From: Cliona cf. orientalis
Taxonomy: Eukaryota > Porifera > Demospongiae > Clionaida > Clionaidae
DNA: 64,000 nucleotides
Direction of reading: 5' to 3'
Assembly: GCA_963930775.1 (NCBI GenBank)
Contig: OZ005700.1
Coordinates: forward strand, 6,458,609 to 6,522,608
Shown here one piece after another: positions 1 through 64,000 of this stretch; the first letter of the stretch is position 1; the number at the start of each line of letters is the position of its first letter. The notes under the pieces were generated by a model. It did not search any database, was not told the origin of the DNA, and was given only the letters and a program-made list of their open reading frames with translations. Position numbers and translations under genes: made by a program.

Positions 1-105
1 ATCTGGCGATTTTTGTGCTAACGACAGACAGACAGACGACAGACAGACGACAGACAAAACCGATCACATTACCCCTTGCGCATGCGCGCGGGGTAATTAA
101 TTATA
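1..105 (+). repeat. Dispersed repeat, left copy (inverted partner near 61.4 kb)
   Basis: This block has an irregular run of GACAGAC/GACGACAGAC units. It is followed by a near-palindromic core at about 69-97 (ATTACCCC, TTGCGCATGCGCGC, GGGGTAAT). The same block occurs in reverse complement at about 61431-61512, with the same tail (TCTGGCGATTTTTGTGCTAA). The left edge is cut by the window, so total length is unknown. It looks like a dispersed, non-coding mobile or satellite-derived repeat. Confidence 0.75.
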
Positions 106-248
106 ATGTCCCAGGTAAGTGCTGCTATATTGACCTGGTACATGGGCGAGTGAGCGCTTGTAATACTTCACCCCCCATGGTTATACATGCTCATATTATT
201 ATGCTTGTATAAGAAATAAGATTGTGATTAACCTCATTCACATTGCAG

Positions 249-3191
249 TAACGCCTTTTGATCCAGAAAGTTCATTTACCCTGAGAGCTGTGTCTTTACT
301 GGAATCAACTGCTGGTATCCCAGTGATGACAACACTGAGTGACTACACTCGCCACATTCAGAATATCCTTGGTACCGGTCTGCCAGTATTAATGACCATG
401 AACCTTGATCTGAATGGAGTATTAAGCTATTGGATAAGTGCCGTAGTATGGTTATCTCCATCATGGCGAAGTCTTCTCCTGATTGTTCGTCTCCTCCACC
501 AGGATGAGCTAGCTCAGAGGATGGAGAATTACCTCAGTGCTGGATCAACAGAGGAGCTCTCCCCTACTAAAAGAAAACAAGGTGAGCAGGGGGGATAGTG
601 TCAGCTGTAGCTACTCTCATTGCATGTGTGTGTGCTGTATTCTAGGAGGTAAACAAGTGGATGAGCAGATACGGTTGAGAGATGACGTAATTTTTCAGTT
701 GAAGCAGCAAATGACTACACAACAGCAGAGGATTGCCGATCTTGAGCATATAATTAATGAACTATCACAAACACCAATCAAGGAGGAAGGTACATCTATT
801 AACCTCACTGTCAGAGCAACAGAGGAGCTCTCCCCTACTAGAGGAAAACAAAGTGAGCTGGGGGGATAGTGTCAGCTGTAGCTACTCTCATTGCATGTGC
901 GTGTGTACTGTGTTCTAGGAGATGAAGAAGTGGATGAGCAGATACAGTTGAGAGATGATATGATTTTTCAGTTGAAGCAGCAAATGACTACACAACAGCA
1001 GAGGATTGATAATCTCGAGCATATACTTTTTACGGAAGGTATATCCATTAATATTGTAGCAACAATAGCCTCTGCAGCTGCTTGCTTGTTTGGTGTGTAT
1101 GTACGCATAATGTATGTGTGTTCTTGTAGAAGATGACCAGAGAGACACTAAACTGTTTGTACATGAAGAGAAGCCATTTGCTCTCCTTTCTGGTGTGAAG
1201 ACAGAGTTCAAAGAGGAACCACTGACTCTTGAAGAAGCTCTCCTTTCAATGAAGAGGGTGAAGAAGGAAGGTACACTGTATGATTGTCTATTGTACCAAT
1301 AATAGCCTCTGCTTGCTTTTTCGATGTATGTGTATAAATATTATGTGTGTATGCTCATAAAAGATGATCAGAGAGACACTAAACTGTTCTTGCACGAGGA
1401 GAAGCCAGTTGCTCTCCTTCCTGGCGTGAAGATAGAGGCCAAAGAGAAATCACTTACTCTTGAAGGAGTTTCAGTGAAGAGGGAGATCAAGGAAGAAGCT
1501 GTCCCAATGACCAAAGCTAAGACAACGTCTGCTCAACCCACTACTGGTATGTCATCTCATTCTATCACTGCAATAGTTTGTGGAGCTAGCTACATGTCCA
1601 CAGCCACCTGGAACTTGCGTGGTATAGAAGTGTGTGGAGAAATGACTGTGGTAGTCTACTCTTCTCATGGTAAGCAAATTATATGGCCTGGCTATGGCCT
1701 GAGGCTCAACATTCCTAAGGGCTGTCTGCCGGCAGGCATGGAGCAGTGCACTGTCAACATCAAGGCCTCTCTAGCTGGCCAGTATGAGTTCTCTGAGAAC
1801 TCCCATCTGGTCAGTGCCATCTTCTGGCTGCGCTGTGAACATGTTTGCAAGTTCACTAAACCAATCATAGTGGAAATTCAGCACTGTGCTAAGTCAGAGA
1901 ATGTTACTAATCTTGAATTAAGCTTTGTTCGAGCTGTTTGCAGTCAGAAACAGCTCCCCTACACCTTCAAACAGCTGCCGGGGGGTAACTTCACCAGCCA
2001 CAGCTCCTATGGAGTCATTGAACTGAACAGTTTCTCTGGGGTGGGAGTAACACAAGAGGAGTCAGAGGATAGGGAATACTGTTCACAACTCTTCTATCTT
2101 GGACAACCTAATCCTTGCAAAATTCATTACGTAGTTACCTGGAATATTGATGCACATCTCACTGTAAGATTTAATGATTAAAATCTTCATGTTGAGGATG
2201 TAGTGTTCTTTTACAGGTGGTTAGAGATTGGTATGAGAAGAAAGGAGCTGTTCTTGGTGTTGAACACCTTGTGGAGTTTGAAGAAGACAGCATTACTGTA
2301 GATATTCCAGAAGAGGGCACCATAATCAAGGGCTGGAAGATCACACCACTGATTTCACCTGTGGTAAGGCATCCACTCAAGCGTAGCAATAACTTCCCTT
2401 ACTATCTCAAACCTCAGGTGACCAAGAAGCAGGTGGACAACTTTAGAGAGGGCAAGTTGACTCCATGCTGCCAGCTGAAGGCCGAGGTCTCTGGAAGGAG
2501 AAAGAAGATTCCTATCCTTAGTCATCGAGTTCTCTTGCAAGGGGCAAGACGGCCATACAACTTTTTTACTCTAGAGCTACCTGTTAATGGTAACAAGGAG
2601 CTAGCTAGTGATGGGTGCATTAATTTTATGTGCTTATTAATAATAGATCCTGATTCTCAAGCTCCACAGACATCTGGATATTTATCCTTTGCTGGTATAG
2701 CTCAAATATAACATAAACTACTCTATCATGCATCAATTGCATCAGTACTTCCTTCATCGTGCAGAACCTGGTCCCCCTCGCAAGAAGCGAAGTAAATTCG
2801 AGGCTGGTCCATCCACCATGGCCAGTGGCCTGGATACAAAACTTGGTGAGTTGAAACCAAAAGAATTTGTACGTGGTTGATGGTTAGGATTAGGAACATG
2901 TGATGCATGTATGGTATATGTGCAGATCTCAGTGCTCACTACAAAGTTGCTAGCTACCTCCGAAAATTGGATGACCGTCAGATCCGCTATGTGGGTGGAG
3001 CTCTCGGCCTCGCTTACGATACTCTGGACAAGATGAAGGATGTTCCTTCAGAGACAGCGGCTGCCTGGCTGAGGAGAGAGGACTATGTCATGGTGGCCAG
3101 TGGAGAGCCAACATGGAGGAGTCTGATCAATGCTCTCAGGAAGGAAGGACAGGAGGGAACTTCTAGAGACATTGAGGAGAAGCAAAAATGA
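249..3191 (+). CDS. ZU5-Death domain adaptor-like protein (5' end not resolved)
   Basis: Ten exons fit by splice sites and phase: 249-581, 646-789, 919-1038, 1130-1270, 1364-1546, 1604-2163, 2217-2363, 2418-2589, 2765-2845 and 2926-3191 (TGA). The first exon encodes an unrecognised helical N-terminus (WLSPSWRSLLLIVRLL). Exons 2 and 3 encode charged, Gln-rich coiled-coil segments. Exons 4 and 5 encode DDQRDTKLF segments. Exon 6 carries a ZU5-like beta domain (GYGLRLNIPKGCLPAG). The last exon is a Death domain ending in the WRSLINALR helix. ZU5-Death pairs occur in UNC5, PIDD and ankyrin-type proteins and act as protein-interaction modules in signalling. No transmembrane segment or leader is seen, so a cytosolic adaptor role is inferred. 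The start codon lies upstream of 249 or in an undetected exon. The ATG at 106 does not splice in frame. Confidence 0.8.
545..1036 (+). repeat. Tandem exon duplication, offset 271 bp
   Basis: Sequence from about 545 to 765 is repeated at about 816-1036 and is nearly identical in both exon and intron. The unit spans the end of exon 1, the intron and the coiled-coil exon. The second copy of the exon-1 tail (about 815-858) is left stranded inside an intron. It is not needed for the reading frame but keeps a usable GTGAGC donor. Intron identity shows the duplication is recent. Confidence 0.85.
1130..1500 (+). repeat. Second tandem exon duplication, offset 231 bp
   Basis: The exon beginning GATGACCAGAGAGACACTAA (1133) recurs at 1364 with about 80-85 percent identity. 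Both copies start after a phase-1 intron, so copies can be added without breaking the frame. This pair is more diverged than the 271-bp duplication and so looks older. Confidence 0.8.
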
Positions 3192-3332
3192 TTCAGTAGC
3201 TATGTCACACCGCAGCGGCAGAGGGAAGAAGAAAGGCTTTGGATTTGGTGGGTTCTCTCTGACTAGCAGCTTCCACAAAGCCAGCGAGCTGGGATCGTGG
3301 CAGAAAGAGACAAGGGATGAGGGATGGAGCGC

Positions 3333-3338
3333 AATAAA
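3333..3338 (+). terminator. Candidate poly(A) signal of the ZU5-Death gene
   Basis: An AATAAA hexamer lies about 140 bp past the stop codon at 3191. Sequence 3192-3392 has no other gene and is probably the 3' untranslated region. Confidence 0.5.
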
Positions 3339-3392
3339 AATACAGAAGCAAGCAATAGTTTATATTTATTATGATTGTGTGAAAATATTTAG

Positions 3393-3610
3393 ATACCCGT
3401 ATACGTGAAAAATTCGCCAAACCCAGCTACCTTTTGTATTACAGAAAAAGTTTGTGGAAAAATTTTTCGCTATAATATCATCTATGCAATCCTTACCACA
3501 GCATAAAGATTGATAAACATTTTTGCCAATGAGAGCAGGTAGCAAAATTTTCTCCTAGCGAAAATTTCCAGAGAAATTTTCTAACTGAAACTTTCTATGT
3601 ATACGGTATA
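3393..3610. mobile_element. Degraded short inverted-repeat element (MITE-like)
   Basis: The left end reads ATACCCGTATACGTG and the right end CATGTATACGGTAT or close to it, an imperfect terminal inverted repeat. The inside is AT-rich with paired GAAAATTTT-type blocks. There is no coding capacity. The ends resemble the TACCGTA/TACGGTA ends of the better preserved elements at 24.8, 26.6, 35.1 and 35.8 kb. Confidence 0.4.
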
Positions 3611-3667
3611 TGTACACATCTTCCTGTCACGCTGCCACTATCTGCTGCTGTTGTTGCTCTAAGGAGT

Positions 3668-4027
3668 TTTATTCGTGAGTGTCAGTTCTAACTCTAGCCA
3701 TGATCTCCCTCTCCTTTGGTCTGGGAAGGGGCAGCTCCTGTACTTTACCCTTCATTTGCTCAACCATGTCTGGGAGTGTGCCTTAAGCCTCATCCTTGCA
3801 GTATGCATGCAGTTCCATGGTGACCAGTGCTCCTTCTTCTCCCAGCGAGACAGAGTCAGTTTAAACACGTCCCTCACCGTGCTCAGTGAACTCTGACCTC
3901 CCCAGATATTCACCACGAGATAGCAAAGGTCAGGCTCTTGCAGTAGGAAGACGATGTGTGACTTGTCTTGGAATCTCTCCTCTGACTTGCGGGTGTTTCT
4001 GAGCATTGCTCTGTAGAGAGTAAAGTC
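3668..4027 (-). CDS. Orphan 3' terminal exon of an unrecognised gene, with poly(A) signal
   Basis: On the minus strand a splice acceptor (ATACATACAG) at 4028 opens a reading frame from 4027 to a TGA at 3752-3754, about 91 residues. A minus-strand AATAAA lies at 3668-3673. The peptide has a coding-like mix (PDLCYLVVNIWGGQSSLSTV, then a basic Trp-containing tail), but I recognise no family. The LINE directly upstream would sit in the preceding intron. No matching upstream exons were found, so this may be the remnant of a gene disrupted by repeats, or a chance frame. Confidence 0.35.
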
Positions 4028-4075
4028 CTGTATGTATCGGTTCCTTTGATGACATCATTATTACGCATAATTATT
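4028..4075 (-). repeat. Inverted partner of 7370-7428
   Basis: Read on the minus strand, about 45 bases containing TAATGATGTCATCAAAGGAA and ending in an ACATACAG acceptor-like site reappear on the plus strand at 7370-7428. The two copies flank the LINE and the satellite in opposite orientation. Confidence 0.6.
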
Positions 4076-4085
4076 GGCCATAATT

Positions 4086-5995
4086 TAATAATAATAATAA
4101 TAATAATAATAATTTTAATGACAATAAAGGCCAGGAAGCCCATTAGTCACAATGTCATAGTACAATTAGCTATTTATAGTGATGAAACAATACTTCTGCG
4201 ATGTTCAAAAGCACATGACACATATTTGCTAAAAATGTATGTTAGATGCGTATCAGTTGCTGCTGACTCAGAGATGAATCTCCATTTATCCCCGTTGTTT
4301 AGGTGGGGGAAGGTGGGGTTGAGGAGTGAGGAATAATTCAGAAGTGCACTTTTCTCTTGCATTGTGTCATACAGGTTACAGTCAAAAAGGAAATGACATT
4401 CATCTTCCACTAGGCTGTTTTGGCAGAACCAACAGTAGCGTTCCTCAGCTGGGATTGGTGTTGGCAGGTTATATCTACCAATTTCGATCCTAAGGGCATG
4501 TGTGCTTGTTCTTAGTCTTGCGACGGGTACTCTCATATGTGGTGGTAGTTCTAGATAGCTCTCGTTTTTGAATTCTTTTTTGATTAGTTTGTAGGTTCTT
4601 AGCTTCCCTGTTGTCTCTCTGAGTTCGGATTGCCAATTTTATTTGTACTGGTCTGTGAGTCTCTCTGCTAGTTCCGTACATATCTGTTGGGGGTCCACAA
4701 TAGCTAGCTGGGTTCAACCAGATATAGGAGAAGCCTGTACTGTCCAGGATTTGTTTGATGAAGTTTGCCCATGGGAGTGAGCTCTTTGTGGGCAGACTGC
4801 AAGCATCTTTCACTAGTCACGGGTGAGACGGTCCAGTCGCTGTGGACTCTCAGCCAAAACTTGATCATTTGCACTTTTCATCTTATCACGAGAGGATATC
4901 GACCGTCACCCAGTTCGCCATAGCATGCCAGATTTGTTGTGGTTCTTGGAAGACCTAGTGCAAACTTGCAGAATTTTCTATATGTATGATCTCCAGTTCT
5001 TCAGCATGTGCATGTCCCCAGATTTCGCTGCCATACTCCGCATGCAACCGGCTTGACAAGGGTATCGAACAAGTGACAAAGTAGGCTTGGTTTTGGAAAT
5101 GACATGCAGTTTGGAGGCTCCCCGCATTAGTGCAAAAAGGGTCTTACTGGTTTGATTAGCCAATGTGGTAATGGCTAACTTATTGGAGCCATTTTCTCTT
5201 AGAGTTATCCCAAGGTATTTATAGTTGGAGTTGTACTTGATTGTATCTTCACCTATTTTGAAAAAGGGCGTTGACTGCATGATTCCTGGATTTGTTGAAT
5301 ATTACTACATTCGTTTTCTGTATGTTCATTTTCATGTCCCATGTGCTGCAAAACTCATCTAACCTGTTCATGGAGTGTTATAGCCCTTGTTCAGAGTCTG
5401 CTAGCAGCACTAGATCGTCTGCAAACAACAGCAACTGGATTTTCAGGTTTTCCAATGCTACCTTTCCTGCAATGTTTGTTTCAAGGTAAGATTCCAAGTC
5501 ACTGATGTACAGGCTAAAAAGTAGAGGACTTAGGTTGCAACCTTGTTTCACTCCTTTTCGGCATGGGAAGGAAGACAAGAGAGTGTTATTTGCTGTGACT
5601 CGGCAGGAGGCTTTTCCATACATGGATTGGAGTAAGTTTAAGATCTTAGTACTGACTCCCTTAATTATCTGCGAGTTTGTTCCAGAGTAGATTGTGTTTA
5701 TCTGAGTCAAAAGCTTGGCAAAGTCTACGAAGCAAGCATATAGCGGTTTGCGTCTCTTTTAAAAGCCTGTATTGCTGTTGAGAGTATAAAAATTGGATCT
5801 GTTGTCCTTCTTCCACCTCTGAAGCCAAATTGAGCTTCATTTAATTTACCGTTGGCTTCAATTATAATAAAATATTATAGTCTGTCTCGGATAATTGCTG
5901 TGAATATCTTGCTTAGTACTGGGAGTAGAGTGATTCCTCTGTAATTGTTAGGGTTATTTTTGTCCCCTTTCTTGTGAATAATTATTATAGTACAG
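4086..5995 (-). mobile_element. 5'-truncated non-LTR retrotransposon (LINE), inactive
   Basis: Minus-strand frames carry reverse transcriptase pieces in order: KKGDKNNPNNYRGITLLPV (about 5880-5975), then a VDFAK block near 5730. These are followed by GVKQGCNLSPLLFSLYISDL and the catalytic FADDLVLLAD box (5378-5600). Next come KYLGITL (about 5200) and a long C-terminal region to about 4180 with a Cys/His motif (CWFCQNS...DECHFLFDC). Several frameshifts and stops separate the pieces. On the minus strand the element ends in an (ATT)n tail at about 4086-4115, as expected for target-primed insertion. The 5' end stops near 5990 where the satellite begins. The endonuclease domain is absent. Confidence 0.85.
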
Positions 5996-5999
5996 AGTT

Positions 6000-6905
6000 T
6001 CTGGTGATGATAGTGATGAGTGCTTCCAATGATGGCAGTGTTTCCAGTGATGCCAGTGTTTCCAGTGATGATCATGACATAGATACGGATGACAGTGATG
6101 CCACGGTGTTTCTGGTGATGTCAGTGTTTCCAGTGATGGCAGTGTTTCCAGTGATTACAGTGATGGCAGTATTCCAGTGATGATAGTGATGGGAGTGTTT
6201 TTAGTGATGATAGTGATGCCAATGTTAGCAGTGATATCGATGACAGTGATGGCAGTGTTTCCTATTGGGCTTCAAATTTCGAACTAATATCTAGCAGCAA
6301 AATAATTGTATTAAGTATGATTGCCATGTGTCATTGCCATCACTGTGAAGCACTATATTATCACCACTCAAACATTAATTTCTATCACTGCAACACTGCC
6401 ATCACTAGAAATACTGGCTTCAATTTAAACACTAGCATCACTGGAAATACTATTTATTATTAATGGCAACGCTGGAAACGCTGCCATCACTGTAGTCAAC
6501 TGGAAACACTCCCATCACTGGAAACGCTGCCATCATTAAAAACAAACACTGCCATTGTGGTAATCACTGGAAACACTGCCACCACTGTAATCACTGTCGT
6601 CACTATAATCACTGCCATCATTGTCTTCACTGGAAACACTGCCATATCACTCGAAACACCCAGAAACACTGGCATCACTGGAAACACTACTATCACTGTC
6701 ATCATGTATTCACTGCCATCACTAGTACTGTAATCACCGGAAACACTGCTATCACTGTCATCACTGTAATCACTGTCTTCACTGTAAACACTGCCATCAC
6801 TGTAATCACTGGAAACACCAAGAAACACTGGCATCACTGTCATCACTGGAAACACTGCTGTCACTGTCATCACTGTAATCACTGTCATCACTGGAAACAC
6901 TGCTA
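6000..6905. repeat. 9-bp satellite (CACTGNNAT family) that switches strand
   Basis: The array is built of variable 9-mers: CACTGGAAA, CACTGCCAT, CACTGTAAT and CACTGTCAT. From about 6000 to 6265 they read as the complement (GGCAGTGTTTCCAGTGAT). From about 6325 to 6900 they read as the forward form. The switch occurs across about 6265-6325, which lacks clear units. Long open frames here (for example 6496-6921 minus) are repeat artefacts. Confidence 0.85.
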
Positions 6906-6907
6906 TA

Positions 6908-7215
6908 TAATAGTTAGACACTGTTTAGGAGGTTTCTACGTGATTTAGAAGACCGAAAGGCTCTGTGTAGAATCCCGAGCGAAGCGAGGGTTCTACTGAG
7001 CCCTGAGGTCTTCTAAATCACGTAGAAACCGACTAAGCAGTGTCTAACATGTTTAGATCCTAGCAACAATGCCCAAAATCTAGACACATAAACTGCTGAA
7101 TAGCAACAACCCTAACCATAGGCAAGAAATTTTACATGATTTTCTGCAGAGCTTACATGATTTTCTATGAAGGATAGATACTTCAGTTTAACCAATCAGA
7201 TCACAGTATTTGTTA
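6908..7215. mobile_element. Foldback element inserted in the satellite
   Basis: A long hairpin pairs about 6912-6955 (GTTAGACACTGTTTAGGAGG onward) with about 7006-7051 (CGTAGAAACC...AGTGTCTAAC). The loop region contains CCCGAGCGAAGCGAGGG. A further pair of short inverted ends, TTTAGATCCTA (about 7051) and TAGGATCTAAA (about 7202), brackets the right part. Satellite units resume on both sides, so this was inserted into the array. No coding capacity. Confidence 0.65.
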
Positions 7216-7330
7216 CAAGTAGGATCTAAATACCACTATCATCACTGTAATCACTGGAAACACTGGCATCACTGAAAACACTGCTATCCGACTGTAATCA
7301 CTGTCATCACTGGAATCACAATATTATTAC
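7216..7330. repeat. Satellite remainder
   Basis: More CACTG-based 9-mers (ATCACTGGAAACACTGGCAT) continue the array beyond the inserted foldback element, in the forward orientation of 6325-6900. Confidence 0.75.
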
Positions 7331-7369
7331 TGTAAATGTACTCATAATCATAATAATTATAATATCATT

Positions 7370-7428
7370 ATTATTACATAATAATGATGTCATCAAAGGA
7401 ACTGAGACATACAGAATGAACCAAAGTC
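7370..7428 (+). repeat. Inverted partner of 4028-4075
   Basis: A near-exact copy of the intron-end-like block at 4028-4075, here on the plus strand and again ending in ACATACAG. What follows (7429-7600) is not related to the exon that follows the other copy. Confidence 0.6.
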
Positions 7429-7695
7429 CTCCCTAGCCCTGGCCTGGTTGTTGAGCTCCCGGCACTGACAACAGTGGCCAACTACCTGGGGGGGAGGAAG
7501 GGAGAGATCAATATACTGTAGCCATGGAACACTTCAGTGCTCCCTCTGTGCACTAACCAACCTCTGCAAGAGGTAAGACCCTATTCGTTAGCGTCAATAA
7601 TTAGAATGTCAGATCATAACGGTTTTATTGTTATTTAGACCATTTCCCATATAATTTATCGAAGTGTCACGAAATTTTGATTTTTACTTGATGCG

Positions 7696-8177
7696 TGTTA
7701 CGACGCAAATGCGATCCCGACCCGTTCGCGATACGCCGGTAGGTACGTACGCCGCCGCGATCGCCGGACGATATGGATGGGAGGGGCTGGGAGGTCAGGG
7801 GATGGCTTGCGAATGGTTAGTGTGGGAGGGGCTGGGAGGTCTGGGGATGGGTTGCGAATGGTTAGCGGGGTTAGTCTCTAGGGTTTGCGTATACGTGGAC
7901 TGGAGGGGCTGGGAGGTCTGGAGCTGGGTTGTGAATGATTAGCAGGGTTAGTGTGGGAGGGGCTGGGTTGTGTAGGGTTTGTCTATAAAATAGTTGAAAT
8001 AACGGCTGTCGGCAGCAACAACGGTGGTGGCCGAGTGGTTGGGCTCTTATGTATGGGACGGAATGGAGCGGGTTCGAATCTTGCCGTACACTTCGACTTC
8101 TTCCTTTTTTTTTCCCTGTCGAATTTTCTAAGTGTTGATAGATCGCATTTGCGTTAGATCGCATTTGCGTCGTAACA
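7696..8177. mobile_element. 482-bp terminal inverted repeat element with internal tandem repeats
   Basis: Exact 21-bp terminal inverted repeats begin TGTTACGACGCAAATGCGAT at 7696 and end at 8177. An extra partial copy of the right end lies at about 8141-8155. Inside, 7770-7990 holds about four GGGAGGGGCTGGGAGGTC-type units of roughly 55-70 bp. A tRNA-like segment follows. There is no transposase, so it is a non-autonomous element. Confidence 0.8.
8021..8088 (+). ncRNA. tRNA-derived (SINE-like) segment with Pol III A and B boxes
   Basis: TGGCCGAGTGG (8028-8038) matches an internal A box and GGTTCGAATC (8071-8080) a B box, at normal spacing. A T-arm-like stem can pair around the TTCGAAT loop. 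No good anticodon stem forms, so it is not a functional tRNA. It is probably a SINE head or tRNA pseudogene captured by the surrounding element. Confidence 0.5.
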
Positions 8178-8523
8178 ATCCGTTCACACCTGGATCTATT
8201 GTTCTAAGTGCCCTCTGCAACAAGTCTCTTTGTTTGCACATCACCTATACTTTATATACATTGTATCTGTCTATTGTTTGTGCGTTCATCTTACAGTTCA
8301 ATGTGTGTATGCGTGTTGATTGCCATTGAGTCCAATTCAGTGTTCACAATTGCAACATGGTACATATGCAAATCTATTGCTGGCTGTTATTATTCAGTCT
8401 CATCCATAGCCCATAAAAGTAATAATATAATTAATGTACTGTAAACAGCTGAACAGTAGATATTAAATAATCATTAAATTTGCTGCCTCAATGCCATATT
8501 ATTATTGTACCACTGAGTCAATC
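8178..8523. other. Non-coding stretch, nothing recognised
   Basis: AT-rich sequence without convincing splice-flanked coding frames, repeats or RNA motifs that I can see. The short frames here have no recognisable content. Confidence 0.4.
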
Positions 8524-8725
8524 CTATTGCACCAGATTACTAGGGTGATGTAAATCATCAGCCTTCACTTCAGAGGATTGGGTTGACTCCTCGCTATTAA
8601 ACGTACAGTGAACATATATAGTATAGTAGCAAAATTCGATCCAAAATATGTAATGTAATTGCTCAACATCTTCTGCTGTAACAGATGATCGTTCTCCTAA
8701 TACTTCGGATATTTCGTCAAGAACC
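8524..8725 (-). CDS. Possible orphan exon, unrecognised
   Basis: On the minus strand a pyrimidine-rich acceptor (TTTAATTTCCTGTAG) opens a frame of about 67 codons, including VLDEISEVLGERSSVTAEDV, to a TAG at 8524-8526. A GTACGT donor inside it (about 8601-8606) offers an alternative shorter exon. Composition is coding-like, but no family is recognised and no partner exons were found. Confidence 0.25.
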
Positions 8726-9008
8726 CTACAGGAAATTAAAGTAAAACTTCTCAGTAGCTACTTTAACTTCATATACTAGCTGAACTTCAAAGTTGAACTT
8801 TTAAAGTTTACCACTGTTTATGATACCTGGTCACGTGCTTAGTACGTTTAATTGCAAGAACCTCAAATTATGCACAAAGGTGATTGCTATGCAAAGCCTC
8901 GTGCAATTATTGAGGCATAACATTGTATCTTTTGCTGCATGGTTCAGAGTACACAAGCAAGGTGGGGCTCACCTCCTACACCCACGCATCAATGGGGTTC
9001 ATCTTATA
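8726..9008. other. Non-coding stretch, nothing recognised
   Basis: AT-rich, no recognisable motif. It lies downstream of the beta-helix gene that ends at 9202. Confidence 0.4.
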
Positions 9009-9170
9009 GGCCAAATCTATTAGTTGTTTCTCATCCCCCCTTGCGCATGTATCAGCACCTGCACAGTACGAACACCTGATTTCCGAACTTATGGTTTTGA
9101 CGACCATTTCCCATCAAACTTGTGATGAAACGACCATTTCCAGCCACCCACCCGCATCATTTGGAGTGGC
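9009..9170. mobile_element. Internally deleted copy of the 15.0-kb MITE
   Basis: It shares TTAGTTGTTTCTCATCCCCC, the central GGTTTTGACGACCATTTCCC block and the TTTGGAGTGGC end with the element at 15043-15280. It lacks the inner part of both arms. It lies only 30 bp beyond the stop codon of the beta-helix gene, probably in its 3' untranslated region. Confidence 0.75.
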
Positions 9171-9201
9171 AATGTACTGTTAATAAATACAATATTATAA
9201 T

Positions 9202-12200
9202 TCACACAGTATGGTGTCCTGATTCTAGTAATGGTTCTCTCAGCTCCATAGTGACAGTGCATGAACCCTCCAAGGAGTTGCTGTCCCCACGATTCATGAC
9301 CACCTCCAAATCAGTGGACTCCGCCAAAAAGAACTTTCTTGAAGGGGACACGTTCATCATCTTCTCATCCAAGTTCTCACTGCTGTCTGTTAATGCTCTC
9401 TTCCTTGAGGCAGGAACTAACTGAGAAAGCTTCTCTTTTATTGAGTCGAGGCTGCACATCTTCTGCTTGAAGTAAGAGTTCAGTTGTAAAATGACAGCGT
9501 ACGTTACAATACCAACAAACTCCAGAAAAGCTATAGTGGTTGATGTATAAATGGCACCCTCTTGGTGACCTCCATTGTACTGTACAAACAGCGTGGCAGC
9601 TGACAAGATGCCCAGGTTGGCAAAGAAGGAGAATTCCAGAGCATTGAGTGGCCATTGTTTGTAGACACCCCCACCAACCCAAGTGAATACAGACAGCAGC
9701 TGCATGCTCACAGTGATGACTAGCAGGGTGACTCTTGGATCCACAACTGTGAGAATAATCAAAATAATACCACGAGTAAAGAGAAGGAATCCAGTCCAGT
9801 AGCGATGCTTGTCTTTGTAGGGGCCAACGTAAGCATCAATCAGGGGCTTACTGCGATTCACCCAGTGGAACAGCCTGTGAGCAGAGAGCGCCTGGAGACA
9901 CGTCACAAATAGCAAACCAAAAATAAACGGCAGCATGATAAACAGAAGTGCTGCAAGGCTGAGGATGAAGAGATAGATGTGCTTTCCCTTCAAGTACTCG
10001 ATGTTTGCGTCATAATACCACACTATAGTTTGGCGGCCGTCAGAGTGTTCTAAGGTGGCATAGGAGAGACCGATGATGATGGTTCGCAGGAGCTTGGCTA
10101 CAGACAGCAAGAAAACTGTGGCTAGGACGGGTACAGCTTTATCTCCCAACAATTTGGCTACCGAGGATAGATAGTGGCCTAGTAAAATGATAATTCCAAT
10201 CAGTATCCAAAGATATACAGGGAAGGCAAACTGGAGATACGTTTTGGTGTACTCGTCCATACCATCATAGAAGCAAGTTTTAATACCCAGATCAAGGTTG
10301 AGCCAGGCTATAAAGGTGGTCATGGGATTATTGTGACCAGGAGGAAAGAAGATGCCCTTGTTGACCTGAAGGATGTTGGCATAGAAGATGAGGCCATTGA
10401 TGGCACCAACAGAGACGGTCAGCGAGTTTAGTAGCAGAAGGAGTATGATCAATAGAAGTCCCATTATGGCAAATGGGATTAAGAGAGCTAGATAGCTGTT
10501 GGTGCACACATCACACTCATTGGTCCCCAGTGTCAGGCTGAAGCCGGACTGACATCCACCACAGATGATACCACCTCGATTGAATGCACAGAGTGTGTCA
10601 GCCTGGGAGAGGTTTGCGTCTACTTCATCTGGAATGCAATAATCAAAGGGGCAGTAGTCATATGCAAGGAGAGAGTTATGCTCGGGATCATCAAAGTCCA
10701 TACTGAACCACCTGGGAGGGGTCCTGCGCACAGTTTCAGTGGTGATATCACAAGTTATCGCACGCTTTGCGAGAGAGGGGTGGCACTGGCAGCTTGGAGG
10801 GTCACTGGAAAGGATGAACCCTGGAGGGCAGGGGAGAAGGTGAATCGTCACGATTGTTGGATTTCTCTGTACATTTGAGTTCTCCAGAGCCAGCAGTAAC
10901 TGCAGCTCAGTGTTCAGCTGTGTGGAGAGGATGGTGTAGCTGAGTTTAGTGCAGTTTTGTCCCACCTGCTGAGCAGTCTCAGAGGGCTGTAGAGCCGCAG
11001 GTTCAATTCCCTTTGAACGATTACGAAGAAATCCCCCAAACACAACACCTGGTGAATATCCATTTCGTTGACCAACTGCTAAAGCATAGATTTCATACAT
11101 TTGTCCAGGGAAGAGAGTAACATTAGGATTACTAGCTTCACACATTGGCTTTGAGTGGTTACAGATGCAGATACGACTAGGATCAGAAGAAATCAAAGAT
11201 GTATCATTCTCTGAACCTTGAAATGTAAATATTTGGTCAAATATCCGACTAGAACGTCGAGCAATGATGATGTTTGTGGTCGGGAGAAAAAAGCAGCGAT
11301 CAACCACACCTCCATAAATGGCATTTCCAGCACTAGATGCTCTATTGCCACTGAACATAACCTGAATATTCAATTCCTCAGCAACATTAAGATCATCAGT
11401 AGTTCGATTTATAGGTAGAACCAGTTCAGGATCAACAGTTTGATTGCTTACTTCAGACGATTTAAGTTGCCAGAAGCAGAGCAGTGAGGTACGGTAGTTT
11501 TCGCTGGAAATGAACATCCCTCCTCCTCGGAAGTGGGCGGAATTATTGAGGAATGTGACTGTCGTGTTTGGAGTGAGGAGCATGATAGAGGAGCCATGGA
11601 GGGACATACCTCCACCATTGATACCAGAGTTTCGCACAAACTTAATGCTCCCACTGAAACGAAGCAGAGAGGCATAGCCATACAAGGCTGAGCCAACATT
11701 GTCTTCAAATGAGCAGTCAATGAATGAGGAGTACTGAACAGAGATGAGCTGAACTGCATTAAGTAGATCCAGCTCAAATTGCTGAAAGGAATTGGGGATT
11801 TCCGTAAGTGGATATGTATTGTTTCTAAAGGTACAATTTTCGAAGAGAAATTGAGCCAGTACTACACTCTGTACAGGTTGCAGCTGGTTGATGTACAGAG
11901 CAGATCCAGGGCTACCGATATTGTCCCTGAAAGAGCAATTCTTAACGGATATCAGAGCAACTACACCAACATCAGCATTACTTTGACGGAAATCAATGTT
12001 CATAGCTCCACCTAGTATCGCATTATTTCCCACAAACTCTGTATCTGTGATGGTCAGTAGGTCAGCATGATAGTGTTCTCGTTTAGGTGTGCATGAGGGT
12101 CTGAAACCAGAGGGGAGTCTCCCACCATAGTTGAAGAGAAAGCCCCCACCAACAAATTGAGTTCCAGAGAGGATGGTGAGCACTGACGGACGGAATAGAG

Positions 12201-13218
12201 GATTGCTGTACCCACTGAAGCTGTTTGCAATGGACACGGAAGAATTGTCGACAACACCATAGATCAGAAATGCCAGGTTTGCTCCATTGCGAGCCACATT
12301 ATTAACACTTGTCACATGATCCATATAGACATGCATTCCGTATGCAGTCTGGGACATGACTATGACTATACCACTTCCTATGGCAAAGGGGGTGAGATTA
12401 ATACCATCGGCTGTTACTGTGGAGGTGATATTTAGAGAATAAATGGGAGGGTTGTCCTGGTCAATGCATTGCGGTGGATCCACAAAACCAATTGCAATGT
12501 TTGCACCCGCACAGATATAGAAGCTATCGGCTGAATCAAATATGCCATTGCACAATGTTGTATAATAATTGTTAAAAACAAACTTGGAATTCTCAATAAT
12601 GGAGTTTCCAAATAAGTTGATTATCAGCAGTCCATACCCGGTACTGTTTTGCACCGTAACACTGGAAATGATGAGATCAGTAACACTAGCCACTGTAAGG
12701 GCCATTCTCTCAAGGGAATCAAAGAGGAAGAAAGAGTTTGCATAAATCCTAAAAGTATTGTTAATGAGGTCCCCACCAACGCTATCAATGCCACACTTGA
12801 TGAACACCAAGTGCGAGATGGTCAATTGAGATACATTCAAGAAATAAAATCCAGCAGGCTTGGAACAGTAAATCTCCGCACTTTGTTTGGCATTATTGGC
12901 TATCACAGGCTCTGCTGCCTTTAGTGTGATGTTGCTAATGTCTCTAAACTCAATCAAACGACTGAAATTTACGACATGCCTTCCTGGTAGAAAGATGAGA
13001 GTAGTGTCACTGACAGGCACCCAGCCTCTTGATGATCCTGAAGTTTCTCCCCACATTTCGTCCATAGTGAGGCAGCGTGCTCCATCGCCGATATCCGAGG
13101 GACAGCTGGCTCGATCTCCATATGGAGTGACGTAGATGAGCCCTCCTTGAGCTGCGTAGCTGCAGAAGGTCAGTAGAACTAGAACAAAGACCACTTCTCT
13201 CGCGATCGATATCGTCAT
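9202..13218 (-). CDS. Large secreted-type beta-helix / multi-pass membrane protein, copy A (1338 aa)
   Basis: Intact single coding exon. Residues 1-24 form a signal peptide (VVFVLVLLTFCSYAAQ). About residues 60-640 contain repeated Asn/Gly-rich strands (NCSFRDN, NCTFRNN, DCSFEDN, NNSAHFRGGGMFI) typical of a parallel right-handed beta-helix, with many N-glycosylation sequons. A Cys-rich stretch (CPPGFILSS...CQCHP; CAFNRGGIICGGCQSGFSL) precedes a membrane region from about 905 to 1246. That region has about eight or nine hydrophobic segments and a GPYKDKHRYWTGFLL loop. A cytoplasmic tail of about 90 residues follows. The architecture suggests a cell-surface receptor or adhesion protein. I know similar uncharacterised proteins from sponges and other early animals; no function is established. 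A conserved acceptor (TTTTTTAG before GATGA) abuts the ATG, so a 5' untranslated intron is likely. Confidence 0.85.
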   Translation of the reverse strand: MTISIAREVVFVLVLLTFCSYAAQGGLIYVTPYGDRASCPSDIGDGARCLTMDEMWGETSGSSRGWVPVSDTTLIFLPGRHVVNFSRLIEFRDISNITLKAAEPVIANNAKQSAEIYCSKPAGFYFLNVSQLTISHLVFIKCGIDSVGGDLINNTFRIYANSFFLFDSLERMALTVASVTDLIISSVTVQNSTGYGLLIINLFGNSIIENSKFVFNNYYTTLCNGIFDSADSFYICAGANIAIGFVDPPQCIDQDNPPIYSLNITSTVTADGINLTPFAIGSGIVIVMSQTAYGMHVYMDHVTSVNNVARNGANLAFLIYGVVDNSSVSIANSFSGYSNPLFRPSVLTILSGTQFVGGGFLFNYGGRLPSGFRPSCTPKREHYHADLLTITDTEFVGNNAILGGAMNIDFRQSNADVGVVALISVKNCSFRDNIGSPGSALYINQLQPVQSVVLAQFLFENCTFRNNTYPLTEIPNSFQQFELDLLNAVQLISVQYSSFIDCSFEDNVGSALYGYASLLRFSGSIKFVRNSGINGGGMSLHGSSIMLLTPNTTVTFLNNSAHFRGGGMFISSENYRTSLLCFWQLKSSEVSNQTVDPELVLPINRTTDDLNVAEELNIQVMFSGNRASSAGNAIYGGVVDRCFFLPTTNIIIARRSSRIFDQIFTFQGSENDTSLISSDPSRICICNHSKPMCEASNPNVTLFPGQMYEIYALAVGQRNGYSPGVVFGGFLRNRSKGIEPAALQPSETAQQVGQNCTKLSYTILSTQLNTELQLLLALENSNVQRNPTIVTIHLLPCPPGFILSSDPPSCQCHPSLAKRAITCDITTETVRRTPPRWFSMDFDDPEHNSLLAYDYCPFDYCIPDEVDANLSQADTLCAFNRGGIICGGCQSGFSLTLGTNECDVCTNSYLALLIPFAIMGLLLIILLLLLNSLTVSVGAINGLIFYANILQVNKGIFFPPGHNNPMTTFIAWLNLDLGIKTCFYDGMDEYTKTYLQFAFPVYLWILIGIIILLGHYLSSVAKLLGDKAVPVLATVFLLSVAKLLRTIIIGLSYATLEHSDGRQTIVWYYDANIEYLKGKHIYLFILSLAALLFIMLPFIFGLLFVTCLQALSAHRLFHWVNRSKPLIDAYVGPYKDKHRYWTGFLLFTRGIILIILTVVDPRVTLLVITVSMQLLSVFTWVGGGVYKQWPLNALEFSFFANLGILSAATLFVQYNGGHQEGAIYTSTTIAFLEFVGIVTYAVILQLNSYFKQKMCSLDSIKEKLSQLVPASRKRALTDSSENLDEKMMNVSPSRKFFLAESTDLEVVMNRGDSNSLEGSCTVTMELREPLLESGHHTV

Positions 13219-15042
13219 CCTAAAAAATAAGATACGTGTATAATCGACAGTCCGGTATAATAGGGTTTTTATAAGCTAGATCTCCTACGTAGTTGGGCCT
13301 GTATATGATATTATATGCTATAGTTTACCTCACAATCGCTGAGAGTTTTTCTCACTGGAGTCAACCGATCAAATTAATCGATAATGATATTCATCGCGTT
13401 ACAACTTCAGTCCACATAAAATAGTACTTATCTGGTATGTGTGGTGATCATTAGCATTACCTTAAAATAACACCAGTACGTCAAAACAATTTACATTATC
13501 ATCTCAACCAGCACAGCAGAATCAGAACTTTGCTTACTGTTCAGCAGCCTGGAAATTTTAATATACAAGTTATTATTATGGCACACACACAACAGTTGAA
13601 CAAATCCAGTTAAAATTCTAAGTACAGGCAAAATTAGATCGATACTTCTGGCACTTTTTAGATGATTTCATATTCATATTATTCAAATTACCTATATAAT
13701 TATAGCTGGACTACTCACTGTAGGGAATAAATAGCTACAAGTGCTATACGGTATAGCTACCGTACCCATGATGAGAAATGTGGAGATGTATCAATGTAAA
13801 TTACCGGTATACATTATTCCTTAGCTCTATAGCCTGTGTGACATTCAGTATAGATTTATAATTATATAAAATTACACATTGCACACTCATTGCAAGTTGA
13901 GCCCGAAGTTTCATCCTGTGTAAATGTAGTGCTTTTTTTTTTTCAATATACTTAGTCTATTAGAATAATAATATTATTGTCAATCTACAAACAATACACA
14001 CGCTCACTGACATCAGATTCAGTGTTTTGTTTTCTATCCGTGCATACCTATATAGAAAGTATAATGCTACAGTCAACTTGCCCACTCAAACAGCAGAAGT
14101 TTGCAAACAAAAGTGCATACACAGTGACACAAACATGAAGAAAATAACTTTGCTATGACATTGTAAGCTTAGTTCAAGGGTAGGGCCTCGTGTTTCTGAA
14201 TACCCTAGGCCTATTAATGCGGCCGTTGTTCAAAGTTAATAGCACTGCTATGCCAAATACATATCATCTAGATCTACTAGTTCCATTTTTGACTCTTAGC
14301 TAGCTTATCCGCTTATAATAATTATTAATTAAGGGGCTCCTAGCAGCTGAACCACAATCACAAAGTGCAGTGTATGCACACTCTCAAAATTAATACAATC
14401 ATAATATACATGTACTGCATTTATAAACATCAATTGAAGAAAAGATAGAGCATGCAGTCCACTCAAGGATCATAATAGTGATTATCATAGTTATAATTCC
14501 TAGCTCTCTCCTCTCCTCACACAATAATTGAACTTGCTTCAAACGGACATTAATTAATGGCAACCATGCATATTAACTGCTGTATCAAATGATCTTTCTT
14601 GTTTATTGTTTAGATCTTGTACCAAGATTAATTGAACATGTTAAAGATAAACAATCCAACTGGCATTAGCTTACAATAGCAGTGGTGAAAGTGTATCCAT
14701 TAGCTACTAGTAGATGTATAAACGGATAATGTTATCTTTGGTGAGAACAACAAACGGGCCAGCAACTTGAGGGTGTGGAAATTGGCCTTCTCGGCTTCCA
14801 TAACAAATTTAATAGCTACAGAATGTCACTAATAGCTAGCACATAACAAGAGAAAGTGCATTGGACTGCAGAACCGTTAGCTAACGTATACTGTACAAAG
14901 ATGAAGAGATTCTGAGACTACAAAAGTGTAATATTCCATCCATGGCATGCGACATGCTCAAAACTCATTGCTTGATGCTTAAAATTACTGCCCAAGCATC
15001 ACAGAATACCTATTCATGTGGCACAGTGCATGAGATCATTAA
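13219..15042. other. Upstream region of copy A, non-coding
   Basis: AT-rich sequence with no supported exons. The first bases contain the inferred 3' splice site of a 5' untranslated intron of copy A, so its promoter should lie further upstream in this stretch. Some short GGTATA/TACCG palindromic fragments occur near 13745-13810. Confidence 0.45.
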
Positions 15043-15280
15043 GGCCACTCCAAATCAATTAGTTGTTTCTCATCCCCCCTTAATTTCCGCCCGCATGTAT
15101 TTCCACCAGCACCAGCACAATACAAAAGTATACCGCCTCGATTTTTTAGACTGCTGAACTTATGGTTTTGACGACCATTTCCCATCAAACTTGTGATTAA
15201 ACGACCATTTCCAGCCGCCCGCCCGCATCAGTTTTTTGGCTCAGGGGGGATGAGAAACAATGAATTAATTTGGAGTGGCC
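15043..15280. mobile_element. MITE with 37-bp terminal inverted repeats and TAA flanks
   Basis: The left end GGCCACTCCAAATCAATTAG matches, inverted, the right end TTAATTTGGAGTGGCC, and both continue into GTTTCTCATCCCCC. Both sides carry TAA, consistent with a 3-bp target duplication as in PIF/Harbinger-type elements. No coding capacity. A deleted relative lies at 9009-9170 and a fragment near 18747-18800. Confidence 0.8.
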
Positions 15281-15728
15281 TAAAATTAATAGTTTTGCAC
15301 CATTAGTATTCAGAGATAGCATCGTTTGAAAAGCACTCATGCGCACGCGCAAGAATGTCTGTCATTGTCGGCGTGTTCAGCATGCCTGTGGTTTATTGAC
15401 CACACCCACTCTACTGATGCGTCTGCGCATGCTCAAGCACAATGTTGTAAAGGGTCGTCAAGTCATAAAACAGCTCTGTAGTAGAGTAACAGCTACTATC
15501 TCACCTCTGCCCCCAGGTATCCAAAGTTCCTCTATTCGAGACATTGCAATTCGCAAAAATCGACTGTACAATGACCATTATAAAACATCATTACATTGAA
15601 CATGAGCACAGAGGAAGGACTCCTACTGAAATTTAAATAATTGTTAAGATCAATGTGCTAAAACGGAAACTTCTACTCTATAAAAAGTCTCTACAAACAT
15701 ACATGATAATAATACATACGTATACACA
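15281..15728. other. Intergenic stretch between copy A upstream region and the kinase gene 3' end
   Basis: Contains a GC-richer patch (15335-15470) that loosely resembles 61650-61740 (a shared CACAATGT...GTCGTCAA block). This may be a relic of the same mobile element family found at the right edge. Otherwise nothing is recognised. Confidence 0.3.
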
Positions 15729-18518
15729 TCACTGCTGCTGTACTTGCACTGATGCTATGTCCACTTGTTTCCCAGTTCCAGCACCACCAGCTACATATAA
15801 GTCTCCACCGGGGAGAACTGTACAGGTACAAGCTGATCGTTCAATAGGCAGCTCCCCAGCTTTGACCCAGCTCCTGCTGCTAAGTTGATAATGGTAAATG
15901 GCTGTTCTCCCCAAATCCCCTCCAATTGCTAGTAGAGCTCCATTGAAGGCTAGGGCAGTGGAATTGTCTAGTGGTGTATCAGGTAGTGATAGCCACGGTG
16001 ATTGTGTGGGTGGAGCACTAGCTGGTTGGGAAACTGCTTGAGAGATGAGGTCATCTAAACACACACCAAACACTTTTTTGGATGAACCTCCCACAGCATA
16101 GCCACCCACGAGATAACACATGTTACCTATGGTAGCTGGTAGTGCACGAGAAAGTGGCTGAGGTAGTGTCGCAGCATGGTACCATTGTGTTGAATCAGTG
16201 TCCAGGATCTCAACTCTTGAGAGACGAGTTTCACTAAAACCCCCCATCACCACCAGCCACCTGTTGTTGGGGGTAACTACTGAGGGTAAGTCGCAAGCTG
16301 TGGTCATTGGTGGTAAGGGGTAAGTCCATTTTTTTGACTGTTCGTTCCACACTCCCAGTTTATTGGTCACCTTATCTGTTTGTATATCCCGCCCACCGAC
16401 CAGTACCAGTTGGTTGTTGACAACTGCCATGGAGAACCACCGATATGCATACGGAGGTAGTGTATCATAGGAGTCCTGTTTAGGATTATAGACGATCATC
16501 GTTTGCTCCTTGCTATTTGATGATGCATCCCCTCCTCCAATGTACACCTTCTCCTTGAATACCACCACTCTTGGATATGCATATATTTCAAAAGGCAAGT
16601 CTTTCCCTTGCCTCCATTTCAGCATCAGTGGGTGATTCAATTCTGACAGTTGTGTCTATAAAATTAATCGTTAATGCTACATTTTAAAGCACCTTAGTAA
16701 ACACACCTTTATTATTGGCCTATTTGTAATAGCAGAATGCTGCGTTGATATCTGCTATAATATATGAGTATAAAAGTATAATAATAAAGTGTACAGAAAA
16801 CTTCTGAGTATATAAACACTAACCTGCAACCTTCTTATTTCTCTCTGAAGTCTGCTGTTATCGGCATTTCTTTGCTGAATCTCCTCATCCTTCTGTCGTA
16901 GCTGGATCTGAAACTCTTCCTCTCTCTGCCTGAATCTGTCATCCTTCTCCCTCAGTTGAGCATTGAGCTGCTGGATTGCTCTGCTGTGCTGCTGTTCTCT
17001 CTGCTCGAATTCTGCTTGTAGTCGGCCAATATCAGTCTATCAAGACAAGGATACCGGGAATAATATTATAGCTACAGTACTCTAATGATCACAGCACACC
17101 TGCGATTGGTTCATTTGAATATCCTTTTGGTGAATAATTTCATTTTTTTGTCGTAGCTCTGCTTCATGTCGTTCATCAGCTTCCTGTAATCAAAACAAGT
17201 CAGTTTAGTATAAACACTGTAGAATGAAAAAATACCTCCAGCTGTTGTTGTAGTTGCTGTATTTCCTCCTCATTTGCTAATAGCTTGCCAACATTGTCCA
17301 GGCTCTTCTTTAAAATGATAGCCATTTTTACCTGCCTTGCAGCATCCATGGTAATCATCTCTCCACATGACCCTTCTACATCTCCCTTTAGTCCCTCCAA
17401 CACTCTCACCAGCTGCTCAGCTGTGGGCCTCTCTACTGGGATATTCTCCAGACACTGTCTCACCACACCCACCAAAGGGTATCCTGCGCTCCCCCTGTGT
17501 AGCTCTCTCTCTAGATGCTCAAAGTAATTTCCTCGACGATCCACTTCTGAACGAGCCAACAGCTGCTTAGGATTGTTGGGGTCAGGGTAGTTATGTTCCA
17601 AGAGTTCACCAGGAAACACCTGTTCATGTAGAAAATAATTGTTAAAGGCTATCCGTGGCACACTAGTATATAATGGCATATATATATAGCCCATCCCCAC
17701 TCCCTTCCCCGTACTAGAATGATTGATGCTCTACCTGTGTGAGAGTAAAGAGAGCCAGATGACCAAAAGAGAAGACGTCAAGGCTGGGGCCATAGCGAGA
17801 CGATGATAAATGAGCCTCGGGAGGCATATAGACCAGTGTCCCTGGTAATCGAGACAGCGTCCTAGCTAGCTGGCCAGGCTGTAGGTTCACAATGCGAGAG
17901 TTGCCCAGATCAGTGATCTTAGCCACAAAATAGGAGGTCAGCAGCACATTCTTTGCAGTCAGATCCCTGTGGATGATTTGAGGAATGTGTTTGTGCAGGT
18001 AGAGAAGGCCCCTGGACACATCCTCCAGAATGGATCTCTTCAACGCTAGAGGGATATTGGGGACTGTCTCCAGTAGATCATCGAGATTCCCATCCAGTCT
18101 CTCCATCAGCAGCACAGGGAGTTGGCAGTTGGGGAGGAAACACACACCCAGGAACAGCGTGATGTTGGGGTGACGAAGATCAGACATCAGCTGGCACTCC
18201 TGCACGTACTTGGCAGCAACATTTTCTACTCCAGCATTAGTAGCATCAATGAGAACATCATGAATCTTCTTTCCAGCACATACCATACCATTCACTTCAA
18301 CCTATTGAATGATCAGAAAATAGTTACTTCGATGCTCAATAACTCAAAATATTCATACATGTACATATTTAATTAATTTTTACCTCTTCCACTGATCCAT
18401 AGGAGCCAGTACCCAGCTGTTTTCCAGTGGCTCTTCCTTGCACGATAAAACGTGTCAGTTGGCGATTATTCTGCAGTGCACGTAGACACTGCCTCTGCTG
18501 TCGTTCCAGTTCAGCCAT
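15729..18518 (-). CDS. Protein kinase - coiled coil - kelch fusion protein (769 aa)
   Basis: Six exons: 18384-18518, 17735-18301, 17236-17619, 17100-17183, 16824-17036 and 15729-16655. All five introns are phase 0. Residues about 30-330 form a kinase domain: Gly loop GTGSYGSVEE (36-45), Lys in CAGKKIH, Glu in YVQECQLM, HRDLTAKN catalytic loop (156-163), a DLG in place of DFG (176-178), and PPEAH. All catalytic residues are present, so it should be active. Residues about 330-465 form a Gln/Glu-rich coiled coil, likely for dimerisation. Residues 468-769 hold about six kelch-type repeats (VYIGGG, LVLVGGR, LVVMGGF, YLVGGY, LLAIGGD, LYVAGGA), a predicted beta-propeller for partner binding. No signal peptide or membrane segment is seen. 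It is a cytosolic signalling kinase of a type I associate with sponges; the pathway is unknown. Confidence 0.88.
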
Positions 18519-18526
18519 CATTTTTG

Positions 18527-18571
18527 TTCTCGAACACGCCCTCATAATTATTATGAGGGCGTGTTCGAGAA
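18527..18571. repeat. Perfect 45-bp palindrome at the kinase start
   Basis: Arms of 22 bp (TTCTCGAACACGCCCTCATAAT and its exact complement) surround one central base. The right arm begins at 18550. The palindrome ends 8 bp before the kinase ATG at 18518, so it lies in the leader or core promoter. It could form a cruciform or an RNA hairpin, or be a tiny foldback insertion. Confidence 0.9.
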
Positions 18572-19277
18572 TGTATTATGATAATACATTAACGTATGCT
18601 TAGTCTGGTTGCCAAATCCCATCAATGATTGATATTAATAAACGATCATGTTTATTAGCAGCCTCCCCATGCAACCATGAAGCGGTGGGCGAGGCTGTTC
18701 AACGGCAAGCGCAAGCTGAACGCGGGCGGGGCTCAACACCCACACTGCTATTAGGCCATACTAATTGTTTCTCAGGCCCGCCCGCATCGGATTTTCCACC
18801 CCGCATGGGGCTTGGTGTACATTTTGTCCGGTAAAGATCATCATAGCCACATGTAAGTACTATAATTGGCGCGTGATTATCCTTGGCCACCCATCCCTCC
18901 ATCCTCTGCAGCTGCAGTTTCACCAGAGTATTAGGTTGAACTTAACTTGTAATAACCCAGTAGTACCATACTACTCGAGTGAGTGTTTTGAGGATATCTG
19001 TGTACACTGTGCTTGCCAAACACAGTGTACTATTGCCAGGAAACTGAGCATAACTTAATGACTGAATTGTGTTTATATCAGACTCTTTTGTAGTTAACTC
19101 TTAATGTGTATGTCTTTTCCGGAACTTTCTATGTACATTCAATGTTTGAAAAAAAAAAAGAAATCCAATTAAAAAAAAAGCCTTATCCCCTCATCGATTA
19201 AAGGAAAAATATGCCCGAGAAACAAATAATTTTTTTGGTTCGGCCTTATCTACAAATTTTTATGACAATGATCACAC
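18572..19277. other. Intergenic region between kinase gene and copy B
   Basis: Holds a GC-rich patch (18660-18800) with a fragment of the 15.0-kb MITE (AATTGTTTCTCAGGCCCGCC). It also has a small hairpin at about 19002-19030 (GTACACTGTG stem, 9-base loop) and A-runs at 19148-19180. No gene is seen. Confidence 0.45.
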
Positions 19278-22200
19278 TCAAAAATCAGTATAGTCCAGTA
19301 GTGGTTCTCTCAACTCGACACTGATGCTGCATGTGCCTTCCAGAGATTCACTATCTTCACGATTGATAACCACCTCCAACTCAGTGGACTCCGCTAAAAA
19401 CTTGGAGTAGTCCCCCGAAGAAGATAACTTTATCTTCTCATCTACATTCTCAATGCTGTCCGTCAGTGCCCTCCTCCTTGAGGCAGGAACTAACTGAGAA
19501 AGCTTCCCTTTTATTGAGTCGAGGCTGATGTTCCAATTAAAGTACAAGTTTAGGTGTTGAAAGACAGCAAATATCACAATACCAACAAACTCCAGGAAGG
19601 CTATAGTAGTTGATGTATAAATGGCACCTTCTTGGCGACCTCCAATGTACTGTACAAACAGTGTGGCAGCTGACAAGATGCCCAGGTTGGCAAAGAAGGA
19701 GAATTCCAGAGCATTTAGTGGCCATTGTTTGTAGACACCCCCACCAACCCAAGTGAATACAGACAGCAGCTGCATGCTTGCACAGATCAGCAGAAGAGAT
19801 AATGTTGGATCCAAAACAAAGATAATAATGAACAAAATTCCACGAGAGAATAGTAAAAATCCAGTCCAATAACGACATTTATCTTTGTAAGGACCCACAA
19901 AGGCATCAAGGAAAGGCTTACTACGATTCACCCAGTGGAAGGGTCTGTGAGCAGATACAGCCTGGAGACATGTCACAAATAGCAAAGCAAAGTAAAAGGG
20001 TAGCAAGATAAACAGCTGTGTCGCAAGACTGAGAACAAAGAGATAGACATGCTTCCCTTTTAAGTACTCAATGTTGGCATCGTCAAACCATAACGCAGTG
20101 TGGCTGCCGTCAGAGTACTCTATTGTGGCAAAGGAGATCCCAGTGATAATGGCTCGTTGGAGCTTGCCCACAGACAACAAGAATATCGTGGCGAGGACTG
20201 GTACGGCTTTCTCTCCCAGCAGCTTAGCTACCGAGGATAGATAATGACCCAGCAGTATGACTATTCCTATAAGTGCCCAAAGGTATACAGGAAATGTAAA
20301 CTGAAGCAATGTCTTTGCATACTGGTCCATACCATCGTAGAAGCAAGTCTTAATCCCCAGGTCAAGGTTCAGCCAGGCTATAAAGGTGGTCATGGGATTA
20401 TTGTGACCAGGAGGAAAGAAGATGCCCTTGTTGACCTGAAGGATGTTGGCATAGAAGATGAGGCCATTGATGGCACCAACAGAGACAGTCAGCGAGTTTA
20501 GTAGCAGAAGGAGTATGATCAATAGAAGTCCCATTATGGCAAAAGGGATTAAGAGAGCTAGATAGCTGTTGGTGCACACCTCACACTCATTGGTCCCCAG
20601 TGTCAGGCTGAAGCCGGACTGACATCCACCACAGATGATACCACCTCGATTGAATGCACAGAGTGTGTCAGCCTGGGAGAGGTTAACATCCACCTCACTT
20701 GGAATGCAATAATCTAAGGGGCGATAATAATAAAACAGCAAGAGCAAGTTATCTTCGGGATCATTTAAGTTCCTGCTGAACCACATGGGAGGGACCCTGT
20801 GCACCATCTCGGTGGTGATATCACAAGTCACTATGCGTGCCACTAGAGAGGGGTGGCACTGGCAGCTTGTGGGGTCACTGGAAAGGATGAACCCTGGAGG
20901 GCAGGGGAGAAGGCGAATCGTCACGACAGTTGGATTTTTCTGTATATTTGAGTTCTCCAGAGCCAGCAGTAACTGCAGCTCAGTGTTCAGTTGTGTGGAG
21001 AGGATAGTGTAGCTGAGTTTAGTGCAGTTTCGTCCCACCTGCTGAGCAGTCTCAGATGGCTGTAGAGCCGCAGATTCTCCCTTTGAGCGATCACGAATAA
21101 ATGTTCCAAGAACAACACCTGGTGAAGTTCCGTTTCGTTGACCAATTGCAATGACATAGACTTCATACTTTTGTCCAGGAAAAAGAGTGATATTGGGATT
21201 ACTAGCATTGCACACTGGTTGTGAATGATTACAGATACAGAGACGATCGGGACGGGAAGAAACCAAAGATGTATCGTTCCTTGCATCTTGAAAAGTAAAC
21301 ATTTGATCAAATATCCTATGTGAGGTTTGATCAATAACAGCATCAACAGTCGGAAGAAAGAAGCAGCGATCAATTACACCTCCATAGATGGCATTCCCAG
21401 CACTGGAAGCTCTATTGCCACTGAATATGATTTGAATATTCAGTTGTTTAGCAACATTGATCTTACTAGTTTTCCGATTTATAGGCAGAACCAGCTCGGG
21501 ACCACTAAGAGTTTGATTGCTGACTGTGGATGATTCAAGTTGCCAGAAGCAGAGCAGTGAGGATCGATAGTTCAGACTGGAAATGAACATCCCTCCTCCT
21601 CGGAAGTGGGCGGAATTATTGAGGAATGTGACTGTCGTGTTTGGAGTGAGGAGCATGATAGAGGAGCCATGGAGGGACATACCTCCACCATTGATACCAG
21701 AGTTTCGCACAAACTTAATGCTCCCACTGAAACGAAGCAGAGAGGCATAGCCATACAAGGCTGAGCCAACATTGTCTTCAAATGAGCAGTCAATGAATGA
21801 GGAGTACTGAACAGAGATGAGCTGAACTGCATTAAGTAGATCCAGCTCAAATTGCTGAAAGGAATTGGGGATTTCCGTAAGTGGATATGTATTGTTTCTA
21901 AAGGTACAATTTTCGAAGAGAAATTGAGCCAGTACTACACTCTGTACAGGTTGCAGCTGGTTGATGTACAGAGCAGATCCAGGGCTACCGATATTGTTCC
22001 TGAAGGAGCAATTCTTAACGGATATCAGAGCAGCTACACCAACATTAGCGTCAGTTTGACTGAAGTCAATGTTCATAGCTCCACCTAATACTGCATTATT
22101 TCCCACAAACTCTGTATTGGTGATGGTCAGCAGGTTGGCATAACTGTGTTCTCGTTTAGGTTTACATGAGGGTCTGAAACCAGAGGGGATTCTCTTACCA

Positions 22201-23322
22201 TAATTAAAGAAAAGACCTCCACCAATAAATTGAGTTCCAGAGAGGATGGTGAGCACAGAAGGGCGGAATAAAGGATTGCTGTACCCACTGAAGCTGTTTG
22301 CAATGGACACAGAAGAATTGTCAACAACATTGTACATTCGAAGTGCTAAATTTGCCCCCAAATGAGCTGCGTTATTGATGCTGGTCACATTATTCATGTA
22401 GACATGCACACCGTACGCAGTTTGGGACATGACTACAATGATACCACTACCTATGGCAAAGGGGGTGAGATTAACACCATCGGCTGTTACCGTGGAGGTG
22501 ATATTTAGGGAATAAACGGGAGGGTTGTCCTGATTGATGCATTGCGGTGGATCCACAAAATCAATTGCAATGTTTGCTCCACCACAAATGAAATAGCGAT
22601 TGGTTATCTTATATGACATTGTGCTGTTGCACTGTGGTGATGAATAGGTGTAATAATTGTTGAAAACGAATCTGGAATTCTCAATAATGGAGTTTCCAAA
22701 TAAGTTGATTATCAGCAGTCCATACCCGGTACTGTTTTGCACAGTAACACTGGAAATGATGAGATCAGTAACGCTAGCCACTGTAAGGGCCATTCTCTCA
22801 AGGGAATCAAAGAGGAAGAAAGAGTTTGCATAAATCCTAAAAGTATTGTTAATGAGGTCCCCACCAACGCTATATATCAATGCCACACTTGGTGAACACC
22901 AAGTGCGAGATGGTCAATTGAGATACATTCAAGAAATAAAATCCAGCAGGCTTGGAACAATAAATCTCCGCACTTTGTTTGGCATTATTGGCTATCACAG
23001 GCTCTGCTGCCTTTAGTGTGATGTTGCTAATGTCTCTAAACTCAATCAAACGACTGAAATTCACGACGTGCCTTCCTGGTAGAAAGATGAGAGTAGTGTC
23101 ACTGACAGGCATCCAGCCTCCTTCAGACGTTGACCCATTCCCCCACATCTCCTCAACAGTGAGGCAGCGGAGAGCTCCATCTTGACTGCTGGTTGGGGGA
23201 CAGCTGCATCTGGCTAGCTGACCTACTTGGCTGGTGGGAGTAACATAGATGAGCCCTCCATGAGCTATATGTATGCAGTGGCAGAAGGCTAGCCATGACA
23301 AGACAGTGAAAACCATCCTCAT
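19278..23322 (-). pseudogene. Beta-helix / multi-pass membrane protein, copy B, split by a 4-bp insertion
   Basis: Paralogue of copy A in the same orientation. The signal peptide (VFTVLSWLAFCHCIHIAHG), beta-helix, Cys-rich segment, membrane region and tail are all present. Compared with copy A, four extra bases (a TATA/ATAT repeat at about 22872-22878) shift the frame. They separate 150 N-terminal codons (22870-23322) from about 1,200 downstream codons (19278-22886). No other break was seen, so inactivation is recent, or this is an assembly error or an allele. An acceptor-like TTACTAG precedes the ATG, as in copy A. Identity to copy A is patchy, with exact blocks beside diverged ones, suggesting gene conversion. 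Confidence 0.8.
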
Positions 23323-24141
23323 CCTAGTAATAAATAATTATTCAACCTTCTAAATCTGTAGATTAGATATCTTACAATGTCATGTATGCAGCGGTAAAAC
23401 AAACTATACGCACGAATTATTCAATCATCACATAAGAGTTTCACTTTTATATTATACGTAGCAGTAGCCTATATATGAAAGAAGCTAATGTCACAATGTC
23501 ATGTGAGTAATACATGAAGCACTTATGCAGTTTGTCTAGTATTAGTACTACAATGTTGTACTAGTACAAGGTGTTGCAACCTCATAATACGGCAAGGTCA
23601 AAATACAAAATCACTACTGTGTATAATATTATCAAGAAACAGTATATATTACTATTGCAAGCATCAATGCCGTATTATTTTCTCCGAATTTTGAGGGTGC
23701 CAGTACTATAGACCTTTAGCCATGATAACTTTTGCCAAAAATCCCCTCATAAAAAGTTCAGCTACATAATATTATTATTATTATACATGCATTCCCAAAA
23801 AAATGAGCCCAATGCCTCAATTGGATCGAGATTAACTCGTATTTCCAGTATGTTAATCTTAACTTGCACTTGGGAACTTCTAATCTCTAGCGTCCTTAGT
23901 TTATAGCATCATGAGATTGTACTACCTACTGTGGATTTGCAAGGGCTTAGATCCCAAAGGTGATTTTGCCAGGCCAGGTACCTAGTTACATGTCCTCTTC
24001 TCCTTTAGGAGTCCATAAGCCATTGGTGTTTACTAATGATAATTATTCATGATCATCAATTATTTATTACAATCTCAACAAACCAAGATTGTCCATAATC
24101 ACTTTAATGCTAATAATTTTAAAATTTTTATTACAGTTCAA
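23323..24141. other. Intergenic region upstream of copy B and downstream of DCTN1
   Basis: AT-rich, no supported coding frame. A minus-strand TTTATTAC/TAATAAA-rich patch just below 24140 may provide the DCTN1 poly(A) region. Promoter elements of copy B cannot be picked out. Confidence 0.4.
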
Positions 24142-25589
24142 TCAGGTGATGATGGCTGAATGAAGTGCTGAAAACTGGGCGGGGCTTAGCACAACTCGCT
24201 GTGTGGAGCCACACCCACCACCTGTAGTTGATACCGGCAGTCTCAGCCGAGCGGCCAGCACAGCAGAACCAGAACTCTCACTCACAGCCTGGGGAAAAGA
24301 AATACAGGGAAAGTGACAGTTATTACCAAAGCAACAGTGCACAACATCAGAGTAGCTCTTTTTCAATTATTGGCCTACATAGTATGATCTAATAATTATC
24401 GTTCAGCACAATTTTCCCATCAAGATAATCACTGAATTGTCAACACTTAAACTTCATGGAGGATGTGTAGTGTGGATGGGGAGAGAATAGCATTCCTTGT
24501 AGGAATGTGGTATCAAACTTTTCAGATTCAGTTATTTCATAATCCTCCCATTCATTAGCATGACAGTAACATGAAAAGTTGGGAGTGGCCTGGGAATGAG
24601 GCTAGTGTACAGTTTTGGGAAAATGGAGTATCTTGATCTTGGTAAGTGTACCTTTGAGAACTGTGGAGATGTGAAGGAGGTGATCTTGGTGGAGACCACA
24701 CCCCCAGGGTACTGGCTCGCCAATAACCTGTCAACGTCTTGCTTCAGCTGGAAAATGAAATCAAATTAATGCAAAGCTTATTACCGTACCCTCGCGAAAG
24801 AGGGCCCACTACGGAATGTCGGCCCACCCCCCACTTTGGGCTCAATTTCCTGCTAAGGTCTAGTGTTTACTCGAATATGCGCCCATGCGTAGCTGCCCTT
24901 GAAAGCGCAGCTCAAATACATGAAATGGTTGGACTGTACTTCGTAATCTATGTAAGATCGATAAGTAACGTGCTAAACACCCGTAAAACTAAGCCTGGCT
25001 AACTATAATTATGCCACGTTTCAGCACAAATAAACGATCGTACACGGCTAGCGATAGTAGCCACGCCCACTGAATACGGCTGCACTCAACGATACACTGT
25101 GTAGTATCGGACCGCCCTTGCTCTGGATTGGTAACCATGCTTGAATATGGCTGTAGCCGCTGCTACTACTCAAATTATGAAGCTAGCGTGGGTAACTTAC
25201 CTGGGCGCTCTTTCGAGTATAAACGCGATGCTGATACCTCGAATATCGGCCCATCCCCCAATTTTGGCCCAATGTAAGGTGCACCGCCCATGGGCCCTCT
25301 TTCGCGAGGGTACGGTAATATTATTATGGAAACCAAGTACATGTAATATTCAAGTAGATAGACAATTGAAAAACAAGAACATTATCCACATGCACACGTA
25401 CCTGCACAGTTTTGCGCTGCAGCTGTGAGATGTGGGCTATTTGATTGGAGAGCTGCTCTCGTGGAGAAGAAGAAACTCCTTCAGTCGCTGGACCATTTGT
25501 TACAATCACTTTGGGAAGAGACATACCCTTGAGTTCCTGATGAAAGAGGGACGATAAAATTAATAGGGATACAGGGAATGAGGGAGGAA

Positions 25590-25655
<66 letters not shown>

Positions 25656-28600
25656 GTACTTCGATGAGTGCAGCTATTCGTTTGAGGACACTCTTCTCCT
25701 GATCAGTCTGGTTTTCACTCTGCACTCCTTCCTTCTCCTTCTCTTCCTGTTGCTGCTCATCACTCCTCCTCTTGACCACCAGCCTCTTGGGCACCCTCAG
25801 TGGTGGTAGGGAGCTCAACTGAGCCTGTAATAACACAAAGACATGTGCATGTAAAACTCGTTGGTTTATGGACAGGCTTACACACTACCTTTGCAATTTG
25901 TGCTTTGAGCTTCAAATTTTCATCCTGAGAAAAGCCAAGCGCCTTTCTCAGAGACTCAACCTGAAAGTATACGAAAGAACAAAATCAAAACTAGAACTGT
26001 AAACCTACAGCTTATATACATGATGAGCAAATATGTGTCATAATTGAGACACATTGTACATCTCTCTATTAACTTTTAGTTTTGTCTGGCTATCTGACAA
26101 CACGCTGTACAATAACACCATCTCTCTCACCCTGGCTAGTAGGAGAGGGTTCTGGAGAGCTGCCTGTAGCTGATCACCAGAGACTGGAGCCGCCTCACCT
26201 CCCTCTGCTGTACCATCACCAGCCCCCGACGCCACACCACCGCTGACTCGGCGAGAAATGAACGGACTCCCGAATGGGCTGCCAAAGGGACTCCCCCTGC
26301 TACCATAGCGACGACCAGCGATGTCGGGCATCATGCTCTTCCTGGCCTGCTGATCCAGCTTCTTCTCCATCTCACTCTTGTCTGTCTCCAGGGCCTCGAT
26401 GTCTCCCTGAAGAATCTCTATCGTCTTGTTGAATTTCCTATAGTTTTTGTCATATCCAAGGGAAAGAAAAATAATTAAACTTAAACTGACACTGATTACA
26501 ATGATTGAACTAAAAATCAATTTTTGAGGAAAGAGGCCCAGGTACTTTGATTTGCTTGTTACCGTATTTCTTCTAAAAATTTGGCATGAAAATAATAATA
26601 TTGCTTTAGCTTCGCCGAATTTTTAGAGGTTAATATTCAACATTCTGTCTGCGTGCGCATTCCATTCCTGTTTATAGCATATACGCATGACGACCTTTGC
26701 CGAAAAATTAGAGACTATATTCAATCATTCGGTAAAGGGTGCCGAATAATTAGAAGGGCTGGATTTTTAGAAGAAATACGGTAATTATTCTTCAGGCAAG
26801 GCACTCGAATAAAATTTATAGAGAGGTGCTGTGGTTAAACATCAAGGGACATCTAAAATGTAAAATGACTTTCTAAGAGCGATACTGCACCACTCTCCCT
26901 GATCACCTTACTCTTAGTTCTCTATTGGCTTGACCCACCCTCCTGTACCTACCCTATCTTGACCCCCTCCTGTACCTATCCTAGTTTGACCCACCCTCTT
27001 GTACCTACCCTATCTTGACCCACCTTTCTTGTTCCTCCATGATGTCCCTAATCCTCTCTGTCTCCTCCCTCTCCCTGGCCACCTGTCGGGCCGTCTCCAC
27101 ATCGGCTGACTCCACCTTCTTCTCCAGCATACCAATCTTCACTCCAGCCTCACTCAGCTCACCGGCCTGCAGAGCAGGCAACAGGCAGGCAAAAATTAAT
27201 GATAAGGGAATGAAGATTGGTTGTTTCAAGGTATATACTGTGCAAAGGGTTATCAGATCCCTTTGAAGAGAGAATTCTATTCCCTTTAAAAAAGGCCTAG
27301 CAACTTCACTGCTATAGGTACATGCAGGTGGTAAACATAATATTATTATTATTATACTGCGCGTAGCATATCCGTACAGTATAGGTGGTTATACATGTAA
27401 CTTGCCTATATACATAACAATATCTCCATGCGTACTAAAAAAATAATTATATGTACATGTACATAATATAGTATAAACACATTTACATGTACATGTAGCA
27501 TCATTATCGTTGAGATTCCCTACTGTAACATGCGTCTGCACATAATCACACGCCTAGTAAAGCCCTCCGTCTTCAGGAAACGAACAACAACCAACATTTT
27601 GTGAGGTATCATAACAATACTACATGTACATTGTTCGTACCTTCATTTTGAGTGATCTCTTTAGCTCGAGGATGTCCTTCTGCCTCTCCTCCAGCTTGAA
27701 GCCAAGTCCCTCCACATCGCTCAGCTCCGACTTGACAGCACGGGCCCTCACACTAGCAGGACGCTCGGGCTGAGTAGGAACAAGGGAGGAAGGATTATCA
27801 CACAGAGCACCACAATGCATAGTGATAGTGGGAAAGTTATGAACAGATAAAAATAGCGCATCCTAATGCACATGTGCATGTACATATACATGTACATATA
27901 ATGTCAGTTTCTATATGTGTTACCAATCTCAAATCTAGGGTGTATTGCCTGCTCAGGGAAACCTACAATGTAATCCCAGCAAAAGGCATAACTCGGGTGC
28001 CTTAGCTTTGAGAACTACATTGTGTAGGGGTGGTAGACATACATGTACATGTATATATATGTGCAGATGTACACCCTATAAGAAATGCATACTTCCTAAA
28101 CTTTTGTGTCAGCACTGGAATCAAGCTAAAAAGGTCAGACATTGACCACTAACCTTAGACTTGGGTGCAGTAGTGTCATACTGTCCCTCTCCCAGAGCAG
28201 TGAGGAACTGGTCCAGGGCAGTGGAGTTGGAGGTCATGGTGGAGCGAAGGAGCTCTCGAGGCTGCTGCTGCTGCTGGGAAGAACCAAACTCCAACAGGGT
28301 ACCACTGCTCACCACTTGATGAACAAACTCCTCCAATTCACCACTCGTCATCTTCTCACCTTCTGCAGGGAGGGAGGAGGGAGGAGAGAGAGAAGGAAGG
28401 TTTCAAGTGGGGAAAAGTGATAATACATGATACACGTCATGTGCACTATAGTTTAGCTACTCTGGTACTGATCCTACTCGACACACCTGCAAGACTGTTA
28501 GCCCTCTGGCTGGCCTTTAGCTGCAGCGCCTTGAATGTCTCACTGATGAGCAGCTGTCTCCTCACAACCGTGGCCAGTGACTGGAGCACAGTGCTGTCGT

Positions 28601-31600
28601 ACTGGAGGGCCCTCTGGGACTCAACGGGGGGCACCTTACGACGGATCTACACAAGCACCAAAATTAATGATCAAACTCACTTCAATGGTGAAGGAGCAAT
28701 TTTATTATTGATGTGAACCTACCTTTCTGCAGGCCTGCCTGAGGTCATTGTTGAAGCTATCCAGCTCCTTAGTCTGAGTCACAAATTGACTGCCCTCCTA
28801 AAATCAAAATCAAGAAAATGTTACCTACATGTACATGTAGGTATTATGTACATGTACATGTACATGTATATGCATGCATGTGCATCTTTTAACACATACA
28901 CCCCATTCACCCATGCACGCATACATGCACATCCACACATACACAGTGACACCACATACATGTACACGAAGTACAAGTAGGTACATGTACGTATCTTACT
29001 GGAGCTAGAGCCCTGAGCCTGAGCAGCTGGAGAGAGATGAAGTCACACCCAGCCATGAGGGTCCTGGTCTGATCCAATAGCTGGCCAGAGTAGCCATGGA
29101 CACTGCCCTCATAGCGAAGACGACCCTCCAGCAGGTTCTGATAATCAAAGGATACAAATAATTGTGTACATGTACATACGTTTCGTAGCTGCCATCAATT
29201 ATCTTTATGATGATAATCTTCCAGACTTGTATATGGTTACGGGTACATGTAGAATTGATTGCTATATGTATATTAATACAATACCTCAAAGTGGCCAATG
29301 GCCTTGTCAATTCCATGCAGAGGAACACTTTCATCAAGCTGTAAAGGAGAGAGAACTTCATCAGGACGAGGCACCAGGAAGATGGATTTTCATACTCACC
29401 TGCTCCCTCTTGAGAAACTCAATGAGTACATCAAGAGCTTTCTCGTGAATGGTGAGATCATCTCTGACTCCGCCCATCTGACGGTACAGCTGCACATCAC
29501 ACTCTTCAAGAATACTAGGTGCATGAAATTTTGATGAAGAAACGATCTAAACTCCCTTCTCTGCCGTCATGATTGAGTTGGACTATTTTGTCAAAAAATC
29601 TCTCTCTCTCTCTCTCTTTAGAGTATAGGATCAGATCAATGGGGAGTGAGAGTACAATATGTAGAGATGTACATGTACATGTACAGTGAGGACAGCGGAC
29701 AGACATCATTCCCACCCTTATACAATACTACATCACACACACACTCACTTCCCCCTCTCTCCCCCACCTCCTCCCTTCCCAAATTCACACACTACTGTTT
29801 TACCACAGAGGACTGACCAGTTAGCCCGGTTGATGAGCATCTGTAGGGAGGAGAGTTTGTAGATGAGCAGGCAGGCAAAGGTGAGCTGGTCTGTCTGGGA
29901 CGGGGAGACAGAACCGAGGGAACCAAGGGCATCGTCCACCTTGTGCTGCTGCTTCAGCTGGTCCACGATCAGCTCAGCCTTGAATAGCAGCCGAGGGAGA
30001 AGCATCAAGACAAGAAGGGCATCATAGTCACCTGATACGCCAAGACATACATGTACGTGTAAGTGTAAAAAACATATTACATGATATATACAACAGTTCT
30101 TTTAATAATTAGGAAATCTAATGTGACATACATGTACATGTAATTCCTTGGAAGTAATCAAGAAAATGCTGTCTAACTGCCATTAAATACACACTCAAGA
30201 TTGTTAATTACTCTAAAAAATGGTACAGTAACGTTAAAAAATCATATTCAAGTGTATCCTTGAAACAGTACGGAACAGCTAGTACTAGTGAATGATGCGA
30301 TGGTCATGTGATACGTTGTGAATAACGTGATGGTGATGTGACAGGCTCACCTCCGCTGATGAGGAATGTGTTTGGCATGAATGACTTGAGCAGGTTGATG
30401 TGCTCGGCAGCCTGCTGGGCATCAAGCTTACGAAGCTCAAAGTCTATCGTCTGAGGAGGAGAGAGAAACACCTTTACTGACAGAAGCACGGATAAGTAAG
30501 AGAGACAATTGCATAGACACACAATAATTTTCACATGCCTGAGTAGACATTGGGCTTTGATCCCTAGACTTGTAACCATGTAAACGAGCCCCTCCAGTCA
30601 CAAAAAGCTACACATGTACATTGTAGTGTTTAATAGGGAAAGAAGGCATTGGCTAGAGGACTGGTTGAGGGAGACAAACTTATCCAACGTTTCATGAATT
30701 GAGTGGCCTAGCTCCCTCACCCTGGCGTGCGCCTTCATGGTGGACTTGAGCTGCACGTTGAGGTTCATCATTGTCTGTGACTGGGCCATGCTATCGGCCC
30801 CACCCCCTGCCGACTTCTCTCCCCTCTCCCTCAGCTCAGTGATGTCATCCTGCAGGTGGCGGACCAGATCACGGAACTTCTCAATGGTCTGCTGCTGGTC
30901 TATGATGGTCTCCTGGGTGGCCTCAAGCTTACGCTCAGCCTGCAGGGAGGGGGAGAACAGTGGCGTTGACATTGCAGCTACATATATAATATACACTGAA
31001 GGTGTAAGTTATTTATGTAACACGGAGTGCACTCAGTATTCTAAATAGCAGCTCCAGTTGCAACAAAGTAAGGTAGAAATGTACACATATAAACCAACTC
31101 CTCTTTCTATCTCAGAAAGTACACACACTCATTAAATTGAGAGCAGAGAGAGGGGGGAGGGGGTAGGGAGGAGAGACCTCACCTGTCTCACTCCATTGAG
31201 GCTCATGTCCAGTTCCTCCCTGAGGTCATGCTCCACCTCCATCCTCAGTTCCTCCTGTTCTTCGCTGAGGTCCCTCAGAGCTTCAAGGTCAGCCACCGTC
31301 TCGTTCAGCTGCTCAATCTTCTCCTCCAGCTCAAGGTTCTGGTCGGTCAGTTTCTCCACCATCTCCTCTGCTCCCAGAGCATCGTCAACCTGCTCCTTCA
31401 GCTCATCAATAATGGCCTCTGCTTCCTATCAGTCGATCAGTCAAGAAAAGGTCAAAAAGTGGTACATATAGTTTGTCGATGTGTGTGTGTGCGTACGTGC
31501 AATCAGTTTGGCCACACCCACTTGACCCTACTCACCTGTAGCTCATGTGCCAGCTTCTCTTTCTGCTCCTTGATCAGATTGAGTTCGGATGCATTCTTCT

Positions 31601-34374
31601 CAAAGTCCTTCTTCACTCTCTGGTGCTCTACCTTATCCTCTGCCGAGATATCTCGCAGCCTGGGGTGGGGGGGGGGGGGGGGGGGGAAGCAAAGGTGGTA
31701 TGATATAGTATAAACTACATGTAGCTGCAGCTTCTGATTACAAGAATGAAGTCTATTTCTGGGATAATTTTCTTATACTTAGTCTATAATATCCATGTAC
31801 CATAGCATCCCCACCCACTCCCATAAGTATCCATGTGGCCAAATGTGAGTTACATTTAAGCACCCAGAGACACATACTTGTGTTTCAGAGTGCATACAAG
31901 TGAGCACATAATATGTACATGTATGTGAGAGAGAGAGAGAGGTAGAGCCCACCTGACTAGTGCCTCCTTGAGTCTGTTGTTCTGTTGCTCCAGCTGTTTG
32001 TACTGAGCATTGGCGGCCGCTCCTTCCACTCCAGTCTCACTGATCTCCTGCTTGATGATCTCAAGGTCAAGGGTCAGCTCCTCCACCTTCTCCTTGAGAG
32101 CCTCAGCTTCCGCTTGGAGCGTCTCAGACTAGGAGGAGGGAAGGAGCGAGGGGGAAATAAATTATGAGTGCTATTTGTGTTATTAGCAAGGTTGTGCCAT
32201 TTCTACTGATACTATGCTTTTACTTTTATTGCTATTATTGTTGTTAAAAGCCAATATTGAACCCGTAACTCAGTGTATAATTATAATCAGCTAGCGACCT
32301 CTACGTGTGCCTCCGTAGTTCTAGTTTGTATCACTCAAATTACGCTACGGTATTTCTCTTGCCAACTTACCTTTTCTTCCGCCATTTCCTTGTCCAGTGT
32401 TGCCATCTCGACAGCATCGGATAGCTCTCTCATCTCTTCCTCCACCTTCTCCCTCTCCAGCTGGTGCTCCCGAGCTTCCTGGAAGGTCAGAGTTCATCAC
32501 TGGAAGATGCCTGTGGCTAGCAGCTACCCAGTAGTGCATTCTTTCTTACCTTCTTTGCCTGCTTGAGCTGCTGCTGCAAGTCAGCCTGGGACTCGGACCA
32601 CTTGTGCTTGTACTCCACCATCTGCACCGCACAGGTAAAGAGGGTAATGGTCGTCACAATTATCACCCGTAATTGGTAATGGTCGACTAGTGCATTTGTA
32701 CATAGTACTCCCTCCCCCTCTCTCTCCCTCTCTCACTCTCTCTTACACACACACACAGCTCACCTGCATTAGCTGAGCTTTATACTTTTCGAGCTCCTTG
32801 ATGCGTGCCTTGTCATCAGCTCTCTTCTGCTGCAGGATGGCCAGCCTCTGTCTCAGGTCAGTAACCTCATCCGAGGGAGGACCTTGGATGGGCTGCTCGC
32901 TAACAGGGGCTAAGGTCACCTCAGGGACCTGGGAGAAGGTTGGGAAAGGTACTGGGACACTATTCACAAGAAATAACAGAGGATCTGTCCAATAATACCA
33001 TAGCATAAAAATACTACAAGGTTTCTCTATATGAACATGCAATGGAGGTTGTGCCACCATCTCAAGGCTACATGTAGATAGTTTCATATTGGTACTGCAT
33101 GCAGATATTGGTACACTTTTCTCCCCCAACAGGCTAATTATTGCTACATGTAAGTGCCATAGTACGAGGGAGGTTCTCATTGAATAGCTACAATGTAAGT
33201 ACAATATTTATGATTGAGTCCTCCCTCCTTCCCTTACCTGGACTGGTTCTTTAGCTGCTGGCTGCTGTGCACGTGTTCCTCCTTTGCCGGCAGAGGCAGT
33301 GGGGATGGAGGAGACCTTCTCACCCCTCTGGGAGGGAGGGGAGCGGCCGCTAGACTTGCTGGCTTGCTTAGACTGCCTCAGTTTGGGGGAGGTGGAGGAT
33401 GAAGCACCGCCCGAAGGTCGACGCAGCTGGGAGGAGCCCGGCGCCGGGATACCAGAGGGACCGGGGATACGAGACACTCCGGGGCTCTTGTTGCCAGCCA
33501 ACACCTATGGGTACATAATAAAAAATATTATTATATCACAGCGTCATGTACATGTGTACCTGATTGCTCCATCACTCTCACTGTCATTCACTCACACACA
33601 CTATCACAAATACGTACAGTATACATGTGCATACACATACACCACACATTACTACACATTGTGGAAATGACAAGAGCTTGCTATCATTAAAGTTGGCCAT
33701 GACCCAGGACTCCCTCAGTCGGTATAGTACCGGTCACATGCCTCAACTAATGACGTACATACACTATCCTGTATCATACATACCTGGAGCTGTTGTTGTC
33801 GGACAAAGATGCCATGGTTGTCTCGGCAGTTGAAGTAGGTCTTGCCCTGGACCACTCCGTTGTTCTTCCCGAGAGCCTCGTCCAGCTCCACACCAACCCA
33901 CTTCCCAGGCGCAAACATCGTAGAACCAACATACCTGGGAATATACAATTACAAAGGGTGTCACAGTGGAACCCCTCCACAAGGAAACCCCTGAAATAAG
34001 GACGTCTCATACCATGCAGCTCCAATATATTATTTGAAGTGCTCAAACTACCACTGAAATCAGGGCACCTCTTTCAATCAGGATATCCCCAGAATACCTG
34101 TAGAGTTCTGGTGTATTGCTATTAAATTTTGTTCCCTTTTTTTCTCTACTGATAATTTTTCTTTTAATAGGGAAGAAGGCATCTGATCACAAGCACATCG
34201 ACGTACCAGTCCCAAGGAAAGAGTGTTTCTATTCAAACTTTGCTGTCATAATACGAGCTAGCTATATCAAAACATGCAGTTACTACGTACGTATACGTAC
34301 CTCACTATTCCGTTCCATCCCTTTTCCTTGAGGCAGACACGATTGCCAACTCGAATGGTAGTTTCCTCAGCCAT
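24142..34374 (-). CDS. DCTN1: Dynactin subunit 1 (p150Glued), 26 exons, 1285 aa
   Basis: Exon ends, 5' to 3': 34374-34301, 33934-33784, 33504-33238, 32928-32764, 32621-32550, 32478-32371, 32128-31953, 31659-31536, 31425-31183, 30939-30721, 30450-30351, 30031-29818, 29514-29400, 29338-29285, 29137-29000, 28797-28723, 28646-28487, 28362-28154, 27769-27641, 27166-27024, 26437-26131, 25960-25889, 25824-25660, 25536-25402, 24747-24652, 24288-24142. All phases agree. Residues 5-75 are the CAP-Gly domain ([17 protein letters not shown]) for microtubule and EB1 binding. Then come a Ser/Pro/basic linker (76-164), coiled coil 1 (about 185-530), the intercoil domain starting [14 protein letters not shown] (534), and coiled coil 2 (about 890-1040). 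A conserved C-terminus follows. The human protein is 1278 residues. It links dynein to cargo and microtubules. No defect is visible. Confidence 0.96.
24540..24600. mobile_element. Solo arm of a foldback repeat in a DCTN1 intron
   Basis: TGGGAGTGGCCTGGGAATGA resembles one arm of the foldback elements at 36686-36787 and 40077-40159. The matching left arm is degraded. Confidence 0.4.
24782..25317. mobile_element. 536-bp MITE, TACCGTA-ended family 1, in a DCTN1 intron
   Basis: Left end TACCGTACCCTCGCGAAAGA and right end TCTTTCGCGAGGGTACGGTA are exact inverse copies. The match continues through GGGCCCA. The outermost TA on each side may be the target duplication. No coding capacity. It lies between exons 24 and 25. 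Confidence 0.85.
25592..25652. repeat. (GA)n microsatellite beside a DCTN1 splice donor
   Basis: About 30 GA units. On the transcribed strand the intron begins GTACTACC and then runs into about 60 bases of CT. Confidence 0.95.
26560..26783. mobile_element. 224-bp MITE, TACCGTA-ended family 2, in a DCTN1 intron
   Basis: Left end TACCGTATTTCTTCTAAAAA is inverted exactly at the right end (TTTTTAGAAGAAATACGGTA). An inner inverted pair involves CGAATTTTTAGAGG and CCGAATAATTAGAAGG. Different internal sequence from family 1. It lies between exons 20 and 21. Confidence 0.85.
31662..31686. repeat. Poly-G run (poly-C on the transcribed strand) at a DCTN1 acceptor
   Basis: A 25-base tract, G except for one T, lies directly upstream (in transcript sense) of exon 8. 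The polypyrimidine tract of that intron is therefore almost pure C. Confidence 0.9.
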
Positions 34375-34608
34375 TGTCTCGATCTTGGCCCTGTTGGCTC
34401 ACAGGAAAAAACTTTTCACCAATGCGGATATTTAGAGAAGTACTTTGACGACCATTACCACTCCAACCCCAGCTAGCTATATCTATAATACACTTCTGAA
34501 ATTAAAAATTAATGTGTTGTAATAATTATTATGAGTTGCATGTAAAAGAAAGATAATAATAATAATATTATACTAACACATGAAAACCACAGGTGCAGAA
34601 GGAGAGTA

Positions 34609-37600
34609 TTAGCTATATGACTGCTTTAGTTTTGTGGGAGAACTGGAGGGCAGTACTGGGGGTGGTGATGGACGACTGTACATGAATGTGGACAGCAGTA
34701 CCAGTGTTGAGCCAACCATGAAATACCTGCATGTGTATGTGTGATGTATGGTGTGGTGAGAGAGAGAGAGAGAGAATAATCATAGCACACTACTCGTGAT
34801 CTTCCAGCTCAGTGAACACATCAGCCACACCTACCTAAGCTACATGTACAATGACATGACATGTGTAAGTATTCCTGACATAATAAATTATTATAAGCTG
34901 ATGCACACGCTTGGGGTATGCTCCATGTACATACACGCAAGAGCTTGTTACACATACAATGGTTTATTATGAGTACACACAAAAGTATCAGATTCTTGCA
35001 TATAGTTGAGGTATGTACCTTGTATTAGGGAGTATGGTTAGAGGGCTAGGGTTAAGCTTCAAAACACTTATATACCGTATGGCGGGTAATTTTCGTGGGG
35101 TCTAATTTTGTGGAAAGTCCAAAAAGGCCCTCAAAATTAATTTTCGTGGTTTTAAATTTCGTGACAGCAACCAGTCTAGGGGTGTGGCACTGCTGCATAG
35201 GCGATGATGTAATCGATACACGCACTCGCGATCTTCTTTGTTACTAAGCCATACCTACAGAGACTTGGACAAAAGGCATGAGATAGAAGAATATTAGTGT
35301 CGAAGACGCTATCAGCTGCATGGATGACAGTGGCTACTGTTGCTTGCTAACACTGGAAAGTGTTGGCCGCGCTGCCACCATGTTTGTGGCCACGCCCATC
35401 ATCATGGACTCGCATACGTAGTACCATATCACCGTAGGCATTAATTTTCGTGGGTGGGAAAATTTCGTGACTGCCAAGTCAACCACGAAAATAACGAAAA
35501 TTAGCACCCCACGAAAATTACCCGCCGTACGGTATTCCTGGAATTATAGGGTGGTTTCAACGAAGTCTTGCACATGGCATTCTGTTATCAACATTAGCTT
35601 CCTCAGGGCACTCACCAGCCCACCCTAGCCCACCCACTTCCCTACTCTGATGAGTACAGCTGCATCAAGAGGAAGCTAGGCTAATTAGTGTATGGGGAGT
35701 CTAGTCTAGTCTAGTAGTGTAGGGGTGTGTATCACACACATGGCAGTCACAGGTAGAAAATGTACACAATTCCGTTTTTAAGTGGCTTAAATTAAATTAG
35801 GTCTCCTACATGTATTACCGTATTGTCTCTAATTTAACGGACATCTCTAATTATCCGGACACCATTTCGAATTATTTTTTTACCTCTAATTACACCGGAC
35901 AGTCAATGAAGTTTGAGTTTTTGTTGTTCTAATTATCCGGACATCGTTGGACAGCTCGCGCTAGCGTGGTACTGATCGAGCAAAATTTGCAATGGACAGC
36001 TGCTTCTTTGGTGGTACTGAAGGAGGCGAGTTGTTCTCTTTCACACCATGAACAGGGAGCTCCAGGTACCGTCTCATTTTCTTAATCTCTGCAGCTGCTC
36101 GATCGCACGTCCATTTGACCGAATGCGCATGCGTGAAAGCGTGTTCTAATTCATCGGACGCTTCGAACGCCGGCTATTTTCGTGTGCTCTAATTATAGCG
36201 GACATTGACCAAAATAATTATTTTTCTGGTGTCCGTTAAATTAGAGGTAATACGGTAGTATACTTTGAAATTTCAAGTACATGTTTAGCATATACAATGT
36301 CATGCAAATTGAAATTACTAATCTTGAGCTTTCTGGGACACTAACTGATGGGATTATAACATTGCAAAGACAATAATGTATGTTTCTACCTGTGACGCCA
36401 CACATATTATAATAATATGCAGATCATTGTATTGCAGTACCCTTGGGGGTAGTGAAGTGTCTTTATTAGGGAGGGGGTGTTGGTGGTTGTAAATTTCTTT
36501 ATGCACATGCATGCACGTATATACATGTCTCTATTTCAGGGCTACCCTCATTGTAATACCTATAGGTCCCAGAGTTTAGATGTAGCATTGCACTATAACA
36601 ATTAATGATTATCAACAAGCACAAAAAATTTAATGTTTCAATCCCTGATGCACAAACCATATTTTAGTGTAACACTGTTATAATATAGCCTTGTCCCCTG
36701 GCCACACCCACATTTTCAATGTTACACATACACATGTATATACATGTATGACATTGAAAATGTGGGAGTGGCCTGAGAACGAGGCTATGATACTCTTACT
36801 CACCATGAGGGAGTGAAGTCACTGAGAATAAAGTAAGAAACAACAGAGGAGATGACAATGGAAACTGAGGTGGCAAACCCCTTGAGAATGTTGTCGGCGT
36901 ACTTCATCACAGCTGCCACAACCAGCCCTCCTAGAGCCTATAGTTGTAGACAACACACAAAAAAAGTCACCCACTTGTATGACTACACATACAAGTGGCA
37001 CACATTGTATCGTATTTCTGCGGTAAGCATAAATGCACATATAGATCTTCACGTTGCAGCCTGAATGCTAACTGAAGGATGCTACATCATGCCCTTCCAC
37101 CAAGAGGGTAGCTACAAGCAGCTAATACCTCACATTAGGGGGCAGGGGAGATAACGTAGTGATTTACTTGACCACAATGCTTTCAACGAGGGCTTCCTAA
37201 TTGCTGGATAGCTGCAGTTACCACTAGTTCTTCTGTCCACTTCCCCCATACCCTATTGATGCTCTGGGGCTGCAGGCATGCATGCATGCATACATACATA
37301 GACTCAAGTCTGCAGCGCTTGTTTGGAGGTTTTTGCGAGGCAGGAAATCGAGCTTCTAACTGCATCACTTGGCAACCAGAAGCCATCCAGCCCTATCCCA
37401 GGCAACTGTGGCAAGGGGCTTCTTCTAAACCATATTGGCTTCACATGCAAGTACATCTGCCAGAAAGGATGGGGTCCAGTGGGTTGATGCTATAAACAAT
37501 CCAGCAAGTGGTGTGATTCAATTCTTTGCATGTGTGAGATAATTTATGTGAATTTGACGAGGAGTGTGTCTGTATGAGCGTGATGTCCTACCTGCAATGT

Positions 37601-40600
37601 GATAACCACTAGGACAATGAGAGAGTATCCCTGGAAGAATCCACCCGTGATGACAGCTTGGAAGTCAACAAACAAGACGCCAAACAGGCCGATGAAAAGG
37701 CTCAATAATGCTGGGAAAAAGGCAAAAAATTATCGTTAGTATTCTCTCCTCCCTCCCTTTCTCCTTCTCTCTCTCTCTCCCTCCACTCTCCTTCCTTCCC
37801 TCCCTCTCACATAATTATACAAGCAAGCATCACGGGTACAACTCACATAATTGTATATTTCTAATCCACATGGATGTGTCTGACTGTTTCAACACCTTCT
37901 CAATGTAAACTCCCGAGAATCCGCTGGATACACACGCTAGGAGAACAGCTCCTAGTCCTATGGCTACGGAGTTATAGTAGCCTTCCACTGCCTTCCCTTG
38001 GTTCGCCTCAGAGGGCCACTGAGAGTCGAAGCATATTACATGTTTTGTATGTGTGTGTGTGTGTGTGCAAGCATGCATGTGTGTTTGTTGGTAGTTGCTT
38101 AGCAACCAAAGTTTTTATAGGCAATTTGCCGGCTATGGGAAGGGGTTGGGTCATCATAAAGTAGGCCAATGATGAACAGAGGTCAACTACCAACAAAATA
38201 GTTATCTGCCAGTAATAGGGGTGCATTCAACCATGCATCTCATGCACCCCAATTACTGGCAGATAACTATTATATGTGTGTGCAGTGTGTACGTGTGTGT
38301 ATGTATATTTGTTTGTAAAACTCAAGTCACTGGTCATGTCCACACACTCTGAGATACTACTCAGATAATACTGTGTCCACTACCTTACACGACAAAACAT
38401 CACAACAAATCATCTCTGGCTATGTAACTATGTGCATACGGTAACATGCGTCAATCAGGGAACATTAAAAAATTCCAAGGCTAGCAGGATTAGGATATAC
38501 ATGACATTAATTTTGTACCAGCATTCCTGTAGTGGCCCTGCCATCGATTCTGCAGCACCGCAGATCACAGCACATACCAGCAACAGCCACCCCCACACAC
38601 ACACATGCCAATTCCTCAATCGCTAGGATATTTCCTGCTTGTACAGACACACCACATACACCCACCCATTCATACTCATGCCCTATATAATAATATATAT
38701 ATATATACAGGTGAACGACTGGCAATCAGCTGACGGTTTGTTCATTCAACAACCTAATGTGTACCTAGCACAGTAGCTACTGGTGAATAGGCAGCCTCAT
38801 CCCCAGGCAAGCTTTCAATATCATACTGTGCAACACTGACAACTGGGAGTGGCATTAGTACAACAACAACAACAACAACATTACCACTTACGTATATGTA
38901 TGTGTGACTGTTTTGAGGATGGAAGGTATTTCATAAACAGTGTCACTATTCGCTTATTATCATGTTATTTCTCAATAATTTTATGATCTTTCTGTAAAAT
39001 TATCCCGTGCATCTAAAATACCAATACCTTCACTAATTGTGTCAATTAGCTGAGTAAATGTCGCAACTTAGTACTCTCAGGGTATAAAATGAATGTATAT
39101 GTACATGTAGCTAATCCAATACATGTACATGTGTAGATATCCAATTCTAAGGACTAGCCCTGCAAAAATGTTATGACCCACCAGCCAAAAGTGACTCCAA
39201 AAGGGGCTGAATTATGTGACCAATTGAGAGCATTATCCTCTAGAGCAGCCATCAAGACTCACTTAAGTGGTAAGCCACTACTGCAGTGAAATAGAGTTGG
39301 CTCAACACGGCTTGAGTGGGAGGAAATTCTCATAACAAAACACTCCCCCTCTAATACTCTCTATAATTATACATGTACCCCTCCCTCCTTCTCTACTCAA
39401 ATGGCCATGGTAGCGGCTTAGAAAGGGAGTCTGTGGAGCTGATACTGGAGCTAAAGAAATCACAAGTAAGAATTTCAACAGAGCTATATTATACAGCAAA
39501 TACAAGGACTACCGGTATCAGTGACAAACACTTTTCAATTCATACAACTAGACCCTTCCTCCTTGCTTGTGCTATACAATGAGGAAGGATCTAGATTGAC
39601 CGACCACCTATCAAATAAATTCTCAAGCAACCCCCCCCCCCCCCCAACTTCTCCTTGTCCTCACTAACATCATGATATCAGCTTGCAGAAATACTAGAAG
39701 GATCACACAAGGGATAGCCATTTAAACTGATTTACAGACCTCTCCCCTTCAACTCTCAGTAGCCAAGGGACTAGTATGTTGTAGGCTTACCTGTACAAGA
39801 GCCACAGCAAACATTAGGACCACCAATGATAGCCATTTTAACTTATTCAGACTTCTACCGAGTAAGACCACTGAAAACAGAGCAGTAGTGAGAATCTTGA
39901 GCTGATAAGTTACCTGCAAAGGAGGCACAAACATGCTACAATTATTAGTTCATCATGATAAGCGATACAACTGCTATGCCATGCACAAATTATATTCAAG
40001 CTGATCTTTATCAGTTGCAGGCTCTGGATAGCTACCTCCATCTATTCCACAAATATTCCCAACTGTATCAGTCTCCTAACCTTGCCCCAAGGCCACTCCC
40101 ACCCATGTTTTCAATGTTACACACAGAAATATGTGGGAGTGGCCTGGGGGACAAGGCTATCCATCTCCTCCCTTCATCCATCCTCCCCTCAGCCCACCTC
40201 ACCTCTCCTCTCACTACAGTAAGGTCTTACATGCGTGGACATGGCTCCAATGGCTCATAGAGTGTCGCGTGTGAGAGCAAGGGAAGGTAACAGAGAGAAC
40301 CAAGATTGGATTCTTTAAAGGATTAGTACAGTCACATTTTATGATTTTGCATAAAATAATAGCCCATAGGCCACTAACTAACCTGGAAAGTTGCCGCATT
40401 TAGATGAGAAAGAGCAATGTAGAGTAGGTTATTCTGTATTGTGTAGAGCACGGAAGGCACCGACAGTCTCAGCGTCTCAGCCTTCTTATCTATGATCTCG
40501 GTTTTCAACATGGCGAGAGTTCTAGCAGGGTCAAAATCATTGCTACGAAATATCATGGAGACACAGATGATAAATTTGACAAGTTCTGTGAGCACAACTG

Positions 40601-41009
40601 CTGTAGATGCCAGGTACAGTGGGCCGCTAGTTACGGTCCGAGAATAACGCATTGTCAGGACGAGGGCAGTGTTCTGGATCACCAATACCAGGAGGCTGAC
40701 ATATTTGTAGTGTTTGCTCTTGGCTTTTACTTCGGCCATGTTGTTTGAGTCTGAGCGAGCTCGAGTGGGCACAGAATCTCTGGGCAATTCCTTACCAGTG
40801 AGTGCGGCTACTCCTTGAGTATTCTGATGATTGTCAATGTTGATGGCGGTGAATTTTGGCGTTGAATTGCTCCTAACAGCCAAGGAGCTCTTGCTGTCTA
40901 TGACTTCACTGCTTTGGGGCAGGGAGCTAGCGGAATCAGCATCAGATGGGATATCAGTTTCAGGTGTGGGTACAAAACTTCTCACTCGTTGGTCATAGCT
41001 GTTAGACAT
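34609..41009 (-). CDS. Golgi nucleotide-sugar transporter, SLC35A2/A3-like (430 aa)
   Basis: Six exons: 40383-41009, 39791-39913, 37847-38018, 37592-37710, 36804-36937 and 34609-34726. Phases agree. After a Ser/Thr-rich N-terminus of about 97 residues, unusually long for the family, the transporter core begins [20 protein letters not shown]. Family landmarks follow: [73 protein letters not shown] and [13 protein letters not shown]. About ten membrane helices are expected. SLC35A2 and A3 exchange UDP-galactose or UDP-GlcNAc for UMP across the Golgi membrane; sequence alone does not settle which. The start was chosen as the first ATG of the open exon. The gene ends 234 bp before the DCTN1 ATG on the same strand and is divergent from the PPP1R3-like gene. 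The last intron (2.1 kb) holds two MITEs and a foldback element. Confidence 0.92.
35073..35534. mobile_element. 462-bp MITE, TACCGTA-ended family 3
   Basis: The terminal inverted repeat is about 38 bp with one or two mismatches: TACCGTATGGCGGGTAATTT against AAATTACCCGCCGTACGGTA. The interior is rich in TTTTCGTGG blocks. It lies in the last SLC35A intron. A decayed relative sits at 58236-58540. Confidence 0.87.
35816..36257. mobile_element. 442-bp MITE, TACCGTA-ended family 4
   Basis: Left end TACCGTATTGTCTCTAATTT pairs with right end AAATTAGAGGTAATACGGTA. Subterminal copies of CTAATTATCCGGACA and TAATTATAGCGGACA repeat the motif. No coding capacity. It is about 280 bp from family 3 in the same intron. 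Confidence 0.85.
36686..36787. mobile_element. Foldback element, SLC35A intron
   Basis: The arms TAGCCTTGTCCCCTGGCCAC and GTGGCCTGAGAACGAGGCTA are imperfect inverse copies, followed by CATTTTCAATGT pairing. A second copy is at 40077-40159. Confidence 0.75.
38197..38271. mobile_element. 75-bp foldback, 30-bp arms
   Basis: AATAGTTATCTGCCAGTAAT begins the left arm. The right arm (242-271 past 38000) matches its complement at 29 of 30 positions, with a 15-base loop. It lies in a SLC35A intron. Confidence 0.85.
40077..40159. mobile_element. Foldback element, second copy
   Basis: Same family as 36686-36787: AAGGCCACTCCCACCCATGT on the left and ATGTGGGAGTGGCCTGGGGG on the right. Confidence 0.7.
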
Positions 41010-41705
41010 GAAGGGAAAGGGAGAATGTGGTAACTTGTTAGAACACAGAAGATATCTATAGGGGGTTTTAAATAAAGGATGTGTTTGGATGAAGAAAGCT
41101 GCTGGAGTTCAAATAGTCCACAACAACCACGCCCACTCATTAGCTCACAGCGCCTCCTTTCTAGCCACTGCAATGTAAAGTGGTAATCTTGAAAGTTCAA
41201 TGACATAATAGAAAAGCTAACAGTAAGGTTTGACTTACATGACACCAAGGGCAATACCACCACACTACTGTGAAAAGACCGCCATACTTTATTTGTCTAA
41301 TATTTCTTGTCAGTAGCGGAAATACGGATAATTAGAACTGCACATCACTCGCATCCGCTGAAAAAATGTTCGCGTGCTGCATTGCACGTGCTCGGAGCAT
41401 GCGCGCAACGACAATCTAGCTCGAACCACACGCTTCCTGATGAGTGGTCGGAGTGCACGAAAGTGTATGTAGTAAATATCTGGCCAGTGGCAGGTTTTTA
41501 GCACATGCTATTCACGATGTGAAGCTGTTTCTACGTACTGATCTGAAGTACAGTCAGTGCTAGTAGTGATCAGCAGAGTTCACTGTCCAGTTTAATAGCT
41601 GCTGCCATAAGCAGACTGAATATCCAAATAAAAAGATTATATAAGACGAGCAAAGAGGCCGTCCTTCTCCCAGTCATAAATTCCCTGGTTTGACTAGAAC
41701 GACCT
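41010..41705. promoter_or_regulatory. Divergent promoter region, SLC35A / PPP1R3-like
   Basis: The two start codons face away from each other across 696 bp. The middle (41330-41460) is clearly richer in CG dinucleotides than the surroundings (GCGTGCTGCATTGCACGTGC, CATGCGCGCAACG). It contains a CACGTG E-box core near 41385. Each gene probably has its own start site here. Confidence 0.5.
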
Positions 41706-42839
41706 ATGAGCCAAGACGACATGGCTTTAGTGGAACCCATGCCGCCACTTCCCGATGCCTCGTTCGGCAGATTCAACGCTGCTCAACTTCAGCGCAGAGG
41801 ATCAGATGTGGTGACCAGCCCTACGTGCACGAACCAGTTACCGATGCCCCTTCTGGCTTTCAACGAGTTCCAGCAGTGGCTAGGCACGAGCCCCACGGGC
41901 GGGCTGGACTTCCTGGCTGGGGACACTAGTAACTTGTTCTCGTTCAGCAGTGTACCTGCTACTATGGACTACAGAGCACGGGAAAACGGCCGGACAACTA
42001 GGGCACCTCTACTCAAAAGTCGTTCGTTTCCGAAGGCTAAACACGAAGACCCCAATCTATCTCTGAGCACATCAACTCCCCACCGGCCGCCTCTAAGAAA
42101 AGCCAAAAGTGTCAAATTTGCCGACTCGCAAGGCCTCCCGTTGGTCGAGGCTGTCCACGAACTGACACGTCAAGACTCGTCCTACACGGCGAGGAAGATC
42201 GTGCCCTACGCAGACGACGACTTCCTAGCGCCAGTACATCTACTCGCAGCACCTCAGGCAAGTTCCAGACCTCCCGCTGCCCAGCGTTCCAGCTCGAGCC
42301 CTGCCAATGCCCTGAGTGTTCAAGAAAAGTTAAACAAGCCACAAAAGTCCACAAGACCAAACGGCACGAATGGCAGTAAAAAGAGCGATTTACCGCCAGG
42401 AAGTTCAAAATTATCGTCAAGTAACAAGGCAAACGTCAAAAGACAGAATTCCCCACCCAAGTTTGGTCCAACACACAGGCACAAGCTTGCCTTCACACAA
42501 CCGAGCCTTGAACCTGACTTCTTCAACCGAGTCAGTCGAGACTGTGTTTGCCTGGAGAGCATCAGAGAGGAGCCTAGATGCCTACATGGAATTGTGAGAG
42601 TTTCAAATCTATCGTACACCAAAGAAGTAGCTGTAAGATGGACTCACGATAACTGGAAGACCAGTCACGACACACATGCCGTATTCCTCTCAAATCACGG
42701 AGCTACAGACAGATTCGCCTTTGAGCTGCCGATAAATGGAGACGATGTCAGTTTCGCGATCCGGTTTCGATCGGAAGGCTCGGAATATTGGGACAATAAT
42801 AGAGGATCAAACTACACAGTGCTGTCCTTGAGTGACTGA
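41706..42839 (+). CDS. Protein phosphatase 1 glycogen-targeting subunit, PPP1R3 type (377 aa)
   Basis: Single-exon frame from ATG to TGA. Residues 134-138 (KSVKF, within RKAKSVKFADSQGLPLVEAV) match the RVxF motif that docks on PP1, followed by the acidic FAD...GLPL extension typical of PPP1R3 proteins. Residues about 258-374 form a CBM21 glycogen-binding domain (GIVRVSNLSYTKEVAVRWT, DRFAFELPI, EYWDNNRGSNYTV). The protein should recruit PP1 to glycogen, where it dephosphorylates glycogen synthase and phosphorylase. The N-terminal third is Pro/Ser-rich and poorly conserved. There is no C-terminal membrane anchor, so it resembles the short PPP1R3B/C/D class rather than PPP1R3A. Which of these it corresponds to cannot be decided here. 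Confidence 0.93.
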   Translation: MSQDDMALVEPMPPLPDASFGRFNAAQLQRRGSDVVTSPTCTNQLPMPLLAFNEFQQWLGTSPTGGLDFLAGDTSNLFSFSSVPATMDYRARENGRTTRAPLLKSRSFPKAKHEDPNLSLSTSTPHRPPLRKAKSVKFADSQGLPLVEAVHELTRQDSSYTARKIVPYADDDFLAPVHLLAAPQASSRPPAAQRSSSSPANALSVQEKLNKPQKSTRPNGTNGSKKSDLPPGSSKLSSSNKANVKRQNSPPKFGPTHRHKLAFTQPSLEPDFFNRVSRDCVCLESIREEPRCLHGIVRVSNLSYTKEVAVRWTHDNWKTSHDTHAVFLSNHGATDRFAFELPINGDDVSFAIRFRSEGSEYWDNNRGSNYTVLSLSD

Positions 42840-45800
42840 TTGTCCAGCTATTTAATGTTTGTCAGTACTATATTATGTCCCGTTAATCAAAGTGTAGTTT
42901 GTGAGTGTGTTTTTTTTTTGTATACATGTATGTGTATTTTTTCGTTCCTTTTTGTTTCATGGTCATTGTATGGTGTTGTACATGTTTTATGGATCATCAT
43001 CTCATGAGAATCACTATCAGTGACGATACTGTTGTGCTGGCTGCTGATTTTGCTTTAGGATTTTTTTTAGGTCTTAGCTACATCTTGTGTGCTATAAATC
43101 ATGGATCACAATATTCTGTGAATTTTTATAGGGAGCATATTCTCTCCTCTCTTTTCTCTATCCTAAACCTGCAAGTTCCTTGCTACTTATCAATTTTAGG
43201 TCAATTCAAAAATTTGAGAAATAATTAAGTGGGATGCATGGTAGATGTCTATGTATGCAAGAACATGCATACAGAATGCACTGGCCTAAATTAGCAGTAT
43301 AGCATTGTAGTGGGGAATCAGCTCGGGGGAATGGCCCAGCTAGTCCCTTTTGATGCCCACTTGTATTCCTAGCCTTCATGACCTAATAGAAGTACCAGTC
43401 ATCATTGTTTGGAAAAGCGTTGTTTTTGAGAGTTTAATTTGATCCAAGTCACTGACTCTGACCCTGTAGTGTACCCAACTTGGTATGTGCCACACAAGCC
43501 TTATTATATAGTATAGGGAGCTACTTACTGTGGACTGTACATAATTATTTAGCTGCCCTCCTCTGTATGGGGCTTCCATGTCCTATAATGAACTGAGGTT
43601 GCCTGTAGTGGCCCTGGACTTCTCTCCAGTACAATGGAATCCAGAGAAAGGCTTCAAATATTGTAGCGGCCACTTTAATAAGGTGTATGCTACACAATGG
43701 TACATTAATAGTTACACATGCTTATTCCTCATTATTTCTTCATGATATTATTATAGATTATTGCACCGAAAGTCATAAACTGATGTAAAAATACACATGC
43801 AGAGGTATGTTCTAATGCAGTGCACGTCATTATTTTAGCCATAATAATAGTTTAGTAGCCACATGCAGCTTTCGATCCATCATTGCTCAGTTGGCTCTCA
43901 GCTGTTAAGAACTTCATCAGTTATCCCCTCTCTGCATCAAGTCCATTCCAGCAGCCTTGATCATAGACACTAATGCTTCACACAGACTAACCATTCCCTA
44001 ATAACGCCCTTGTAAGCAGATACTCAATACAGAAGCCACTGTGCTCTCCATGGCTACCCGATCCTCTGCCACCTATGCCAATTGAAATTGTCATAATAAT
44101 TATCAATAATTATGATGAATATCTCCTTTCAGGTCAAGTCAATAGGTAGACAAGAGTATTGGATCTCTTGAGCTCTTTTTCCAGTTCTATGAACTGAAAT
44201 GGAAGCTACCATCCATCCAAGCTTAGCACTCAAGCTGATCATGACTACACTATGCACTGGTATACTGGTATTATAATAATATTATTATTGTAGCAGGACT
44301 CAGGAGCACATGATTGAAAAATTAATAGTTATGCGCTCCTGCAGGGCTGCTCATTTTGTGTCTAATTATAGGCTGGAGATAGTTGAAGAAATATCAGGCT
44401 GACGGAGCTAGGGATGGTTCACCTCTAGATCTTGCTTCCAGTGTAAACATTCAATTCAGTAAACATACCCTGTGGTTGCCGGACCTGCCTGTCTGACCTC
44501 AAGGACTAAGATGATGGGAGCTGATAATTAGGTGATGAATATGAGAAATAATGACCTCAACATGCACAATAATCATGTATGTATATGTACACATTATGTT
44601 ACATGCATGTACATGTGTCTGTGTCTGTTTCAAGATGGAATAATCAGCATGCATGCACCTGAACCCTAGCTATGTGTGTGATACTGAACTCTGAAATAAT
44701 ATTACGCCAAGTTTGTTGCTGGAGTATTAGACATAATAGTGCCACTTGAAGATCTCAACAAAGAGCTACATGTGATGTGTGCATGTATGCATGCATGCAT
44801 GCATGCATACACATGCACTTATATTATACATATACATGCCTTGTAACTTTATATGGGTACCCAATTGCGATTTATGATAGATATTCATAGCTCCCCGATG
44901 TCAGTTATATCGTGTATAGTGATAACTATGCATTCCTGCACGGCAACGCCAATGGTTCAACATCTCACACAGCCTTCTATTAGCATATTAGCCAGAACAA
45001 CTCTCGAACATTATTGTGATCATTTGGCCACATTATGCATACTGTGACAGTGTAATAAGACCCAACAACATGCAAACACTCTTTAATCAGTATCATCTCT
45101 TCCCAAACTGTTTGAATAACAACAGTACATTCCAGTTAACATTTAGGAAGCGCCAAGGCCTTGTCAGGCCAGGGTATACCTTTTCTGGGGTGGGGCGTTG
45201 ACCCTTTCATGAATTGCCTTTCCCTATGTTTCACCTCCCCGTCCCCTTGATTTTGGTGCTAGGTGTTCATCCCCTTGGGTGAATCCCTGCACTATCTTGT
45301 ACCAAGCCCTCTGTTGGCTGTACATGCACTGCATGAAAGACCAGTGAGCTTGAGGTTGGTGGCTATTGTCTTTCAACAGACCTGCAGCTGCCTAGCTCTC
45401 TCCACAATCACTCTACAAGGTTGACAAGGTTGGGTTATGTCCCACTACAAAGGAGGGAACATCAGATGGGGTGGAATAATTTGTCCGCTGTGCATTACAG
45501 GGCTACGCTAGCTGCAGCGTTGGAGCTACATGTAGGCTATATAATTTATTATATTATGTCTACATATGCATCCGTGGATAATACCAGTAATACATGTGCA
45601 TGCATCCGTGGATAATTACAAGTCATGTATGTCTGCTCCTCCTAGCTTTTCAGGAGTCTAGGGACGAGGCTAAGGGCGTATGTGTCACTGTGAATAATTA
45701 TTATTATTATGACGTATATTAATCGTCTGCGTGCATGTGTGCGTATGTACATTGTAATTATGCATGAGTCTGATTCCAAATGGTAATACTATTCTTCCAC

Positions 45801-48800
45801 CGGTAATTAGATCACAATTGAGAGGGTGAATTCCTTTGATTAAATACTAGCTGCTTGAGTACCATCTGGTGGGCGTGAGTTATGTGCATGACGGTTGCTA
45901 CGCTACTTGTGGAATATGATATGGCAAGGGAGAAGATATTACATGGACTAAGACTACAATACAATGAATATGCATTGTACATTTATGTCAGTACACTACT
46001 ACAACACAAGCTACATACATTATTAATAATGTACATGTAGTGCAGTGAAATTCCATGCTTAATCAAATTGTATGCAATCTGATAATATAAAGGATCCATT
46101 ACATACGAAAGGATCCTGATTGTATTGATGTAGATACCCATCCAACCATTGATAATGTTAAACATACATAATATAACTGAGTTGAATAAAATTTCTTGTT
46201 AGTGAACAGACTAGACCAGCCGGTAGAGCACATGCATGTCCATGTGTCAAGTACAACAGTGAAAGAGCAACAGAAGGTACAGCTATAGCTACTAGCTTAT
46301 GTATCAGCAGTTGGGACGTACACCTTATAAGGCCAGTCAGTTTGGGAAAACAAGGTCAACATCAACAATTAAGTGCAGGTCATGAAACCTAGCCATAGTA
46401 TACCCTACTGCTTCAGCGTGTAGAGTAGCAATAAACTATGAAGCGTTCTTGAGAGGGCCTTGGATGCAGAATCATCGAGTAGCAATGAAACATAGAGTAG
46501 CAATAATATAACATGAAGCTTTCTTGAGAAGGGATGCAAAAACTGTCCTCTTAGTACCTACGTTTTATGACACCATACATATATGTATGCACCATATAGG
46601 GAAAGATTATATAGCCCACTGTTTTCAATTGTTTACTTTCATACACACACATAAGTCTTGCCTAGAGAGCTGCAGGGGCTGGTCTGGAAAGTGGAATGCT
46701 TTCTTGATGTAGATTCCTGGACGTCAGTGCCAGGGAACGGGACAGTCTACTACCAAGTATATACATGCCGAGGAGCAAGGTGAACATATTGCTGACCTCT
46801 CAGGATTGGCCCATATCCATAAACCAACTCAACTCAGCCTACCTGTACATGTACCACCTATCTACCACATAGTATGCCAGCTGCAGTCTTCTCCACTCCC
46901 CGCACTATCCTTGTGTGCCCCATATACACAGGTAGGGTGTAAATATGTACCCACGTTGGTATAAATGTACTACCAATTATCGGGCATGTCGGTGGTGGCC
47001 ATGTATGGAGGTCTAGCAGACATCCACAACAGTCAAACGAAACAAGGGCTGTTACATAACTGCATACTTAACCTGACAAATACCTCACTTACTAAGTTAG
47101 TGGATGACAATGAGCCCTTGTGCAGCCAAACAACAAGGCTGCATGCTTGGAAATAGAAAGAAGTGGAGGGACAGATATGGAAATTAAGGGGGAAGCTAGG
47201 TTATAGGACAGCTAGCTATAGCAACTAGACACAGAGATATAAACATCATAAACTAGGAAGAATGCTGTAGCTTAGCATGCTCCTATCCCTGGGAGATGAT
47301 CAGAGTGCAAGTGGCAGAGATAAATAATATTATTGGCATAGGCTTAAAAACCTCTCATATCAATGTAGGTATTAATAAAGATGAAACCTCAATTATTACA
47401 GTACCCATATCTGGCCCTGCTTGAAGGAGATCGAGGTGCAGGGATTACCATAAAGAGAAGTGGATAAGTGCATGAGACACGAGGGCATGAAGGCACACAT
47501 GCCCAGACCGTGTGTTACATAGCATGGCATGGCATGGCGTGGCATAGCGGGGAATGGCACAATGTCATGCATGTGCCAAAGCTAGAGAACAATTGACATC
47601 CACTCAGCACACACTCACACATGCCCACAATATGCACAAGGCATGCACAATTCCCAGTGAGTTAGTCCAGACTGTATGGGTAGAATACCAATATTAGGGA
47701 AATTCATTTTATCCTCATTGAAAAGAAAAACAGTGCATGACTGGAGGTGGGCTTTCAATATGCTGACAGATAGCAAGGAACTGCCCCATCAGCTCCAGTG
47801 CATGCAGCACATGTAAGCCATGCTCATAGAGCATGCACTGCTCATGCTTGCCATTGCCACTCATGCAGCTAGCCTGGCTGGCACTTAGCTCAGGCCCAGC
47901 ACACAATGCCAGCTTTCAGATTGAATGTCTGTTGGGCAACTGTTGACAAAAATTATCAGCCATAACTGTTGTAAACTTACCCATAAGAGAAAGCCTAAGC
48001 TGGCTATAATATTATTGTAATTTACAATTTCTAAAATCCTCATTATCAATATGCTCCTCTTCAGTTTGTTCATCTGATGGAGTAATACACACTATATTTG
48101 ACATTGTATTAAAAGATTACACCTTTATACATCTTTCTCTTTTAAAATTCTAATTTCATTCTTGCAATAATTTCTGGGTGACTGAATAATACTGACAGTC
48201 TGTGACCTATTATACATCACTATAGCTATAACCTAATTAACTATTGCAATAATATTACCAACCTCTGGTCTGGGCATGGCTAGCTAGAGCATTGAGTAGC
48301 TAAGGGTTGGAGCAACCCAAAAGAGAGGGTGAGAATAAGCCAGGCAAGTTGCCCATGGCTATGCAATTATAGTGGACCTTCACTGCATGGGTTTGGGAAA
48401 GGGCAGGGGATAAGAGTTAATAGGTGCATGCAGCCATGGAAATATTATTATTTTTAAGCATTAATGAAATACTAGCTGGTACAGCACAGTATTGTTGACC
48501 CTAAGAACTGAATGGTAGTACCCACCAGGCCAATTAATTAAGATAAAAAACAATTATCACTGGACAGGGCTCCTGTAAGGCAACACATTAAAATTTAACA
48601 AGTTTGGGTCCAGCAGTAATCATTAGTAATTGAGAAACCAACACCCCCAATAGCTAGCCAAAACAAAAACAAAGTATTTCAAACAGTAAAACTAGATTGA
48701 TCATGATTTCTTTATATTAAGCAGTGGCAGCAGCTGAGGCATCAAATTTAGTTGTGTAGGTTAGGTACAGCTAAGAGCCAGGACAATGTATGCTGAATGC

Positions 48801-49195
48801 AAAACAGCTGACAGGTGTTACACAATTAGGTCGCCAATACAAACCAGATTACTAGAGCTGTGGCCAGAGAGAACAATGGTGCACTCTCATAACCCTTACC
48901 CCATACAGCCATAATGAATTTCCACAAAACAAAAGGGCCTAAACCACCAGCTCAGGCAGGCAGGTTGGCAGCCCAGGCATGGCTGGGCAGGGAGAGAGAG
49001 AGCTGTCTGCCATGAAGGCCCCAGGCTTCTTAACTGTATACAGAATAATACCCTACCTGTCTATTTCACAGGGTAATTGTTTAAATCATTTAAGAAACCA
49101 CATCCTGCTTTAGGTATTAAATTTGTTGGTTCTCTGTGTATAATTGTTCAGGCCAAAATGGATTATGCAACCCATAGCAGTGAGTACACAATTTG
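42840..49195. other. Gene-poor stretch, part 1
   Basis: The first 400 bases are T-rich and may be the 3' untranslated region of the PPP1R3-like gene. The rest is AT-rich with short TACATG/ATGCATGC repeats (44580-44790) and a GGCATGGCAT run (47520-47560). Two frames look mildly coding-like, at 46965-47156 (+) and 47715-47906 (-), but neither has clear splice partners or a recognisable family. No gene is called. Confidence 0.45.
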
Positions 49196-49204
49196 ATAGA
49201 TTGG

Positions 49205-49275
49205 AGTGGGGGAGGGGGGGAGGGGGGGGAGGGGGAGAGAGAGAGAGAGAGGGGGGGGGGAAGAGGGAGGAGGAG
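49205..49275. repeat. G/GA-rich low-complexity tract
   Basis: Runs of GGGGGAGGGGGGGGAGGGGG followed by (GA)n and another G10 run. Guanine runs of this spacing can form a G-quadruplex on the plus strand. Confidence 0.85.
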
Positions 49276-50710
49276 AGCTTGTTTAGACTAAAGTCAGTGA
49301 GCCTCTCAAGATCAGTTAGACTTTTGTGCGAAACCTTAGCCCAGAAGATTGTACAATCATGTGGCCGAGCACGATCTCAGCACAACATGTACATCTTCAT
49401 TGGCAACACATGCACCATTGTGATGCACACGTGAACACAGTATGGGCCGTGCGCCGGGTGCTAGGTACTGGGTCTTTCAACTAGCATACTGCTGCATTGT
49501 GCAATGACTGGTGTGGGGAGGTCCAGGCACGCTGGCTATGGCCGGCCAGAACGCCATGGCCATGTGTTCACCATGCCTGTGACATGTCCAGAGACCAGAT
49601 GGGCAGGCAATATTCATCCAGTCAGCAGGTCAATGAATCGTTGCATGTACCTTACTGACATATGGCTCTCCAGTGCAGTTTAGTATTCATAGACTATAAT
49701 TGCAGAAAATCTATTTCCTAGCCAGCATGCAATACAATGGGTCTAATAAACTGTTGTGTCATCACGCCACTAATTGATCACCATATTACCTAACTAGCAT
49801 GGCACTGAATCTGCAGAACATATTTCACGCATGCAATCTCTAGGTATTCCTAAGCCTGTCTCAAGGGCATACTAAACTACGTAAGAGAATAGGATGCAAT
49901 ACTTTCATACACTCGTATAATATAGCCATTGTTGAATTTATTTCATATGGATTTCAACAATGCCTGCTGCCCTAGCTCTTTCGTAGTAGTATACTCCCCT
50001 TGTGAAACAATGGACAGACTTGCAGGTGAGAGCCATGGCTGTGTGTCATAGGCTTGTAAGGTTCTTTGAGTTTTGTGTTTGTCAAAGACATCCTAGCCCA
50101 AGCTTCAAGAGTTAACCCTGATGCTCCCTTCTCGATGTGTAGCTCCTTTGTGGCGGGTACTACTATGATACAAGGCACAACCAACAAACAGGCAGGTGCA
50201 CATGTGGCAATCCTGTACTGTATATACGGAGAGGGGGAGACGCCCATCACTTCTATCCACCAATCAGATCACTTTAAGATATTCATTATCATAATGCAAT
50301 CCCATATTAGTTATGGTGGGAACTCTGAACTTGCATATAGGTAACACACCATCACCTTGGCATGCCAATTGCCCTCTTTCACCCAGGAAAACTATGCCAT
50401 AAACAATGAATGATAATTATTGCCAACTACAAAGAAAGAACAGGGTATGAGTGAATTTACTTTTAACGCCTGGGGGAGGGGGGAGTATTCCTCTGAGTGA
50501 AAGTCACCCAATCCAATTGGCTGAAAGGGTTGGAACAATACCGTGACATGCACACACGCAGACACACATCCCACACAAATAGCAAACATGCACAGACAGA
50601 GAGATAACTTTAAGTAGTCTACCTTACATAAGGGGAACGAATCAACACCTAAAAAATTGCAAAAATTGAAAATTACAATAAAACCCAGATCTGAGTAAGC
50701 ATAGTGCACA

Positions 50711-50905
50711 GTCATGAATACCTGACAAGCTACTACGGTATGTATCATGAAATTTCACCATGCACCCAACAGGTCTATGAACATGATCGTATGGCTCCAA
50801 CTGTATTCAATAACAACTCCTCAGTCTTTCACGATTATACGCCCATTTTCACCGACCAACCAGAACATTCATATCAACCAAATTCACCACCTAACTGTAG
50901 GGGTA
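50711..50905 (+). CDS. Possible orphan exon, Tyr/His/Asn/Pro-rich
   Basis: A plus-strand frame follows an AG at 50710 and runs to about 50900, where GT sites follow. The peptide (EYLTSYYGMYHEISPCTQQV, then NNNSSVFHDYTPIF) has the low-Lys, Tyr/Ser/Pro-rich make-up of transcription-factor activation regions. About 80 bp on, 50985-51053 holds another coding-like frame (LEYHQWNATPYTSQQLGKLW). No DNA-binding domain was found nearby and the acceptor is not pyrimidine-rich. Function unknown. Confidence 0.22.
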
Positions 50906-51289
50906 TCGGGTGTATAGCATGCACCTATTGAACTTCTGATAAGTGGCTATTTAGTCAAGTTCACCTATATCAGTTGGAATATCATCAGTGGAATGCAACT
51001 CCCTACACCTCCCAGCAGCTGGGGAAACTATGGGCCTATGACGGCCGGGCCAAGGTCATGATCAGTAAACAATGAATGACATCAACCAAAGGAGAGAGAG
51101 GTTGTATTGTACATAAATCCACTCACAGAGGGTATCGAGAGTGTTCGAGCAATCGACGGTCACCGGTCGCCATGTGGAAGGAAGACAATCGATACTACAT
51201 TGTTATATGTAGCTGGGACGACAGACACATGTGTTACAATACATACAGTGTGGAAATAACCAGGAACCCTTACACATGCAGAGACAGGT

Positions 51290-51315
51290 GTACACACACA
51301 CACACACACACACAA
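51290..51315. repeat. (CA)n microsatellite
   Basis: A simple CA run. The frames overlapping it are repeat artefacts. A second CA run is at about 52060-52085. Confidence 0.9.
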
Positions 51316-51399
51316 CATGCACAGACACAAACTGAAAAAGAGTAGAGAGGGAGATACCCTCACTGTTGCCATAGAACCTTATTAACAACATTGTGCAAC

Positions 51400-52057
51400 A
51401 AAACACTAGACGGCCAGTTGTAATTTTTCTTGGTGGTCATTTGTCTGATTAAATTCAAGAGCGCACATGATTAAAGAAAATCCTGTTTGAGATAAATGAA
51501 TTCTACATGACTCTCCCAGTGAAACTCATGAATACAGCCAGGGAAAGTCAGAAATAGGTAGCCTTGCAGGTGTGAATACCACCATCCCAGAAATATACAT
51601 CCTAGCAAGTGCTGTAGGCACCTGGAGTAGGCTCCCCCTTGCATGAAGTTTTTCAAGGTTACTATATGTACATAGTACATGTAATCTTGGGATGACTATT
51701 TTACACTGAAGCTCCCTCTACAAGTACATGTACTTAAACTCTAGTTACGCCCTCCGAGAGGCTAACCAAAATTAATCACATAATCAAATTCACCGATATC
51801 GTGTGTGGGAGAGGGAAAGGGTACAGAGAACTATTAAACTCATGATAAATGGAGACATGGTCAGGATGACCTGTACAGACGGGGTGCCCTATGGAATGCC
51901 GTGCATGGAAAGTATAGGCAGCCGGCAAACAATGAATGATACCTACTAAAGCATAGGCCATTATGAATTTAGTGGATATTGGCCATTATGAATTTGGTGG
52001 ATATTGCAATCGAGGTTTCAATGGAAGGTCATTCATTAGTGAAGGGGATTAGCTGGT

Positions 52058-52088
<31 letters not shown>

Positions 52089-52960
52089 ACAAAGCAGCAA
52101 GCAGCACTTGGCTTTAATATAATAGTCTTATATAACATTTCATATTTGTGGTGATTTGCTTACAAGGTACTTAAAGATAATGGGCCACTCAATAAGTAGC
52201 GTGACATCATCAAGCCTACTATAGTTGGCAATGGTCTAGACAATTGCCTTCTAGCCTAAAAAAATAATAATAGAGAGGGCTGACTCATAATTAGATTTGG
52301 TGTAATCATCAATCTAATTATGCACTACCCTTACTCCATGCAGCTACATGTAATTATATAACATCTGCCAACTCCCACAGGCAATTATCTCACTGCTCAA
52401 GGCCAGCACAACAGCCCTGATAGGAGAAAAGAGAGAGAGGACTTCCTAGCTAGGTCAAAGGTGGACATGCAGCCACACAGGATAAATAGGAAAGAGAGAG
52501 GGAAAGGTATCATACCAGTGACTATATGTACTATTGAGTTGATGAATGATTAAGGCTTATCATGATCATATTATACCTAGCTTGCTGGGCAGGAAGTCTG
52601 CTAGCTATTCAACCAGCTTATGACTAAATCCACCACACTTCCTTCATAGTGAGACTGTTGAGTAATAACTAGTAATCACTACTCCCTCACAGGGAGATTC
52701 GAAATAGCTTTCAAAGGATATGCCAGATGACCACATTTCCTGGTAATCCATGGAGACTATAGGGTAGCATAACTACTCATAATCCTGGGCCGCTTCAGTA
52801 ATAATACCCTACCCACTTGAAGCACAATGTATTTGTTTACTTCCACCACGTGTAGTCTGAGGTATGTGTACATGTATACTGAGGATGCGGTGATTTAATG
52901 AGCGTGGGTGTGTGAGCACATTGTGTGCACACTGTGTGCATGTGCAAGTGAGCTACACTG
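51400..52960. other. Gene-poor stretch, part 2
   Basis: AT-rich DNA with a short tandem duplication near 51955-52005 (GGCCATTATGAATTTAGTGG, repeated once). No supported exon. Confidence 0.45.
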
Positions 52961-52974
52961 TATGAACATCAATA

Positions 52975-53510
52975 ATAATATATACCCTTAGTGTGCTACT
53001 ATACAGTAACCGCTACTTACCACAAGATGCCCGCCTTGGACAAAATATCATGTATCCTTATGTAATTCAGGCAACATGCGGTGACTTGAATATTACCCTG
53101 TGCTGCCTAGTGTGCTACCACTGCCACCACAGGACACCCGTCTGGGACAAGATATGCTGTACCCTTAAGTAATGGAGGTTTCATGAATCCCCCTAGTATG
53201 CTATCACCACTACCGCAGGACACTCGCCAGCCAGCCGGCCAGCCTAGCCTGGGACAAAAATCATGATCGACCTAAAGTAATGACTAAAGGTGTAGATATG
53301 GTAATTCAATACCTGTATGTTTGTGTGTTTGTGTGGTTTGAGCACACTGTGTGCATGTGCTGCACAACTGGGGTGAGGATTACCCTATCCTAGTAGAGTG
53401 CAAAGGCAAAGCTAAGGCAAAGCTAAGACAAAGCTAAGGCTGCTGCCACAAGATACACACTTATCTGCAGTGGCCCTGTCTTGGGTAAAATATGATGTAC
53501 CCTACAGTGT
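52975..53510 (+). repeat. Degenerate ~100-bp tandem array
   Basis: Four diverged units share the order CCTAGTGTGCTA, then CCAC(A/C)GGAC or CCACAAGAT, then TGGGACAAgATAT, then TGTACCCT. They lie at about 52985, 53100, 53195 and 53385. The third is interrupted by CCAGCCAGCCGGCCAGCC and the fourth by AAAGCTAAGGC repeats. No coding frame spans them. Confidence 0.55.
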
Positions 53511-54541
53511 AGGCAGCCAATACTGGATCCAGAAACTTAACAAGTTCACAAAACAAATCCTTTATTGCATTCTACCAATGCCCCACCACACAAAATGATC
53601 ATTTTTGAAATTGTCCACTTGTAATGCATTATTCAATACTAGTTATTGGGCTAGCTACAGTCATGGGCACTTTGATGTCTACTGATGTCTACTGACACTG
53701 TGTACCATAACACTCCATTCAGCTTCAAATAAATGGTTTTGACTCATCCAATCCACCCATCCACCCACCCACCCACACTCACTCACAGTGTCACACTACA
53801 GGAACGCAGGTTGGCAGGGCTCCCAGCAGCTCAAGACCCTAGGGCTAAAAATAGCCGAGCTACAGAACTACACAACCAAACTACATAGGCAGTCAAGGCC
53901 ACCTGGACGTGTGGCAAAGGCCAATCACAACTCTCACTCTCTCTATCTCTGGCCACTATCAATAATTTTCTCTCCATGGATCCTTCACATGTATGTAGCT
54001 GCAATGTATTGTGACCTATAGATCAACCAGTAAAACCAGTATTGGTGGCCAGCAAATACGATATTATAGCCACAAGTGGGGAGAAGATAACATTACCCCC
54101 ATTGCCTTCAAGGTGACTCACATGTAACATGTACTGGTCAAGCAAGCACAAATCCAATCATGGACCGACCACTGAGAGTCTGTGAGCAGGCCACCATGCA
54201 ACCCTCTAACACATACAAACACAATTATGACAGAAATTAATTTTGAGAGAGAGAGAGAGAGAGAGAGCGTGAAAGCAAGAGAGAGGGAGAGGGAGAGGGG
54301 GTGGAAAATGAAGGGACACACAAAAAAGAGAGGGAGAAATCAGGTGAATTATAAAATGTGGGGTAATCCAAGAAGGTTATTGGCTTTGGTTCAAATCATA
54401 TGAGAATGTAAACAGTCAAGTAAATGTATTATACCGCTAGCAGAACTTGGTTAGGTTGACCTGGCTGGATGGATGATGGTGTGATCGATGCTGTCCTGGG
54501 GGAGCTGTGCTCGGTGGTGTGTGTATGGGTTAGCTGTGTGG
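53511..54541. other. Gene-poor stretch, part 3
   Basis: Contains an (ACCC)n run near 53752-53775 and a (GA)n run at 54245-54268. It includes the 3' flank of GINS4. No gene is seen. Confidence 0.45.
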
Positions 54542-56804
54542 TCAGATAAGCTTGGCTGCCCCAGAGTGGACCAATGAGGAGATGGGTCTGTACGGAAGGA
54601 TGTACTGGTTGCCAGGCAACACATCGATGACCTCTTGGTCTGCTCCCTCTTCCCTACAAGCAAAGGTAAAGAGATAGCAGAGAATTCCGTAAAAACATCA
54701 TCACTGTTTCTGTTTGCATGAGAAAACACGGCACATTATGCTAGCTCCCTTGGTATTAGGTATGAACACAGCTAGGTTTATGGTTGCCACTACGAAAACT
54801 GACAACATTGCCATACATGCATGTGTACGATATGAAACTGACATAATACGCAATTCTGAAACTGAGCAATATGCATGTAAACACAGCTAGAACATTTAAT
54901 GAATGGTAAAGACATACAACAATTAATTTATATGCAACACCTATAGTGTTCTCAGCTACATGTAGGTGATTTGAATCCTGAAAAACAAATTATTTTTGAC
55001 CACATGAAATTTAAAAGAGCCATCAACTAATTAAACTAGCCAATTATACAGGGTCTGCCCCATGTGCCCACATGGTGCACATGGGTACCAGCCTCAGAGC
55101 ACATGCCCAGAACATGCACACTATATGGCAAGGAAAGTAAAGAGTCTCATCAAAGTTAGCATAATGGCCAATACAAACATACCACACTTTAACACCAACA
55201 GGGAATAAAAGATAAAAATCAGCAGAAAGCACAAAAGACCCCATGCCCACCATGTAGGATACATGTGCAGCACATGTACAGCATGTGCAAAGGACATGGG
55301 AAGAACATGCTATACCATGCAATGTAGGTGGTGGCCAAGATAGTATACCTAAACAGTGCACTCAACAGTATGGCCATCAGCCAAAACAGCCCACCTGAGA
55401 TCCAGAGCAGCTAGAGCTAGCATACAAAGTTGTTTGAAAACATGGGCAGATGTGATAATTGGGTTGATACTGAAGCCTTACAAAGCAGTGCTTAGGCTAT
55501 TCTCAGCAGTTATTCACAACCCTGGGGTAGTAATACTCATCCTTCCTTAAGAAATTTCACAGGTGCTGCTGATGGGTGCTTTTTCATATTAGACACAATA
55601 CTTATGGGAAAATGTGAAGAAGATGTTCAGGCTCTATTAGTTGAGGAACCAAGCTTCCCTACAGGGCAGTGTACACAAACAAAGACTACCTACAGCAAAA
55701 GTGGACACCCTACCCAGGGTTAATGAGGTCAAACTGGGCCAATCAAAGGTATTCATACACAACAAAAGGAACCTCCATGAATCTCATTAAGAAAAAGACA
55801 AACATTAAAGAAAATGCTAACAGTTTCTCTCTGGATCGCTAATTGCAATGCTTGAGGTACAGGTATGTCTACCTACAGACAGCTTTTTAACAGCTTTTAA
55901 TAATCAATTAGAACACAGGATACAGTACCCCAAACACCAAGAGAACAAGTTCACCACTCATCCTAGTTGGTACCAAAATCCTGATATTGTTTATTGTGCA
56001 CATACACAACATAATTCACGCAAAAATTCATGTTTAGTTATAGTGAGAGGGGAGAGATGGAGGGTTTACAGCCTGTGACGCTTGGCAAAACTGGCGAACA
56101 GGTAAACAAAAGGGAATGCTATTGTAGGCAATCCATTTTCACAGAGCTGAGGACAAGATCACAATGGATGTGTGTAGAAGCACCTGCCTGTATCAAAGAC
56201 AGGCCTGGAGACCACAGGATCATGGACAAAGCTAGTTAACTGGGACTGGGGAAGAGAAATGGCTTCACCATAAAACCACAAGTCACAATATTTCTGGAGC
56301 TAATTGGCACAGCCTCAGAGACCAGTAAACTCCATGACTCCAGGCCTACCCACAAAAACAAAAGTTGCAGTGTCTTGAGGCATGCCTACCAACAGAAATA
56401 GAACCTAGACACCACCATCACTGATTGTGTGTACAGTGGAAACCCTCCATTTGGGACACCCTTTGGACAATCTTGAGTGTCCTGATTAAAGGAAGGGGTT
56501 TCACTGTACTCCACTTATTCTGCATGGTAGCAATATTAATAAGGTGCCTGTATAAGTAAGTTACATGCACACACACAGCATGGAATCCCAAGGTATGAAT
56601 ATTGAGTATCTACCAACATCTAACCATATGTGTGTATACAATCACGGCTAAAGCAGAGACTGCTTCATATGGAAGCTTTTATTATGTGCAACGACTTACG
56701 TACTCTGTATCAATGGCAACTTGGTCAGTTTGTTCAACAGCTCTCATAAACACATAGCTATCCAGATTTGGTCTCTGCACTGTGTGGGTAGGAGAAAGGA
56801 GCAC

Positions 56805-56848
<44 letters not shown>

Positions 56849-59800
56849 ACTTCAGTCCCTCATGGGAATGAAGATTATCTACTAATCAATGACCCTTAAT
56901 ATTATTTTAAGCCAGGCCAGGTACACAATGCATGTACATGCATGTGTGGCACATGTGCATGCATGTGTGGGAGCCGAGGCAGTGTGCATGGTCCACTGAG
57001 CTCCTCACCATCCATAGGCCACTACTCACTAACACAAGAACTTCAATCAACATACCAATCCAGCGTTTAAGGTTAAAGGGAGACAGCAATATACCTATAC
57101 CATACCCAATACAATATACTTTTAGGTGAGTGAGGTATGTGGTATGCCTTATATTGTCCTTCATAACACAGTCAAATAAGCTAGGCAGGTACACCATCAT
57201 CCATTCAAGAATAATGCTTGCACACAAGTTACATATAGGAATATGGTACGTATGTGAATAATAGCAGAAAACTGTTATTACTCAAGCTGGAACAGCAGTG
57301 GAGCCAATCTCTACAGTGGGGAAACTTAGGTGATTTTTAATTTGGCGAATAATTGAATTTGGTATAGATTGCCATATTAAAAACTCAATTGAACTTAATG
57401 TATGTGTACCTATGGCAGTATGGATTTAGATTGCCAAATTTAAACTTCCCTAATACCAATGGAGAGCCATTTTGAGGTTACCTGCTACATTATGGTAAGT
57501 TTCTAAGAGAACTACAGCACCACCATGAAGGCCAAAACTAGTCCATACTTATTAACCCCTGGACTATTATTGCCAAGCTGTTTGTGTTCATAAAGTAAGT
57601 GGCAACTAAAGCCATGGAGAGATGTTTTGGGGTCATACTGTAATTGACCCTGCATTGAATTGTAAACACTTGGACTAGCTGCCTGTAAGCCAGCTGTATA
57701 CACACGCAAGTGCATGGCAAGTCTTGACCATATTTGGGCATAGTTATTTGACCCACATGCAAGACTAGTGCTCACAATCATATCATGCATGCACATTGAG
57801 TGAAACACATGCTATAATATTATTATGGCTCATGCTAGCTGGCAATGAGGTAACAGCACTTCAGAACTACTTAGGATAAGGGGACTCCATTTTAAGAGTT
57901 TTATTAATAGCAGGTGTCTCTAGGATTTAGTGGAGATTCATGAGAGGTGGATAGGTTACCCAGGGGTTGGGATCAGGTTCGTGCACTCCTATCGGCCACT
58001 TATGAATGCCCCTATATTCAAGAAGGTCATATTCTTTATCAGGGTCTTCCAGATTTAATTTCTTACTCTACCAAAGAAATTTATTGGAAGTACATGTAGC
58101 TTCTTATCCAGGCCATCCCATGTTTTCCAACGTTGCAAAAAAATCGGGCAACATTGCAAAACATGGGATGGCCTGAAGTGTGCTCATCTAATAGAATAGG
58201 CGAGTGATAATGGATGTAAATATACCCCATAATATACCATATAGCGGGTATTTTTCAGGGGTATAAATTTTCATGATTTAGCCTCCGGGATTAATTTTCT
58301 TAAGCTTGGTTCTAAATTTCATGGCTCTTGATGATCATACTTGCTATGCCCCATTCACCATCATCAAGCAAACCTGCTGATGTGACTTTCATCGAAGTGA
58401 GATTTTCCAGTTTCATACTGCGTTGGATGGTCGATGGTCCACTATATGCAGTGGTCCGCCACTGCATATAGTGGGTAATTTTCGTTATTTTCGTGACTGC
58501 TCTAACAGTCCTAAAATTTAGCATCCCACAAAAATTTGCCACTGTAGATAAAGGTCGTCTGGTAAAACCTCCTGCGAGTGTGCATGCAATTGTGATCAAA
58601 CGCATGGCATCTGCCTCCAACCTGTTGAGTGTCCAGGATTTCGCAAAGGGCGTGCGAATTTTTTGAAGCCACGCCCACTTTGGGGGCAAAACCATGCCCA
58701 TTTCGATCGCTTTTGAGAGAAACTATCAATCCTACTAGCCCAATCGATCTGTTTTTGAACGAGTTTTCTGCTAAAGCATGCCAAGGTGAGCCATAGCAGT
58801 AGTTTTCTTAGTTCTGTAGACAGAGAGGGGGGTTCCATTTAGCCTATCAATCAGTACTTGGCATAGCCTATCATCAGTACTTCTTTGTTCTAGGTGCAGC
58901 CCAAAGGGGGCTTCCATGAAACCCTAGGAACCACCCTGAATCCGCCACTGATATGGTAAGTACATGTACTTACAGTTGGCTACTTTATGCTTTTAAAAGC
59001 ATCTATGGAAACCACTGCAAGGAGCCTGTGGTGCCATAGCCATGCTGGAATCATGCTTACAGATACAATGTTGTGAGAGCAGGCACATACAGTGCAGATT
59101 CATTGTCTTAGCTAGTTGCCAGATCAGCCCAGTGGTAGCAGCACAATGCTAGCAGCTGAGCACAGGACAATGGTGATTGACCAATTAAAAGTTCAAGACC
59201 TGGGTGGTTACCCCACATGAACATTAATAACTATTATTATTGGCATCTAGAAGCAGGTAGTACAGCAAATAATATGGGCAATTGTACTGTGAACTTTCCA
59301 CCCCGTCACGCAGTACATAGGAATGTAATCTCAGTTGCAATTTTAAATTTAACCCCTATCACACGATATATATCATCAACGCACTAGTAGATCGGGTGAC
59401 CATTACCTAATGATAACTCAAACCTGTTTTTTTGGTGTCCAGCTGCTTGAAGTTGGCAGGCATGTGTCTCAAGACAAGAGTTGTCAAGTGAGAGTCCATG
59501 TTGTCAGCATAGTCCTTGGCATAGGCCAGTTCATCCGGGGAGAGGCGAGAGGGAGAGTGGGACTCACGCGCTGAAACCTCCTGCTCCAGGATGTGAACAA
59601 CATGCTTCTCAATCTAAAAATCAAGACAGGAGATGATCACTCTAATAATCTCTCTCTCCCCCCTCTCTCTTTCCCCCTCCCCCTCCCCCTCTCTCACACG
59701 TTTTCCTCCCCCCAATCTATTCTCCCTTTCTAACCCAGAACTCTATCTCAGCATGCTGCACGCACACACTATCTCAGACTGACCTTTTGTATTCTATTTC

Positions 59801-60653
59801 TGAGATAACTGCACAGCACAAATCGAATTCTGTCAAGCTAAAAACACGAATCAATAAGACAGTCAGCAATGACTGGATGTAATAATTCTGAGAATGAGTT
59901 TACCTCTAGCCTGTGGATGCTTCCAACAAAATCTCCCTTTTTGATATGACTCAATGTCTCCTCCTGTAGTGGGAAACAACATCGGCATAGTATTACATGT
60001 TCATGCCTAAATTATAATTATGCAAAATCATGAAACTGTTGTAAATTATCCCATGAACAACATAGAAAGGAATGTAGGCTACATATACACAAAGTGTTTG
60101 TTGTCCTGTAGAGATTATGAAACACACACAGGGGTTTATTCAATCTCAAAGGTCAATTATAGTTCACACGAGCGGGGAGACAATTTACTTTGGATGTCCG
60201 CAATGCTAGTGTGGTATATAGATGGATACGAACTAGCCATGAGTTTAAAACTTGCCATTTCCTTGATCTGCTCCAGAATGCAGTCCACGATGTGTGTCTT
60301 GTGCTCCAGTAGCTCTGGGGAGAACTTTTCATTCATCCAAGCCTGCATTTCCAAACCAGAAATTTCATAACTATAAATCCCTTACCAAACACTTTGCTCC
60401 TATCATATCATGAGCATTAAAATTAATGGGGTGTTGTACTTCCATATATTATATTACATGGACTTGCAACACCCCTCAGCAGGAGTCATGTGGAGTGCAG
60501 TGATTTAATATACTGTACCTCCTCAAGCTTCTCGAGCACCTCGGCAGCTGTCATAGTCTCATACTCCTCATCACTGCTCACCCCTCCCGCTCCCCCCAGG
60601 CCAACACCATCCCTATAGCTCATGTCTACACCTCCAACGTCGTATTCCGCCAT
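54542..60653 (-). CDS. GINS4: GINS complex subunit 4 (SLD5), 7 exons, 237 aa
   Basis: Exons: 60519-60653, 60256-60342, 59904-59963, 59784-59837, 59424-59613, 56704-56779 and 54542-54653. Phases agree. Family landmarks are LTPAELIERLEQ-like MTAAEVLEKLEE, then AWMNEKFSPELLEHKTHIVD, LDRIRFVLCSYLRNRIQK, RLSPDELAYAKDYADNMDSH, LRHMPANFKQLD, RPNLDSYVFMRA, and the small C-terminal beta domain ending GAAKLI. The human protein is 223 residues; the extra length is in the Gly-rich N-terminus. SLD5 is one of the four GINS subunits that join CDC45 and MCM2-7 to form the replicative helicase. Intron 2 appears to use a GC donor (ATG then GCAAGT). Introns 5 (2.6 kb) and 6 (2.05 kb) carry repeats. Confidence 0.94.
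56806..56846. repeat. (GA)n microsatellite
   Basis: About 20 GA units with one interruption, in GINS4 intron 5 just upstream (in transcript sense) of exon 6. Confidence 0.9.
58110..58174. mobile_element. 65-bp foldback in GINS4 intron 5
   Basis: AGGCCATCCCATGTTTTCCA on the left pairs with AACATGGGATGGCCT on the right. The layout resembles the 36.7- and 40.1-kb foldbacks, but the sequence differs. Confidence 0.75.
58236..58540. mobile_element. Decayed relative of MITE family 3
   Basis: The ends (ACCATATAGCGGGTATTTTT; CATCCCACAAAAATTTGCCA) and internal TAATTTTCGTTATTTTCGTG match family 3 at 35073-35534 with many changes. It contains a 36-bp palindrome at 58439-58474 (CCACTATATGCAGTGG arms, TCCG loop) that family 3 lacks. 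Confidence 0.6.
59105..59215 (+). ncRNA. Weak tRNA-like / SINE-like segment
   Basis: CAGCCCAGTGGTAGCAGC resembles an A box and AGTTCAAGACCTGGG a B box about 75 bp further on. The cloverleaf is not convincing. It lies antisense in GINS4 intron 5. Confidence 0.25.
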
Positions 60654-60755
60654 GATATGACCAGCTGTTCCGTATTGACCTTTGTACCACAATATTCCAA
60701 TTAGCGCACACTCTACTGTACTTCGCATGCAGCATCCCTGAGGCCAGAGCTGAGG
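60654..60755. promoter_or_regulatory. Compact divergent promoter, GINS4 / MRPS14
   Basis: Only 102 bp separate the two start codons, so the transcription start sites and 5' leaders must sit in or overlap this gap. No TATA box is evident. Confidence 0.65.
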
Positions 60756-61199
60756 ATGTTTTCAGGAGTAAGAAACTTTACAGCCCTGATGGGTTGTCTC
60801 CGGATTGGGCTGCGCTCCAGTCCCACTCTCAGCTGCTGCACCAGTAACAGTATCATGGGATTGTCTGTCAGAGCCATCTGCACCACACCAACTCTAGGCT
60901 TCGAAAAGATGATCAGAAGAGACAAAGCAAGGAGAAAATGCGTGGCCAAGCACGCTAGGGAACGTTTGCAACTCAAAGCCATCGTAAAAAACAAGCTCCT
61001 GCCAGAGATAGTCCAGCGGAAGGCAAAGGAGCAGCTTGCCGACCAGCCTCGAGATGCTAGTGTGACTCGTGTGCGTAACCGGTGTGTGATGACAGGGAGA
61101 GGGAGAGGGGTCATCACTGAATATGGTCTCTGCAGAATGAAGTTCCGTAAACTAGCTGACTTTGGACATATTTCTGGCATGACTAGGTCTACATGGTGA
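60756..61199 (+). CDS. MRPS14: Mitochondrial ribosomal protein uS14m (147 aa)
   Basis: Single-exon frame with ATG at 60756. The last 100 residues match the S14 family: DKARRKCVAKHARERLQLKA, RDASVTRVRNRCVMTGRGRG, CRMKFRKLADFGHISGMTRS and the terminal TW. The first 45-50 residues (Arg, Ser and Leu-rich, no acids early on) fit a mitochondrial targeting peptide. The human protein is 128 residues. It is a component of the small mitoribosomal subunit head. The zinc-binding cysteines of some bacterial S14 proteins are absent, as usual for the mitochondrial form. Confidence 0.93.
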   Translation: MFSGVRNFTALMGCLRIGLRSSPTLSCCTSNSIMGLSVRAICTTPTLGFEKMIRRDKARRKCVAKHARERLQLKAIVKNKLLPEIVQRKAKEQLADQPRDASVTRVRNRCVMTGRGRGVITEYGLCRMKFRKLADFGHISGMTRSTW

Positions 61200-61430
61200 T
61201 CATGATTTACATGTATACTGTATTTATATTAAAATATGATTTGCACACATTCCGTGATGAAATAATCTTTGAAATGAATGCATGGATATGAGTAGTATAT
61301 TGACTTCAGAAGGAGTACCTGGGAACCTATACGATTGGTAAGGGGTCGTACGGTATTGGGTCGGGCCCACCCCTCGCTAGCGCTAGCCACACCCTTCAAA
61401 ATTTTGTCCCTACTTCAGTGTGTTCGCTAT
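61200..61430. other. MRPS14 3' flank
   Basis: AT-rich 3' region with an overlapping TATATTAAAATATGA patch near 61225-61245, then GC-richer sequence with a short GCTAGCGCTAGC palindrome near 61374. No gene. Confidence 0.4.
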
Positions 61431-61512
61431 AATTACCCCGCGCGCATGCGCAAGGGGTAATGGATCTGTCGTCTGTCGTCTGTCGTTAGCACAAAAATCG
61501 CCAGATCTGGAG
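61431..61512 (-). repeat. Dispersed repeat, right copy (inverted relative to 1-105)
   Basis: ATAATTACCCCGCGCGCATG...GGGGTAATG, then CTGTCGTCTGTCGTCTGTCG and TTAGCACAAAAATCGCCAGA. This is the reverse complement of positions 1-105 with a few differences in the number of GACAGAC units. Confidence 0.8.
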
Positions 61513-61940
61513 ATCTAGGCATCTGAGCGACTCATAAATGCAACGTATCCGTAAATATCGCCGAAAAACTGGCTTCAGTATGCTTCGAATCGTTTGGCAA
61601 GGCCCACGAGCGTTGCAAATACTGCGTTTTGTTGGCCACGCCTATATGTACACTACCCACCATGTGCTCTCTGCTCATGCGCACAACCCGACACAATGTG
61701 TCGGTAAAGGTCGTCAACAGGCTGCGAGCTCTCTGACCACAGATATACTAGATGTATGCTCTGACATCAACGCTGCAGCGCGCGGGTACCGGGTATGTGC
61801 TCTATAGAGCTCTAGTTATTATAGACCCGTTGCACGTACATGAACTTCCATAGCAACCGTTGCTACGCCGCCATATTGGAGGACTAAAAACGCGCGCGCG
61901 CGCGCATACGCGTATACGCCTGCGCACGCAGCTGATTAGT
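61513..61940. other. 5' region of the mobile nuclease gene
   Basis: GC-richer than most of the window. Includes a (CG)n run at about 61890-61905 just before the chosen ATG. A frame at 61538-61807 (containing CVGKGRQQAASSLTTDILDV) might be an upstream exon, but no splice link was established. Confidence 0.35.
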
Positions 61941-63872
61941 ATGCAGAAGATGATGGAGGTTGGGCTCATTCCACGCTACGCAAGTACGGTTCTAAGCGAC
62001 GAGGATTCCAAAAAAAGATATAAGAATAAGCTCCAGATTATCAATGGGCTCGATCCCTATGATATCCCGAAGAAAGAATGGAAAGATGATGTTGAACTCT
62101 GGCCAGCTGTAACACACATTCATGCTTGCATGTATTTAATCCTTACACCTAGCCCGTACACTGAAAATGATCTCTTGAATTTCAAGAGTCTTGATTGCTA
62201 TCAGAACTTTGTAAAAGGGTGGGTGAGAGAGGTCCTTGTGAAGTCTGTAGAAGACAAGCGAATTGTGATAGGAAAGGTTGGTTCAATTAATGTCTTAAAT
62301 TCTAGTCCAGATCTCAAGCACCAGCTGCAGGCTGTAGCATAAACTGTTATCGAAATACTAACATATAGGTCAATCATTCCCAGAAGTTGAGTGAGAAGCC
62401 ATTAACTCCTTGGATAATTGCTCATGAAGGTGGAAGAATTCTTGCTGGCCACTGCGATTGCATGGCTGGACTAGGTGAGACATGCTCGCATGTTGCCTCT
62501 CTGCTTTGGGTGATTGGAGTAGGAGTAGAAACGAGGGAGTCACTGACTGTAACACAGAAAAGTGCATACTGGGTCCTGCCTCCTGCAGTCAAATCAGTAC
62601 CTTATGCTCCTGTGAAAGATATTGGCTTCATTGGGAAGAAAAGAAAAGTGATAAGTAGTGTGAAGAAGTCGAGTGATCATGGTAGTGATAGTGCTAGTGC
62701 TGGTGCTACAGAGACGTCACTCCCTCTGAATAAGAAAGTGTGTCAATGTGCAGTGCCAACTGAGCGAGAACAATCCGACTTCTTTGACAGGTTATCAACT
62801 TGTACTGGAGCAAAACCAGCCGTTTCAGCACTAGTGCCCCCTCACTGTGATAATTATGTTCCCACTTCCCTTGCTCCAGAATTACCCAGTGTGCTTTCTG
62901 ATCTCTACCAAGCGGAGTTTCTAAAGCTAGGGTACCATGAGTTGCTTCAGAAAGCACACAGCATTAATATTACGATTACCACTAATCAGGTGTTAGCTGT
63001 GGAGGCTAAAACAAAAAGTCAGGCTGGTTCACGATTATGGTTCCGTATGCGTACAGGAAGAATCACTGCATCCAAGTTCAAAGCTGTTTGTAGAACTGAT
63101 CCTGCCTCTCCTTCCTTAAGCTTGATCATGGCTATTTGCCATCCAGAAACGCTTCGTTTCAGCACATCAGCTACAAAGTGGGGGTGCCAGCATGAAAAAA
63201 CAGCACTAGAAGAGTATAAGCAGAGCAATAGTGATCACCATAAAAATCTTAAGGTTTCAGACAGCGGCTTATTCATAAGCATAGAATATCCCTTCATTGG
63301 TGCCTCTCCAGATGGTCTTGTAGAATGCTATTGCTGTGGACAAGGGATATGTGAAATAAAGGTTGGTACATAACTATTGTGTCACTATGGTATAATTATT
63401 ATAGCTGAAATATTAAATTACATTTTCTCAGTGCCCATATTGTCACAAGGATGACAGTATTGATGTTGCTGCTGAGGATACAGATTTTGCCTCCAGAAAA
63501 TGCCTAATGGAAAGCTTGAACTTAAAAAGGACCATGTATACTACTATCAGGTTAGTATTTACATCATAATATGAAACCTTATTATGTCATATTTTTTAAT
63601 GTTAATAGGTTCAGGCTCAGCTCTTCTGTACAAAAGCCAACTACTGCGATTTTATTGTGTATACGAGAACTAGCCTTCATATAGAACGAATAAAATTCGA
63701 CAAATGCTTTTGGGAGACAAATATCGCACAAGTGAAGCATTTTTTTGATGTTGGTGTCATGCCTGAACTACTAGGTAGATGGTTTTCTCGACCACCAAGA
63801 CCGACAGTGACACACCCGGCTTTAGACCCCATCTCACCATGTAGTAGTACAGATGACGGGCAAACAACATGA
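61941..63872 (+). CDS. SWIM zinc finger - YqaJ-type nuclease of a DNA transposon (one frameshift)
   Basis: Exons 61941-62276, 62369-63361, 63432-63550 and 63609-63872 (TGA). ATG 61941 was preferred to in-frame 61860 because the upstream part is Arg-rich low-complexity sequence. The second exon starts with a SWIM motif ([15 protein letters not shown]-x-C...C-x-H). It then carries the YqaJ/lambda-exonuclease-like fold: [15 protein letters not shown], and the metal-binding GASPDGLV...CEIK residues. This family is nuclease or recombinase related and common in eukaryotic mobile elements. In the third exon the conserved frame resumes one base out near 63484, after GATTTT. Either one T has been lost from the copy or the assembly is wrong. 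Without that base the protein would end in the wrong frame. Confidence 0.8.
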
Positions 63873-64000
63873 ATATTTCAAAACAGTCAATGATTACGAC
63901 ACATTTTGGACAGTGCTTTCGAAAGTCCATGGGAAGTGTCTTTCTCAATACATCCCGTGATGGCCAGACAATTAGGAACTTTAAACGCACAAATAAGACT
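63757..64000 (-). pseudogene. DDE_Tnp_4-type transposase fragment, truncated at window edge
   Basis: A minus-strand frame entering from the right reads [20 protein letters not shown] and then [10 protein letters not shown] at about 63871-63990. This matches the start of the DDE superfamily-4 catalytic core, including the first catalytic Asp (IIDC). After EIF the frame continues to 63757 but the family match stops, so an intron, deletion or decay lies there. It runs tail-to-tail against the YqaJ gene, overlapping its last exon. Only the window edge is seen. Confidence 0.65.

Follow-up and report, generated by a model that had tools for sequence, protein, structure and literature searches.

Four MITEs in the introns of two neighbouring genes

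The analysed window is a 64,000-bp stretch of the Cliona cf. orientalis genome (C12:6458609-6522608), and the genome searched comprised 217 Mb in 149 contigs. The window holds two neighbouring genes on the minus strand. The part seen of the first spans positions 24649-34374, with a start codon near 34374, a CAP-Gly exon at 33784-33936 and more exons down to 24649-24747. This dynactin-1-like gene was taken to be dynactin-1 because it has a CAP-Gly domain (1.4e-22) along with a Dynactin match that falls slightly short of the Pfam cut-off (1.1e-4). The second gene, represented by its 3' part (34609-38114), encodes a nucleotide-sugar transporter, with a Nuc_sug_transp match (1.2e-17) in an exon within 37830-38114; the later exon 36815-36937 and the last exon 34609-34722 were assigned by eye. 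Elsewhere in the window, the minus strand of 19278-22913 holds a 1211-codon open frame with a weak cEGF match only, which by eye has the look of a membrane protein.

The original prediction described four elements with the shared ends TACCGTA...TACGGTA in the introns of two neighbouring genes, and we recovered all four, with both ends, at the predicted positions. F1 (24782-25317, 536 bp including both TA copies) carries perfect 27-bp inverted repeats (24782-24808 and 25291-25317) and lies between dynactin-1 exons 24649-24747 and 25411-25536. F2 (26560-26783, 224 bp) has perfect repeats of 21 bp (26560-26580 and 26763-26783) and is found in another dynactin-1 intron, flanked by exons 26347-26436 and 27008-27166. 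F3 (35073-35534, 462 bp, repeats of about 38 bp at 95%) and F4 (35816-36257, 442 bp, 28-bp repeats at 35816-35843 and 36230-36257, 93%) share one intron of the transporter gene, between exons 36815-36937 and 34609-34722. The interiors were said to be unrelated, and blastn at E<=0.01 indeed found no match among F1-F4, nor any mutual similarity when the interiors of four further families (see below) were added.

All four are repeated throughout the genome. First-look candidates numbered 1100 for F1, 1214 for F2, 1157 for F3 and 301 for F4, and among the best 40 scored per family, 31, 40, 36 and 39, respectively, aligned end to end (counted by eye). Both heptamers were exact in 40 of 44 copies (F1 8/8, F2 11/12, F3 9/12, F4 12/12), these 44 being the best matches with the four window copies among them. 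The repeat ends of F4, allowing up to 2 mismatches, were found at 250 and 237 places genome-wide, as compared with 0 for the reversed pattern; by eye, none of the first 100 places listed (C1, C2 and part of C3) were paired at transposon-length spacing. At one location (G000:C1:29906258-29906532), two F4 right ends point the same way, separated by 247 bases. With lengths of 224-536 bp, inverted repeats and many copies, F1-F4 present the features of MITEs.

Two degraded members had also been proposed in the window. The one at 58236-58540 is related to F3, matching it at 75% over 61 bases and 81% over 37, and also matches the end of a transposon described below (L087). For 3393-3610, which ends TACGGTA, the proposal fared less well, the sole likeness to a transposon end being 26 bases that match the L088 stretch, and we list it as an uncertain, possible member. 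Inside the F3-type copy, window positions 58439-58474 form a perfect palindrome with 16-base arms.

A common terminus inserted at TA

The heptamer TACCGTA occurs at 44,345 places in the genome (22,199 + 22,146), below its reversed, CpG-free control (51,068), and the raw count therefore proves nothing alone. The commonness of the word is what speaks for chance as the origin of the shared ends. Against it stands a scan of the window for pairs of one heptamer in inverted orientation (span 80-1500 bp, 16 or more of 22 bases paired). TACCGTA returned 4 such pairs and the other 179 CpG-containing rearrangements at most 1 each, with the exception of ACCGTAT, a one-base shift of TACCGTA, which returned 2. 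Not counting the four window elements, TACCGTA occurred 81 times in 343 kb sampled near repeats (window included, flanks of the four window-overlapping loci counted twice), ranking first of 180 against a median of 21. As the heptamer is moreover constant across copies and present at its predicted place on transposons, in windows positioned beforehand (see below), chance retains a negligible probability, and the claim that such sharing exceeds random expectation holds.

The same 343 kb contained further inverted pairs, in agreement with the prediction of several families with the same ends. F5 has the ends TACCGTAGAATCCCGC and is present at four loci, F7 has the ends TACCGTATTTTC, and F8 is a single copy that reads TACCGTG. 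In F9, one end is TACCGTAGGTCGG and the other, in L070, TATCGTA, while L025 holds a 104-bp inverted pair with TACCGTA or one-off ends. When the heptamer was searched as text in the literature, no transposon-end paper was among the matches listed, and a related string occurred in no paper. Ends of the CCGTATTTT type occur in other animals.

TA had been put forward as the duplicated target, which is borne out by four unambiguous empty sites for F4 and a weaker one for F2. The former rely on F4 copies nested in other repeats, of which uninterrupted copies were available for comparison, and each has a single TA. The copy in L056 sits in F5 (uninterrupted in L042, L058 and L052), that in L062 sits in F9 (uninterrupted in L070, L007 and L069), and those in L058 and L061 sit in F1-like copies (compared with L001-L008). 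For F2, comparison of L050 with L046 likewise gave a single TA, with a 10-base indel close by. Among the empty-site matches, none spanned an insertion of F1 or F3, and three candidates were set aside: L059 as ambiguous, L051 as overlapping the window itself and L054 as a simple GA repeat. No bases beyond TA were duplicated in the copies compared. TA being the duplicated target, the element proper is CCGTA...TACGG, and two of the seven shared bases belong to the target. Some elements were seen directly adjoining one another at this dinucleotide: in L041:1047-1512, F2 begins right at the terminal TA of F7, and in L088 a transposon end abuts F1-like sequence at its terminal TA. An apparent repeat shared by F1 and L088 was rejected, as it corresponds to this F1-like sequence next to the transposon end.

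Pogo-type transposons bounded by the same ends

An autonomous element with the same ends was expected, and three pogo-type transposons of about 3 kb proved to be bounded by them on both sides. They were reached from three low-scoring but open copies, read after six other DDE_1 loci (see below) out of 150 scored DDE_1 matches, and in all three copies a correctly oriented TACCGTA was found upstream of the transposase. The complete elements are C8:654988-658092 (3105 bp, 27-bp perfect repeat), C5:7069100-7072053 (2954 bp, 28-bp perfect repeat) and C6:9299472-9302469 (2998 bp), the last comprising both ends of the L087 element. The elements have TA at their ends and differing flanking bases. The transposases of C5, C8 and L083 matched DDE_1 at 1.4e-14 to 2.4e-14 and showed D-D-35-D spacing in 3/3; HTH_Tnp_Tc5 was found in one, below threshold (0.0016), and BrkDBD was absent from the domain matches of the three. 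A sequence-based structure search with the transposase returned no match. At least 102 stretches of the genome match the C5 transposase.

For 20 further copies, the interval from 80 to 330 bp ahead of the predicted transposase start was fixed in advance as a 251-bp window. An exact and correctly oriented TACCGTA was present in 14/20 of these windows (17/23 with the first three copies), as compared with a chance expectation of about 0.03 per window from local word frequency. The exact word was missing in L086, L091, L094, L101, L102 and L104; with 25-38% identity, L101, L102 and L104 are the three remotest of the sampled relatives. The 17 positive ends are partly non-independent, as they include the near copies L083/L103, L087/L096 and L097/L105, and the full conservation of the heptamer in their alignment follows from selection by exact match, the independent test being the pre-placed windows. 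Transposase copies as little as 39% identical have the TACCGTA end in common, with differing inner repeats. An inner box lies at about positions 14-23, often AAATTTTCGC, and a similar stretch is found some 18 bp further in.

This terminus was not seen at every DDE_1 locus. The six read first (L075-L080) had no TACCGTA ends around the transposase: F4 MITEs lie next to other elements in L075 and L076, one F4 end is present in L077, and in the psq-type L078-L080 paired ends were absent within the stretch read. Also in this genome, L076:1857-4521 is a Tigger-like pogo element with DDE_1 fragments, TA and an inverted repeat of similar form, but it ends in TACAGTGGAACCCC instead.

In the C5 and C8 elements, a second open reading frame lies between the same ends as the transposase; when intact, this second gene combines a HIRAN with a Ulp1-like part. 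In C5 it is convergent, open and 306 aa long (L082:12-932 and L081:281-1018 are examples of this second gene), and its sole Pfam match is HIRAN, just under the cut-off (3.9e-5, 23.8 bits vs 24.7). The remaining half shares 44% identity with its counterpart in the C8 copy, which matches Peptidase_C48/Ulp1 above the cut-off (2.7e-5); the HIRAN-like part of the C8 copy is in a different frame. A structure search with the protease half gave weak matches to OtDUB/ULP-type chains (7.7e-4 and 0.0023). Within 4 kb of the transposase, the second gene was convergent at 28/62 loci, in another arrangement at 4 and absent at 30. These loci derive from 64 of the 102 transposase matches listed and from 58 of 136 second-gene matches. 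The 38 transposase matches left out are additional fragments of places already included, among them three on the opposite strand (C4, around 4.04 Mb), and the 78 second-gene matches left out mostly cover just the protease half at other locations; such omissions could make 28/62 too low but not too high. The protease half also matches, at about 38% identity, many open frames of roughly 1,100-1,150 aa with no transposase of the pogo-type clade nearby (for example G000:C1:37248085-37248573 and C2:5621688-5622176), perhaps another protease-bearing repeat family. An open frame with, by eye, the look of a NACHT-type NTPase lies next to the C8 transposon (L084:3-1298, minus strand).

Origin of the MITE families and relation to known systems

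Among the window elements, F3 could be linked to a particular transposon. Its repeats scored 80 and 51 against the ends of L087 and L096, the 95% shuffle level being 24. The other end of L087 was predicted and then found, giving the complete element C6:9299472-9302469, whose transposase frame has one stop. The first 93 bases of F3 match one end of this element (83% over 94) and the last 101 bases match the other (85% over 101). Judged by these alignments, F3 is a deletion relative of the C6 transposon. For F1, F2 and F4, no match beyond the heptamer was detected among the 17 transposase ends, the best being the left end of F2 (p 0.06). F9 scored 29 with the L100 end, the level to exceed being 24 (p 0.005, one of 16 comparisons).

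The original prediction held a single transposase responsible, reading only the short end and cross-mobilising all families. The identity of the outer heptamer across families would fit such an enzyme, as would the fact that F1, F2 and F4 lack a cognate among the 17 ends. On the other hand, the same end is carried by many diverged transposases, down to 39% identity, whose inner repeats differ; F3 has about 95 bases in common with its own cognate at each end; and five bases plus TA, at 44,345 places, offer too little for specificity alone. We consider a single enzyme improbable, and the "one transposase" is better replaced by a varied clade whose terminus is fixed. F1-F4 are very probably non-coding, cut-and-paste MITEs that insert at TA with its duplication and belong to an end-sharing group with autonomous members of about 3 kb from the pogo superfamily (DD35D), the putative source of F3 being one of these. 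F1, F2 and F4 were probably moved by members of the clade that are as yet unmatched or lost.

For these three families, other movers have to be considered. Tc1/mariner-type (DDE_3) or other TA-inserting transposases with coincidental CCGTA ends might have mobilised them: DDE_3 transposases are abundant (548 candidates, of which 150 were scored, many of them open), and the three families are without a pogo-type cognate. Such movers appear unlikely, since pogo-type elements of this genome bear the same heptamer, which would have needed two origins. A source in ISL2EU or Harbinger-type (DDE_Tnp_4) elements, which have 143 matches in the genome, is far less plausible still, as the ends described here have TA duplication and CC as opposed to AT and GG, and paired TACCGTA ends were found at 0/30 loci within 1.5 kb on each side, a span that cuts longer elements. 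These 30 loci, which showed few inverted repeats, if any, from one 1.5-kb flank to the other, were not retained as candidates.

In the proposed mechanism, the catalytic core would need the terminal CCGTA beside TA, and the DNA-binding part of the transposase would read the inner box as a lineage-specific site. Drift of the inner box from lineage to lineage would then leave the MITE families with only the outermost bases in common, each family keeping the constant terminus and an inner box that follows its cognate transposase. With a fixed terminus and a drifting inner box, families are expected to be identical in their outer bases and unrelated in the rest.

All three transposases possess the DDE_1 domain with the DDxD triad characteristic of the pogo superfamily (E about 1e-14), and by domain content we assign the autonomous elements to this superfamily. 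Of the N-terminal HTH domains that mark pogo transposases, such as HTH_Tnp_Tc5 or CENP-B_N, the domain search gave the sub-threshold HTH_Tnp_Tc5 match in 1/3. The described family closest in DD35D spacing, repeat length and TA is Passer, the comparison being one of published descriptions, end sequences apart. In the available parts of its sources, Passer is characterized by a single ORF for a transposase of 400-500 aa with DD35D spacing, by inverted repeats shorter than 30 bp and by TA duplication (PMC7386202, PMC9976928). The DD35D spacing, seen here in 3/3, is also typical of Fot. In contrast to the single ORF of Passer, many copies here adjoin a HIRAN/Ulp1-like gene, and where Passer has BrkDBD plus HTH_Tnp_Tc5, or HTH_Tnp_Tc5 alone, we found HTH_Tnp_Tc5 below threshold in 1/3 and BrkDBD unlisted. 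Because the single-ORF feature disagrees, the DNA-binding match lies below threshold and the comparison is one of descriptions rather than trees, we file the elements under the pogo superfamily only.

Similar relationships between transposons and MITEs have been described, as far as the accessible portions of these reports go. Bogo of Blepharisma is a pogo-type DD35D transposon with thousands of BogoMITE copies, but it has a TAA duplication, C-rich ends and one MITE family from one transposon (PMC9942856). Coral CMITEs comprise several families with differing repeats that keep the short outer motif CC[C/T]T, although they are piggyBac/TTAA elements with a conserved interior (PMC2872659). Since coral MITE families sharing a short outer motif are already on record there, the principle is not new; the TACCGTA terminus together with a two-gene pogo lineage may be. 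A Ulp1-type protease is encoded by Ginger1 and Mutator DNA transposons (PMC2836005), which however belong to other transposase superfamilies; the Ulp1 of Ginger1 is fused to the transposase, and HIRAN goes unmentioned in the part of that report at hand. Our literature search, with Repbase and supplementary tables outside its scope, found no report of a HIRAN or Ulp1 gene in pogo elements among the matches listed; the sections consulted of PMC7386202 mention neither Ulp1 nor peptidase, and those of PMC7325037 neither peptidase, accessory nor Ulp1.

We tentatively propose, as a reading that may well prove wrong, a previously undescribed two-gene pogo lineage in which a DD35D transposase is paired with a convergent gene for a HIRAN-Ulp1 protease, the TA-CCGTA terminus stays fixed and the inner repeats are lineage-specific. 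Its protease, acting on SUMO or ubiquitin, could aid transposition or escape from host control, and its terminus could have seeded many unrelated MITE families, perhaps on the order of 10,000 copies by rough estimate. Associations between proteases and transposons recur, for reasons that are unsettled, and with a HIRAN/Ulp1-like partner, pogo-type elements would join the transposons carrying de-SUMOylating or de-ubiquitinating proteases. The coexistence of many unrelated MITE families in one genome is usually argued from sequence only, and here it would be testable with transposases and MITEs of the same genome. Together, these elements would constitute a natural series separating a fixed, probably catalytic terminus from inner boxes that vary from transposase to transposase.
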